From: Venturia oleaginea
Taxonomy: Eukaryota; Ascomycota; Dothideomycetes; Venturiales; Venturiaceae
Direction: 5' to 3'
Assembly: GCA_013176395.1 (NCBI GenBank)
Contig: JABMLP010000014.1
Location: 930,001 to 994,000 of the forward strand
Length of the DNA stretch: 64,000 nucleotides
A program made the position numbers and the translations under genes. The notes beneath the pieces were generated by a model. That model searched no databases. It saw only the letters and a program-made list of their open reading frames with translations, and was not told where the DNA came from. Below are positions 1-64,000 of this stretch, one piece after another (the stretch's first letter is position 1; every line of letters starts with the position of its first letter).

Positions 1-604
1 ACTCACAGCTGACGTCGCGCTCACCCGTCGAGATCGCTAAGGCGGCTCGTTTGTTTTGCCCTACCTGTTGTTTACACGGAATCGAGGCATGATGCGATAA
101 AGGAAACCCAGTTTCAAAACAGCGTTTTCTCGGGCCGAACCGTGGGAACGAAAAATCAGCCTCGTTTGTTCGAAACCTGGTATTTGGTGAACCACCTCAA
201 TGGGCATGCTATCATCTCCACAGTCCATGGCGATAATCATTGATATGACGAGAGAAGCACCGCTATCTACTAATCGAGGGCCTGCTACTGACTTATTATT
301 TCGATACCCTACACGCTGGGCTGGTGAAAGAGGCTGGCAGGACAGAGTCCAACCACCACAGGGCGGGGAAATAAGAGGCTCTGCGATGATGGTGGTATAG
401 CGGGCAGCCCTACCCTAGTTGCAGGATTTGGGTTTGACTGGAAGCTTGTGAGAACGAATGGTCTGTGGATGGAAGGTCGCCTTGTGGGAAGGGGGCTCCA
501 ACCAAGCCAACCCAGCCGCCGTCAAAGTCAAATTGTTTTCTTCCCTCTGCTCTCATTTTCTGATGACCTGCATGGCCTGATGTTCTGTATATTTCGATGA
601 CACC
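1..604. other. 5' flank without a recognisable gene
   Basis: Only a short open frame (200-400) is present and it looks like nothing known. The last 200 bases before 605 are the likely promoter and 5' UTR of the channel gene. No repeat or RNA gene was seen. Confidence 0.5.
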
Positions 605-3600
605 ATGAATTCGGCGAGTGCGACGGTTACGATAACTTCATCATTTTTGTCTACTGCCTCTGCCTCTTCTACCAACGATGTAAGTCATACTCTACGCTTC
701 AATTGAAACTTGGCACTGATAACATTCTAGCCAATTGTTGGAACGCATCGTACAGGTGATTCGTCTGTTTGGGCGCTGGGCTCGACGCTACTCCCCATGT
801 TGCTCTTTGCCAGTGTTCTGGTTTTCGCATTTTTGGTGCTGAGAGCGAGGCACAAGAGGGTATATGCGCCGAGGACGTTCCTGCCTATTCTAAGAGATGA
901 GTGAGTTGCCTCATGTGGAACCCCGAAATCCAATCGAGCTAATAATCGCAGTGAGAAGACTCCCCCAACGACGGATGGCATGTTCGCATGGATCAAGGAC
1001 TTCACGCAGATACCGGACGATTATGTTCTTAATCACCAATCTTTGGATCAGTATCTTTTTCTGAGGTTTCTGAAGATGATTGTGATTATGTCTGCTGTTG
1101 GGTGTTTGATCACTTGGCCTCTTCTGTTTCCGATCAATGCCACTGGAGGAGGAGGACAATCGGGACTGGATGCTGTGTCCATCAGTAACATCAGGAACCC
1201 CAATCGCTTCTACGCGCATGCAATTGCGGCGTGGCTTTTTCTCGGTGAGTGATTTATTGAAAGAGCTGAGATGAGTGCTGACAATACGCAGGATTCGTGA
1301 TGCTTATGATCACTCGCGAGACAATCTACTTCATCAACCTTCGACAAGCCTTCTTGATGACACCACGAAACGCTAGCCGCATCTCCTCCCGCACCGTCCT
1401 CTTCACAGATGTACCAGACGAATACCTCAACGAGCGTTCACTACGGACGATTTGCTCGAGTGTCCGCAGGATATGGCTGGCAACGGATTGCTATAAATTG
1501 GCAAAGGTTGTAGAAGAGAGGGAAGATGCGGCACTCAGGCTCGAAACGGCAGAAATCAAACTCTCCCAAACGGCCAATAACGAGAGATTGAAACATAAGA
1601 CACCTCTCTCACACTCTGAAGGACATGATCCCGAGATGATTGGTGCTTGTGCTGCCAAATGGATCAAACATAGTCAACGACCTACACATAGATTGAGATT
1701 CTTTGGGAAAAAGGTGGACAGTATCAATTGGACTCGTGCGATACTGCCTGGGCTCATTGAAGCGGTCAAGACTGCGCAACTGGCGCATCGAAATGGCGAG
1801 AAGAAATATATCGGTGCCGTTTTTGTGGAATTCGAAACTCAAAGAGCTGCACAGGTTGCTTTCCAACTCACGGCTCATGAATTGCCTCTTAAGATGCAAG
1901 CACGTTGTATCGGCGTCCCGCCTTCACAGATTCTTTGGCAGAATCTGGGGATGAAGGCGTTGCAGCGGATGACAAACGGGATTTGGGCAACCGTCTTTGT
2001 GTCTGCGATGATTATCTTCTGGTCGATTCCTGTCGCTTTGGTAGGCTTGTTGAGTAATATTGACTATCTCACAAACAAAGTCCCGTGGTTGGGTGTCATC
2101 AATCGGATGCCGGAGGTTATTTTGGGTGCAGTCAAGGGATTGCTTCCAACGGTTATGTTGGCGCTCCTGGTCATGCCTGTCCCGATTTTGTTGAGACGTG
2201 AGTTCTTTCCCTATCTATTTTATGCGAGTCAGGCTGATGAGGTTGGCAGGTCTCGCGGTTATGGCTGGGGCCGTTAGTCAGCAAGAAGTTGAACTGAGAA
2301 CGCAATCATGGTTCTTCGCCTTCCAGGTTATCCAGGTCTTCCTCGTTGCGACGTTCTCATCTGGTGCCTCGGCGGTCACGACGCAAATCATTCAATACCC
2401 GACTTCAGCACCAGCGCTGCTGGCACAGAATCTACCCAAGGCGTCCAACTTCTACATCTCGTACTTTGTACTTTTTGGATTAGCGTCGTCGAGTAAAATG
2501 CTCTTCAATTTTATGGGATTGTTGCAGTATGGTGTTGGTGGGATCTTGAAGAGTACGCCGAGACAGCAGTATGAGCATTTTATCAATATGAGTCATTTAA
2601 ATTGGGGGAGTGAGTATGCGAAGTGGACGCTTTTGGCTGTCATCGGTAAGTTCAGTTCGAGGAGTAACACTGACTAGAGGACTTTGGCTGACAATTCCTG
2701 ATGCAGCGATTGCGTACTCTTGCATTGCTCCTTTGGTACTTGGATTCGCTACGATTGGGCTGGGGTTGATCTACTTGGTTTCAAGGTATAATTCGATATA
2801 TACTTTGACCACGACGATTGATACGAAGGGGCAGGCTTATGGGAGGGCGATGCAGCAACTTACAGTGGGGGTCTACCTTGCAGAGGTATGCTTGATTGGC
2901 CTGTTTGCTATCAAGATTGGAGAGGGCGTTGCGAGTGTTGGTCCATTGCTGCTCGTGGTTATCCTTCTAATCACAACAGCCTTGTTTCACGCGGTTATGC
3001 GTAGAGCACTGCATCCGCTTACGAGGACACTCCCGAGTTCTCTACTCACGAGAGCTGAGGAGTCGAGATATTCTAGCGCTGTGCTTGAGCAGGGTGTGAT
3101 TGGATACTCATATGAGGGAGAGGTAAAATACCATTCCAGTGACAGAGACTCCATCCGTCAGGTCAGCGAAAGAAAAGAGTCGATCCGGCCACCCAGCTCA
3201 CATGGAGACTCGATACGACCTGCTCCTAACCAGTGGGAAGCTGGATACTCGATTCCAGATACAGTAGAAAATGACTCCGTCATAGCCAGAGTCTTGAACG
3301 AAGAAGAAGAAACAGAAAAAATACAATACATAGCCAACAGCATAGTGGCCCGCTCAAATTCCGAGCGCCTCGCTTCAGTGGAGCCCCGAAATCCGAGCCC
3401 AGAAAAGCAACTAAGCTCATCAGAAACTACAATGCGCACCGCAGAAGAAGGCCGCAGCCTAGAAATAACAGAAAAAAACCGACGCGACCTCGAAATCAGG
3501 GAAATGCGTATTTCTCCCGCCGCTAGAGCCTCAGCAGTCTCAGATGCTTGGGTTTATCATACACCAACTCGCTACCATACTAACAGAGATACGTTCCAAT

Positions 3601-3989
3601 CTATGTGGTCCCACTCACCTCCGCCCTCAGCCGCACCACCACCAACCGGTTCCTTTTTAAACACCTTCTTCCGGCCCAATAAATTCGCCACGTACGCGCA
3701 TCTCAAACGTAAACTTGATGAAGGTATCTTTGCTCAAGCGGTACCAATGTATGCTCCTGAGGTTGCTAGGACGGCGTATTTTCATCCTGCGATACAGAAG
3801 CAGACGCCGGTTCTTTGGTTTGTGAGGGATCAAATGGGCATTAGTGAGCAGGAGATGAGGCATTCGGGGAGAATTTTGAAGGTTAGTGATCGGGGAGCCT
3901 GGTTTGATGAGAAGGGGAGGGTTGTGTGGGATGATGGGGATTTGAGGGGGGCTGTTGTTTGGGAGAGGGGATGGGATATTTTGATCTAG
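605..3989 (+). CDS. CSC1/RSN1-like stress-gated cation channel (DUF221 family), 6 exons
   Basis: Product: a plasma-membrane or endomembrane protein of the OSCA/TMEM63/CSC1 family, osmotically gated cation channels. Exons read as 605-679, 731-900, 952-1244, about 1292-2197, 2250-2645 and 2707-3989; every junction is GT..AG and keeps frame, giving about 1040 aa. Visible parts: an N-terminal hydrophobic segment, a conserved LFTDVPDEYLNE stretch opening the cytosolic domain, the PILLRRLAVMAG to WFFAFQVIQVFLV core, then several membrane helices (SCIAPLVLGFATIGLGLIYL and following). The last 300 residues are a low-complexity, charged, SIRP-rich cytosolic tail poorly conserved in the family. The start at 605 is the only ATG giving a short Ser/Thr-rich leader before the first helix. 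Family call is confident; gating and location are inferred from the family. Confidence 0.88.
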
Positions 3990-4248
3990 TGTGAGGAGGG
4001 AGCAAGATGGGTTAAGAGGCTGGTATTGTAAGAGTCGCATGATTTATGGGTTGTGATTTTGATGAAGGTCTCGATATCGGAATCGAGAGGGTTTAAGTGG
4101 GGATTCTAGCAGCTACTGTCGCGGAGAGAGATTGGCCACCCCGATTGTGTTTACTTACTCGACAGACGAACGAGTATACCCAAAGTTCCTAGAGCTATGC
4201 TTAGCCTTCCTGCTACAGCCAGACCAGTAATGCTGCTTTTTCATAGAT

Positions 4249-4695
4249 TTGACGAGCCACGAAGCTAGCTCTGGCAATCAACTTCTCATGTCCAAAATCG
4301 CCTTTGCCAAACTTCTGCCAAAGTTTCTCACCGAAACTGTCAGCAACTTAGCGATATCGATCTTGGATCGAATGGATTCAGATGGAGAGGGAATAATAAT
4401 GGAAGGAACGGAATTTCTAACCCAATTGTGCTGCCTCCCTTCCCACTCTCGTCTTTCAAGCAACCTTCGTCTCTTTCCTTCAGAATACTGACCACTAACC
4501 TCTTTCTCACAGCACATTAGCACTCGAAACATCCGAAATAACCATCTCACAAAACCTCAAGCCCCTGATCGCCGGGGGCGTAACTAATAATGCCACAACC
4601 CGCGCCCAGATCTAGACTCCGCCGCATTCCCGAAGACCCTCTTTAGGCACACGCATGCCAGCACGACCGTCTTCCTCCTGCTCATGACAATTTAC
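4249..4695 (+). pseudogene. Possible exon remnants of an unidentified gene
   Basis: An open frame at 4249-4491 (80 codons) is followed by a good acceptor (TTCTCACAG ending near 4513) and then about 180 nt that read as protein only if the frame shifts once near 4610, up to a GTAAGT donor near 4694. The transposon block starts just downstream. I do not recognise the protein. This could be the surviving 5' part of a gene cut by insertions, or chance. Low confidence. Confidence 0.2.
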
Positions 4696-5125
4696 AGTAA
4701 GTATCGGTGATCTCGTCCCCAAATATTGAAGTCCTGTAAAGGCAGCAGTGGTTTATCGTCCTCCCGGGACACCTGCGGCCACGGCCGCACCAGTCGATCG
4801 TACACTACAGATAGGTTTATTAGTCGGTTAATTGCCGTATGAACACATACATCAAAAAATCTAGCCAACACATACATCCAATTGCTAGGACATACATTGA
4901 AAACTGCGCATACATTCGCATACATTCTAGACTGTAAATGTATGTATTAGCAATAAATTTTGTCTATGAATTTGACCCACCTTTTGATGGCGACAACGTC
5001 GCAGTCGCAGTAAGTATACGCACTATACCGCATGTAAATAGTATATAGAAGGCTTTTATTGCATTTTTGAGCAATTCAGAGTCAGCTAATATCGTATTTA
5101 TTAAACTACTCCAACAACCTCCCAA

Positions 5126-5147
5126 CCTCCCTCCCTCCCTCCCTCTA
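5126..5147. repeat. CCCT/CCTC microsatellite
   Basis: Short run of tetranucleotide repeats (CTCCCTCC...) within the 3' flank of the SWIM ORF. Confidence 0.6.
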
Positions 5148-5187
5148 TTACAACCCCCGTCAACTCCGCTCTTCCTATCTACTTCCC

Positions 5188-6150
5188 TCACCTTGTACAA
5201 GCAGCTCCTGAGTGATTTGGAGAGCCGCAGTGACGGCAATTGCCTTGTGAACGTTTTGGGCGTTTGTTGGAAGCCTGTAGTATTAAAGTCTGAGTTTCTG
5301 CTGTATTGCGAGAGCGCTTCTTGGTAACTTTTGGTGGTAATGGCTCTTTCTGACTAACCTGAGTAGCCTTAATCTGTAGGAGCTCTTCAAGAGCATCGTC
5401 AGCATCGTCAAAGGCGGCCTCATCTTCAGAAATCTCGTTGTTTTGGGCCTGACGAGAAGATATAATCTCATCGTAAGTAGCATCCATTTCGGCTTCAAGA
5501 TCGTGATCAAATACCGCCGCTTCTTCGTCAGATTCCGAGTCGCTAGATGATGAAGACTCGTCTGAGATTTCGATGGTTTCATTACGCTTCCGGCGGCCTT
5601 TGGTAGCGGTTTTAGACGCTGCTTTTGATGATTTTTTACCCTGGGTTGATCTTTCAGCGGCCGTGGCTCCTTTGCGTTGAGAGTCCTTTCGAATACGGCT
5701 ATTCACATTATGCTTGCGCATACGAAGATGCTTCGGACGTCCTGGCTTACGATTTGGCTCACTAGGGAGAGTTTGACCATCTGGGATGAGATTCTTGATC
5801 AAAACTGGGCGTAGTGAGCCGCTGTAGGCTTTGCGGTATTGACTGCGCTCGTAAATAGTAGAATTGCCGTCAGTATACACAATTTTGAGGTCATATTTGA
5901 GAGCTAGAATGGCCGCAAAAACGTGAGCACATGGTAGACGATGGTCCTGCCATTCTAGGCAATCGCAGACTCCTTTATCAAGGTCTACAACCCAGCCTGC
6001 AGCGCCGGGAGATTCGTGGGCTTCAATAATCGCATCTGTGACTGCATTTGCGCCGTCTTCCAGGGAGTCAAATTGCATACCAATGGTGAGGGATGGATAG
6101 GGAGGCCTATCTTCAGGCCCAGGGCTTTCGAATGACGATGTGCGAGGCAT
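5188..6150 (-). CDS. SWIM zinc-finger protein, core-deleted MULE transposase derivative
   Basis: About 320 aa from the ATG at 6150; the frame is open upstream to 6264, but the 6150 start fits better because the MULE-like N-terminal block (PSLTIGMQFDSLEDGANAV) follows at once. Residues about 60-85 form a SWIM finger (CDCLEWQDHRLPCAHVF, CxC then CxH). A basic region, a Ser/acidic run and a C-terminal CCHC knuckle (CRHCGSPNHSGAAC) follow. The DDE/RNase-H-like core of about 250 residues that should lie between the N-terminal block and the SWIM finger is missing, yet the frame is clean. It could bind DNA or RNA but cannot catalyse transposition. A domesticated gene is possible but unlikely given the perfect flanking repeats. 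Confidence 0.7.
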   Translation of the reverse strand: MPRTSSFESPGPEDRPPYPSLTIGMQFDSLEDGANAVTDAIIEAHESPGAAGWVVDLDKGVCDCLEWQDHRLPCAHVFAAILALKYDLKIVYTDGNSTIYERSQYRKAYSGSLRPVLIKNLIPDGQTLPSEPNRKPGRPKHLRMRKHNVNSRIRKDSQRKGATAAERSTQGKKSSKAASKTATKGRRKRNETIEISDESSSSSDSESDEEAAVFDHDLEAEMDATYDEIISSRQAQNNEISEDEAAFDDADDALEELLQIKATQVSQKEPLPPKVTKKRSRNTAETQTLILQASNKRPKRSQGNCRHCGSPNHSGAACTR

Positions 6151-6382
6151 AATTGAGTGCGTAGTGTTGAGTTGTATTAAGTAAAAAATGTAGATATCAA
6201 AATGTGGTAAACAAAATTTAGAGTCACGTACGCGTGTTCGCGAAAGATGCACGAAATTGACCAATTAGAGCAATGTATGTATCAGCAATTTTTTTCTATG
6301 TATGTCCTAGCAATTGGATGTATGTGTTGGCTAGATTTTTTGATGTATGTGTTCATACGGCAATTAACCGTTTAAGTAAACC

Positions 6383-6638
6383 TGTCACGGGGCGGGTTCG
6401 GGTATCAGGAGGAAGGAGCAGCAGCAGGTACTGGTATCATTCAACAGGCTATATACGAGCTGGCAGGCAAACCAACAGGCAGGTTTGACGACAGGACGTA
6501 GCTCAAAGAGAAACGAATTGGTTGAAGCCACGTAGGCTTTAAAACCTTTCCTCGGCAGAACTCCGGTTCTGCCTTGATCACGTGCCAGTGGGGCCACCCC
6601 AACGGCGGGAAGGACTTGTCCGCGGTCGTATCGTGACA
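6383..6638. mobile_element. Solo LTR, 256 bp
   Basis: Begins TGTCACGG and ends TCGTGACA, with a 7-bp perfect inverted terminus TGTCACG/CGTGACA. No element body lies on either side. A 44-bp piece near its right end is repeated in inverted orientation at 45237-45280, so it belongs to a family with other copies. The 5-bp flanks (AAACC and AACTC) do not match, so the insertion has decayed or recombined. Confidence 0.65.
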
Positions 6639-7193
6639 AACTCTTACACTTACAAGTGCCGATTTTCTCAGAATCTAGGATGGCTCGAGATTAAATGTTC
6701 AGAGTTGTACCGTTGAATCCTGAAATATCCGAGCAATACCGCGGGAAACAGAGCGGCCTAATTATCGATAGAGATTGATTGGTGCGATTATAAAAATTGT
6801 AAGTAAATTAATGAGCTAAACTACCGAGCTAAAGTAGTAAATCTCTTAGTATCTAGGATAGCTCGAAATTCCGCGGTACGCGAAATAAGGGTGGCACGGC
6901 TAACCTCCGTCACTAAATTTAGATGTAATACCAAACCTAGTTGTGCATTTGAAGCTGGGAACTTGAGCCGGGTATATAATGGACAGCTTACCAGACCCAT
7001 GCTTGAAGCCAAGCCTGTTTCTCCAAACCGCTCCTACCTCAAACTACTTTCCTCACGCTATTTTCCTCACGCCAACGACACCTCAAAGTCTAACCAACTC
7101 CATCATTACCCTTCAACCCACCCTAACATTCTACCTCAACATTCTATCGTCCTTCTCTCGACAGCCCTCTTCAATCCCAACCAGTATAGTGTC
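6639..7193. other. AT-rich spacer with no recognisable gene
   Basis: Open frames here (for example 6891-7232 and 6979-7296) overlap one another in different phases and resemble nothing known. Their 3' ends run into the LTR at 7194. I see no gene. Confidence 0.4.
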
Positions 7194-7428
7194 TGTCACG
7201 GGAGCGATAGAAGTAGTTGTAAAGCACGTTGACGAGTGTTTAGCCGTACTAGCTATGAGCGAGCGTGATAGAAGTCAAATGGTATTATCTTTCTAAGAGT
7301 CAAGACATTGCGTGAAGAATCTAAGCACAGTGGAGGAATCGCGAGGTAGGTAAGGGATTCCTCGGTTTGTGCGCTAGAATCACGTGTATACCAGTTCATG
7401 GTAACACTCTCAGTGTCACTCCGTGACA
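7194..7428. mobile_element. Solo LTR, about 235 bp
   Basis: Starts TGTCACGGGAG and ends ACTCCGTGACA, giving a long inverted terminus. The 5-bp flanks are GTGTC and ATGTC (4 of 5 match), consistent with an old target duplication. It lies 7 bp outside the left LTR of Gypsy-1, so Gypsy-1 landed next to it. Confidence 0.6.
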
Positions 7429-7435
7429 ATGTCCT

Positions 7436-7639
7436 TGTCACGTTTGACCTTGGACTTGACTTGGAAGCATGACTTGAATTCTATGGGATGTGCGAAGTTG
7501 TAAGGATGAGGAGCTAACTAAGAGGTAGAGACGAGTCTAAGTACTTGCGACCAGTCTCGCGCTAGACCTGATCGAGCAGAACCACCACATTTAACTACGT
7601 TTAACTGCATTCGAATACCAACATAGTTCGATCATGACA
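7436..7639 (-). repeat. Gypsy-1 3' LTR
   Basis: 204 bp, TGTCACGTTT... to ...GATCATGACA as read on the plus strand. Next to it on the element's 5' side is a purine-rich tract (complement of the CCCCCC at about 7644-7649) that fits a polypurine tract. It lacks the 15-bp internal duplication of the other LTR and differs by about four transitions and one transversion. Confidence 0.9.
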
Positions 7640-7680
7640 GTACCCCCCAACAAGGCCGAGGCGCAATGGTTCAAACTGAA

Positions 7681-10600
7681 CTATTTGGCGAGGTGACTGA
7701 CAAACTTGAAGCATGATCGAATCCTAACCAGGTCTGTACCCGGTTGGTTTTGGTTTTCTTGATATCTCTGGTGAAATTCATCAACCGCGCTCTTTGCGTT
7801 GTGCAAGAATTGAAGGGGTTCCCATGTCGGTAAGTAATAGCCTTCCCATTTAACCTTGTAGTCAAATCTCTTCGTAGCTTTGTTGAATCGTGAATCAACG
7901 ACTTCATCCAGGGTGTAGATTCCATCGTTTTCTTCAACATCGACGGGAGGAGGTTGCGAGTTATTCTGGTTTGGAAACATCCTGTCGGAAGGGGGGTAGG
8001 CAGGGAGCAGTAGATTTGTATGAAAGACGGGATGGCAATGCATAGAAGTAGGGAGCTCGAGTTTGTAAGCGTCGTGGTCTAGGGCTTGTAGAATCTTGAA
8101 TTTGCCGGCGAACTTGCAGTCGAACTTTTTGGATGGGCGCGTGGTCTTGATATTCTTGAGGTTAGCCAAACCCAGTCACCAACTTTGTAGTTTGGAGAAC
8201 CAAGCCGATGTTTGTTCTTGAAATATTCGTAGGTAGCGCTGGCGTGGCGGATCTCGTTGTAGCAAATCTTCTCAAGGTTTGCCATGAAGTCAGCCATGGA
8301 ATTAGCTTTTCGTGTCTCGGTAATTTCGTGGCGAGAGGCGTTACGGTCTGGTTGAATTGGCGCTTCCAATCCGGAGCGTGGATCGTAGCCGTAGGCGGCA
8401 AAAAATGGTGTGAGTTTTGTTGCATTGGAGGGTGTGTTGTTGATCACGAATTCGCAGAGTGGTAACCATTCGTCCCAATCATCTTGTTGATAATTGCAGT
8501 AAGCACGGATGTAGATTTCGACTTGGGCATTCGCTCGCTCGGTCCCGCCATCTGTCTCGGGGTGGAAACTGGTAGAGAGGCGGATTCGGATTCCGAGGCG
8601 TTTGCAGAGTACTTTCCAGAGGATAGCAACGAATTGGGATCCTCGGTCTGAGATAATGCTTCGAGGTAAGCCGTGGAGGCGGTAGACGTGTTGGAGAAAG
8701 AGTAAGGCGCATTCGCGGGCTTCTGGGAGTTTTTGGCAGGGAATAAGGTGCTTGATTTTGGTGAGGCGATCGACAATTACTAAGAGGCAGGTATTACCTC
8801 CTTTGGGTGTAGCAGGTAAATCGGTAATGAAGTCCATCTGGATGTCTTCCCATCTTCGTTGAGGGGCTTCGAGAGTGTTGAGGAGTCCTTGGTACATTAG
8901 GTTGCTCGGTTTTGCGCGTCGACAGGCGTCGCATCGTGAGACCCATTTGTCCGAGGTGGCGTGCATGCCATAGTAGAACTTGCGGAGTTTGAGGAAGTTG
9001 TTAGCTTTACCCGGGTGACCTGCGACATTACAGTCGTGGTTCGCTTTCAGAATGTATGCTTGTAGTGTATCGTCTTGGGGAATAAATAGACACTTTTTAT
9101 ACCAAAGGCGGCCGTCGCGTTCTTCGCAGTCCTGCATCCGCAACGTTCGGTGGTGGGTTTTGCCGCCGCGTAGTTTTTTCAAGACTTCGCGTGGTTCTTT
9201 GTCTTTAGTCAACGCTCTAGCGTAGAGTTCTTCAAACTTGTCTTCGTCCCAAATAAGCTCTTCGTCGTCTGGGTCTTGCGAAGGGATGAATATGTCCGGA
9301 GGGGAGAACGGGGTGGTTGGGGTTTGTTCTTCAGCTACTGCGTCGTTGCTAGGTTTGTTCCATATATCGTTGAGGGGCTCAAGGGATTCGTCCCCGTCAT
9401 TTTCGGAAGAGTCGCGGTAGTCTGGGTTTTTCTCGAAGTCTTGTGGAGAGGAGTGGTCACGAAGCGTAACTGGGCATAATGAAAGATTGTGGACTTGGAG
9501 CGCTAGTTCTTTTCGAATCTTAGGGTCAAGTGTGTGGGGTTTAAGCATAACCTGTGACTGGTGCTGGATACGCGGGTCGGATACGTTTGAGGGGAGGTCT
9601 TGGGAGCGGCGGGTCAAGGCGTCGGGTTTCGTAGTAACTTTTCCTGGTCTCCTCGAAGTGGAATTGGGAGAGGAATTCGGCCCAACGGGCTTGTCGGCGA
9701 GTGAGTTTTTTGGTTGACATGTAGTATTCGAGGTTTCGGTGGTCTGTAATAACTTCGATCGGGTCTTCAGTTCCTTCGAGCTCTTCTCGCCACTCTTCAA
9801 ATGCGCGAATGATTGCTAGGAGTTCTTTGTCGTAGATTTCGTAATTACACTCCTGGGGTGTGAACTTGTGAGAGAAGAAGGCGACGGGGTGTAGCAAACC
9901 GTCATTGCCGATTTGTGAGAGTACTCCAGCGCCTACCCAGTCGGAGGCGTCTGTTTCGACAATACACTTCTTTGTAGGGTCGAAATGTGCGAGGATTGGT
10001 GCGGAGATAAAGGCTTCTTGGAGTTTATCAAAAGCGGCGCGCTGTTTTGGGCCGAAGTAGAACGGCTTGTCTTTTTTCAGTAAGTCGGTAAGAGGTTTCG
10101 CGGTGGAGGAGTAATTGAAAATAAAACGGCGGTAGAAATTGGCAAAACCGAGGAAGGATTGGACGTCATGACGAGTAGTACAGTATTGCCAATCAATGAT
10201 TGTTTTGACTTTGTCCGGGTCCATCCGGATTCCGTGGTCTGTGATAATTAAACCGAGAAATTTGACTTCTGTCTGGTAGAATTCGCATTTGTCGATGTCG
10301 ATGTTGAGTCCTGCTGCGTGCATTCGTTCGATAACCTGCCGCACTTGAATTTTATGCTCTTCGAGAGTTTCGCTGTAGATTAGGATGTCGTCGAGGTACG
10401 CGGTGCAGAAAACGTCGAGGAAGTCTTTAAGTTGTTCGTTAATATACGACTGCCAGGTCGCCGGGGCATTGCAGAGGCCGAAGTTCATAACTAGAGATTC
10501 GAACAGACCGAAGCGGGTTCTGAATGCAGTGAGAGGAACGCTGTCGGGGTGGACTCGGAGTGCGTTGAATGCTGAGATAATATCGATCTTCGTGAAGTAC

Positions 10601-11688
10601 TTGGCTTTGCTGAGTTTGTCTAGGGTTTCGCGGAGTAAGGGAATAGGGTATCGGTTTTTTCGAGTAATGGCGTTGAGTTTTCGGTAGTCTACGCAGAATC
10701 GCAGACCACCACCTGGTTTTTTGACAAAGATACATGGGGAACTGACGTCGGACTGGCTTTTTCTGATAAAACCTTTTCCCAAATTCTCCTCCAGCCATTT
10801 CCGGAGGCATTTGAGTTCGTTCTGGGACATACCGTAGAGAGGAGCGTTGGGTAACTGGTCTTTCTTGTCTTCTTGAATTTCGATTTTGTGGTCGACGAGG
10901 CGTGAAGGGGGCAGTGAATCAGCAGCTTTTCTGTTAAAAGCGTGCGCGAGGTCGTGAAGGTCTTTGGGTAACTGGGGGCGAGGGTCTTTGTAATCTGGTT
11001 TCTTCGCCAGAAATTTATCGATATCTTGAATACTGATTGCGTAGATTTGAGCATTGGGCTGCTTAGAATTCCATTGAAAAGCGTGAGAGTTGACAATCTT
11101 CCAATCGCGAGGAGAGTCCGGGGTTTCTTGAGGGGGTGCGCGGGCACCAAACGGGAGCGGGATATACTCAACAGAGCCCTTGTGGCCCTGAAGTCATTTC
11201 TTAGAACAGTGGGTACCGAAGTGAATACTACGATTCTCAAAATCGAGTTTCACACCGTGGAGGTTCATCCAGGGAGTGCCAAAGATGACTGCTGCGGAGC
11301 CGAGACGGGTAACAAAGAATTTCGTGGTTTCGAGGTGGTGTTCTCCGGTTCTGACGGAGACGTGGATTTCGTGAGTAACGTAAGAGGGTGCAGAGGATGC
11401 CTGTTCGCCGTCAAAGGCTTTGAGGCGGCGGGGGTTTTCGAGGGGAATAAAGGGAAAGCCGTGGGATTGCGCAAAATCGAGGTCCATGAAACTTCCTGTG
11501 GCAAAGGAATCAGTAACGGCGAGGGTTTTGATCGATTCATTAAGTGTAATTGGGACTATGATTGGTCTAGAGTCTACTGGTCCATCAATCTCTCCTGTTG
11601 ATTTCTCTGAGTAACCTAGAACTGCCGAACTGATGTGAAGAACATGTCGTTTCGATTTGTTGTCGTGTCTTGATGAACATCTTTTCAA
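7681..11688 (-). pseudogene. Gypsy-1 pol (protease, RT, RNase H, integrase, chromodomain), broken
   Basis: Read from 11688 downwards. Protease block with DSFATG in place of the usual DSGATG, then a stop at about 11194. RT has [19 protein letters not shown] and the catalytic YLDD (FCTAYLDDILIYS). RNase H has ETDASDWVGAGVL and ITDHRNLEYY; a frameshift lies near 9655. Integrase has the zinc site (HDCNVAGH..CDAC) and DDE blocks (MDFITDLP, SDRGSQFV, HPETDGGTERAN). A second frameshift near 8170 separates the C-terminal chromodomain (YTLDEVVDSRF, YKVKWEGYYLPTWEP). All domains of a chromovirus are present, but no full polyprotein can be made. Confidence 0.9.
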
Positions 11689-13558
11689 CGAGACTGTGAG
11701 TTTTCCGAACTCGGGGTGTATGGGGCTGATCCGAAGCCGTAGCTTGTGGTGCTAGAAGAGGCGGTAGAACCTGAGCGTTCTTCAGGGCCTTGAGTGATCC
11801 GGGGAGTCTGGACGTTCTGTGGATACGCTCCCGATGCTCCTGACATACTCATATTGCTAAAGCTCATAGGGGGAATGAAGTTTCGAGCCCCGGAGTTGCC
11901 AAACTGCATGGGGTCACTGGCGAACTGGTTGGGAGTAGTGAACTGATTGGAGGGGCGTCCACGCTGGGCTTTTTTAGGGCATACGGCGGCGATGTGCTTC
12001 TGACCATTAGGCATAATTACTACGGGCTCTCCGCAGTATCCGCAACGGTTGTTGGTCTTTCGCCATTGGATATTGGCGGCTTTCTCTTCCAGGGTCCAGG
12101 ATGCAATTGGTTTCATCTGGAGAGACGGGAGGCAGGTACCTATGTCGGCGCCGGCACTACCGTTGAGGTTCATAACTGAAATGTCCATGGCATCTCCGAA
12201 AGCGTGAAAAGTGGCGGGGGAGACTAGGAATGCGCGTTGGGATGCAGAGGGAGCGGTAGCTGATGTAGATGATCCTGAGAATACGGGAGCTTTTCGAGCT
12301 CGAGAGATTTTCTCGAATTGTTTCATGTTGGCTTCGCAGTTGTGGCACAGATCGATTAACTCCTCCAGTTTCTTTGTCGTAGGGACGTGAATCATTGCTC
12401 CGCTGAGTTCTGCGCTCAGGCCGTTGCGAAAGTTGACAATCATAAGTTGTTCCAAGGGGTTTGCGGGTTCTGAGACGTGAGGGAGGGTGATTCCGGCTTC
12501 TTGGAGTAGGCGTCGGAAGTCTGCGGCGTAAGTAGCAAATGTTCGGTTTGCCATCTTGTGGTTCTGCAGCTTATTCATAGCATCTTGAGTATCGAAACGA
12601 GGAGCGTAGCTGTCGTTGAGTTTTGAGATAAATTCGTCGAGGGATTCAAAAGGCCATGAATTCGTAGTTTCGTTGTAGTATGGGCGAATTGTGGATTTGC
12701 ACTTGTCGTCAAGTCGATTGAAGGCGTAAGTAACTTGTGAGTTTACTGAAGGGAATGCTTTGGAGTCTGCGCTGAGTTTTATCCGGAGGTCTAAGAGCCA
12801 GCTCTTGTATTTGTTTTTATCTCCTTCAAAGATAGAGATGTCGCCTTGGGTTGGTCGAGGGGCAGAGATTTCGCGAGAAGTAACGCCCTGGAGCTCTGCT
12901 CGAAGGGCGCAAGCTTCGTTCTCAGAGGCTTCGAGCTTGAGTTCTTGAATTGAACGGGACATGGTATCCTGGTCTCGCTGGGCTGTGTTGAACATATGGG
13001 AGATGGTAGCTAAAAGCTGGAGGAGTGGGAGCGCCGAAGCGCGGTCGAGAGTAACGTGTGAGACTGGGACGTATTCATTTTCGTTGACTGAGTGTCACGG
13101 GATGGTATCCTATATCTATTTTATCCTAGGTGGATTCTTAGCAATTCCTGGTAGGTTCCTGATAGTTCTCACGTGCGCCTAGCAGGGATTATTCAGGGAC
13201 CGTTTCACATGCGCTTCTACTCCTTTCTATTCTCTTCTCAGGACAGCATGTCCTTTTCCTACTTGGAAGATTATATATACAAGTTGTTCTTCCTGTATCT
13301 ACTCTTTCTTCTTTGTACTTAGATACTTCGAAATACAAGCAGTCTTCTCTCACCTGCGAAACACCTTTGAGGGTTGAACTCTTACACTGAGGCTTCGTCC
13401 GCCGGGGTTGCAAAGGTAGCTTGGATCTTCTGAGTAAGGGTTGCTGCGAGTCTAGGGGTTATAGAGAAGTCGTAGAAGGCTAGGGGGTTTTCGAGAGTAC
13501 TGTTTTCGAGGGTGGTAGTATCGTCCGCAAGGGAGGGAAGGTCGAGAATTCGGGGCAT
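11685..13558 (-). pseudogene. Gypsy-1 gag, split by a solo LTR
   Basis: The 3' portion (12995-11685, 436 codons) has the capsid-like region (GDISIFEGDKNKYKSWLLDL) and an unusual zinc knuckle with a long loop (CGYCGEP, then IAAVCPKK). The 5' portion starts at the ATG at 13558 (MPRILDLPSLADD) and is open to 13387. If the LTR at 13093-13386 and one copy of its target duplication are removed, the two parts join in one frame. The host copy was therefore intact when the LTR element arrived. Confidence 0.85.
13093..13386. mobile_element. Solo LTR (family A) inside Gypsy-1 gag, 294 bp
   Basis: Plus-strand ends are TGTCACGGGATGG and GAACTCTTACA. A 5-bp target duplication CTGAG sits on both sides (13088-13092 and 13387-13391). 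Read on the minus strand it begins TGTAAGAGTTCAACCCTC, the same start as the solo LTR at 25680, so the two are one family in opposite orientation. Confidence 0.9.
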
Positions 13559-13618
13559 AGTTGGTGAGGTTTGTCGGCTGCGTAGACAATAGCAGCCCGA
13601 CTTTTATCGTGAAAAGGG

Positions 13619-13628
13619 ATCCTTACAA
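13619..13628 (-). promoter_or_regulatory. Gypsy-1 putative self-priming primer-binding site
   Basis: Two bases after the 5' LTR the element reads TTGTAAGGAT. Its complement ATCCTTACAA lies inside the same LTR (plus-strand 13693-13702). No TGG-type tRNA primer site is visible. Tf1-like elements prime from their own 5' RNA in this way. Seen: the 10-nt complementarity. Inferred: its use. Confidence 0.6.
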
Positions 13629-13630
13629 AC

Positions 13631-13849
13631 TGTCACGTTTGACCTTGGACTTGACGTGGAAGCATGACTTGAATTCTATGGGATATGCGAAGTTGTAAGG
13701 ATGAGGAGCTAACTAAGAGGTAGAGACGAGTCTAAATACTTGCGACCGGTCTCGCGCTAGACCTGATCACGCTAGACCTGATCGAGCAGAACCACCACAT
13801 TTAACTACATTTAACTGCATTCGAATACCAACATAGTTCGATCATGACA
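13631..13849 (-). repeat. Gypsy-1 5' LTR
   Basis: 219 bp. It is longer than the 3' LTR because a 15-bp unit (CGCTAGACCTGATCA) is tandemly duplicated at about 13755-13785. The differences between the two LTRs show that the copy is not recent. Confidence 0.9.
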
Positions 13850-13889
13850 GTCCTGCCACTCGCAATCCTGATGTCCCTAACTCGCTACA

Positions 13890-14204
13890 GTGAACTCTCA
13901 AATTATCGCTCTCGCTCTATTCGCTCTCCAAGTCAATGCGAGTTGGATATGTACTGCAACCTCTAGAGAAGGATATGACCCGGCTTACGGGCCATCCTTC
14001 CTCGCCTTCGAAAAAAGGAACTGCCACAGGGGCACCGGTAGTTGGATAGAATCAGAAAAGATCTGCTATATTCTCGCGCGCTATACCGATCCACATCCAC
14101 CTCCACCCTACTTTACAAAGGCATTCCACCCTACATTAACCGCTCTCGGTAGAAACAATTTAGGTGTCACCGCCATCTACGACTGCATCAGCGTGCCCAC
14201 ATGA
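13890..14204 (+). CDS. Small secreted cysteine-containing protein, start codon missing
   Basis: 104 codons with a good signal peptide (hydrophobic IIALALFALQV, cleavage near NAS/W), then four cysteines in about 85 residues. No family recognised; size and features resemble small secreted effector-like proteins. The frame begins with GTG at 13890 and there is no in-frame ATG before the signal peptide. Gypsy-1 lies only 35 bp upstream, so the promoter and possibly a first exon were cut off. Likely a dead or silent copy. Confidence 0.4.
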   Translation: MNSQIIALALFALQVNASWICTATSREGYDPAYGPSFLAFEKRNCHRGTGSWIESEKICYILARYTDPHPPPPYFTKAFHPTLTALGRNNLGVTAIYDCISVPT

Positions 14205-14272
14205 TTTTTGATAAAGAGAGTCTGGAGGGATGTTGACGCAAAGATGTTGGGAAATTGGTTTTGATGTATTTA

Positions 14273-15372
14273 ACGTGTTTCACCATTCACTTGGCCACCC
14301 CACTCACTTGGCCACCCAACCAAAAAGTCTAATCCCTTCGTACAATTATCGCGATAATGTTAACACCAAACCCCCGGATCGGCTTGCAAAGAGGCTAGAT
14401 TACTTCTTGCGAAGCAGAGCTTTCAAACGAATCCAAATTTAAGTCAACGTCAAATCTCAGCGTCGTACGATATTCCTCGATCTACACTTCAGTCTCGTCT
14501 TCAAGGTTGTAAACCACGAAGCGAATCTAACCACCAAAAGAGAAAGTTACAAATACTTGAAGAGCAGGCTCTGGTTCAGTGGATCCTAGACCTTGATCGA
14601 CGTACGACGAATGGCAAACGCTTTACTCGAAAAACGCGGTAGGAATCCTCCACCGTCATTAGTCGGGAAGAACTGGGTATCCCGCTTCATCAACGCTCAG
14701 CCGGAGCTTTGTACGAAGTGGAATCGTAAATTCCATTCACAGCGTGCAAAATGCGAAGATCCAGCGACAATCAACGCGTGGTTTCAGCGTGTTGAAGAGA
14801 CGCCCTCACCACCAGGTACACCCCATAGAGTAGCGCCACAGTGGACGTCAGAAACTCCTCGTACGATAGCTCAGCTTGAGCAGCAGGCTCAGCTCGTCCG
14901 AAATCTTCTTCATCGCCAATCTCAGAGCCCAAGTAGTCAAGCAATTGGTCAACTCATCAAAGGATGTCAAGTCGCAATGAATTCAGCAGTAATACTTGCA
15001 GAAGAGAATAGGAAGCTTCGTACAGAGAACCAACGACGAAAACAGAATCAACAGTATCGTAGACGATATATTGCATATGGAGGCGTTTTACAAGCTCAAC
15101 AGGGTCAGTTCTTGGCCGAGGGATGCGAAAATAGCTCTAGAGATAGTGTTCAAGATCAGGAAGTCGTCGTACGACAGCGAGCATTACCAACATGTAGTGG
15201 CTACGGTATTCAAGGTCATAAGATTAATCGATGCCCAAATACGTAAAGAATGTATTGTTAGAATTATTATAACAAAAGCTGTATTGGTGGGAGGTTTATC
15301 GCACGATGACTTGAGATTTAGTGGTTGGGGTGGCCAAGTGAGTGGGGTGGCCAAGTGAGTGGTGAAACACGT
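14273..15372 (+). mobile_element. Fot1/pogo-like (Tc1/mariner) element, core-deleted, 1.1 kb
   Basis: TA target duplication at 14271-14272 and 15373-15374. Terminal inverted repeats of about 50 bp start ACGTGTTTCACC. Each carries the unit CACTTGGCCACCC twice in direct order, a likely pair of transposase-binding sites. Inside is a broken ORF with the N-terminal DNA-binding and C-terminal knuckle parts of a Fot1-type transposase but no catalytic part. Confidence 0.85.
14470..15246 (+). pseudogene. Remnant of Fot1-like transposase (CENP-B-type HTH plus C-terminal knuckle)
   Basis: From about 14470 one frame reads YDIPRSTLQSRLQG and then LEEQALVQWILDLDRR, a psq/CENP-B HTH layout. A small lesion near 14605 shifts the frame to the 14593-15246 ORF, which has KNWVSRFINAQPEL and an RAKCEDPATINAWF block. 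Next comes a Q-rich coiled-coil stretch (LAEENRKLRTENQRRK) and a degenerate knuckle (CSGYGIQGHKINRC). The DDE domain of about 200 residues is absent. Non-functional as a transposase. Confidence 0.75.
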
Positions 15373-15374
15373 TA

Positions 15375-15851
15375 GCTCCATCGTAACATCCTTAGTCTTA
15401 CATGGCTAATGGCGCTTGGACGACACTTCAGAACGTTTTCAATCTCTTGCCGTACTGTAAATCGTTCCTCAAACTTATTCCCGTCAAAGACGAGGTTTCC
15501 TACGTCAAAGACGAGGTTTCCTAAATAACGATTTCCATATTCGTTCCAATAATTCCCGGATCGCCTTCAAAATCCCGGCGTGACAAACCTTGTGATTTGC
15601 GACGAGCTAGAGCTCTTGGAAGATTATACTCGTGCTAGGAGCTCGGATGACTCTCACGCTGAATAATAGGATGCAGTACGTCACCACTATCGACGGATTT
15701 AACACGCTGTCAAAGAGTCTTTCCATATAAGCTAATAGCCTAATTTACAGAAATTGATTTGCTATCACTAGCCGAGTAATATCAAACAAGACAATACATG
15801 CTTCTATGCTTATCGTTCATGGGCTAAACTCCAAAACCCTAACATTCAGAC
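15375..15851. other. Spacer between transposon and aldo-keto reductase gene
   Basis: No gene seen. It contains an 18-bp direct repeat (TACGTCAAAGACGAGGTTTC-like unit twice near 15482-15525) and the probable 3' UTR region of the reductase. Confidence 0.4.
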
Positions 15852-17078
15852 CTATTTCATCTCCTCGGCATCGCTCAACTTGTGAGGCTTGATGGGCTTT
15901 GGCCAGTCTGGCGCATCCAACAACGCCGAAGTCTTCAGCAAGGGGATGTCTGCGCCTGTCATCGTGTTCTTGTACTTTTGTGACCCCCTGAACTCAAACA
16001 GAAATCCCATTGGGAATCCAAAGTCATATGGGAGAGTATTTTCGATCTCGTCAATCTCCTCCTCAGATAGTTCGATTGACAAAGCCTGGATGTTACCCTT
16101 CATGTGATTGACGTTCCTTCCACCGACGATGGGGTACACGTTGGGAGCTTTGTGCATGACGTATGCGAGAGCGATGGAGGTGAGAACGGTGTCCTTTTTC
16201 TTCGCAATTTTTTCGAGTGTTTCGGATATCTTAATTATTTTCTCTGAGGGCATCGATCTACCGCGTCCAGAAGCTGCAGCCTTTCTCTGTTCTTCAGTCT
16301 TGAACTGACCTCCACCTAGAGCTCTCCAGGGTGCCAAGGCCATTCCCTCTTCGCGGCACATAGGAATGATGTCGCGCTCGAAGTCTCGTTCAGCGGCAGA
16401 CCATTGACCTTGGTAGATGCTGAATTGGCGAAGGTTGTGGTCGCGAGCATATTGGTTTGCCTTGGACACAATCCAGGCTGGAGTGTCTGAGATTCCGAGA
16501 TACATGACCTTTCCTTGAGCAACGAGGTGGTTCAAAGACTGCATGACCTCAGGAATGGAAGTGGTGAAATCCCACCAATGGATGTAAATCACGTCGATAT
16601 AGCTGGTTTGCAGCTTCTTCAGGCTAGCCTCGACGGACAAGTGGATGGACTTGGTGTGTTGGCCCTGGTAATTTGCCATGATTCTTGGTGTGGTAGATTT
16701 ACCAGGAGCTGGATAGGCGTTCGTGAATTTGGTTGCAAGGACGATCTGATCACGATTCTTGCGCGAGGCCATCCATTCTCCGATCCAGGTCTCACTTTCT
16801 TCTTCTTGGTAGTTGTTGGCAGTGTCGATGAAATTGCCACCCATTTCAAAGAAGTAGTCAAGCATTTCGAAGCAGGTTTCCTTGGAACACTCTCCGAGAA
16901 ATTCCTTCCTGGTTGGTGTTAGTCGGCGCCGTTGCAAGAGATTCAATTTACCTACCCTGCATCACCAAAGTTCATGGCTCCGAGACACAGCGGAGAGACC
17001 CTCACGCCTGCTGTTGGCGACATGATGCGGTGGAATCCCAGGAGGGATTTGGGCTTGGGAAGTGTGGTGAGCGACATG
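15852..17078 (-). CDS. Aldo-keto reductase, aryl-alcohol dehydrogenase / norsolorinic acid reductase type
   Basis: Cytosolic NADPH-dependent carbonyl reductase of the AKR9 group, about 392 aa. Two exons: about 16956-17078 ([19 protein letters not shown]...) and 15852-16908, with a 47-nt GT..AG intron that restores [16 protein letters not shown]. The catalytic tetrad is visible: Asp and Tyr in [10 protein letters not shown], Lys in IVLATKF, His in IYIHWWD. The cofactor-binding end is seen in [21 protein letters not shown]-like run (GATATATATATAG) lies about 70 bp before the ATG. Substrate unknown; relatives act on aryl alcohols or polyketide intermediates, but no biosynthetic cluster is present. 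It is the only clearly intact host gene in the repeat island. Confidence 0.9.
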
Positions 17079-17170
17079 ATTGCTGTTTGATGTTTCGAAG
17101 ACTTCTGAAAAAATGGTTTCCATAAGACTTCGAGTTAAGAGAGATGGATATATATATAGCCGCGGGGTGG

Positions 17171-17278
17171 GGGTGTTTTTAACCGTAAACTTTTAAGACT
17201 TTAGCTGAAACAGTAGATTAATAGTAAACTTACGGTTGTATTTTTTTGCAACCGTAAAGTTGCAGTTATTCTACCGTT
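17171..17278. repeat. Left part of a MITE-like element split by Gypsy-2
   Basis: GGGTGTTTTTAACCGTAAAC here is inverted at 22866-22891 (AAAGTTTACGGCATAAAAACACCC). Removing Gypsy-2 leaves an element of about 140 bp with imperfect inverted ends and internal ACGGTTG/CAACCGT hairpins. It is non-coding. Confidence 0.5.
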
Positions 17279-17454
17279 TGTTATGGGCATGGCCCATGGT
17301 TGGTATAGGCTAAGAGCCTAAGCCTGATTGAGCCTAGTATAGAGAAAGAACCTCATTGAGGTTCTCTGTTTGTAGATACCTTCACTCCTTAACTGAATCT
17401 AAACAATCTTTGGCTACGAGTATGCTGCGTCTTTCCAGCTACCGTCCCGTAATA
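17279..17454 (+). repeat. Gypsy-2 5' LTR
   Basis: Starts TGTTATGGGCATGG and ends CCCGTAATA, an unusual TG..TA end rather than TG..CA. It holds palindromic stretches (GGCATGGCC, AACCTCATTGAGGTT). Confidence 0.92.
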
Positions 17455-17465
17455 TAGATTCAGTT
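17455..17465 (+). promoter_or_regulatory. Gypsy-2 putative self-priming primer-binding site
   Basis: TAGATTCAGTT begins immediately after the 5' LTR and is the exact complement of AACTGAATCTA at 17391-17401 inside that LTR. This is the arrangement of Tf1-type self-primed reverse transcription, where the 5' end of the RNA folds back on the site. It predicts a transcript start near 17391. Confidence 0.7.
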
Positions 17466-17488
17466 CTTTACAAACCTAGGTGTACTTG

Positions 17489-18397
17489 ATGCGTAGCAAC
17501 AGTACCCTATCGGCTCCTACAACCTACACCCCTACTACCGACGACGACCCAATCGCGAGCATTACGCAAGGAATCGACAAACTCTCAATGGCTCGAGCAA
17601 ATTCGCCTGACACCGTACAACAATTGGTGGCAGCTCTGACCGCAGTCAGTGTTGATGGGAACACCGGTGCAAAAGCTATTGCATGGCCTAAATGGGACGG
17701 GAAAAGAGACAACTACACGCTGTTCAGATGGCAGATCAAGACAAAAATCACTGTTGAAAATGGGAAGCTTGGAAGCAATCAAGGAATATGCGCGAACATC
17801 TTCAACGGGCTTCCGACAGAGAAACAACAACGCGTCATCCAATGGCTAAGCAATGGAGAGCAACATGACAACTACGAACCCGAGTCCTTTATCAAGCATA
17901 TGGACGACAAGTTCTTAGATCATGAAGCGGAAGCTAAAGCTCTCGACGAGCTGAACAAGATTAGCCAAGGCAGCAGACAACCGTTCGAAGACTTTCGCCA
18001 GCAGTTCGAACAACTGACATCGCACGCTGGATCCCTAGCGCCGCAAAGAGCCTCAAAGATCACTATCATGAACAACGCGCTCAACTACTCCCTCCAACAG
18101 ACCTTGAAATCAGTGCGATTGTCCAGGGACGACTACGACACTTACGTAAAAGATGTACAGTACTTCGCGACGAAGACAGAGGCTCTATCCCACCAACGCC
18201 GCTATCCAAGTACGGATAAGGAGACGCCAACGACTCGAGGGAGGCCACAATCACCCCAAACAGTCAGTCGTGACGCAGAAGGCGATGTCGAAATGACTGG
18301 CATCAACGCCCTTTCAGCGCAGATCGCAGCACTGATAGCTCGGGTCGATACACTCGGAAAGGATGCGAAGAAGGACCGACGACCTAGAGCGAAATAG
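17489..18397 (+). CDS. Gypsy-2 Gag (capsid part)
   Basis: About 302 aa from the ATG at 17489. Has a retrotransposon gag fold signature (WPKWDGKRDNYTLFRWQIK; LDELNKISQGSRQPFEDFRQ). The frame ends with TAG at 18395-18397, just before the zinc knuckle that normally closes Gag. The same frame continues open for another 61 codons after the stop (next feature). Confidence 0.85.
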   Translation: MRSNSTLSAPTTYTPTTDDDPIASITQGIDKLSMARANSPDTVQQLVAALTAVSVDGNTGAKAIAWPKWDGKRDNYTLFRWQIKTKITVENGKLGSNQGICANIFNGLPTEKQQRVIQWLSNGEQHDNYEPESFIKHMDDKFLDHEAEAKALDELNKISQGSRQPFEDFRQQFEQLTSHAGSLAPQRASKITIMNNALNYSLQQTLKSVRLSRDDYDTYVKDVQYFATKTEALSHQRRYPSTDKETPTTRGRPQSPQTVSRDAEGDVEMTGINALSAQIAALIARVDTLGKDAKKDRRPRAK

Positions 18398-18583
18398 CGA
18401 TCCCAAACAGAGTTCTTGGCACTTATACAAGCGGGCAAATGCGGGCGCTGTAAGAAGCCCAAGCACCACCCGAACGTATGCGAATTCCGACCAGCAACAC
18501 GTCCAAAGACTCAGGTCACTGCGGTAATCACACAGCATACCGATGACTCCCTACAGGAAGCCTCATCAGAGTCGGAAAACTAG
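18398..18583 (+). CDS. Gypsy-2 Gag zinc-knuckle extension behind an amber stop
   Basis: In frame with gag after TAG 18395-18397; reads a CCHC knuckle CGRCKKPKHHPNVC and stops at TAG 18581-18583. It has no ATG of its own, so it is made only by stop read-through, or the TAG is a mutation. The pol frame overlaps its end (18547-18583) in the -1 phase. Confidence 0.6.
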   Translation, partial: RSQTEFLALIQAGKCGRCKKPKHHPNVCEFRPATRPKTQVTAVITQHTDDSLQEASSESEN

Positions 18584-21500
18584 CTACCCTTGTGCATCGT
18601 CGCGCACGAGGGTCTGAAGTAGATGTACATGGCGAAGACATTACAAAGCTACCAGGCATAAGAGAAATCAAAGCAGCAAAGGATAGGATGGAAAGTACAC
18701 CCTTCTTGATAGATACCTTGATCAACGGAACTTCTTTCACCGAATCCTTCTTTGATAACGGCTGCCTCCCTTATGCTGCTTTCAGCGAGAAGAGTGTCCA
18801 AACACATCGTCTACCGCGCATCCCAATTGACACCAAACAATTGGCACTGGCTAAAGAGAGCCACGAGAACGGAGAAGACCTCCGTATTACGCACATGACC
18901 TACGCTACGATCGACATTGATGGTCGAGCAGAGCGAGTCTACGGGTATATAGTGAAAGGATTGAGCTTCCCTATTATCCTAGGCAAGGCATGGGCAGAGA
19001 GAAACTGGGTGCGATATATAGCAGCTAAGAGAAAGCTGCTTATTGGTCAAGGATCCCAGCGCATCACGGTAAGAGAAAAGGGGTGGCTAGAACAGAACAC
19101 CAAAGCGCGAGACCGGCTCGCTCACGTGCGGGCGGCTTGTCTAGTGTCAGGATCTGTATTTGCAGCTATTGTTGGAAGGGCCCAGCGACGGTTGAGAAGA
19201 GATGGACCGGATGGTACACAAGTGCTGGCTATCTCGATGTCGGATATCAACAAGGCCCTAAGCAAGTTAGCAGAAAGAAAACAGAGAAAGACTGAGGAAG
19301 AAATCCGACAAGAGATACCAGAAGAAATAGCAGAGCATGCTGATGCCTTTCTCGACGACGAAGACGGAGAGATCGCGCCCCATCAAGAGGGTCGCGATCA
19401 CGTTATCGAATTGATACGAGATGAACAAGGTCGCGAGGCAGAAGTTCCTTGGGGCCCATTATACGGCATGTCGAGGGAAGAGCTATTAGTCCTACGAAAA
19501 ACACTTTCGGACTATATGGACAAGGGCTGGATACGCGCCAGCAACTCACCAGCGGCAGCCCCAGTCTTATTTGTAAGGAAACCAGGTGGAGGCATTCGGA
19601 TGTGTGTAGACTATCGGGCACTGAATCGAATCACTCGATCGGACCGCTACCCATTGCCACTAATCCGAGAAACCCTACGAAATCTAGCAACAGCGCGTTG
19701 GTACACCAAACTTGACGTCAGAGCGGCATTTCATCGGCTCCGCATCAAGCACGGCGATGAGTGGAAAACGGCTTTTCGCACTCGATTTGGACTATTCGAA
19801 TGGCTAGTTACCCCCTTCGGACTAGCTGGCGCACCCGCGAGCTTTCAACGATACATCAACGGAGTCCTACGGGAATCCCTAGATATCTGCTGTTCAGCCT
19901 ACATGGACGATGTCTTGATATGGAGCGACGGCGACTATCTGGATCACATGGTTAAGGTTAACCAAATTCTTGCCAAGCTCAAGACTGCTGGACTTCGGCT
20001 AGACTTAAGCAAGTGCGAGTTTGCTGTTCAGGAGGTCAAATATCTGGGGTTCATTATCACTGCAGGAGAAGGGATCAAAGTCGACCCAGAGAAAGTTGCC
20101 GCGATTAAAGAATGGGAGGCTCCAGTCAATGTCACAGGCGTACGCTCCTTCCTAGGCTTTGCAAATTTCTACCGAGACTTCATCGACAACTTCTCAGAGC
20201 TCTCCGACCCCTTAATCAAGTTAACACGGAAGGCCGTCGCTTTTGTCTGGAACAAAGAACATGAGAACGCCTTTCAAGTCTTGAAGGAGCTATTCATCTC
20301 CGCCCCAATACTGGCTCACTGGAATCCAGACCTGGATACGGTACTCGAGTGCGACTGCTCTGGCTACGCGCTGGGAGGCACGTTGTCGCAGAAGGATATG
20401 AAAGGAAAACTACGACCAGTAGCATACTTCTCCCGCAAGCTCACTGCGGCTGAATGTAACTACGAGATCCACGATAAAGAATTACTGGCAGTAATCAAGT
20501 CCATTGAACACTGGAGAGGAGAACTACGCAGTGTTGCAGCACCTTTCAAAGTCCTTACCGATCACAAGAATCTCCGCTACTTTATGACAGCGCAGCGTTT
20601 GTCAGAGAGACAAGCAAGATGGTCGCTAATTCTATCTGAGTACCAATTCCAGCTGGAATTTCGCGCCGGAAAACTAGCGCAAAGACCAGACGCACTATCA
20701 AGAAGACATCAAGATATGCCACATGACAAGAACGACGAGAGACTACAAGGGCGAGTGGCCCAGTTGATCAAGGACGAATGGCTTCCTCCTCTTTCCGAGA
20801 GGACGACCGAAACAATCGCAATACAAGCCCTTATCTGCCCAGTCAATACACCGAATACATCCAATAGTACATGGGACGTTATACGGGAGCCCCAGCAAAA
20901 TACTGGACTGGACGGTCGACACCAGCTGACTGCCGAAAACGGTCAACACCGGTCCACTACTAGGTACGGTCAAAACCGGTCAGTTGCAAAAGGATGCGAT
21001 CTTTTCGAGAAACCAGAGTTACAACTTCTCTGGGATCGCGCAATAGCAGAGGACCAATCCTACGAAGCTATTCATACGGCTATAGTTACTGGCGAACGTT
21101 CCTTTCCTCCAGAGCTCAAGTTGTCGGTACAGCTACCCGAATGCGAAGTAGACGACCACGGCGCGGTCACGAGAAGAGGGATCCTATGGGTACCAGATTG
21201 GGAACCGCTGCGAACAACGCTGGTCCAACAAACTCACGATTCCCATGTTACTGGACACCCAGGGAGAGATAGCACGCTTGCGATTCTATCCAGAAGTTTC
21301 TTTTGGCCCCAACAATACAAGACAGTCCGGCAGTTTGTACGTAATTGCGACGTATGTGGGAGAACAGGAATATGGCGTGATAAGAAGCGAGGTCTTCTGA
21401 AACCACTTCCAATCCCGGCCCGCTTCCACAGCGAGCTATCAATCGATTTCATGACTGATTTGCCCGCAGAGGAAAACGGCCCAAAATACCTCATGGTTAT

Positions 21501-22716
21501 CACAGATCGCCTCCTCAAAAGTGTTACGTTGGAGGCTATGACTACAATGAGCGCCAAAGAGTGCGCGAAAAGGTTCTTACAATGCCACTATCGCTACCAC
21601 GGATTTCCCATGGCATTGACGTCGGACAGAGGCAGCAATTGGACAGGTCGTTTTTGGAGGAAGCTTTGCGAACTTACAAAGATTGAGCAGAGACTCTCTA
21701 CAGCCTTTCATCCACAGACTGATGGCGCGACCGAGCGCATGAACCAGGAAGTTCTACGCTATCTCCGCGCCTTCATCGCATACTCCCAACTAGACTGGCC
21801 AACGCTACTACCTACGGCTATGTTAGCACTGAACAATCGTGACTCTTCAGTCACAGGGATGAGTCCATTCTATCTAACCCACGGCTACCATGCGGAACCA
21901 ATCCAGAAAGTACAACGAATCTCACCCAGTAACTCACCAACAGCCGATGCCGAGACCTTTGTGCAACGAATAGAAGAGGCACAAGAATATGCACAGGCAG
22001 CGATGGCCTGGTCCCAGCAGAAGATGGAGAACGACGCCAACAGGTCACGTCAAGCTGCCGAAACGTTAAAAAAGGGCGACAAAGTCTGGTTGAACCTTAG
22101 GAATATCAATACTCCGCAGCTATCAAAGAAACTGTCGTGGACGCAAGCCAAATACACTGTCGAGAACCAGATCTCCCCGATGGTATACGAGCTGGCTGAC
22201 CTGCCAAGTGGTATCCATAACCGTTTCCACGTTGACCTACTCCGCCGAGCCGCAACCGACACACTGCCCTCACAAGAATCCGATGATACCCAGCCGCCAC
22301 CATTAGTGCCTCAAACCGAAGAAACAGAGGCTGAGTTTGAAGTAGAACGTATACTTCGCGCAGAGAAGAAACGGGTTGGACGAGGCTGGGTTCGTCAGTT
22401 ATTAATCAAATGGAAAGGCTATGCAGATCCCGATTGGCAGCCACGTTCATTATTTACAGAAGTCGAGGACTTAGACCGCTTCGAGGCAGAGTATGGCAAG
22501 GGCGACGGTGTCGGCGAAGATATAGGAGCTCAAACAGGGGCCCGAAGAAACCGAGTAGCGGTGGCCAGCGCCTTCGAATCTGCTACAAGCTGGCAGAAAG
22601 CGATGTATGGCGTTTGTCTGTTTGATTATCCCACCTACCACACCCTCTTTAGTCCTGCACACCCGGTAAGGAGGGGGGTAATGTTATGGGCATGGCCCAT
22701 GGTTGGTATAGGCTAA
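18547..22716 (+). CDS. Gypsy-2 Pol polyprotein, intact
   Basis: Open from 18547 to 22716 in the -1 phase relative to gag; no good ATG near the start, so a -1 frameshift in the 18547-18583 overlap is the likely entry. Domain order: protease with active-site FFDNGC (DNG rather than DTG/DSG); RT with FVRKPGGGIRMCVDYRALN and YMDD (CCSAYMDDVLIWS); RNase H (LECDCSGYALGG, IHDKELLAVI, LTDHKNLRYF); integrase zinc site (HDSHVTGH..CDVC) and DDE blocks (IDFMTDLP, TSDRGSNW, HPQTDGATERMN); C-terminal chromodomain (EFEVERILRAEKK, LLIKWKGYADPDWQP). The chromodomain implies targeting to marked chromatin. No internal stop was found. The stop lies inside the 3' LTR. Confidence 0.92.
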   Translation, partial: LPTGSLIRVGKLATLVHRRARGSEVDVHGEDITKLPGIREIKAAKDRMESTPFLIDTLINGTSFTESFFDNGCLPYAAFSEKSVQTHRLPRIPIDTKQLALAKESHENGEDLRITHMTYATIDIDGRAERVYGYIVKGLSFPIILGKAWAERNWVRYIAAKRKLLIGQGSQRITVREKGWLEQNTKARDRLAHVRAACLVSGSVFAAIVGRAQRRLRRDGPDGTQVLAISMSDINKALSKLAERKQRKTEEEIRQEIPEEIAEHADAFLDDEDGEIAPHQEGRDHVIELIRDEQGREAEVPWGPLYGMSREELLVLRKTLSDYMDKGWIRASNSPAAAPVLFVRKPGGGIRMCVDYRALNRITRSDRYPLPLIRETLRNLATARWYTKLDVRAAFHRLRIKHGDEWKTAFRTRFGLFEWLVTPFGLAGAPASFQRYINGVLRESLDICCSAYMDDVLIWSDGDYLDHMVKVNQILAKLKTAGLRLDLSKCEFAVQEVKYLGFIITAGEGIKVDPEKVAAIKEWEAPVNVTGVRSFLGFANFYRDFIDNFSELSDPLIKLTRKAVAFVWNKEHENAFQVLKELFISAPILAHWNPDLDTVLECDCSGYALGGTLSQKDMKGKLRPVAYFSRKLTAAECNYEIHDKELLAVIKSIEHWRGELRSVAAPFKVLTDHKNLRYFMTAQRLSERQARWSLILSEYQFQLEFRAGKLAQRPDALSRRHQDMPHDKNDERLQGRVAQLIKDEWLPPLSERTTETIAIQALICPVNTPNTSNSTWDVIREPQQNTGLDGRHQLTAENGQHRSTTRYGQNRSVAKGCDLFEKPELQLLWDRAIAEDQSYEAIHTAIVTGERSFPPELKLSVQLPECEVDDHGAVTRRGILWVPDWEPLRTTLVQQTHDSHVTGHPGRDSTLAILSRSFFWPQQYKTVRQFVRNCDVCGRTGIWRDKKRGLLKPLPIPARFHSELSIDFMTDLPAEENGPKYLMVITDRLLKSVTLEAMTTMSAKECAKRFLQCHYRYHGFPMALTSDRGSNWTGRFWRKLCELTKIEQRLSTAFHPQTDGATERMNQEVLRYLRAFIAYSQLDWPTLLPTAMLALNNRDSSVTGMSPFYLTHGYHAEPIQKVQRISPSNSPTADAETFVQRIEEAQEYAQAAMAWSQQKMENDANRSRQAAETLKKGDKVWLNLRNINTPQLSKKLSWTQAKYTVENQISPMVYELADLPSGIHNRFHVDLLRRAATDTLPSQESDDTQPPPLVPQTEETEAEFEVERILRAEKKRVGRGWVRQLLIKWKGYADPDWQPRSLFTEVEDLDRFEAEYGKGDGVGEDIGAQTGARRNRVAVASAFESATSWQKAMYGVCLFDYPTYHTLFSPAHPVRRGVMLWAWPMVGIG

Positions 22717-22857
22717 GAGCCTAAGCCTGATTGAGCCTAGTATAGAGAAAGAACCTCATTGAGGTTCTCTGTTTGTAGATACCTTCACTCCTTAACTGAA
22801 TCTAAACAATCTTTGGCTACGAGTATGCTGCGTCTTTCCAGCTACCGTCCCGTAATA
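22682..22857 (+). repeat. Gypsy-2 3' LTR
   Basis: Same length and sequence as the 5' LTR, directly after the polypurine tract and followed by the CCGTT duplication. Confidence 0.92.
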
Positions 22858-22891
22858 CCGTTTCAGAAAAGTTTACGGCATAAAAACACCC

Positions 22892-23155
22892 TAGCCCGCA
22901 GCTATGTATGCAGTGGGGTCCCGGAGCAGACTCGGAATTAACAGAGGCAGCATCGCCGATTAGATTGACTTTTCTTATATCATTAGTGATGATCGACCCC
23001 GCATCATGTGCATGAGGGGGCCTGGGTACTTCTTTTGATGCTCTAGATATATTGCAGAAAAAGGTTATAAGAATTGAATGGCGAAGAGATATAACTGCGA
23101 TTCGATGGATTTGGTGAACGAGCGATGAAAAGTGCCAGTCGTTTGTGTGTGGTGG
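22892..23155. other. Short unique spacer
   Basis: Sequence right of the split MITE. No gene; contains small hairpins such as CATTAGTGATGATC. Ends where an LTR fragment begins. Confidence 0.35.
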
Positions 23156-23198
23156 TGTGACGGCTTGCTAGGCTACTGGAACAACCACAGTATTCAAG
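23156..23198 (+). repeat. 43-bp LTR start fragment fused to copia sequence
   Basis: TGTGACGGCTTGCTA... matches the first 43 bp of the LTR at 39938 with three differences, then switches directly into copia RNase H sequence. It therefore marks a recombination or truncation point. Confidence 0.6.
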
Positions 23199-23575
23199 CT
23201 ACAGTGTCACTCTCCACTTGTGAGGCCGAATACATTGGTCAAACGAATGCAGCAAAAGAGGCCATTTGGCTGCAGCGACTACTTCACGAGATCAACCCCG
23301 AATTCGGTCCTACCACTACAGTCATCTATGCTGACAATCAAGGCGCCATTGCTCTCGCCAAGAACCCACAATCACACGGCCGCAACAAGGCTATGAACGC
23401 AAAGCATCACTGGATTCGAGAGAAGGTCGCCAAAGGTTCCATCATTCTCAAGTACATACGGACTGCAAAGATGGTCGCCGACGGCCTCACCAAAGGCCTG
23501 CCAAGGCCCACATTCGAAAACTTCAGGGCCGCCCTGGGCATCATGATTGACGCGATTCCATGGCCCTCATTCTGA
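23194..23575 (+). pseudogene. Copia-1: 3' fragment of Ty1/copia Pol (RNase H)
   Basis: Reads QATVSLSTCEAEYIG, then YADNQGAIALAKNP, KHHWIREKV and MVADGLTKGLPRP, the canonical end of a Ty1/copia polyprotein. Everything 5' (gag to RT) is missing. The stop is followed by a spacer, a polypurine tract (AAGCAGGGGGG) and the LTR at 23742. Not functional. Confidence 0.88.
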
Positions 23576-23741
23576 GTCGACTGGCGGCACTTTCTGATCA
23601 TTATATTATCTCAATGTGGTTAGCCTGCTGGCGGTCTCAATCTCTCTCCTCTATGTCTGCTGGCATTCTCCTTGGTCTTTCAGGATCTTTCAATGGATTC
23701 AACTCATTTGCACGATCTCATTCTGTCTCAAGCAGGGGGGC

Positions 23742-23870
23742 TGTCAAATGAACTCATTTCATTCACCTCATTTGTACTAGCTTGAGCACGAGCCCCTCAA
23801 TCGTGTATATATATGGGCATGCCCACGATCATCAATTCAGACTTCAGTCTGCTTCATCTACCTTTTGACA
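23742..23870 (+). repeat. Copia-1 3' LTR
   Basis: 129 bp from TGTCAAATG to CTTTTGACA, with a TATA-like GTATATATATGG at about 23807-23818. It directly abuts the truncated gag of Gypsy-4, so this copia insertion (or later deletion) removed the start of Gypsy-4. Confidence 0.75.
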
Positions 23871-24797
23871 GTTCGGGCTACACAGAGCTCTGCCACGCAG
23901 AGCCCTGCTACGTCGATACTGAATGTTATATCCGTGGTACCTCGATCGGAACGACCCCGCCACAGTTTTCCCCACCTTTCAAAATACAGCGGGATACGAT
24001 CGACATGGGCAGCATGGAAACTGCAAGCGATAGTGAAAGTTCGCACGGATAGAGAAGCGATTGGGACCCCAGCGGACTGTTTCAATTACCTATACATGAG
24101 CATGGAAAATACGGCCCAGAACAGAGTACGAGCCTGGGTCGCGTCGACCTCGGAGAGCAATCAGACCCCCGAGAACTTCCTTGAATACGCCGAGTCAGTC
24201 TTCGGGGATCCCAACGAACAGCAGAATGCACTGGCTCAGCTCAACTCTCTAAGACAAGGACCACGGCAGTCATTGAGTAGCTTTATGCCAAAATTTGACG
24301 ACTTGCTAGCAAGGGCGGGAGGCAGCACATGGGGCGACTGTGTTCAAATCAATACCCTGAACCTAACCCTATCCAAAGGCTTTCGCGAACTGCTCTTCAC
24401 GGCATCACTGGATACCACAAGTCTTTTGAAATACCGGCAAGGCCTACTCGACATTGACGCGAAACTACAAGCCTTGAAATCAACCCCAGGTACCTTTGCC
24501 CAAATAGTAGACCGGCCCGAGATAGGAACGAAGCCCAACTTTCAAGAGAAAATGGATTGGGAACCCACAAAGCCAAACCGAGCAAAATGGGTATCCCAAG
24601 AAGAAATTCAACGACGTCGCGAATCGGGGGCATGCTTACCTTGTGGAAAGAACAGGCATATGGTCAAGGACTGCAATATGCTCCCTGCAAAGAAACCGGG
24701 AGTTACCAAGACCAATAAATCTACAAACGGCAACGAAACCAAAGCGAGCGCGGCCAGCGAAGATTGCAGTTCAGAACCAGAATCGGAAAAAGAGTAA
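23871..24797 (+). pseudogene. Gypsy-4 Gag, N-terminus lost
   Basis: Open frame running in from the copia LTR. It has gag-like blocks (NRVRAWVASTSE; DPNEQQNALAQLNSLRQG) and a full zinc knuckle CLPCGKNRHMVKDC near residue 265, then a polar tail. Unlike Gypsy-2, no stop separates the knuckle from the capsid part. Pol overlaps it from 24764 in another phase. Confidence 0.8.
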
Positions 24798-25679
24798 CCT
24801 CTGGTCAAAGTCGTGATCAGAGGTTAACATCAAGTGCACCATCTTTAGTACGACCATCTCAACTCTCCTCAGAATGGAAGCAATTCAAATCAAAAATGGA
24901 AAGACCACTCTTCCTTGTTGACGCACTACTGAACGATGAACACTTTGTACGCACTCTTATAGACAACGGTTGCTCTGAATACGCGCAGATCTCAGAACGA
25001 ATGGCCACAAAACTAAGACTCCCAACGATAGACATTAGTCCCCGACATCTCGAAGGTGTATTGGAGGGACCCGTTGGAGTTATTAGGAAGGTTGCAACAG
25101 CAACACTTGATATCGGAGGTCACCGTCGGACCCGAGCATTCATGTATGTTGTTCATGGGCAGGAGCACGACCTTATGCTAGGCAGCCCATGGCTGGCAGA
25201 AGAAAATGTCACGTTGAATGAAAAACAGCGGGTCCTCAAATTCCCTGATGGTTCCTCAATGAACTCACTTCTGGAGAACGAATCTACCTTGCAGGCTAAA
25301 AAGGCGCGGCCAGTAAGCGCAGCATCATACACCGCTTTAGTCAGAAGAACCAAGAGACTAGACAAGCACAACATGCCGACAAAAGTATTTGCAGCGTCCT
25401 TATGAGATATTGAGAAAGCACTTCAGGTGAAGCCGGTAGTCAATCCAAAAGACTACTTGCCTGAACACTACTTCCGCTACCTCCACGTGTTTGACCCCAA
25501 AAAGGCTAGCTCCCAGCCTCCGCACCGAACGGGTATCGACCATGAGATTCCATTGGAAAAGGATAGCAATGGTAAAGAGAAGGAAGTACCATGGGGACAG
25601 TTGTACAGCATGTCACGAGACGAATTGCTAGTCCTAAGAAAAACTCTCATGGATCATCTTGATAAAGGATGGATCAGGG

Positions 25680-26011
25680 TGTAAGAGTTCAACCCTCAAA
25701 GGTGTTTCGCAAGTGAGGGAAGACAGCTTATATTTCAAGTATCTAAGTACAGAGAAGAAAGTGTAAGTACAGGAAGGATAGCTCGTATATATAATCCTCC
25801 TCTTACAATAGATCCTTCTAGAAAGTATCTTTAAATGGAAACGTGACAGCTTGCAAAATAGAACATGGCAGCTTGCGAAATAGAACATGACAGCTTGCAA
25901 AATAGAACATGACAGCTTGCAAAATAGAACATGACAGCTTGCAGAATAACAAGAGAACAATTGGAAATCCAGTCATGGATAAGCTAGAGAGAAGGATTCC
26001 ATCCCTTAACA
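25680..26011 (+). mobile_element. Solo LTR (family A) inside Gypsy-4 RT, 332 bp
   Basis: Starts TGTAAGAGTTCAACCCTC, ends ATCCCTTAACA; target duplication CAGGG at 25675-25679 and 26012-26016. Same family as 13093-13386. Its extra length comes from an internal 22-bp tandem array. Confidence 0.9.
25844..25946. repeat. 22-bp tandem array in the family A LTR
   Basis: About 4.5 copies of a unit beginning GACAGCTTGCAAAATAG, with one or two changes per copy. Not seen in the other copy of this LTR at 13093. Confidence 0.85.
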
Positions 26012-29000
26012 CAGGGTTAGCAAGAGTCCTGCTGGCGCTCCAGTACTTTTTGCACGCAAGCCTGGAGGAGGGCTTCGATTTTGCGTCGATTACCGAGGAC
26101 TTAACGCAATTACAAAGAAAGACAGGTACCCGCTACCCCTGATACGAGAGACCCTGAACGCAATTTATTCAGCAAAATGGTTAACCAAACTCGATGTGAG
26201 CGCGGCCTTTCACAAGATTCGAGTTGCAAAAGGGGAAGAATGGAAAACAGCTTTCCGTACACGGTACGGGTTGTTTGAGTGGCTAGTTACTCCTTTCGGC
26301 CTTACGGGAGCACCTGCGACGTTTCAGCGATACATCAACTGGGCCTTGAGATCCTACCTGGACGACTTCTGTACTGCTTACATGGACGATGTCCTGGTGT
26401 TTTCAAGCGGAACTTTAGAAGATCATCAGCGAAAAGTAGCACAGGTTCTTCATTCCCTAGGTGAAGCCGGATTGACCTTGGACATCACGAAATGCGATTT
26501 TGAAGCTAAAAAGGTCAAATACCTTGGCTACATTGTGGAAGTAGGCAAGGGTATTAGTATGGATCCAGAAAAAGTTCGAGCGATCTCCGAATGGGCACCA
26601 CCAACCACTGTGAAAGGTGTGAGAGGCTTTCTTGGATTTGCCAATTATTACTGACGTTTCATCAAGGACTACTAGACATTAGCTATCCCCCTCACCCGGC
26701 TGACAAGGAAGGGATGCAAGTTTGAATGGAGCGAGGATTGTCAAAACGCGTTTCAAACGCTCAAGGACCGTTTTATCTCCGACCCGGTGTTACTCCACTT
26801 CGACCCAGATCGAGAAACAATTGTTGAGCCTGATGCCTCCAATTGGGCCGTTGGAGGAGCTCTATCACAGATCGACAATGAAGGAAATGCTCGACCAGTT
26901 GCTTACTTCTCAAAAAAGAACCTACCCGCGGAATGCAACTACGACATACATGACAAAGAACTACTCGCAGTAGTACGTTGTATCCAGGAGTGGGACGCGG
27001 AGCTTAGGAGCCTTAGCGGTCCATTCAAAGTTCTAACGGATCACAAGAACTTGGAATCCTTCATGACAGCAAAGAAGTTGAATGAAAGACAGATACAATG
27101 GATGGAACTGCTATCTCAACATAATTTTACCTTCAACTATCGCCCGGGCTCGCAAGCAATCGTACCCGATACACTCTCGCGCAGGGACCAAGATATGCCC
27201 AGCGGCACTCAAGACGATCGAATTAAGGAGAGGATACAAGTTCTCCTCCCTCCAAAGCTCTGGGCAAAACCGGTGCAGGTAAGACAAACGACAGAGGAGA
27301 ACGAGATAGTAGAAAGTGAGAGACACAACTACAGAGAGGAAAACGAAACCGAACAGGAGAATTCTGAAGAAGCTAGAGTCGAGAGTGATACGCAAGATAT
27401 AGGAGGGAAAAACATGGTCGATGAGAGGGCCGAAGAGGGCAATACGAACCCCTTCGAGAATGAGGAGTTACGAGCATTATGGCTGCAAGCTGTTCAAGCC
27501 GACCCGACGTTTAGCAGCCTCCGCTCCGAAGTTGCACAAAGGAAGGGACGATTCTCCCCAGAATTGAAGGTCCAGGTTTCAATTTCTGAATGCGACCTCG
27601 AAGATGGATTGTTACGGTACCGCGAAAGGATTTGGATACCCGACCACGAACCACTTAAGACGAAGCTCATTCAGGAAGTACACGACTCAGCAATCGCAGG
27701 ACACTCGGGACGCGACGCAACCTTCGCTTTACTAGCACGGCGCTTTTTCTGGCCAGACCAGTCCAAAGAGGTGCGACAGTTCATCAAGAATTGCGGCATT
27801 TGTGGCAGTGCAAAAGTCTGGAGACAACGACGATGAGGTCTGCTTAAGCCCTTACCTATCCCGGATCGAATCTGGAGCGAGATCTCTATCGACCTCATTA
27901 CAGACCTGCTAGAAAGCCAAGAATGTACTACCCTTGAAGTTATCACCGACAGGCTCGGAAAAGGAGTTATGTACAATGCCGTACCGGACAACGAAAGAGG
28001 TGCCGAAGCAACAGCAAACCGGTTTGTCAAGATTTTCTACAGGGCACACGGTCTACCAAATGCGATTACTAGTGATCGAGGACAAGATTGGGTCAACGCC
28101 TTCTGGAAACGGGTATGCGAGCTTACAGGTATGGAGCGACGCCTCTCTACCGCGTACCATCCAGAGACCGATGGTGCTACAGAACGAGCAAATCAAGAAC
28201 TGGAGCACTACATTCGATGCTTCGCGACGTACGCCCAAGATAACTGGGTAGACCTCTTACCATCCGCAGAGCTATGTGTAAACAATCGTCCTTCAGCATC
28301 AACTGGATTCAGCCCCTTTTTCCTAAGCCACGGGTGGGAGATGGAACCGATTCAAATACGACAACCTATCGGACAAGCCCGGGATAACGTCAGCCCGATT
28401 GCAAAGGCTGAAAACCTAGTCACTAGACTACGAGAAGCTCAACAAATGGCACAAGCAGCAATGGCAACGGCCCAGCAGCGACAAGAGGACTCAACAAATC
28501 GGCACCGTTCACCAGCCTATCAATACAAAGTAGGCGACAAAGTCTGGCTCAACTTGAAGAACATCAGAACGGATAGGCCAACGAAGAAGTTTGATTGGGT
28601 GCATGGAAAATATACCGTCATGGAAGTGATCAGCTCTCATTCATACCGTCTCGATACCCCAAGACGGATCCATAACGTCTTCCATACCTCGCTACTCAGA
28701 CCGGCCAATAACGATCCATTACCGTTACAGGTTCAGCGCAGTCCCGAACCAGGAGCTATTGTAGTTGACGGAGAAGACGAGTTTTTTGTTGATGAGATTC
28801 TCGCAGCGCGGACCCGGCACGGGCAACGCCAAGCACTGGTACAATGGAAGGGTTGGGCTATGCCTACATGGGAACCATTGGATGCAGTGGCTGAGACTAT
28901 GGTTTTAGATCGATTTGAAGCACAATACGGTGATATCGCTCAGAATGATGGTCTACAACTACGTGGAAATCGTCGTGGGAGAGGAAGGGGGTAATGTCAC

Positions 29001-29026
29001 GGGCTAGACCCTTGGGCCTTCATCTA

Positions 29027-30162
29027 ACGTAATTCACTAGCGAGCGGGCCACACCACCGAGCGGGCTACCGAATCGATCATTTCATCTTTGCAAGCCTCT
29101 ACACCACCACCTCATCCACCTCATGCCTTCTAAAGCCCAGCAAGAAGGCCGATTACTTCTTGCTCTTCAAGCCTATCAAAAAGGCCAAATCACAACTATT
29201 TGCCAAGCTGCATTAGCTTATAATGTACCATACAGTACCCTCAAATATCGCCTCTCTGGACGCGTTGCACGCGTCGAAACGCGCGCAAACAGCCACAAAC
29301 TTACTCCCACAGAGGAAGAAGTCTTAACTCAATGGATTATCTCAATGGATAATCGAGGCTATCCTGCTCGAGTCTGTGCAGTACAGAATGCGGCGAAATT
29401 ACTGCTTCAACAACGCGTCGGTCCCTCAGCCTCAATCGGTATCAACTGGTCTGCCAGGTTCATCAAGCGACAGCCTACCCTGCAATCGAGATTCAATCGC
29501 AAGTACGATTATCAGCGTGCTCAATGCGAAGATCCAGAGCTTATCGGAGCCTGGTTTCGGCTTGTGAGTAATACAATTCAGAAATACGGCATTCAAGAGG
29601 AGGATATCTATAACTTCGATGAGACTGGCTTTGCAATGGGTATTGCAAGCACATCACGCGTCCTTACTACCTCAGATCGACGGGGCAAGCCACCTCAATT
29701 ACAGCCAGGCGATCGGGAGTGGGTTACAGCAATTGAAGCGACTGTTGGCAGATGAGAATGAGAAATTGAGAGCAGCGAATGAGAGGCAAAAGAGGAAGAG
29801 AGCAGTCAAAAAAAAGCAGATCTCAAAGAAAATAACACTTACAGTTGCAGAGGCACAAGGCCTGATGGAGAATACTGTACAGCAGCCTATACAGGCAAGT
29901 GTTGCTCCTATACAGCAAACAGTTGTTGCAACAGCCTCGTCATCAAGTAGTGCAAGTCAAGGGAATTGCTTTGGTTTACCTAGTTGTTTTGTATGTAAGG
30001 GCTTTGACCATGCTGCGAGCGATTGCCCTAAATATCGATAATCTTCTGTATAATAGATAGTCTTGATTAATAAAGGCGTTGTGGTGGTGTAAGCTTGCAA
30101 AGATGAGATGATCGATTCGGTGGCCCGCTCGGTGGTGTGGCCCGCTCGCTAGTGAATTACGT
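29027..30162 (+). mobile_element. Fot1/pogo-like element, core-deleted, 1.14 kb
   Basis: TA target duplication at 29025-29026 and 30163-30164. Inverted ends of about 65-70 bp start ACGTAATTCACTAGCG and contain a repeated CGAGCGGGC motif. The two ends differ at only a few positions. Different family from the element at 14273, but the same internal layout. Confidence 0.88.
29123..30041 (+). pseudogene. Fot1-like transposase, catalytic core deleted
   Basis: First ORF 29123-29755 (210 aa): psq-type HTH (ALAYNVPYSTLKYRLSG), CENP-B-type HTH (INWSARFIKRQPTLQSR), CEDPELIGAWF, and the first catalytic Asp block YNFDETGFAMG. Then the frame jumps to the second, overlapping ORF (29619-30041 in another phase), whose useful part is a coiled coil (ADENEKLRAANERQKRKR) and a C-terminal knuckle CFVCKGFDHAASDC. 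About 150-200 residues with the second and third acidic residues are missing. Could still encode a DNA-binding fragment. Confidence 0.8.
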
Positions 30163-30374
30163 TAGGCTTTGCCTATCTCTCTAGGGCAAGCTTGTGAATG
30201 GCTTGACATCTCCTGTCAAACCTCGGAATAATTCTGTGGCAAGCATGCGAATAGCTTGGCATCTCCTTCAAGAGGAGTTTGCAATCGTGTACCTATCTTT
30301 TCCTCCTTAGCTAGATTGTATTGTACAATTGGGTGGTTTTCCCTGGTATCCAGGCATGATCTTAACCCGTCACA

Positions 30375-30869
30375 ATAGCAGTATATCGTTTCAACGTGTT
30401 TAGACCTTTTCCGCAAAGGTCTTTGTGCTGTCCGTGTCCTAAAGCGCATGCTAGCCTGCACGGGATATCGTTGGTCTGGGAACGTGAGCGTCAATGTTCC
30501 CCAGTCGATATGCGGATTGTGGGTTCGAAGCCATGGAAGACCAAGGATCAAATCCGAGTCTCCAATATTCGTGACGTCTAGAACAATCTGTTCTTTCCTC
30601 CCTTGTATCCACAAGATTACGTCTGCTTCGTAAATCACCATGCCTCCATTGAAGTCGACAGGTCTTCCATCAGCGATAGTTAGTGGGTATGGATGCCGTT
30701 TCGACCGTACGGGTAGTCTCCATTCGTCGACCAATTTCTCGCTTAGAAGATTCCTATCGGCACCAGTGTCGATGAAGGCCCATGCTGATACGTCGTCGAT
30801 CTTTGCTTCGACCAGCATCTTGGGTGTGCCAAGGTTGTTCAGAAAATGAGGCACTTCATTAGAATTCAA
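30375..30869 (-). pseudogene. Gypsy-5 aspartic protease domain
   Basis: Reads AWAFIDTGADRNLLSE (classical DTG active site) and DSDLILGLPWLRTHNP, the normal retropepsin-to-linker pattern of fungal gypsy elements. The ORF appears to run on to 30216, but those last residues lie in the Gypsy-4 LTR and are artefactual. Confidence 0.85.
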
Positions 30870-32290
30870 CAGAGGCCTCTCTACTGTTAATCCTCCTCGT
30901 TTTCCGAATTTTCATGCCATTTACGTGCTTACTTCGTATTGACTGCGATGTCCAATCGTCGGACAAGGTGTCGAAGGTTCCTAATCCCATTCGGATTGTG
31001 TGGGCAGGTGAAGAAGATACATGCATCTGGATGAACGTCCTTATGACAAGGATCGTCCTGATCAACTGCTCGTTCAACGTCTCGTGTCAAACGTGAGAGC
31101 CGAAAGGTCATAAACTCTAGATCTTCCTTCAATTCTTCTTCGTCGGAGGTTGTCTTCTACCGTAGACTCACTGTCATCGCCCGAGATAGTCTATAGAGAT
31201 TCGTTTTCGTTGGGTATAGACCAACTCCGGAAATGGCTGGCAACTCGTGGAGTATTTCTCCAAGATCTTTCATTTCCTGATGCTAAGGTAAATTGCATTT
31301 CTCATTCTCGCACCAATTCATTGGTAGGTGTCTGTGGCGGACGTGCTGTACATTTGTACGGACGTTTGGGATTTTCATGATCTTCCTGAGTGTCGTATTA
31401 TTCACTTCCTTTTCGTGAACCTAGTAGAATTCCCAATCTGGTTCTCCTGGGTCTTCCTCAGACTTGTGCTTCCACAGTGGGCATTCTTTGACTTTGCACC
31501 AGTTCGATGGAATTACCTTACGAAGATCGTGTTCCGGATTCTTTCTCATGCTTGGGTATCTGCTGATAATTTTGACAGCAGCTATTGTATTCCCAACCCT
31601 GAATTGGTTTGGGCCATATGCTGGTTTTGGCAATCCCAACTAAGTGCAATAAAGACCGGGTGAGCTAGATGACGAACTCATCATAGCGAGATGTCCTTTG
31701 ACATTGCCGTTGCCTTGGTAACCTCCTCTACCCCGACGGTAGTATCCAGAGCCCTGCTTCTCGGATAGGTATACCTTGCAGTCGTCCTCATAACAAGCCG
31801 TCCAGCTCAGTACATCGTGGTTTGGCGGTACTGACGCATCGGATTGTAAGGCGTTGAGGTGTCCTGAGCCCATGGACGGGTTTTCGAATCGTTGTCTCTG
31901 ATCCATGAAACGTCCTGTGTTTTACTTGGGCTGTCGACATTTGTTGGCATAATGTCCTGTCTTTCCACAGTGTTAACACTTTCCTTTCTGACCTGTGCCT
32001 TTCTTGGATCCACGTGGAGCGCTCTGAATCTTGTCGAGCTCCATTGGCTGTAGTCCGTATGGATTAACTCGTCGAACACCTGTGTTCGCACGACTGTTGC
32101 TTCCATGTCCTCGATAAGAACTAACTCCCTTCCTCTGAAGTTTTCTTTCGAATAGGCGGTTGTCGATCTTAATTGACGTTTCAATCATCGAATGCAGGTC
32201 CTGAGGCTGATCTGTCAAAAGGTAGATGAAGCAGACTGATTTTTGAATTGAGAGACTGAGGGCCTCGTATATATACACAATGTGTCTCGT
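30870..32290 (-). pseudogene. Gypsy-5 gag, degraded
   Basis: From 32200 downwards: TDQPQDLHSMIETSIKIDNR and PYGLQPMELDKIQ, typical of the gag C-terminus. The zinc knuckle at about 31970-31925 has its third position changed from a coding CAA-type codon to TAA (reads C-stop-HCGKTGHYANKC). Next come LSWTACYEDDCKVYLSEKQG and two more Cys/His clusters. Frame changes and stops throughout; no product expected. Confidence 0.7.
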
Positions 32291-32841
32291 GCACAGACCA
32301 ATTCATTTAACATCATGAACTCGGGGTTGGTTGTTGTTCTTGAACTGCTTCCAAGTCCCCTTTTTCAACAAGTCCTGATCACGTGACTAACTACAAATAA
32401 TAATACTAACTACAGATATCAATCCCAATGCTTGTTGAATAGTGGCATGCCAGTCCTTGATACCTCAGGCATAGTGAACGTGATAGATGCCAAGGAATGC
32501 ATTGACATGCATATATATGCATGCAGATGCCACGGTGTACTTAACCTCCTTAGTTAATACAGTCAAGTCACAGGGTGACACTCGTTCTGTTCATCGGCTC
32601 CTATCGTTAAGTTCATGTTGAATCTACTTCCGAATAACTCTGTTTTGCTCGTTCAGCGTAACAATGCTAACATTAATCCCCCTTACAATACGAACTCGCG
32701 AAGATAGTAAGATAGGCATTTTCTACTAGAGCCACGTAGAAGCCTAGCACTACCCTACTAATAAAGATAGAGGTAGGGGAAGAAGTTAAGGTTAACGTCG
32801 AGGTTAACGTTAAAAGGAAGAGAGCCTTTACGTAGACCCGC
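32291..32841. other. AT-rich decayed repeat sequence
   Basis: The first 100 bases may still be gag of Gypsy-5 in a broken frame. The rest has no open frame of note and includes a repetitive GTTAACG-rich stretch (32785-32812). Confidence 0.35.
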
Positions 32842-33033
32842 TGTCACAGGCTATGACCTAGATTGTGGTTCTCGGCTATGCCCTCAACCTTTGGAAACTT
32901 CTGGAAGATTCCACAGCCCCACCACTACTGATTATAAAAGCATGTATTCTAGTCTTTCTCTCTTTTCCTCAAATTTGTAACACTAGTCAATCAGGATAGT
33001 CAATTGAAAAACATATCGACTACGCCTCTCACA
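32842..33033 (+). repeat. Probable LTR upstream of Gypsy-3 gag
   Basis: TGTCACAGGC to CTCTCACA, with a TATA-like GATTATAAAAG at 32931-32941. Three bases beyond its end, TTACAAACTT (33037-33046) pairs with AAATTTGTAA inside it (32971-32980) at 9 of 10 positions, a weak echo of the self-priming sites above. It does not match the LTR at the 3' side of Gypsy-3, so it may belong to a different element. Confidence 0.4.
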
Positions 33034-33129
33034 TTATTACAAACTTCCGTTACGGACGTACAACCAGAAGCTTTCTAAGCATCCCAAAGTCAGCAGCGCT
33101 TGTCACAGAGACAGCGATCCCAGTAGTAG

Positions 33130-33297
33130 CCTTCACAGAGTTGGCCAATTGAGTCGTGTCCTTCACAGAGTTGGACAAGCAGCGGCCTTCACAGAGTTGG
33201 CCAATTGAGTTGTGTCCTTCACAGAGTTGGACAAACAGCACCCTTCACAAGAGTTGGACAAGCAGCGGCCTTCACAGAGTTGGCCAATTGAATCACG
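33130..33297. repeat. Tandem repeat built on CTTCACAGAGTTGG
   Basis: Seven copies of CTTCACAGAGTTGG(A/C)CAA (one with an inserted A) alternating with short linkers, arranged as a higher-order pair (linkers with CAATTGAGT and with AGCAGCGG). It lies in the leader just before gag. Confidence 0.85.
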
Positions 33298-33301
33298 CAA
33301 G

Positions 33302-33658
33302 ATGTCAACAGATGGAATCCCCCAAATATCCATGGATAGCAAACCTCGCTATAGTCTTCCCCATCCTCCAATATTCAACGGAACAAAGTCACAATGGCGC
33401 GGTTGGAAGTTGGAAATTGAGGGGAATATTGAAGAAGATGCCAACGCTATTGGCAACGTCAGGTCCCAGCTACGGTACATCTTCTCGCGCTTAGAAGGAG
33501 CTGCAAGAACAAACATCACCACTTTCTATGAATTGGAGCTTAGAAAGGTTACCCCAAGCCCTCAAGCATTGATTAGCCGTTTAGACCTTTTGTATGGAGA
33601 GCGCAACCGCAAAGATAAAGCTATCCAGGCTCTCCACACAATAGGTCTAAACGGCTAA
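33302..33658 (+). pseudogene. Gypsy-3 Gag, N-terminal part
   Basis: ATG at 33302; reads HPPIFNGTKSQWRGWKLEIE and RYIFSRLEGAARTNI, a gag capsid start. It ends in the inverted duplication, so its last codons are back-to-front copies of upstream sequence. Confidence 0.75.
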
Positions 33659-33765
33659 TCAATGCTTGAGAGCTTGGGGTAACCTTTCTAAGCTCCAATT
33701 CATAGAAAGTGGTGATGTTTGTTCTTGCAGCTCCTTCTAAGCGCGAGAAGATGTACCGTAGCTGG
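33466..33765. repeat. Inverted duplication of gag sequence (hairpin arms about 135 bp)
   Basis: 33466-33602 (from CCAGCTACGGTACATC) is repeated in reverse at about 33630-33765 (to GATGTACCGTAGCTGG), with only about 4 differences. The spacer is about 28 bp. The right arm ends exactly where the solo LTR begins (33766). Confidence 0.88.
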
Positions 33766-33979
33766 TGTCATGATCGAACTATGTTGGTATTCGAATGCAG
33801 TTAAATGTAGTTAAATGTAGTTAAATGTGGTGGTTCTGCTCGATCAGGTCTAGCGCGAGACCGGTCGCAAGTATTTAGACTCGTCTCTACCTCTTAGTTA
33901 GCTCCTCATCCTTACAACTTCGCACATCTTATAGAATTCAAATCATGCTTCCAAATCAAGTCCAAGGTGAAACGTGACA
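33766..33979 (+). mobile_element. Solo LTR of the Gypsy-1 family, 214 bp
   Basis: TGTCATGATCG to AAACGTGACA, same family as the Gypsy-1 LTRs but with three copies of TTAAATGTAG instead of two. Flanking 5-mers GCTGG and GGTAC do not match, so there is no target duplication. Left of it is the inverted gag arm, right of it the rest of gag. Confidence 0.88.
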
Positions 33980-34777
33980 GGTACTTACGACTACCACTTC
34001 TACTACTCGTCCGAAACGCCCCGCCCTGAGAAACAACCCGGTCTTGAAAGAACAACTCCGGAGAGAAGGCCGTTGTTTCTTCTGCCGGGAAACCGGCCAC
34101 AACGGAGCAAACTGCCCGGAAAAGGTAGAATTCGCAAAGAAGGACGAGACTGCACCTGCTACGGAACTCCCTGCGGAAAACCCAAAAGCCTAAGCCTGGA
34201 AAAAGTCACATTCCCAGGCGACGATCGATTTACTGTGCATGATATCGACCTTTCTTCGGTTCTCCAGCCATCCACTTCCAACCGCCCGTTCGTATTTGCC
34301 GTCGTCGTTTCAAGGAACGGACTAGGCCTTACAAAGAACGCACTCGTCGATACAGGATGCGGAGGCTACGCCGTCTGCAACCGAGGACTTACTACACAGA
34401 TTATGGAAAACATCCCATCAGCTGAAAGAATCCAACTTCCCACTGCTGTTTCCGCAACAGGATTCAAGAATGGTACAAGCGAGACAATTACCCACGCTAT
34501 TATACTCGATCTTACGATCTGTGGAAAACACGAATACCGAGTCCCCTTCTTGGAAGTGACCCTATCCAACCACAACTTCATTCTCGGAAGGGAATGGCTT
34601 TCTCATAACCACATCTACACCGATGTCGCAAATCATCGGTTACTCTGGCCGGACCACGAGGAACGAAAACAATACAACCTGCCCTCGATTATGCACGAAC
34701 CTACCTCGCATATTATACCTCTAGGGAGGAACCAGCCGACCGAGACACAGTGTGACGACGAAATCAAAGCCCGATAG
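33980..34777 (+). pseudogene. Gypsy-3 Gag C-terminus and protease
   Basis: Just after the LTR, one frame reads the zinc knuckle CFFCRETGHNGANC and a second frame (shifted once near 34150) reads the protease: NALVDTGCGGYAVCN (DTG site) and NHNFILGREWLSHN. A TAG at 34775-34777 then separates it from pol in the same frame. Confidence 0.8.
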
Positions 34778-34783
34778 ATCAAA

Positions 34784-37700
34784 ATGGAAATACAAGATGC
34801 TAAAATTGAAGAGAACCGCCGTCGTCGTAATCCACGACCACTACCACTGCCAAAACCATGGGAGAAACCCGCAATAACCCTCGAACTCCGGGCCCCCGAA
34901 GCGGTACAAGCACTCCCTGGGATTTCGGAACACCCGACATTACAACTAAACTCCCCACCTACGCTCCTTCGGAGGGGCAAAACCCTTCCCTCTATCAAAA
35001 CCACAGTTGCGAAACCACACCTCTGGCAAGACCCAGATTTTATCCCGGCCTGGGACAACGAAAACGATTCAATAGCTGACACCGCATCCGAAGCAGAATA
35101 CTCGGACGACGAAGAAGCCTCAGACGCTATTCCGACTATCTACCACCACTCTTTCCTCTCGGATAAACACACTGACCTCCGAAAAATGGAGGACGCTCTT
35201 CATAATCGAAACCAATCCCAGATCGAGGTCAATTGGATACAGCTACAACCTTCTCCACTCGATGCCTACCTGATAAAACTACCTGCGTTCAACACTTACT
35301 TTCAGGACAAGGAAGTTGAGATGGGAACGGTGTCACTCTACGAGCTAAACCGACTCATCGATGCTCGACGGAGGAACATTGACGAAATGGTTCCACACCT
35401 CGAAGATTCAATCGATATCGAGAATGTCTCAGTATACGAATTGGATGTTGAAGCACAGAAAGCCCGCCATAAGATGGTAGAACAGATTCCTCCAGACGAA
35501 GACCCCGAGACCCGCGAAAAGATTCTTACCAAGCTCCCCCCATACCTCGCGGACCTCGCTGTTGCCTTCTCAAAAAGCGAGTCTAATAAACTTCCACCCC
35601 TACGAAAAGGAGTAGACCACAAGATTGAATTACTCCCTGATAAACAACACCTCCCAGGATTCTGTCCTCTCTACAACCAATCGCTAGAGGAACTCGAGTT
35701 TGTCAAAAAATACCTCACCAAGAACCTAGAACAGGGATTTATCGAGACTAGCAATTCGCCGTTCCAATCCCCCATCCTAGTGGCAAAAAAGGCAGACGCT
35801 CTAGGCGAGAAACCCAAGCTCCGTTTCTGTATCGACTTTCGCCGACTGAACGAAATTACAAAGAGGGACCGCTATCCTATCCCACTCTTGGACGAAACAC
35901 TCCAGCGCCTTAGTCGAGCGAAATTCTTTACCAAACTTGACATCCGACAAGCCTTCCACAGAATTCAAATGGATCCGGCCAGTGAGGAGCTTTCAACATT
36001 CCGTACCAGATATGGCTCCTACAAATGTAAAGTTATGCCATTCGGCCTCTGCAACAGCCCTGCAAGTTGGCAACGCTACCTAAACGGGATCCTCTTTACC
36101 GAACTCGATACGATTTGTACAGCATACCTCGATGATATTCTAATCTACTCCGAGGACGAACTATCACATCAAGTCCACGTCCGAATCGTTATCTCCAAGC
36201 TCCAGGCCGCTGGCCTTCAAATCGATATTGACAAATGCGAGTTTTCTGTCCAAACTACCCAGTACCTGGGCTTCATTATTTCTACAACAGGTATCTCCGT
36301 TGACCCTGACAAAGTTGCCACAGTAAAATACTGGCAGCTCCCGAAAAAACTGAAACATGTTCAAGCTTTCCTAGGCTTCTGTAACTTCTACCGCCGGTTT
36401 ATTCGAAACTTCAGCAGGACCGCACGACCTCTTACCAGATTAACCAAGAAAGACACGAAGTTCGACATGAACGACGCCTGCATCTTCGCCTTTGAAAAAC
36501 TCAAGGAGATGCTAATGAACGCCCCTATCCTAGCACTCTACGACCCCTATCGAAAAACCAGGATGGAAACAGACGCCTCTGATGGCGCTACAGGAGGCGT
36601 ACTTCATCAACTCGGCGACGACGGCCAATGGCACCCCGTAGCCTTCTTCTCGAAAGTCATCAATGTCCACGAGATAAACTACGAGATCCACGATAAAGAA
36701 ATGCTCGCAGTAATCCAAGGTTTGAAGCTTTGGAGAGCAGAACTCCAAGGGCTTCAATCTACACCATTTATCGCCATTACAGACCACCGAGCCCTCGAAT
36801 TCTTCTCTACCAAACGATCCCTCAGCTCCCGCCAGATGCGGTGGTCCGAGGAGATGGCCGGCTACCACTTTAAAATCGAATACTGCCCAGGGAAAGAAAA
36901 CATAGTTGCCGACGCACTATCAAGAAAAGCCGAAGACATTGCTACCTCTAAAGACCTCGCTGATCAGAGCCGCTTTAAGCAATTGATCACGCCGACACAA
37001 CTCAATGTAGAGCTCCTACCAATGGACATCTCACCAGACCAACTCTCAGTAATTGAGAAGCTTCTCGATCTGAACAGAACGTCCGAGTTCCTACGACACC
37101 TTCGCGAGAAAGCCTCCCCAGCCGGAACCGACCCAAAGAACAATTGGACGATTAACGACCAAGGCCTCCTTCTATTCCAAGGACGGCTGGTGGTTCCAGA
37201 AGAAGGAATTATCAAGACAGAACTAATACGAGAAATCCACGACTCCCTGACAACTGCCCACCCCGGACGAAACAAGACCAGAAAGATCGTCTCCCGCCAA
37301 TTCTACTGGCCGAAAATGAACGCCGATATCGATATCTACGTTAACGCCTGCCAGACCTGCCGACGAAGCTCAGTCCCACGAGATAAAACCCCTGGACTGC
37401 TAAAGCCACTACCCATTCCATCACGAGTATGGGAAGATATTACGATCGACTTCTGTACCTTCCCAGAAAGTAAGTCAGGAAAGAACAACGTTATGATAGT
37501 CTGCGACAAGTTCGGGAAACGGCCCATCTCGATCCCAACTTCCAAAGAAATCACCGGAAAACACGCAGCCTGGCTATTCTTCAAATACATCTGGAGATGG
37601 GTCGGAGCCCCCCGCTCTGTTACTTCAGACCGAGGCCCACAGTTTATCTCAGATTGGGATACCGAACTATCAAGGCTTCTCCGTCTAAAGAAGAAGCTCA

Positions 37701-39206
37701 GTACCGCCCATCACGCCCAGACAGACGGACAAACAGAAATCGCCAATCAGATTCTACAGCAGCGCTTACGACCCTTTATTAACTATTTCCAAGACGACTG
37801 GCCCCAGCTGCTACCAGCTATGGATTTTGCGGCTGCAACGTGTTACGGGGAACTTGTTTCTCGACACAGTTGATTATGTCAAGACCTTCTTGACACCTGT
37901 GTTCTCTTGTTCTGGTCCGCGGGTTTGGGGTAAGGGCAATATCAGTCTGGAAGTACTTACCTTAAGTACCTTCCCTTGCTCAGGTTCTTTGGAGGCTCAC
38001 TAGATCCTAGCCGTCCGATGTATCTCCCAATTCAATTGTCGTCTAACCGATTTGATCCTCAGATCAATCCTGAACGCTTGTCGGTTAGTATGAAGGTTGG
38101 GGGTGGGCTTGCTTCGTGTGCATATGACTTGTGCTTGATTGTATCTAAGTAAAAGCTCGTTACTGTAGTAGGTTGAAGAAGCTCCTATGTGAGAAACATA
38201 ACATGAGATAACCACGAAGAGAGAAAGGAAAGTCCGTCCAACGTCCTCCCTATATACCCTTCGGGTTCTGGGTGCCAAGGTGTATTCCCACACCTCTTGG
38301 CTCTTCCCACACTTCCCACACTGTGGGCAATGCCAAGTGCTGTGGGAACTGTGGGAATATCACGTGACTCCTGCACGTACTATTCTCTCTTAGGACTGAC
38401 CTGGTTGCACCAGTCCCCTCTTGTGCGCCCAACGGATTCCACTCCACATCAGTCCTAACAACAACTTCTTGTTATCCAACCATCCTCTGCAAGTCCCGTT
38501 GTCCCTGCTCTTCGGTCTTGAGGTGATCTGTAACACAACGCTCCCACACGAGACAACTGGACTCGCTCCAATTGAAATCGAGATGGGATTTATCCCTCGA
38601 ATGCACTTTGATTGGAAAAATCGGAGTACTACTTTCGACTCCTCCCGAGAAAAATTCAACAAACAGGACGCACAGCACTGGGCCAAACGGATACACGAGG
38701 CCTACACAGTAGCACGACGGAATATCGAAAAAGCCCAGACTGCACAGTCGAAACAGGCTAACAAGAAGAGACGACAAGAAGACTTCGGAGTCAATGATCA
38801 AGTCTACCTACTGAAAAGAGCCTGGCGAACAGACCGTCCCTCCGATAAACTCGACTTTCCCGTATGCGGCCCGTACAAAATTATCGAAAAAGTCTTCAAC
38901 AGCTGGAAGTTGGAACTCCCCCCTACCTTCAAAATGCACCCTGTTTTCCACTCCGACCGCCTAAGGAAAGTACCAGAATCGAGCCTCGCAGGACAGCTGA
39001 ACGCAAACGATCCCGCCGATTCCTACCTTGTCGATGGAACCGTCGAATGGGAAGTCTCTAAGATACTCTCCAGCAGAATCCACCAGGGTAAGCTTCAATA
39101 CCAAGTTGACTGGCTAGGCTGGGACCCAGACCAAATGGTACCCCGCCTCCAACTTCAAGAACTCCGCCCTCTTACTCGAACAGTACTGGAAAGAGAACCC
39201 AACTAA
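34784..39206 (+). pseudogene. Gypsy-3 Pol, interrupted by a solo LTR
   Basis: RT (KLRFCIDFRRLNEITKRD; YLDD in CTAYLDDILIYS), RNase H (METDASDGATGGV, IHDKEMLAVI, ITDHRALEFF), integrase (HDSLTTAHPGR..CQTC; IDFCTFPES; TSDRGPQF; AQTDGQTEIAN). The frame is open to 37840, where the 695-bp LTR sits. It resumes at 38541 (LPHETTGLAPIEIEMGF) and ends with a chromodomain-like block (EWEVSKILSSRIHQG, YQVDWLGWDPD). After 39206 a one-base shift would extend it by about 45 codons. Confidence 0.9.
37841..38535 (+). mobile_element. Solo LTR, 695 bp, inside Gypsy-3 integrase
   Basis: TGTTACGGGG to ATCTGTAACA; target duplication CAACG at 37836-37840 and 38536-38540. Much longer than other LTRs here and of a separate family. 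It contains CCTATATACCC (about 38250-38260) and an inverted CCCACAC/TGTGGG cluster. Removing it restores the pol frame. Confidence 0.88.
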
Positions 39207-39405
39207 GCCCGGCCCACCTAAGAGACTCCAATCTTGGCTGGATGCAAACCAAAAAGACGAAGACCACGTGATACACAAAGACGACGAACTTGCTTCTACA
39301 CCAAACACGGCAATCTCTCGCCGAGGATTCAGCAGGAAATGATCCCCTACTACCCTCGATCACCGTAGCCAATAAAAATGACCAAAAAGTAACTGGAAAT
39401 CACGA

Positions 39406-39750
39406 ATGCATCCAGACGACTATACACCTCGGCAAACAGTCTCAACATTCATGAAAACACCCTGGAAAGAAGCTAAGACTGGCATCGCCCTATTTAGCTG
39501 CGAAAGCGACAACTGGTTAGGAAAAGCACTTGAACAACAGAGGAGCATTCCATGGCATACCTGAACAAGTTGCCCGACTACCGCAGGCCGCGGCCAACGC
39601 CACATGATAATCTACAACGTCGATCCACCAAGAGCATGGAAATCCAAACCGGCCAGCAGTCAAGATCTACACTGGATTCAGGGATTCACTGTATACTGGG
39701 ACCAGAGTGGAAGGGACATCTGCACCAAATTTGCGCTGGAAAAAACTTGA
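39406..39750 (+). CDS. Extra ORF downstream of Gypsy-3 pol (one internal stop)
   Basis: 114 codons from ATG 39406 to TGA 39748-39750, with a single in-frame TGA at 39562-39564. It lies between pol and the polypurine tract, where most gypsy elements have no gene. Residues are rich in Trp, Lys and Ser (FMKTPWKEAKTGIALFSCES; VDPPRAWKSKP; HWIQGFTVYWDQSGRDIC). No envelope-like signal peptide or membrane segment. I do not recognise the product. Confidence 0.45.
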
Positions 39751-39937
39751 AGAGATAGCACACAGGGGGGAAACTCCCCTTTCAAGGAGAAAAAGACGCA
39801 AGAGTAAAAGATTGCGTGCTATTGCTTAACTGATTGATTTTCTACTCTGCTATCTACGAAGGAAATTTGGAGGATTGCGACCGATCTTTGGGATTTTTTT
39901 TAAACTTACCTTCCCTTTCTAGGGAGGGGGGGGGTAG

Positions 39938-40137
39938 TGTGACGGCTTGCTAAGCTACTGGAATAACCACAGTATTCAAACACCTAACAAGGCGCCACAG
40001 TACACGGGCCACAGCAAGACCTATAAGTAGGCCTTGCCCCCAGCCCCCATTTACATAGCTACCTGTAGTTCACTATCACATTTAGTCCATGCCTGATTGC
40101 TGCTCACGCCTTTCATTAGTTACTACTAGCCGTGACA
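39938..40137 (+). repeat. Gypsy-3 3' LTR
   Basis: 200 bp, TGTGACGGCTTGC to TAGCCGTGACA, directly after the polypurine tract; includes CTATAAGTAG near 40021. Its first 43 bp recur at 23156. It does not match the LTR at 32842. Confidence 0.75.
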
Positions 40138-40439
40138 TCCTAGTCCAGAAGAAGCTGGCCTCACAATTTCGCTAGCTCAGCCGTAGATTGGATACTGCAT
40201 GCAATCAACAACAATATTGGTCTGAGAATCATCTTTGCCAGCATTTTGGACGATACCGCTTCTGTACTCTCTGACACTTTGCAGACAAAGTGCTAGATGA
40301 ACACCCCTCATAGTCTCATACTATCACCAAAAAGAGCTGCCACATTCTAGACAGGGACAATCCCAAGTTGATCAAAACAATTAACTCCCAGCGGCCTGGG
40401 TTGACGAAATCCTGTTAGCCCAACAATCCTAAATGATCA
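40138..40439. other. Spacer at the right edge of the repeat island
   Basis: No gene or repeat recognised. It probably holds the 3' UTR of the HET gene on the minus strand. Confidence 0.4.
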
Positions 40440-42271
40440 TCACAAGCCCTGCACGAGAACAAACTCTTCCGCGCTATCTTCATCCCAAGTCACTGCCTCG
40501 CCGTACATACAATTTTCAAAATAACACTGACCAATGAATTTATAGGTGTTTCTCGGGACCTGTCGAAGAATAACGGGAACCTGTGAACCATGGAGAATGC
40601 AGACAAGATCTCCAGGCTGGCTCCATGTGCTCGCGAGACCATCACGGTCTCCAACACCCTTGAAAACCAGACGTTCGTAGGCAATGGCTTTTCTAGCTCG
40701 TATTATTGAGTCGGACTTGAATGAAATTCTTTCTCTGAGCTCTTCAAGTTCTCGAAGGATCTGAGGTTCGTGATCATGATATGACCAATCGCGATCGGAC
40801 GAAAAGCATCCACCGGCCAAGAAAATTTTGATGAACCTTGCGTCGTCTATTTCTGGAGCATGAGACCGTTCTTCCAAAGGTCATTGGGCCGGTCGAAGAT
40901 TCGGACCATCGTGTCTAAGTAGAACCAAAACGTATCTGGATCTGGTCGATGATTTGTCCACGAGTGTGGAGCTGACTTTGCTCATTTCTGGGAACATCCC
41001 GATGTAACCGTCCTTGTGATGCTGAGAAGTAAGAAACCGGTGCTGTCCCTTCAAAATAGCCATGAGGCCATCTTGACGTTTTCGTTCTCCAGTCCGGCGT
41101 CCACGAAGGAACGAGCAGTGTACTCTGACTTTCGGCATTAATTTCTACTTTCTCACCATAGAGGTCTCTCTCCGTGTAGCCAAGCAGAGCAAGACTGCGC
41201 GACTGAGTAATAATAGCCCTAGCCGTGGCAATAAACACTTGTTGGGTCGTCAAAGCGTAGTCAACTGCCACTTCAAAGGTGTGCTGGAACCCAAGAAAAG
41301 CATACACCAAGTCTTTCTCATCTGAGACACGGGCCATAAGTGCGAATTTTTCTAGGCAATATACAAAACCTTCCAAGTGCTCATCTTCTTTGATCGTTTG
41401 CATCCAGAGTAGTCTCTCCGTTCCAATGCCAAGGGATATCGGATCATGAATTTCATAACGCATCCCATTTGCGTGGTTTCCGGACATTCGTGAGATCAAG
41501 ACCGCAGAGAAATAGCCAGCTAAGAGTCCCAGAAGATCTTCAATCTCGAGAGTTTCGTCCGCAACGAGAAATTTGTGTCGCTGGGAAAGCACAAATTCTT
41601 GCACGATCCAAGCCCTTTGAAACCAAGGCTTATCCCCCAGCTCGCGCACAGCCTGATAGTGATCATCATCTATGTCTGGACTCCCCCTCATGTGCTTCTT
41701 ATGTGCCGCATCTGGGGAGGTCATATCGTTCTTTTGAGCATCGAGACGAGCTTGGTGTTCTCGTTATGATCGGATGATTTCAACAAGAAGCGGCGACTCA
41801 ATTGGCACAATGAAGATGAGTGTCTCATATGCTAGCGTATAAATCTTGCCCATCAGAGGTACCTGGACATTCTTCTCTGGTAAACTTTCCTGATCGATGC
41901 CTGCCATGTGAGCGACTTTTTTAAAACTTCAAGGCTTGGAACATACATAGCTGATCGATCCACAGATAATCTGTAGAGCAGTGCTTCACCACATACGCCA
42001 GCGCCGTCTCCAAATTTTCGGTAGTCTAGAGTTTTCGACGGCTAGCAAGCGTAAGACGTCGGTCTCGAAGATTGCTTCCCCAGACATAAGAGAGAGCATG
42101 ATAGGGTGGTGCATCCTTAGGAGTGAAGGCCACGAGGTCGAATTTGAAGTCTTTGGTAGTTATATCGTACCGGATCGAGAGAAGTCGAATGCTCTCCAGC
42201 GATGGAAGCGGCAGCGATGGAAGCGGCAGCGATGCATAATCGAAGTCCGGTAGCGTCGATGACTCCGCCAT
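40440..42271 (-). pseudogene. HET-domain (heterokaryon incompatibility) gene, probably broken
   Basis: Start ATG at 42271. Exon 1 (41947-42271) has the HET motif PPYHALSYVWGS and CSTDYLWIDQLC. A 46-nt GT..AG intron (41901-41946) joins in frame to IDQESLPEKNVQVPLMGKIY. Then a TAA at about 41764-41766 interrupts; downstream in the same frame are DKPWFQRAWIVQEFVLS and the rest of the domain (to 40915). The C-terminal part (40440-40877; VPVILRQVPRNTYKFIGQCY) is in another phase, needing an unseen intron or a frameshift. HET proteins trigger cell death when genetically unlike hyphae fuse. Exon 1 has a 15-bp tandem duplication (PLPSL twice). Confidence 0.75.
42202..42236. repeat. 15-bp tandem repeat in HET exon 1
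   Basis: GATGGAAGCGGCAGC is present twice with a third partial copy, adding LPLPS units to the protein N-terminus without shifting the frame. Confidence 0.8.
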
Positions 42272-42736
42272 GCCAGTAGTATTGGTGAAGAAAGGATGGT
42301 GAGCAGGAGGTGAAGAGAAGAGGTTGAGGCCGCGGGGTTCTTAACCGATTTGAGGCGTCCCGTTCTATTCTACTCAGCCAATGCGAGCAGGCCTGAATCG
42401 AAGCCACAGGAACGCGATCAGGCTCTGAGATGAAATACAAGCACCGAGATTCCGAGATCTAGCAGTTGTATCTCACTCGAGTGATCGTGACGTTGCTGTG
42501 AGCAAGTGTTCTCGAGGGGATGTCCTCAAGATTGGGTGCCGATACCTCAAAAGAAAGCCGTGTAAAATTTACGACGAGCATTGAGACGATGGCGATTACG
42601 TACCTCCTTTGAATGTATTGTGATGCATTCAAATCCGAGTCCCGAAAAAGTCCTGGGGAGTTGGACCCCTGCCACTCTTCAACGATTATTCAGGCATGAC
42701 AAGCTATCAAAAATATTCCCAAACATCATACACTAC
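42272..42736. other. Intergenic: HET promoter side and ESF1 3' flank
   Basis: No ORF of note. The left half is upstream of the HET gene, the right half is the 3' side of ESF1. Confidence 0.5.
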
Positions 42737-44869
42737 CTAAGCTTTCGCCTTTTTCTTCACCTTCTCCACCAACTTCTTCAAATCATCCCCACCATTACTC
42801 GCCATCTTCGCCTTCTTACTAGGCTTCCTCCCCCCATCATCTTCATCCCTAACAAGCGCCCTCTTCTTCCTCCCTTCCTCCATAATAGCAGTCATCCCCT
42901 CCGTCTTCTTGAATTTCGGATTCGAAGGATCAATCGCAAACTCATGACTCTCAAACAGTGCCGAAAAACGTGGATCCTGGGTATCAATTTTGAAAGCATC
43001 TCCTTCAGGTGCAGCCTCTGCCTCAACCTTACCCTTATTCTTTTTCTTGCCCTTGAGTTTCTTGGCTTTTTCATGTCGTTTGATTTCGCGCATGTCGAAG
43101 TGGCGGATCGAGTCATCCTCTCCAGCCATGAGTAACTCAAGTTCCTCACGTTTCGAGCCCTCAGCCGCTTCGTTGGCTTCCTTTTCGGCTCGAAGCCTCG
43201 CCTTCTCAGCTTTGCACGCTTTCTTTGATTCTTTGTCGGCATTAAGTGGGTCCGTGAAGAAGGGGTCATCGAATCCTACTTCTTCTTCCTGGACGGGCGG
43301 CGGGGGTGCTGCAGCTTCATCGTCCGATGCGCCAACGAGATCTGGGTCTCGGCCTTCGCGACGAGCTTTCATCCTCTCCTTTCTTCGTGCCTTACGTTCG
43401 CGCTCTTTTCTGACGTATCTCTCCATGGTAGTCTCCTCAATATCGCGGGGATCGTTCTCGAAGACCGATACCTTCTTTTTAGAGGCAGCATCTGTGGCGG
43501 AGGCGGCTGACAGACCGGGTGTAAACGAGACTTGCATATTTCCAACAGGACCTTTTGTTTTGCCAGCCGCAACTTTCTTGCTGGATTTGACAGCTTCGGT
43601 TGGTAGACCAAGTGCAGCACGTAGAAGATCGCGTTTGTCAGCTTTGGTAGACTTCGAGGTTACAGACATCATGTCCGAATTGGGGTCCTCATCTGCAATC
43701 TCCTCCTCTTCCGACTCTTCTGATTCCGAAGCAGAGCCAATATATGCTTGTAAATCATTCTCGTCAATCTCCTTTCGACTGAATGCTCGCTTCTGAACCT
43801 CCTTCCGCTGCTTGTCGTCAGCGTCCCACGTCAACTTGACATTCGAGTGTGTAAGAGCCTCTGTGACAAATTCGGTAGGTTTGTAATCGCGCGGAAACTC
43901 TTTGCAGACATCCCTCGGCGTCTCGTCGAAGGTGACCTCGTCCGGGACGAAACGTAGATCGAAGAAATTGGCTGAAGAAAGGTATTCTCTGCCATCCATA
44001 TCGTCGTACAGCTTCTTCGCAACCACATCCGAGGAGCAGTGTATGATCGCATAGTAATATTTCAGTCGATCCAACTGGTATGCGCGCAGCGCCGTCGAAT
44101 TGAGTTCATCCCCCTTGTCTTCCTTGAGTAAATCGTTCTTAACGCGCTCATCCTCCTCTTCTGAATCTTCATCAGAATCTTCTTCCGAATCCGACTCTTC
44201 TATCTTCTTACTATCCTGAAACAGCTCCTTCGGCGGCCCCTCCATCTCCTCCCTCTCCATCCTCTCCCGTCCAAATTCACTAGGATAAACCGTAACACTC
44301 AAAATCTTCCCCGTCGGCGGCGCAAACGAAGCTGCAACAGCCATAAGATCCACGGAGCGAATATTATCCCAATCCAAATTCACACATGCGATCCTCGAAG
44401 AAACCTCACCCATCGGTATCCCCTCGCCAGATTCCTCCTCTTCCTCAAACTTCGCATCTTCATCAAGCTCCACCATTTCCACCTCTTCATCAGATCCTTC
44501 CTCACTGCTCCCATCCCCACCCTCCACCCTCCTCAGCTCCTCCTGCACAATCTCATCATCATCCTCACTCTCCTCCTCCTCACTCCCAGACCCAACCTCA
44601 TATAATCTCCTCGTCTCCCTCTCCCCTGCATCCCTCTCCAACGGTCGTCCATACCGATCCACAGAAGCCTTCCGCGTGAACTCCTCATCCTTCACTATCC
44701 CCCCAAACCGTTTATCGAGTTTCGTATGTGTGCGTTTGCGCGAGGGGAGTTTAAAGCGAGGATCGGTTTGGAGCTTTAAGAAGCGCGGGTCGGTGATTTT
44801 GTACTCTTCGGGCTTGGTTTTGGAGGAAGAGGAAGTGCCTTTCGGCGCGCGCTGTTTAGGAAAGGGCAT
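42737..44869 (-). CDS. ESF1: Pre-rRNA-processing protein Esf1
   Basis: Single exon, 710 aa, ATG at 44869. Esf1 is a nucleolar factor of the small-subunit processome, needed for early cleavage of pre-rRNA towards 18S. Visible: N-terminal ITDPRFLKLQTDPRFKLPSR and KLDKRFGGIV; long acidic runs; the ESF1 RRM-like domain at about 150-340 (RIACVNLDWDNIRSVDLMA, LDRLKYYYAIIHCSS, FDETPRDVCKEFP); Lys/Glu-rich coiled segments; and the C-terminal NUC153 motif (DPRFSALFESHEFAIDPSNP). A KKAKMASN-type basic tail gives nuclear or nucleolar targeting. Length is usual for fungal Esf1. Conserved single-copy housekeeping gene. Confidence 0.93.
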   Translation of the reverse strand: MPFPKQRAPKGTSSSSKTKPEEYKITDPRFLKLQTDPRFKLPSRKRTHTKLDKRFGGIVKDEEFTRKASVDRYGRPLERDAGERETRRLYEVGSGSEEEESEDDDEIVQEELRRVEGGDGSSEEGSDEEVEMVELDEDAKFEEEEESGEGIPMGEVSSRIACVNLDWDNIRSVDLMAVAASFAPPTGKILSVTVYPSEFGRERMEREEMEGPPKELFQDSKKIEESDSEEDSDEDSEEEDERVKNDLLKEDKGDELNSTALRAYQLDRLKYYYAIIHCSSDVVAKKLYDDMDGREYLSSANFFDLRFVPDEVTFDETPRDVCKEFPRDYKPTEFVTEALTHSNVKLTWDADDKQRKEVQKRAFSRKEIDENDLQAYIGSASESEESEEEEIADEDPNSDMMSVTSKSTKADKRDLLRAALGLPTEAVKSSKKVAAGKTKGPVGNMQVSFTPGLSAASATDAASKKKVSVFENDPRDIEETTMERYVRKERERKARRKERMKARREGRDPDLVGASDDEAAAPPPPVQEEEVGFDDPFFTDPLNADKESKKACKAEKARLRAEKEANEAAEGSKREELELLMAGEDDSIRHFDMREIKRHEKAKKLKGKKKNKGKVEAEAAPEGDAFKIDTQDPRFSALFESHEFAIDPSNPKFKKTEGMTAIMEEGRKKRALVRDEDDGGRKPSKKAKMASNGGDDLKKLVEKVKKKAKA

Positions 44870-45236
44870 TGTGGTTTATGGGTAGGGGTTGTGGTTTTGC
44901 CGACGCAGGAAGTTCGAGTTTGAAACTTTTTTTTTCGGTGTTATCGAAATGTTTTACACACTTTGTCCGTGCGTGAATTTTTCTTTCTTAGGGGCTAAGT
45001 TAACTACTAGCGTATTTCTGATTATAAATCCCGTAGAATCTGGAATAGTTAGTACTCATTACTGGAGGTTAACACTAAATCTACAACCCCCCAATATCTA
45101 CCCTACACCCCCCTTCTAAACCAGGCGCTCTAGCTGGGGCTCCTAGCCTCTACGTCGTACCTTTTTCGCCCCAATTTAGAAAATCAAGATTTTATACTAT
45201 GATTTTTTGCCCAGACCTTCGGTTCCCGAGCCTTTT

Positions 45237-45280
45237 TGTCACGGTACGACCGCGGACAAGTCTCTCCCGCCGTTGGGGTG
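45237..45280 (-). repeat. LTR fragment related to the solo LTR at 6383
   Basis: TGTCACGGTACGACCGCGG... matches the complement of the right end of the 6383-6638 LTR for about 44 bp, then diverges. It lies in the 44870-45623 spacer between ESF1 and the glycosidase gene, which otherwise holds AT-rich sequence with no gene. Confidence 0.6.
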
Positions 45281-45623
45281 CAGTGTATATAGAATATTTC
45301 GAGATTCCCCAATATCGATAAGGGTTCGGCTTAAACTTGGAGGCCTCTGTAATCGGAAGCCTAAATTCTCGAACGTTTTTATCAGGAGACTTTTGCAATT
45401 GGTCTCTTCAATCGGTCACCATCCCTGTGCTTAGGAATTTCGAATTTATATCATGACGAGGAAACTTTCCACCTCTCGAAGGACAGAGATGCATATTTTG
45501 CAAAAGAATCCGGAATGTTTTTGCTACAAATGACTAAATTGATTGCTCCCCTACAACATCTCGGAGGATTCTCAATAATTTTTCCAGTTCGTAGCTACTG
45601 GCCTTTGCCGCCCGATTTGGTAC

Positions 45624-47648
45624 CTAAAATACTTTGAACTCTACAAGCCTAACCTTGACACCAGCCTTTGGACTGAACAACATTCGAACCTTCTGGCTAC
45701 TCTTCATCGTCCAACTCGCCGCCGTAATCCCATTCGCAACCGGGTCGGCGTAGACAGCCCCGGCAACTTCAGCCCACCCAGACGTTCCCATGGTCTGCAC
45801 GCGGTAACTCTTTGGCACGTCAAATCCCTGTGGTTGATCCGCAAAGAAAGCAATTTCAGCTCGCTCTACAGTAGTGACATTACCAAAGTCGATCTCGAAC
45901 CAAAAATCAGAACCACTGCCGGGTGGTGTGCTCCAACCGTTGGCAACATCAACCTCCGGGAAAAAGAAGATGCGACCATCGATGGAGCTTTGAATGTCCT
46001 TTGCACTGACGTTGGCCGTGGAGACTGAGCCTTTGGGGAAAGCGACTGTTGTTTGGAGCTGGATTGACTTTGCAATGGGGCGAAGTACAGTGGTTGGAGC
46101 GAGTCGAGAGATTGGAACTTTGAGGCGCTTCAAAGTAGGCGACGAGGCGACGACCTTGCCATCAATTTCGACTTGAAGCCCAACAGTACCATACTTTGAT
46201 CCATCGGCATCCCATTGTACAGCCACGTCATGTCCATGGTACCTGATTTTTTCGGCTCGAAAGTAAGTAACGATTGAACCATCGATAAGTGGATTGACTT
46301 CCAGGACATCTGCAGCACTCGGTCGAATGCCAACGAGACCAGTCACGATCAGATCGATGTAACCTGAGTGGAAATAATGCGGCGAACGTTTGAGACCAAC
46401 GATTGGGGCGCCAGAATCGGGATAGTAGTCTTCTTCAAGGTCCAGAATCCCCCCACGACTGGGGTTGTAGTGCAGCTTCGCGTATTGCTGCAAAAGTTTG
46501 GTGTATGCTGTATTGCCGATGACTGCAGACGCGGAGCCTTGAGGATAATGATCGAGGAAATTCGCAAGCCCCGTGAGAACCTGTGTGATCTGAAATGGCC
46601 ATACCGGACCGTTCCACTGGCATTCCGGATTCGTCCCCTCATAGCGATACTGACGCATGTAATATTGATAGCTTGGCTCGACTGTTCGGAGCCCACGAGG
46701 TCCTGCTAGTTGGGATGTATCGAGAATGTGCTTCCAGGCTTGAGCGAAGTTCACACTGTCATCGGGAAGGTCGTGTGTCCATGGAACAAAACCCACCAGC
46801 TCTCGACCTCGAATGAAATCCCAATATTGTACGAAAGTATTGTTGACCTGAAATCGATCGATGAAGTGTTCGAAAGTCGAGTTCCAAAGCTTGTCCTGAA
46901 CAATCGATTTGATCGACGAAGCCTTTTGGCTGTAGCTGTTTACCACATCTTGGTTGTTACCTTGAAGGCTAGCAAGATCGGCGATGGCCTTCGCATTGGC
47001 GTACTGGTAGCTATTGATGCTTGGTCGGAAAGCGTTTCCACCGGTGAATCCATCGGCCCCATTAGTAGTATCAATGCTTGATATGGTGTACTCGGTTGCA
47101 TCTCGCAATGGTTCCACCCAGTAGAGGCCCTTTGAGGCATCGAACGAGTCGTTCCAAGCCTCATAAACGCTTTTCATCGCATCGAGTTTAGCTATAGCAT
47201 CAGCAGCAACCCCATCAACAAGATAGCCTTGCCAGACGGCAGCTGCCATACTTTCACTGAATTGACGAGTCTTGCTGTCTGGGCTGTAAATGAAATTGGC
47301 ATAGTCTTCTTTGAAGCGTCGATCACGGCACCAGCGGCCTTCTTGGATGTGGAATCCGGTCGCGTCGTTCAAGGACGCCCAGGGATTAGTCTGCCAGCTA
47401 ACATCGTTGAGAAATTCTGTAGATATGAATCCGTAGGCGCCTAGGTCCCGCTGATGAGCGCGGAATATCATCCATCGATAGTAATAGACATTTGTGAGGT
47501 CTACATGGTTTGATTCGAAGAAGGGAATTCGGTCCTGGTACCAAGGAGCATCGTTGCCGAAGTGTTCTTTTGCGAGTGAATTGATGTCAAGAGCTACCGA
47601 TGAAATGGCGAAGAAAATGAAGCATGCCAACAAGATGATCTGATGCAT
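45624..47648 (-). CDS. Secreted MGH1-like glycoside hydrolase
   Basis: Single exon, 674 aa. Signal peptide at 1-19 (LLACFIFFAISSVALD), so secreted. Residues about 25-470 read as an (alpha/alpha)6 six-hairpin glycosidase of the mannosylglycerate hydrolase MGH1-like group near GH63: YYRWMIFRAHQRDL, FLNDVSWQ, GFTGGNAFRPSINSYQYANA, WDFIRGRELVGFVPW, ECQWNGPVWPFQITQVL. About 560-674 is a C-terminal beta-rich module (FWFEIDFGNVTTVERAEIAF) like the F5/8-type sugar-binding domains. Several N-glycosylation sequons. Substrate cannot be told from sequence. Upstream neighbour 47649-47880 is the likely promoter. Confidence 0.8.
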   Translation of the reverse strand: MHQIILLACFIFFAISSVALDINSLAKEHFGNDAPWYQDRIPFFESNHVDLTNVYYYRWMIFRAHQRDLGAYGFISTEFLNDVSWQTNPWASLNDATGFHIQEGRWCRDRRFKEDYANFIYSPDSKTRQFSESMAAAVWQGYLVDGVAADAIAKLDAMKSVYEAWNDSFDASKGLYWVEPLRDATEYTISSIDTTNGADGFTGGNAFRPSINSYQYANAKAIADLASLQGNNQDVVNSYSQKASSIKSIVQDKLWNSTFEHFIDRFQVNNTFVQYWDFIRGRELVGFVPWTHDLPDDSVNFAQAWKHILDTSQLAGPRGLRTVEPSYQYYMRQYRYEGTNPECQWNGPVWPFQITQVLTGLANFLDHYPQGSASAVIGNTAYTKLLQQYAKLHYNPSRGGILDLEEDYYPDSGAPIVGLKRSPHYFHSGYIDLIVTGLVGIRPSAADVLEVNPLIDGSIVTYFRAEKIRYHGHDVAVQWDADGSKYGTVGLQVEIDGKVVASSPTLKRLKVPISRLAPTTVLRPIAKSIQLQTTVAFPKGSVSTANVSAKDIQSSIDGRIFFFPEVDVANGWSTPPGSGSDFWFEIDFGNVTTVERAEIAFFADQPQGFDVPKSYRVQTMGTSGWAEVAGAVYADPVANGITAASWTMKSSQKVRMLFSPKAGVKVRLVEFKVF

Positions 47649-47747
47649 GCTGAGTGTCTTGAAGGCAAACGAGGCAGTCTATTGACCAACACATTCCTTT
47701 TATGAAGAAGAAGTCTCTTAACAAGCCTCATCACTACCATCTCCTCA

Positions 47748-47774
47748 AGGCCAAGGCCAAGGCCAAGGCAAGTT
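47748..47774. repeat. GGCCAA hexanucleotide repeat
   Basis: Four and a half units of GGCCAA upstream of the glycosidase gene. Confidence 0.8.
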
Positions 47775-47879
47775 ATGGGAAGCTTCATTTTTCGCGATAT
47801 TGAAAGGCGAGATTGAAGTGGCCCGGATAAATTACCCCGCAAAGTCATCTCTTTTCGCTACCACCATTTCGGAAGTCAG

Positions 47880-49434
47880 AAGCTATAAAAGGGGTTGCGG
47901 CAGAGGATATTTATAGGAAGTGAGAGGAATTACACATTATCTAGCCCGGGATTTTATGATCATCGCAATCGCAGTCAATTCATCCAGACGATCAGAGAAG
48001 CTTACTTCTATCTTCCAGATGATGACCCCTCGTCTCGACCTCGGGAGGCTCAACTCTTCGCACCGACATCTCTTACCCATGCAACCCCACCACCAAAGCT
48101 CACACGATGACTATGCCGAAGCGTCGTACATGCATAACTCATGCCCTATCATATCCCTCGCACGTACGCAACGCCTACCAGGCACAAACCGCAACGAAGC
48201 ATAGGGATCCGCACTTCCCCGCGTTTTTATGATGACACTAACAACAAGGGCTCAACCAATTCTCTTGTACGTGGTGGGTGGCGTTGGGAATCCTTTTTCT
48301 TGCTGGAGAAACATCTCTTAGAATTCTAATCTTCTTCTTTCTATCCTATCAATCTTCAACTACGTCTTAACCTCAAAGATTAGCAATATCTCGAGCTCAC
48401 GCGAGCAGTTTCGATAGCACACATGGCTTTCCAGAGTTTCCTCACGTTCGTTCTCACCTCTCCTTCTTCCTCTCCCGACACAATGCCCGTCCTCGGCTTT
48501 CTCCCCCCTCACCGCCTAGCCTGCCTCCTCAAGCATCCCATTCGTCTCCTCAAGAATCCCATTCGCCTCCTCAAGAATCCCATTCGGCTCCCAAGCTCCT
48601 CTTACAGCCAGCAGTAGCCTTCTACCAGTTCACTCTTCACACTTTGTCAACCCTTTCAAACTGAACAAGCTTCACACTAATCAATCTACTGAAACAGCCG
48701 CCGCAACCTCATCCTCTTCTCAGGCGTGTCCCTAGCCTCCCTCTTCCTCGTCCGCCAATCACGAATCCAATCACAAAGACAAACGGAAGGTTTCCACGTC
48801 CAGACGCATAGAAGTGGTGGTGGTATTTGATATAAAGCGAAGAGGACAACAATCCGGCAGGAATTTTCGAGGATGGGCAACAGGAAGAAGTGAAAGAGCA
48901 CGACTACGAGGCGGCATGCGGGGAGACAAGGGCTAGTGATCTGGGAGGGGGTGCGCCAATGCTCTCTTTCTTCCATCCTACGTGTCCATCACGGGGATGA
49001 AGAAATCCAGGCAACAACAAAGTCTCAACCAAGTATTTCCCCCTCCCGCAATCATACCAACGCCACATTGAATCTCTCTCGTACCTATCCATGATCCGAG
49101 TTTGTCCAACATTTGAAAGACACCATGCATCGACATATTTCCTTACCACACCTGAATAAATGCTCAAGAAGAATACTCTGCTTCCGGTGAGGGAGACACC
49201 AATCAAGCCGAGACAATTTCAAGGTCCGAAAGTCCCGTTACAGTTGACTTGCGGAACAGGCTTGAGAAAAGGAACCGATCTACTCACATCACGCGGGAGA
49301 GAAAAAAATACATAAATACAGATAGCTGGACATGAAAGCCATGTCCCATCCTACCCCTCCCCAATTATACACTCCCGATCTTGTTTTCCTCCTCCCACTC
49401 CCAAAAAGAGACCGGGGTTCTTTCCAGCCACCGT
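47880..49434. other. Intergenic stretch without a convincing gene
   Basis: Plus-strand TATA box TATAAAA at 47884-47890 is followed only by short ORFs (47895-48110; 48423-48617). The second holds a 21-bp tandem repeat (about 48525-48590, encoding IRLLKNP units). Minus-strand ORFs at 48686-48976 and 48904-49206 overlap in different phases and are not recognised. Part may be untranslated RNA or small genes I cannot confirm. Confidence 0.35.
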
Positions 49435-51606
49435 CTAAAAATTCATCAAATCTGCCTCAATGTTAGCATTCATATCGTCAACCCTCTCAATGCCAGACAA
49501 CTCACCTCGTCCAAACAAGGCCCTCTTAGTCCAATCCATAGCCAGCAATATCCTCGTCCTCAGACTCACACTCTGCGCAAAGTAAACACTCCTCCAGAGA
49601 TAGACAGCCATCAACCCGCCCGAGAAACTAAGCCCATTGATGTCGAAAATCGCCGCGTTTCCAATATACGCCAACGAACCAAGATGCTTGTACTCGAACG
49701 CTTTGTAAACTGCCTCATCAAGATCACCATAGTCCATCTCGTTTATTTGCATACCTGGAGCAGCCTGGGCCATCTTATTGAACTTCCTCGCAAGATACTG
49801 ACCTTGTTGGTGGGCGCGTTGTGCGGTTGCCGGGAGCGAGGTGATCTTGTTGTCGATTTCTGTTAGTAACTCGTGCAATTCGCCAAAGTCGAGGGAGCCA
49901 GAGTTGTCCTTATCGTAAGCAGCGAATAATTTGTCCAACCTCCTCAAGTGATCCGAGGCCTGAGGAAATCTTTGCTTGACACGTTTGGCGACAGCTCTCC
50001 AGTCGGCATAGCTAATCTGCATATCCTCGGGGTTCTTGCCTTTCTCCCACGCAAGAGTGCGGAGGAACGTGACGATGTGATCAGAGACATTGTTTTGGAC
50101 GGTGGAACAGTCTCCAATGGCATAAACATCTCCCAGAGGCGTTCCCGTCAGGCGAAGATGCGAATCCGTTTCCAGAGCGTGCTTGTTGTTTTGGCCTTCA
50201 AGTTTGGCGGCTAGCTTTTGACAGAACTCCGTTTGCGAGACACCAGTCGACCAGAGACAGAAAGCCATGGGGATCTCTTTGGTAACAAGCTTGGCATTTT
50301 CGTCCTTTTGGGTGAATAAAATCTTATCGTGCTGGACTTCTTGTACCCGGGAGTTCGTCTGGACATCTACGGAGTCGTGGGCAAATCGAGCTTCAGCGAA
50401 TCTGGATAAAGCTTCGTCATAAGTGTTCAAGATATGGCCTCGACTTTGGATCAAATGGACGGAGATTTCGCATCGCAAAACCTTGGGGAAGTATTGTACG
50501 AGATCTTCATTCAGCATATCGTAAAGTTCGGCGGCAAATTCGACACCAGTTGGTCCACCTCCACAAACAACGAAGGAAAGAAGGCGCTTTCGATCTTCGT
50601 CGCTCGTTGTTGGTAGGTTAGCGGTTTCCAGATTGCGAATAACAGTATTCCTGATCAAGCGGGCATCGGTGATATCTTTGAGGAAATGGCAATTCTCGAG
50701 TCCTTTGACACCATGGGGGTTGGTGACGGAGCCTGGCGAGTATTAGAGTAGTCACATAACCTGATCTCGTGCGCATCCATGCTTACCAACTCCAATGATG
50801 AGCTTATCATATGGCAAGTAGAAAGATTGCTTTTCTCCATTGGGTCCGGCAGCTGAACATTCGACGAGTTTTTCCGAGAAATCAACATCTTCTGCCATAG
50901 CCTTAACAAAATGACCCTTGATACGAGTGAGAATCCGTCGCACAGGTTCAACCAGCGACCGCAGTTCCAGTGTTCCAACAGTTGCAGACGGTAGCATAGG
51001 TGTGAACAGGAAGTGATTCGAGGGTGAGACAACGGTGACATGATATTCATCTGGGTTCAAAGTCTTGAGGATAGCCACGCTGCCCCATCCTGTTCCCAGT
51101 ATAACCAGCTTTGGCTTGTGTTTGACTCCTCTGGTCCTCTCACAATCGTCATCGTCAATAAGATGTTCGGCGATAGGCAGGTTTTTGGGACCACCTCTTC
51201 TTGGGTTCAGGGCAATTTCGGAAACGTTGAGGTCTTCGACTGAAGGATCGGTCTTGTAAGTGGAAGCATCGTAGATGAAGAAGAGCACTACCGCACTGCC
51301 TAGAATCACGACGCCGAGTCCGACGAATGTGAAGGATCGGTATGCAAATCTAGCAAGTCTCGAGTTGTACCGTGGTAGCTCCTTTGTGGATATTGGGCGT
51401 CTCCATTGCAGAGGAAGAAGAGGTACGCGTTTCGAGGAGGTCTTGGTAGAGATGGGAGGTGGTTTGGCCGGATTCTCCTGACGACACTTGTGACTGGCAC
51501 TGAAGAGTCGCGGTCGGATAGATGTCCTAAGTCCAGGTAGGCATTGCCTTTGTATTCTTGGGAGTAGGGTATCTAATCGCAGCGGTCGGGGAGGGCGGAA
51601 GGGCAT
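49435..51606 (-). CDS. nde1: External alternative NADH dehydrogenase with EF-hand (NDE1 type), 3 exons
   Basis: Type II, non-proton-pumping NADH:ubiquinone oxidoreductase of the outer face of the inner mitochondrial membrane. Exons 50787-51606, 49506-50732 and 49435-49451; both introns are 54 nt. The last intron (GTGAGT, branch CTAAC, GGCAG) leaves a 17-nt final exon and gives the family-like ending FGRDLMNF; reading through it would add unlike residues. 687 aa. Basic presequence, one membrane helix (VGLGVVILGSAVVLFFIY), FAD Rossmann fold (KLVILGTGWGSVAIL), NADH fold (VVCGGGPTGVEFAAEL), then an EF-hand (YDKDNSGSLDFGELHELL) at about 545-575, so activity is probably calcium-dependent. Divergent from PAN6 with a 432-bp shared promoter. 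Confidence 0.92.
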
Positions 51607-52038
51607 TTCTGTGGATACGCGCCCTTATCGCGTGCAGAGGGAGCAATGTGTAGCACTTGGTGTAGGGTGGATCTATTGATCAAAGGATATGGGAAAGTCA
51701 CAGTCTTCAATTGAGCAACGAGGGTGGATAGTGGAAATCCAGCTGCAGCTGAGTGACGTACAAAGGCAAGAGCTGTTGGTAACGCTTCACTAAGCAATTG
51801 AAGGGCGGCTATCACGGCCACGGCAGAGGATACTGAAGTGGGTTATGATATCCAAGGAGCCCGTTGTACAGGAATACACGAGTGGTTTACAGATAATCCA
51901 ATGCTACATATACATATCTATGTTGTTGTTGTTGTTGCCAATTCTCAATGTTGATCTGATCGCCCAAGCGTTCCTACAGCTTCAGCGCACTTTTGACAAG
52001 GCAGTCATGGCAATCCAATATCTGATAACCCAATCACC
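51607..52038. promoter_or_regulatory. Shared promoter region between nde1 and PAN6
   Basis: Divergent 432-bp spacer. It has a (GTT)5 run near 51931-51945. The CATATACATATC stretch at 51905-51917 is the only TATA-like site for the rightward gene. Confidence 0.4.
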
Positions 52039-53142
52039 ATGATCCTCCGCGTACCATCTCGAATAGCTCCACCACGGCTCAGTCGGTCCCTCTTTGGAGC
52101 CATTTCACGCCTTTCCACCCACTCATCGAGCTACAAAGTCTTCCGCCATGTTCCTCAGCTTCGTGACTACCGCCGCGAGCTCCTCTTCGCGAATCGCACC
52201 GTCGGCCTCGTCCCCACCATGGGCGCGCTTCACCATGGCCACCTCTCTCTTGTCCGACAAGCTGCAGCTGAGAATTCCGACGTCTTTGTTTCAATATACG
52301 TGAATCCGACACAGTTCGGCGTCCATGAAGACCTTGCAACATACCCAAAGACATGGGATGCGGACATCAACATGTTGGAAGAGCTGGATCAAGAGCTTGC
52401 GGGCACCCAAGGGAGCGGGAGACTGAGCTGCGTGTTTGCGCCTACCACCAAAACGATGTACCCAATCCTTCCACCAACAAGTGAGATACATGGAACGGGA
52501 AGCTTCGTCACCATCACACCCATCGCCGAAATTCTGGAAGGCACATCGAGACCTGTCTTTTTCCGCGGTGTAGCAACAGTCTGCATGAAGCTCTTCAACA
52601 TCGTTCAACCCGAGACTGTCTACTTTGGACAAAAGGACATACAACAAACGATCGTCATAAAACGAATGGTCAAGGACTTTCACCTGAACACGAGCGTGCG
52701 CATTGGACCCACGAAAAGAGAAGATGACGGTTTAGCTATGAGCTCCAGGAATGTATATCTCGGCAAACGAGGCGCAAGGCGGCGAGAATCTGCAATTGTG
52801 CTATCCAAAGCTCTGCAAGTGGCAGAGAGGCAATACAAAAATGGCAAGAGATCAAGAGGAGACATCCTCTGGGTGGCTAACGACATCGTCGACCAGGAAA
52901 TCAGAAAACAGGAAGAATTGTCACCAGAGAAAAGAGCCAGGGTTGAGGTGGATTACATCTCCCTAGCCGATCCCGACAGCCTGGAAGAAATCGAGGAAGT
53001 GGATGAAAGCAAGGGAGCAATTCTCAGCGGGGCAATCAAGATGCTGCCCGTGGAAGCGCCGCAAGAAGGCGAAGATTGTGGTTTGGGAGGGGGCCAAGGA
53101 GTGGTGAGACTGATCGACAATATCGTATTGGGTCCAATCTAA
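52039..53142 (+). CDS. PAN6: Pantoate-beta-alanine ligase (pantothenate synthetase)
   Basis: Makes pantothenate (vitamin B5) from pantoate, beta-alanine and ATP, on the path to coenzyme A. Single exon, 367 aa from ATG 52039. Residues 1-32 are basic and Ser/Arg-rich (MILRVPSRIAPPRLSRSLF), a plausible mitochondrial presequence. The catalytic domain has the nucleotidyl-transferase signature VPTMGALHHGHLSLV (HxGH), YVNPTQFGVHEDL, VYFGQKDIQQ (ATP-binding Lys region) and MSSRNVYL (KMSKS-like position). The C-terminal domain (RVEVDYISLADPDSLEEI) is present. Two insertions relative to bacterial PanC (around 85-105 and 330-350) are usual in fungi. Confidence 0.94.
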   Translation: MILRVPSRIAPPRLSRSLFGAISRLSTHSSSYKVFRHVPQLRDYRRELLFANRTVGLVPTMGALHHGHLSLVRQAAAENSDVFVSIYVNPTQFGVHEDLATYPKTWDADINMLEELDQELAGTQGSGRLSCVFAPTTKTMYPILPPTSEIHGTGSFVTITPIAEILEGTSRPVFFRGVATVCMKLFNIVQPETVYFGQKDIQQTIVIKRMVKDFHLNTSVRIGPTKREDDGLAMSSRNVYLGKRGARRRESAIVLSKALQVAERQYKNGKRSRGDILWVANDIVDQEIRKQEELSPEKRARVEVDYISLADPDSLEEIEEVDESKGAILSGAIKMLPVEAPQEGEDCGLGGGQGVVRLIDNIVLGPI

Positions 53143-53730
53143 ATATGTCTACCTTGGAGTAGAGACCAAAACAGTGCATGCGAGGGAATGGCCAGTGATG
53201 TTAGTAGCTATCGTTCTAGACCATCAGTCACCTGTAGCCGTAGGATCAGCCACTGGATCCATCTCGCCTTCATCGACTTCGCGCGTTCTGTTGGAATCGA
53301 TTCAGGTGGGGTGGATCTAGTGGCTGATCCACAGGCTATGGGAGACTGGATCTGGATCACTGGCTTCGTGCACAGATGCTTTCTTTCCATTATCCTTGCT
53401 GATGAGACTCTTGACTTTATAAGGATGTGTCAGTGTCTGGCCGTCCTGTTGGTAGAGATCAAAGGGAGTGATGTGTGTATAGGCAATATTCGACGGGACA
53501 TTACAGAGTGCAACTTTTCTTTGGCTTCAAACTGACACTCGGGCATGTGATCGCATCTCGCCTCTATCCGTTCCACATGGCATGGATGAGGCCAAATCCG
53601 ATCTCATGTCTGAACGTCAGGCTGACAGAGACAGAACGGGTATTTCGCTTCGTTCACTAAACTCTCCACCTTCAAAATTGGGGTGGCCGGAACGCTGGAA
53701 CGATTCAGTAAAGCTTTGGAATTGGAGCTT
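53143..53730. other. Intergenic with a short hairpin
   Basis: No gene. GGATCAGCCACTGGATCCA (about 53245-53263) and GGATCTAGTGGCTGATCC (about 53314-53331) are inverted with a loop of about 50 bp; may be a MITE relic. Confidence 0.4.
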
Positions 53731-54222
53731 CTACCCTAACAACTTCCTCTCCCTAATCTCTGCAACCAAATCTTTCATCGCTTCGTCGCCATCCTCCGCC
53801 ATGGCTTCGAACGCGGAGAGATTCGCACGCAACCATTCCTGATCCTTTCCGGCTTCGGGGATCGGGAGACCGTGTTCATACCCACCTACGATATCTCCAT
53901 AGATAAGCACGCGGATATCATCGTGTCGAACCACTTCCTCCCATATCTTTGCCATTTCCTCAGCCAACTCGGTGAATAACTCCTTTGGTCTTTCTGCGCC
54001 GGCGCGGACGTGGGCTTCAAGGTAATTGTTGTCTTTGCCTTGGGTTGATTTCCCGGCGACGTAGGTTTCGATGCGAGAATGGTCGGCGTTTATGAAGCGA
54101 ACGTTTACGAACATTCGGGGCGTTGTGAATTTGGTGGAATGGAGTGTTGTGAGGGCGGTGGCGAGTTTGTCTTTTTTTGTGCTGGAGAGGGGGGTTGTGT
54201 GGGTTATTGTGTAGAGAGGCAT
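53731..54222 (-). CDS. Tautomerase-family protein (cis-3-chloroacrylic acid dehalogenase-like)
   Basis: 163 aa, single exon. Begins MPLYTITHTTPLS; after Met removal the N-terminal Pro is the catalytic base of the tautomerase superfamily. Two beta-alpha-beta units are readable (KDKLATALTTLHS.. and MFVNVRFINADHSRIETYVAG; then RPKELFTELAEEMAKIWEE and DIRVLIYGDIVGGYEHG). Length and the long C-terminal helix fit the fungal Tautomerase_3 / cis-CaaD-like group. Natural substrate unknown. The ATG at 54222 is fixed by the Pro-1 rule. Confidence 0.85.
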   Translation of the reverse strand: MPLYTITHTTPLSSTKKDKLATALTTLHSTKFTTPRMFVNVRFINADHSRIETYVAGKSTQGKDNNYLEAHVRAGAERPKELFTELAEEMAKIWEEVVRHDDIRVLIYGDIVGGYEHGLPIPEAGKDQEWLRANLSAFEAMAEDGDEAMKDLVAEIRERKLLG

Positions 54223-56596
54223 TTTGAGTTATTGACTGGTGTGAGATCTGTTGGCGGCGGTTGTGGTAGGATTCTTGGTGTGGTGTTTGAGGAAGTTGCA
54301 AGTCGTTGCTAGGTGATGAAGAATACTCCTAGGTTATGCGGAAAGAGGGAGGGATAAGGTGCGGGGTAGCTTGTATGACGTGACGTGATCGGCCTAGTGC
54401 TATTTCAGGTGCAATGAGACGTGGTCACAGCAACGAAGAGAAAGGAAAGAATTTGATGAGGCTAATGTCAGCCTTGTAACCTGCTTCGTCAGCGAGGCTG
54501 AACGCCGAACGGGAAATTGACCGTGATCCGTGCTGGCTGGATTTCTGGAGTAAAAGTTATTGACAAGGAGAGCGGGGGACTGTCATCACTCCACGAATGT
54601 CACCCCGGTCACCCACCCTGCTTAAGCAATGAACTCCCCACCGGAAAAGGGCCCTGAGTCGTCTGCACACGGGAAAAACTCGACGTCTCGAATGATCACG
54701 CTTCGCGTCACTCTCGATTACCATTTACTGAAGTCTCGGCCGGTGTCTGTATCCCAATTGCGTTGGCAACAGGGCTTTGGCGTTTCCCAACTCACGAATC
54801 GGCAAAGGTACAGCCTGGACGAAACTCCTCGATTTTCTGCATCAATTTCCGCGGACAAGGGAATGTGATAAAGAAATGGCGGGTCCAGATGATCGACTCA
54901 ATTCCTCGGAGCCGTTATATGCAGATGAGCTGGAGGATTTCGAACTCACGGTATTGCTAATGTTGCAAAATTCAAGACCGATGTGAATGGATCCCTGGAC
55001 AGTCTGACTCTCAAATTTCCTCAGAGAGACTGGTTTTGGTGCGAGGATCGTAACTTATTCTCGAAGCGTTTGTTATAAGATCTTGATTTTTGCCAGCGCC
55101 GGCGTCTAGCTTTGTCACGGAGTGAAGAAAAACTCATCTATTACCTCCCAAGTGGTTACTAGAGGACTATTCGAGGCAATGAGGTTACTTAACGACAAGG
55201 TAACCTTGCAACGATGTGAATCGGCAAGGTTCTTGACTTGTTTATAATAAAGCAAAGAATCTGTACCAATTCAGCCATCGAACTACTTTGACGAAATAAA
55301 AATTCGAGCATCTCTGCAAATCAAGATACCTTCAAGTAGGCCACTCCATTATTCTCCTTGATATACCCGGGTGCGAAATTTATGCCCGCATCGAAGAATT
55401 TTTGACAAACAGAATTTCTCGAACTGCCGGAAATTCATCGATGTCCAGTTCGTAGTGAGAGATTTCAGGGAAGATAGAGTGTTGAGGAGTTGAAGGTTTG
55501 ATAACCCGCGTGCCTCACAGTCTCTGGCTTCAACGACTTCAGTATTGCTACGCTAAATCAACCAGCCCCCTCGATAAATCAGTTTCTGAATTCCCAAGAG
55601 AAGTGGCAGAAAAACCTCAATCCCTCCTACGATTTCTCAGGTTGCCGAAGACGTAGCCCGAATAGATATTTCAAAAGCTCTAGAAGTAGATACCGAAGTA
55701 CCTCACCCATCCGAACTCTAGCTCTCCTCCAAGTTCTCAACATGTCGACGATGCAGCGAAATCTGATCCGGCAAAGGCGTCAGAAGCAGTCATTGACTCT
55801 ACTGACTATTCCAAAACCTTATACCCTCCCACGAGCTCTCGACATGCCGACTACACACCCGAAACAGAAATAGTCACCTAATGTGCCACCAGAACACTCA
55901 ATCATCCTTCAAACTACCTGCCCTTGGAAGACACTTCGTCGATGCCAGGAAACAATTGGCGCTGCTTGAAAACACCGTGACGTCGCTGAACGTTGATCCT
56001 CAGATATTGTCGCACACTGAGACGATGACTCGTGTATCATCGAATGAGGTTAGAAATTGTTGTCTCCTGAAAGTCGAAGGCATCCCGAAGGCCCGATATC
56101 AGGGAGCCATGTCTTAGCGAAAGCTTGATGGTGAACGGTCATCGGTGCGTTCATGTATATGAAGCAGCAGCAATTTAGACGCGTGTACGCCCCAGTTCGC
56201 CGTCAGCTCGAACGAGGCGCATGGGTTCAGGGAGTCAAGACTCAAGAGTCCAAAGAAACTGTCGGCTCCTGACGAATTATGACGCAGGGTCTGGTTGAGT
56301 CGGAAGACGCGCTGATCGACGTGAACATCTCAGAACGTTTGATGAACGCCACCGATCATCTACAGAACATTCGATGGGGAAGTTCCGAAGTGGCCTCAAT
56401 AATAATGCTGAGCGTACTGCGAAAGCTGCCATTATGATATACTAGACATGCCGGTATGGACAAGAGCAAATTCTAACAGAATGCTGCCTAAATTTAATAT
56501 TCAAGTTGTCAGGAACTCCTTCGCTCAAAGAATTGCTGCCCCGTATTAATCCAATGCTATCATTGCCATACTACTTCGTTATCCTTCCGAGTTCAC
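54223..56596. other. Gene-poor 2.4-kb stretch
   Basis: Only short open frames (54629-54868; 55881-56117 with 78 codons), none recognised. Codon use is not gene-like and stops are frequent. A TGTCACGGAGTG at about 55115 recalls LTR ends, but no partner was found. Old repeats or decayed genes are possible. Confidence 0.4.
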
Positions 56597-57186
56597 TCAA
56601 TGCTGAACCTTGTGGTCTCCTACAGCATCTTGATATGTAGGTGGTGGTACGTCAGGATTGGAGCTGCTGCCCTCGCCAGATGCGCTGTCTGCTGGAGGGG
56701 CTGTAGTTGCCTGCGGTGATGGCGCTTGCCGTTTCTTGCCTGACTTTGGCTGTGGTTTATGAAATGCGTTCGCCGTTCCTCCTTGCTGTCCTGGAAACTG
56801 CGATCGAGGCGCCACGCCACCGTAGCCGCCTTGTGGTTGTGTGGACACGTAGTAGACTACGTGTGTCTCGCCATCGTTCACGCGCTCGTAGCCGGGGTCT
56901 GGGTTGGACGATACGATGTACTGAACGTGGTGTTAGCACGGCGCATGAGGAGTGACGCCAGGATTATGTACCCAGGCGTGTATGAGACCCGGGAGGAATC
57001 CGAGGCAGCAGAGAGCAATGTTGATGAGGGAATCACAACTGCAAATGCCCTTTTTGACCCATACTATCAATGTCTATTAGTATTAAGCCTCGTTATATTA
57101 TGCTGGTGCCTGAAAGGATTCGCACCTGCGATGGGGGGGAAGAGGATGGCAAGTAGACAAAGGAACAGATCAGGTCCGTCGCACAT
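56597..57186 (-). CDS. PMP3/UPF0057 family small membrane protein, 3 exons
   Basis: Plasma-membrane proteolipid of the Pmp3/RCI2 family, linked in yeast to membrane potential and salt tolerance. Exons 57126-57186, 56972-57063 and 56597-56920, introns 62 and 51 nt (second with GCTAAC branch and TTCAG). Spliced product 158 aa. Residues 1-51 are the two-helix Pmp3 core: CDGPDLFLCLLAILFPPIAV, then GICSCDSLINIALCCLG, LPGLIHAWYIV. The rest is a hydrophilic tail rich in Gly, Gln and Pro with PPPTYQDAV (a PPxY motif) near the end, a likely ubiquitin-ligase docking site. Such tails are typical of filamentous-fungal members; yeast Pmp3 lacks one. Confidence 0.88.
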
Positions 57187-58984
57187 GGTGGAAAGTATTG
57201 TAAGTGCAGTAGTTGTTTGATAGGGAAGATGGAAGGCGTAGTGGTATCTTTGTAGGCAGAAGACGAGATGATGCTGAATGCGGGTGGTCACGGTGGTGTG
57301 AAGGTTCGAGGGATGACGAAGGGTGGCGCAGCAAAAGAGAAGGGTCGACACTACGCCACAATACATCGTCACTATTGTTTACTCCATTCATACCGCTCTT
57401 GTCTCCTCGCACTTCACTCTTCCTCCTTCACAGACACTCGTCCCTAAGGGCATCACGAACGTACCAGGAACTTTAAGGGCTTTCGCACTTGATATCAACA
57501 TCACACTTCGACATACGACAACTCATCCACGATTGCTACATCCGCCTGAGCCGTCCATTGAGCATTGTCGCGTGACGCGTCCAACATCATTGCACGAAAG
57601 CTTCCCAATCCATGGAACATTCTATCAAGCATCCTTTACTCTCTCAATGATCGCCACTTAGAGGCCGGACTCACCCGCACCCAAGCAATTGTCACCGGTA
57701 CAACCTTACGCCGCGAGACCAAGATGCAGGATGCTCGGCGTGAAAAGCTTGCCAATCACGTTGCCATCCGAGCTTATCCAAATGCTTAGCCAATAGCGGA
57801 TAACAGCGTTCCAAATCTCCCTGATGTTTAAGGGCTTGTTTTCCTTCGCCTTGTTTGCTTTCGCTCTCTGAACTAGCAGAACTTCCTCGTCTGAACGCTC
57901 TATATCTATGGCAGCTGTGTTAGGGTGGAAATATCCATCCCTCGACGCGGCAGCTTTGCCAGCAGGACTTGTGACCGTTGCACAATATTTTCGGCGACTC
58001 CCATATTGCTTCACCATGCTGCTATTAGATGAAACCCTACGAAACTCGATTCAGCCGTGCCTGATCAGGACTAGCGTCCAAACATATACTCAGCCTCACA
58101 CCGTCAAATTGTTTCTCTCACACGGCCAAACAGAGCAGTTACGCGCTACGTCATTCTCGAACAGCACTTGAACTGCGTCATTGCGCGATGGCGAGATAAG
58201 AATCCAGCACGAGTAGGCTTTTTCTCGCGAGGTCTTTCACAACACCGCAAGTTGTCGTCCTATGCCTCGGATTTATTCGCGCGGCTGTCGCACAGCCTAT
58301 CCTCGTACAGTACTACCGGGGGCGACAAGCCAAGTTTTGTTTATATGAGGCAGCCCATGAGCCACACTTCTCGCAGGCCACGACGACTGCTCGATTGTCC
58401 AGGTAAATTCGCAATCCACTGTCTAGAATTTTCAGTGCAATGATGGTGATCTGCCAGCATTAACGGTACGTACGAGTACATTCACCGACAGACCACGCGT
58501 TGCCGAGCAAGGCTCAAGCCTGGATATTGTGGGGGATCCGTTGTATAACGGGCGGCGCGGAGACAGATTCGTAATCTGGGGAAGGAAAATCTTCCGACTA
58601 CAAGGACTATACCCTTACAGGCGACACAATTCAATTTGAACATCGTGACAATTACATTGCGACTAAAGTATAGATTGGCTACGCGAGGTCGCATTCGGCT
58701 CCTAGACCTTTTTGAGGCTTGGAGGGACCGCAACTTTGGAAAAGCGAGTCAATAATCCGGGCTTGGGACTTTCTAGGCTATTGCTATTTGTTCCACGGAT
58801 ATTGGTCGGTGATAAGAGAAAGCTGGTATATAGGATATCTGTAGCGCTTCAATACTATCCAGCTTGTTTTCAATAAGATTCCTTTACCCGCCATTTTTGC
58901 CACGTCAATCGTTCTTTTGCCAGCCAGTCTGCTCCCCCGTTGATCGGTCTTACACGCTCATTAATTCTTTTTCCGACGTTCATC
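57187..58984. other. Intergenic between PMP3-like gene and cutinase
   Basis: Left part is the promoter of the PMP3-like gene. A 103-codon minus ORF (57706-58017) and a few shorter frames have no known likeness. GGTATATAGG at about 58825-58834, 155 bp before the cutinase ATG, is a fair TATA box. Confidence 0.4.
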
Positions 58985-59966
58985 ATGAAGGCTTCGGTGG
59001 TTCTCTCATTAGTCTCTGTCGCTGTTGCGGCTCCGGCAGTCGACATTGAAAAGCGACAAATGACCATGACTGCCAATGAGCTCACCAAAGGCTCTTGCAA
59101 AGACGTTACATTCATTTGGGTTCGCGGTACTACCGAACTTGGTAACTTGGTATGTCTCTTTCTTTTTCCATTTTGATCGACCTCTACAGTATTAACAGAC
59201 AATACAGGGCGAATTTGTCGGAGGCCGACTCGTTCCAGAATTGAGGAAAGTCTTCCCATCGCTTGCAGTAGAAGGAGTAACCTACGGGGCTGGTGTCCCA
59301 GGTAATTTCATGCCCGGCGGAGGAGATCCCTCAGGTATCAAGGAAGCAACAAAAGACTACAACCTCGCCGCTTCCAAGTGCCCAAAGACAGCCATTATCG
59401 GAGGAGGATATTCCCAGGGAGCTGCCATCACCCACCGTGCCATTGAGGCTCTCTCCGAAAGTGTCAAGGCACGCATTGCCGGTATTACCTTGTACGGCGA
59501 CACCCAATTCTACCAGGACAAGGGTCAAATCAAGAAATTCCCAAAGGAAAGAGTCAAGACTTTTTGCAATGGATATCAAGAGCTCAAGAGTTATTCCAGC
59601 GACGGTGTCTGCAATGGTCTTTTGATGGTCAACTACGGACACATGTCCTACGGCGACAGCATGAAACCAGGTGCCCAATGGTTGAAATCCCAAGTCGATA
59701 GATTCAAGTCGTCAAGCTCAAGCTCAGACTCAAGCTCCAGCGACGAAACAACATCTACGGAAAAGAAAAAGGGCAAGCCGGCAAAGGGATCAAAGCCATC
59801 ATCTAAAATTTTATCCGTGGTTGAGGGCGCGGCTGGTGTTGCGGCGGCGGAGGCGGAACCGGCTCCTGTTGCGCCTGCGGTTGATGCTGTGCGGGTTGAG
59901 CAGTTGTCCAAGACGTTGGATCAGGCTAAGGAAGAGGCTGTGCCTATTGTTGGCACCGGCGTGTAA
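58985..59966 (+). CDS. Secreted cutinase
   Basis: Serine esterase that cleaves cutin polyester; acts outside the cell, often on plant surfaces. Exons 58985-59149 and 59208-59966 with a 58-nt intron (GTATGT..ACAG); 307 aa. Signal peptide about 1-17, then a Kex2-like KR at 24-25. Catalytic Ser in GGGYSQGAA, Asp in SSDGVCNG, His in NYGHMSYG. Four core cysteines (SCKD, SKCPK, TFCNG, GVCNG) can form the two usual disulfides. Oxyanion region at WVRGTTELGN. Odd: after the catalytic domain (about residue 215) comes an 85-residue tail with a Ser run, a Lys-rich stretch and an Ala/Pro-rich end, absent from classical 210-230 aa cutinases. Confidence 0.92.
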
Positions 59967-61649
59967 TCGTGGGAGATCACCGGGATTTCAAAGCATTTTA
60001 AATAGCATTTAGAAATCGTGTAATCTACGTCTTCGAATATATATTAATTTTCTTCCAGGGTTTATCCTCCTCCATGTTCTTCTAGAAGACATTCCCCACA
60101 AATGTGCAAACTTTTAATAGTAGGGCGCGATGACGTTATGGCGATACGAGTGATTGAAACTCGATCGATTGGCCTGAATAGGTTTTCGGTCGGTATTGTT
60201 GCATATTTTTTTACTGTGAGCATTATTGTATCCTGTAAAAAATGAGATAAGGAAGTCGAATTCGCATTCAATACCTATTGTAGTCATAGTTCCGCGTATT
60301 CCGTGGCATGGTTTACAGAGAAGCTTATAGTTTCAATTGTTGAAAGAATACCTTTCCGGCGAGTTGCGGTAGGACTGTTCCCTGCTACTTTTCCGTTCTC
60401 TCTTCTCTGGCAGCAAGTATCTCACCATATCGAAAAACTTCTACTCGCCCATTGTCCAGGATTTGGAACTCTGTTGACTTAGGACATCTGGGGTTAGAAC
60501 GAGGTGGACTTAGCGTAGTATCTCGAGAGATTCAATAGTGCCTCGTATCCAGACTAGCCTCGTATTCGTATAGTAGTCGTTCATTCAGGGATAACAAGCG
60601 AATCAGACCTGGAGCTTTAGTGGAGACTCGTAAGGCTTCGGAGAAGACATCCACGGAGCGAGCGACCATTCCGGTGTATCGTTCTTGGCTATATAACTCA
60701 TTGTGGACCCTTTCACGTCGCGTATACTCGTAAAAATAATGGTTGGTGAAGCAAGCTAAATAAGAGCCCCTGTGAGATCTCGGCGATATATGGCTACGAC
60801 TCCCAATCGACAATGGGGAATGTCGGAGCCATCTTTCGTTTGCGTTTACTTTGCGATTCCTGGGCTGGTGGGTTTGCTGGTCGGTTTGTTCCGAGATTCT
60901 GGGAGCAGAGTGTCAGTGAACCCCTTGAACGAACTTCATCGCCGCATACAGAAGCAATGAGCTCGTGTTCATCTAGGACAGCATCAACACAGGCACCACC
61001 TCTTGTGTCCTTTAATTCTAGATGCAACGGCAACCATAGCCTCGAGTGTTCGAAATCCATTCACACCTCCAGCATTGGCAGGATGAAACACAATATGCAC
61101 ACATGGTTCATGTTCGAAGCCGGCTTGACGAGGCTGTGCAATCGATCTTGCAGTTGTTAAGTGTCCTGTTTATCTGCCTAAGCAGATGTTCTTTCGGTCA
61201 TCTGGCAGTAGCAGTTCGTAGCACAATTTCAATGCCAGAACGGTCTGCTGGACGTTAATAAGAAGGATGAAGATATACGATCCGACTTAAAGAAGAAACA
61301 GAATCTCGGTCAAAAGATGAAGGAGGGGCAGTCAACGATTAGGATAAGAAGCCACGGTAGACCTTTGTTTTTGTCCTAGCAAATCTCAACTTCGCCTATC
61401 AGTTTCCTGCTGAAGATATCCCCCGTCTTAAAAGAACATTTTTAGAATTGATCTGCCCGAGAAATTGCCCCATCTCATCGTGTCCAGCAGAGCATCTCAC
61501 AGACTTTGCCCCTCCTTGACACGCATGTTCCCAACGTGATGGAGACATCCCTTACCAACCATGGCTACTATGTCCTCTATTCCCAGCTCTTTTTATTCAT
61601 CATTCAATTCCATAGCCATTTTATCTACTCGCCAACTCTGTAATCGGTC
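59967..61649. other. Gene-poor stretch after cutinase
   Basis: Contains the cutinase 3' UTR (AT-rich to about 60060). ORFs at 60532-60813 (minus), 60794-61060 (minus) and 60813-61160 (plus) overlap in conflicting frames and are not recognised. I see no gene I can support. Confidence 0.4.
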
Positions 61650-63340
61650 TATCTTACAGCAACGGACCCCCACCTCTCAGCTTTCGAACAGACTCGACAT
61701 CTCGATATGGTAACGCGACCGATGATTTCAGCTGTTGGCCTGTCTTTCGAACGGAAAGCTACTGGTGGCTTTACAATTATAACCTCCTGACCAGAGGGGC
61801 TCTATTTCCAACGGAGGCCCTCCAAGATTCTAATTACTATGCCAGTTACTCCTTGTACAGGACCCGGGGCTACGGCGACTGGTCGGAAAAGGCCAACTTG
61901 CTTACTGTCACTTACAATGAAGACGTATGCGCTGATCTGTCGGGCACTGCCTAGACTCTAGACCAGGTGACAACAGGGTTCAATGGCACGACAGCATCTG
62001 GAAGCTGTATCAATGGAGTCAACGTTGCCTGCAGGTGGACTTCAACTGGCCAGCCCCCCAGCTTGTCGCATCAGCGTGCGAATGCAAGCGGCCTTGACTT
62101 TGGCAGCCGCTCTCATCATTAAAGCTGCGTATATGCTGTTGTAGAAACTTCACCAAAGAAACCATCTCAAAACCAAGTGCTTGACATTGCTGCGGCGGCA
62201 TTGAATCCAGAGCTTCAGATTTCTAATGAATGTCTCGTCAACGCTGGGGAAGCGTACCGCAAACTGCGAGTCAACCGTTATTTCTTCGGCAGGAGACGAA
62301 CTTGACCACTGCCAGAAATGTACGAAGCATAACAAACACAATTTAGCCATCGGCTTGGGCCATCCTGTTGTGGCGACTAGGTAAAAGAAATCGCTCATAT
62401 CTAACCTCGGATTCACAGTCGTGATACAAATCATCATGCTTGCCTTCTGCTATTTTGTCATGCTGGGAGTATCCTTGGCTATTGCCGCCCTTGCTGGAGG
62501 CGCGCAGAGCAGCTTCCAAAAAGAATGTCGGGTGAGGAATACCGATTGAAAAATCAATCATGTTGACAGAGCCGGATACAACGACTGCATGAAAGGCGCT
62601 GCCATATCTCCTCCTTGTCTACAGCCTCACATTGATCAGTATGGAACATGCTTGGGGTCTTTCGAATCGACCCGACAAAGGCTTCGGTGTACCATTTTCA
62701 AGGGCCGTGGATTTGCCGAGTAGTACCTCCTTCAGCTCCCAAGAGAGTTCTGTTCCCATTGATGGGAACAGAGCGATGATGCATTGGCTACTGGGACAAG
62801 CGACTGCAACGAAAGAATGGGTGCGGGACAATTCTAGAAATAGTACGCTTGGTATCAGGGGCAATTTCTCGTCAAGGTATGAAGTAAGTCAACTCTTTCC
62901 CACCGTTCAACTGTTCGTGGATCCAACCCTCGCCTTCGTACACAACTCATTCAGTTCCGAATTCAATTGGATCTCTTTGGCAATATTCCGAGATTGGGCA
63001 GCCGGAGACTGATCAGTTTTAATCTTGAACCGAGTAGCTTCAAGGCTACGGTGATGCACAAAAATCTATAGCAGGAGAATGAATGGGCTACAACATGCCA
63101 CTTTGATCAATGCTGACTTCTTACAGGTGGTTTACGCTGCTTACCCAGTTTGGCTGACTACACTTTTGATGCTTGCCATGGCATCAATGTGCGCTGGTAT
63201 GCTTTCTCGTTCTCACGCCAGGGTTATACGCCTCAGATGTATGAATCAATTCGTGTTTTGTGCGCCAGTACCATGGAGATGACATCGAAATCGTTTCCGA
63301 GTGAAGGCATCATGCGGGGAGATCGTAAGTGCAAATCTCA
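61650..63340 (+). pseudogene. Decayed gene for a membrane protein of unknown function
   Basis: Exon-like segments on the plus strand: 61650-62118 (NATDDFSCWPVFRTESYWW; one TAG at 61952-61954; many Asn-glycosylation sites), about 62430-62535 (CYFVMLGVSLAIAALAGG, a membrane helix) and about 63120-63340 (YPVWLTTLLMLAMASMCAGM, another helix). Acceptors and donors (GTGAGG..GACAG at 62527-62573) are visible, but frames do not join cleanly and stops occur. Looks like an extracellular domain plus membrane helices, now broken. Family not identified. Confidence 0.35.
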
Positions 63341-63348
63341 TGATGGAT

Positions 63349-63557
63349 GTTGATGGCATGACTAACGATTGATGCCAGTGGGAGAGACGTGTTGAAGTAT
63401 GAAAGTTGAGTAACAAGTGTATTGAGGGTGAGATCCGGAGGATCTCAGCTATATAGTAATACACTAAGCCCAATTGGGCAGTAAACAAACTCCAGTGACA
63501 GAGAGTAGCCACGCTGGCGCAGGTGGAGGCAATAGCATGAGGATACTCCTTCCAACA
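63349..63557 (-). repeat. Copia-2 3' LTR
   Basis: 209 bp, TGTTGGAAGG to GCCATCAACA on the minus strand, with CTATATAG near 63451-63458 and the palindrome GATCCGGAGGATC. Confidence 0.75.
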
Positions 63558-63606
63558 GTCCCCCGAATCCGAACGATGTTCCTCCCATCAGTGCCAGTCC
63601 CCCCAT

Positions 63607-64000
63607 TCATGGCGCAGTAGTTGCACAAATACGGCCTCGGAGGTTATCCAGGAGGGGTCGTGGTAGTGATTTAGTACCAATGTCGGCGAGGTTGTCAGCG
63701 GAGCAGACATGCTCGATGGCGTAGTCACCCAGGACGAATCGCTCCCGGACGAAGTGGTAGTGAACGTTGATATGTTTAGAACGATTGCTGATCCTGTGGT
63801 CCTTGATGAGCGACAGGGCGGGCTCGTTGTCAAAATCCACCCCAGGACGTTGTGAGAAGCCTTGTGCCACCAGGCGGGCTTTGCGCTTGACGACCTTTCC
63901 ATGCTCGTCGCGCTTGATGTCAAAGACCCAGCGTGTGCCAACGAGCTTGAGGTTTGGCGGAGGATTGTGTTCCATCACCCATGTGCCATTGTCACGATGT
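63607..64000 (-). pseudogene. Copia-2 Pol with RT start fused to RNase H end
   Basis: Open from the window edge. Reads the start of copia RT (LVGTRWVFDIKRDEHGK, KARLVAQGFSQRPGVDF) and then directly the RNase H end (NEPALSLIKDHRISN, KHINVHYHFVRE, ADNLADIGTKSLPRP). Some 500-600 residues of RT and RNase H, including the YVDD site, are deleted without breaking the frame. Not functional. Confidence 0.85.

What the first reader, a model, noticed from the sequence alone, without database searches (positions are those of the whole stretch)
17391..17465. Self-complementary primer site in Gypsy-2: 11 of 11 bases match its own LTR
TAGATTCAGTT directly follows the 5' LTR and is the exact complement of AACTGAATCTA 54 bases earlier inside the LTR. 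No tRNA-type TGG site is present. This is the layout of Tf1-like self-primed reverse transcription. The element has identical LTRs and an intact pol, so the mechanism could be live.
Basis: partly seen in the sequence, partly recalled or inferred. Interest (0 to 1): 0.75.

Follow-up and report, generated by a model that had tools for sequence, protein, structure and literature searches.

The report
Self-priming retrotransposon family in a fungus
A high-copy mobile element in a relative of the scab fungi carries a primer site that matches its own RNA instead of a transfer RNA, which fits a known way of starting its copying; it is a clear new example rather than a new principle.

Summary
TAGATTCAGTT (17455-17465) directly follows a 176-bp 5' LTR and is the exact complement of AACTGAATCTA (17391-17401) inside it. 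The pair occurs at 149 places in this 46-Mb genome. All five Ty3/gypsy families with a readable LTR pair, Gypsy-2 included, have 8-11 nt within 2 nt of the LTR end complementary to their own LTR, with unrelated sequences (family C's match is weak). A pyrimidine-rich stretch precedes each LTR half, and a TATA-like box lies 36-53 bases upstream, strong in three families, weak in Gypsy-2 and Gypsy-1. No TGG and no tRNA-like carrier of the 11-mer was found. One Copia element has no such self-match.

Best reading: Tf1/sushi-type self-primed reverse transcription, a known mechanism. RNA start, cleavage and priming are inferred. Tf1's third 'pretzel' duplex was not found here. Some copies with only one half intact exist. 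The host gene ESF1 is 88% identical to Venturia inaequalis.

The parts
17274..17278 (.). target site duplication CCGTT, left
   Evidence: same 5 bases at 22858-22862
17279..17454 (+). 5' LTR, 176 bp, TGTTATGG...CCGTAATA
17338..17345 (+). weak TATA-like box TATAGAGA, 53 bases before the putative RNA start
   Evidence: 6 of 8 match, and other 6-of-8 sites exist in this LTR
17384..17390 (+). pyrimidine-rich stretch ACTCCTT before the putative RNA start
17391..17401 (+). self-primer half AACTGAATCTA; putative first 11 bases of the RNA (start of R)
   Evidence: RNA start inferred
17402..17454 (+). rest of R-U5, loop closed by the primer helix
17455..17465 (+). primer binding site TAGATTCAGTT, complement of the self-primer half
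17489..18397 (+). gag, 302 codons in this copy; 364 codons in 21 of 31 copies compared
18547..22716 (+). pol open frame (RT, RNase H, integrase, sub-cut-off SH3_Tf2-1 and chromodomain matches); -1 relative to gag, overlapping full-length gag by about 34 nt
22668..22678 (+). polypurine tract AAGGAGGGGGG before the 3' LTR
   Evidence: read by eye
22682..22857 (+). 3' LTR, identical to the 5' LTR; holds the second copy of the primer half (22794-22804)
22858..22862 (.). target site duplication CCGTT, right

Best explanation
The element is a Ty3/gypsy LTR retrotransposon of the Tf1/sushi type whose minus-strand synthesis is primed by its own RNA. Transcription starts at or within a few bases of 17391, so the RNA begins AACUGAAUCUA. 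These 11 bases fold back on the primer binding site at 17455-17465. The element's RNase H cuts the RNA after base 11 (base 12, an A, faces the LTR's last A and is unpaired), leaving an 11-nt RNA primer that is extended through U5 and the rest of R; the strong-stop DNA then moves to the R at the 3' end of the RNA. Shown: sequence layout, copy number, the same layout in five families, the predicted fold. Inferred: RNA start, cleavage, priming; the cleavage step is carried over from what I recall of Tf1.
For: 11/11 match exactly at the LTR end; 149 exact pairs genome-wide; 152 places within 3 mismatches of an 87-nt stretch around it. Gypsy-1 (10 nt), A (9), C (8) and F (11) have the same layout with unrelated sequences; shuffles reaching the match: 1, 1, 7, 62 and 2 of 2000 for Gypsy-2, Gypsy-1, A, C, F. 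TATA-like boxes start at -53 and -36 (6 of 8, not unique in their LTRs) in Gypsy-2 and Gypsy-1, at -40 and -41 (7 of 8) in A and C, at -36 (8 of 8) in F; 32 of 40 bases just before the five primer halves are pyrimidines. In family A, four copies that are 84-85% identical to the reference over this stretch keep both halves unchanged (4 of 4). No tRNA-like sequence carries the exact complement. Copia control: best self-match 5 nt, reached by 851 of 2000 shuffles.
Against: No transcript or cDNA data. A third duplex as in Tf1 is not seen in Gypsy-2 (466 of 500 shuffles as good) and only in A and F is it better than most shuffles (10 and 9 of 500). Family C's 8-nt match is weak on its own (62 of 2000). 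Copies with one half changed: 2 LTR-half and 1 site-half variants among the listed rows, whose pattern let only one base pair vary; in Gypsy-1 4 of 7 fetched copies and in family A 3 of 9 (L085-L087) do not keep both halves. A Gypsy-1-like LTR at 33767-33979 is followed by bases without a match; I set it aside as solo-like, unproven.
Confidence: 0.88

Rival explanations
1. A tRNA or an internal tRNA fragment is the primer and the self-complementarity is incidental or has another use.
For: A Copia element of the same genome has a site (GGTTATGAGCCCGGGC) that looks complementary to the initiator tRNA-Met anticodon arm (recalled, no call shows it), so half-tRNA priming may occur in this host.
Against: No TGG after the LTR up to 17490; no exact AACTGAATCTA followed within 31 bases by a T-loop motif anywhere in the genome (0 hits; mismatched or intron-split tRNAs would be missed); the layout recurs in five families with unrelated sequences.
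Confidence: 0.05
2. The hairpin is an RNA signal for packaging, dimerisation or translation control, not the primer.
For: The helix is predicted to form in the RNA leader in any case.
Against: It does not explain why one arm starts within 0-2 nt of the LTR end in all five families, nor the lack of a TGG site in Gypsy-2.
Confidence: 0.05
3. Chance match fixed by amplification of one founder.
For: The 149 copies are nearly identical and count as one lineage.
Against: Chance of order 1e-4 to 1e-3 for this family, and four further families show the layout.
Confidence: 0.02

Closest known systems
Tf1 of Schizosaccharomyces pombe (Tf1/sushi group)
   Same: primer site after the 5' LTR complementary to an LTR stretch that would be the RNA 5' end; 11 nt long (Tf1's length recalled); Tf2-1-type SH3 and chromodomain matches, both below cut-off here
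   Different: gag and pol lie in separate frames (Tf1 has one ORF, PMC10085805 section 28 part 1); LTR ends TA, while that paper's figure legend says CA always for its elements; third duplex not found
Tj1 of S. japonicus (PMC4600332, passages)
   Same: self-primer proposed from complementarity between LTR and primer site
   Different: [quoted passage not shown] its transposition was shown experimentally, here nothing was tested
MAGGY, REAL, skippy, Cgret and other filamentous ascomycete chromoviruses (listed in the Fig. 4 legend of PMC10085805)
   Same: Ty3/gypsy elements of filamentous ascomycetes; the legend names -1 frameshift as one Gag-Pol strategy, and the frames here fit a -1 shift
Fungal GalEa Copia elements (PMC5445492, passages)
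   Same: fungal LTR elements without a tRNA primer site, with a conserved hairpin
   Different: Copia elements; in the passages seen the authors report no primer site and contrast the hairpin with Tf1, which needs perfect complementarity

Membership tests
Ty3/gypsy LTR retrotransposon | two LTRs, short TSD, polypurine tract | tested here: met
Ty3/gypsy LTR retrotransposon | pol order RT-RNase H-integrase; Ty3 the closest solved relative | tested here: met
   (7q5b, Ty3 Gag-Pol, E 1e-104)
chromovirus | chromodomain at the integrase C-terminus | tested here: inconclusive
   window pol E 0.0035, 17.7 bits, below the Pfam cut-off of 25.1; 17 of the 20 members of the pol alignment match at E<=0.01
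Tf1/sushi group | primer site complementary to the element's own LTR, no tRNA 3'-end site | tested here: met
Tf1/sushi group | self-primer is the RNA 5' end | not testable with these tools
   only indirect: pyrimidine-rich stretch and TATA-like box, the box weak in two of five families
Tf1/sushi group | three-duplex 'pretzel' structure | tested here: inconclusive
   central duplex predicted; third duplex, by a simple duplex test against shuffles, not better in Gypsy-2 (466 of 500), Gypsy-1 (132) and C (408), better in A (10) and F (9)
Tf1/sushi group | Tf2-1-type SH3 domain in pol | tested here: inconclusive
   E 8.5e-6 but 26.2 bits against a cut-off of 30; 15 of 20 alignment members match at E<=0.01
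Tf1/sushi group | RT-IN phylogeny with Tf1, MAGGY, sushi | not tested
   no tree was built; I did not have named reference sequences
Tf1/sushi group | RNase H cleavage after base 11 (recalled for Tf1) | not testable with these tools
   pairing ends at base 11

The most novel reading that the evidence does not exclude
In this fungus self-priming is the rule for Ty3/gypsy families, and each family has drifted to its own unrelated primer sequence because the primer is copied into the primer binding site in every round, so the two halves rewrite each other and no host tRNA constrains them.
Probability: 0.3. Interest if true: 0.45.

Novelty: new member of a known kind. Interest (0 to 1): 0.3.

Why it matters
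It puts several families with unrelated self-primer sequences side by side in one filamentous ascomycete genome, with a Copia element as contrast. That makes the question of how primer and primer site stay matched testable by comparison. The mechanism itself is already known from fission yeast.

Tried and rejected
Paired changes inside Gypsy-2: copies are too alike. (141 places; only the first rows are listed) let just one base pair of the helix vary; among the listed rows two have AACGGAATCTA and one TAGATTCGGTT. Changes elsewhere in the two halves were not surveyed, and the copies were picked as best matches. The two AACGG copies (contig C9) have the change in the 5' LTR only, the 3' LTR is normal and the flanks differ; one has TSD ATTTG, the other no matching TSD. 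I read this as change after insertion, spread by recombination or conversion (inference).

Gypsy-1: 7 copies fetched, among the most diverged of 40 rows; 3 keep both halves, 3 have ATCCCTACAA and share one left flank, so are one insertion duplicated, and 1 has the site half changed. Family A: 9 fetched; 6 keep both halves; L085-L087 have the LTR half intact but the bases after the LTR start like family A (ACTACATT) and then diverge, leaving 5 pairing bases; they are identical to each other over the piece fetched; I left them out of the 4 of 4 count and did not resolve whether they are one decayed insertion. F: 4 fetched, 4 keep both.

Families not assessable: D (no LTR pair in the fetched ends) and B (fetched ends are repeats); window elements near 24-29 kb and 34-38 kb (no LTR pair); the LTR at 33767-33979 is not followed by a match. 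C and the element first labelled G are one family. Viral contigs: no relative. Paper search with Venturia, retrotransposon, LTR, self-priming (at least 3 of 4 terms; 12 of 59 listed) showed no title on this element; I claim no wider absence in print.

Full report
What is there. The window holds a Ty3/gypsy element at 17279-22857 with identical 176-bp LTRs and TSD CCGTT. The sequence after the 5' LTR starts TAGATTCAGTT (17455-17465), the exact complement of AACTGAATCTA at 17391-17401. No TGG follows the LTR up to 17490.

Chance. Shuffling the 30 bases after the LTR (single-base shuffle) gave an 11-nt match in 1 of 2000 trials at offsets 0-6; the simple expectation is 1.2e-4 at offsets 0-2. The RNA from 17391 to 17500 folds with the 11-bp helix, -25.5 kcal/mol, z -2.18, 3 of 200 shuffles as good.

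Copies. The genome is 46.1 Mb in 61 contigs. The exact pair occurs at 149 places (the pattern is its own reverse complement, so both strands count the same places). 152 places lie within 3 mismatches of an 87-nt stretch. The copies are so alike that paired changes cannot be looked for inside the family. let one base pair of the helix vary: 141 places, and among the listed rows two with the LTR half changed and one with the site half changed. The two on contig C9 have the change only in the 5' LTR.

Other families. I took 30 reverse transcriptase loci out of the 150 matches and grouped them, fetched both ends of six elements, and read one more family in the window itself. Five families had a readable LTR pair. 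All five have 8-11 bases within 2 nt of the 5' LTR end that are complementary to a stretch in the LTR: Gypsy-2 TAGATTCAGTT, Gypsy-1 TTGTAAGGAT, A ACATTGCGT, C ATAACCAC, F AGTGAAGATAC. Shuffles reaching the match: 1, 1, 7, 62, 2 of 2000. The sequences are unrelated, so this is not one inherited match. In the four families whose leader was folded (C was too long) the primer helix is complete in the best fold. C's LTR as used is incomplete at its left end. Not assessable: D, B and two window elements. One Gypsy-1-like LTR at 33767-33979 has no matching site after it; I took it as solo-like, which is not proven.

RNA start. Before the primer halves TATA-like boxes start at -53 (Gypsy-2) and -36 (Gypsy-1), both 6 of 8 and with other 6-of-8 sites in the same LTR, at -40 (A) and -41 (C), 7 of 8, and at -36 (F), 8 of 8. 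32 of 40 bases in the eight positions before the five primer halves are pyrimidines, against LTR averages of 0.47-0.56. This fits a start of transcription at the primer half but is no transcript map, and no test of box positions against chance was run.

Conservation. Four family A copies that are 84-85% identical to the reference over the stretch keep both halves unchanged (L081-L084). Of all 9 family A copies fetched, 6 keep both; L085-L087 have the LTR half but a diverged site. In F, 4 of 4 fetched copies keep both. In Gypsy-1, 3 of 7 fetched from among the most diverged keep both; 3 with a changed LTR half share one flank and so are one insertion duplicated; 1 has a changed site half.

tRNA alternative and control. 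No place in the genome has exact AACTGAATCTA followed within 31 bases by a T-loop motif. One Copia element was fetched as control: LTR ...TTTTGACA followed by GGTTATGAGCCCGGGC, best self-match 5 nt, reached by 851 of 2000 shuffles. I recall that its complement resembles the anticodon arm of initiator tRNA-Met; no call shows that.

State of this copy. Gag runs from ATG 17489 to a stop at 18395-18397, 302 codons; of the 31 copies compared, the window's own included, 21 have 364 codons, one other (L013) also has 302, and one was cut by the end of the fetched piece. Full-length gag would end at 18581-18583 in window coordinates and pol is open from 18547, one frame back, so pol is expected to be made by a -1 shift (inference). 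The window copy's stop lies before that region. Of the 33 other copies scored, 32 align only over pol residues 1-1352 and one over all 1374 but with two stops. So the pol domains are open here but the copy is probably not autonomous. Identical LTRs and many near-identical copies suggest recent movement of the family.

Known framework. PMC10085805 (section 28 part 1 of 2, and passages) states that Tf1/sushi elements share self-priming first found in Tf1, with a central primer duplex and two others. PMC6317226 (passages) calls self-priming likely common to Tf1/sushi elements, found among plant chromoviruses only in Tcn1, and also predicted for the Copia lineage TAR. PMC4600332 (passages) reports Tj1 active with a proposed self-primer. 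PMC5445492 (passages) says the Tf1 mechanism needs perfect complementarity. Against this frame the central duplex is met; the third is not seen in Gypsy-2 by a simple test; SH3_Tf2-1 and chromodomain matches are below the Pfam cut-offs in the window copy, while 15 and 17 of the 20 pol alignment members match at E<=0.01. I therefore say that it works like Tf1 with high confidence, and that it probably belongs to the Tf1/sushi group, untested by phylogeny.

Host.

An oddity. The LTR ends TG...TA, fixed by TSDs of two insertions (window; L079/L080). In one search, 144 places fit within one mismatch; one has CA and every other listed row has TA. PMC10085805 says that the last two nucleotides of the 5' LTR are always CA in the elements of its figure.

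Noticed in passing
window 7436-13849, minus strand: Second Ty3/gypsy element (Gypsy-1), LTR TGTCA...TGACA, with its own 10-nt self-primer layout ATCCTTACAA / TTGTAAGGAT at offset 2.
   Followed up: yes
window 17449-17454; 22852-22857: The Gypsy-2 LTR ends in TA instead of CA; of 144 places one has CA and every other listed row has TA.
   Followed up: partly
window 18395-18397: Stop that shortens gag to 302 codons; one other compared copy (L013) also has 302.
   Followed up: partly
L077-L080 (contig C9): Two Gypsy-2 insertions with different flanks share a base change in the 5' LTR only; the 3' LTRs lack it.
   Followed up: partly
L085, L086, L087: Family A LTR with an intact primer half, followed by bases that start like family A and then diverge; identical in three places.
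   Followed up: no
L104, L105: Copia element whose site after the LTR (GGTTATGAGCCCGGGC) looks like half-tRNA-iMet priming (recalled).
   Followed up: partly
window 33466-33765: 137-nt inverted repeat, 98% complementary, 26 nt between the arms, directly before a solo-like Gypsy-1-type LTR.
   Followed up: no
window 4820-6375: 84-nt inverted repeats flank an ORF with a SWIM zinc finger; looks like a DNA transposon (MULE type, recalled).
   Followed up: no
window 14258-15387 and 29024-30165: Two more pairs of 60- and 73-nt inverted repeats about 1 kb apart, transposon-like.
   Followed up: no
window 7194-7428 and 37840-38535: Pieces matching family A and family C LTRs, apparently solo or truncated.
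   Followed up: no
L025, L026, L031; also L015, L016: Gypsy-2 copies on different contigs with the same 15 bases of left flank, pointing to duplicated segments or contig ends.
   Followed up: no
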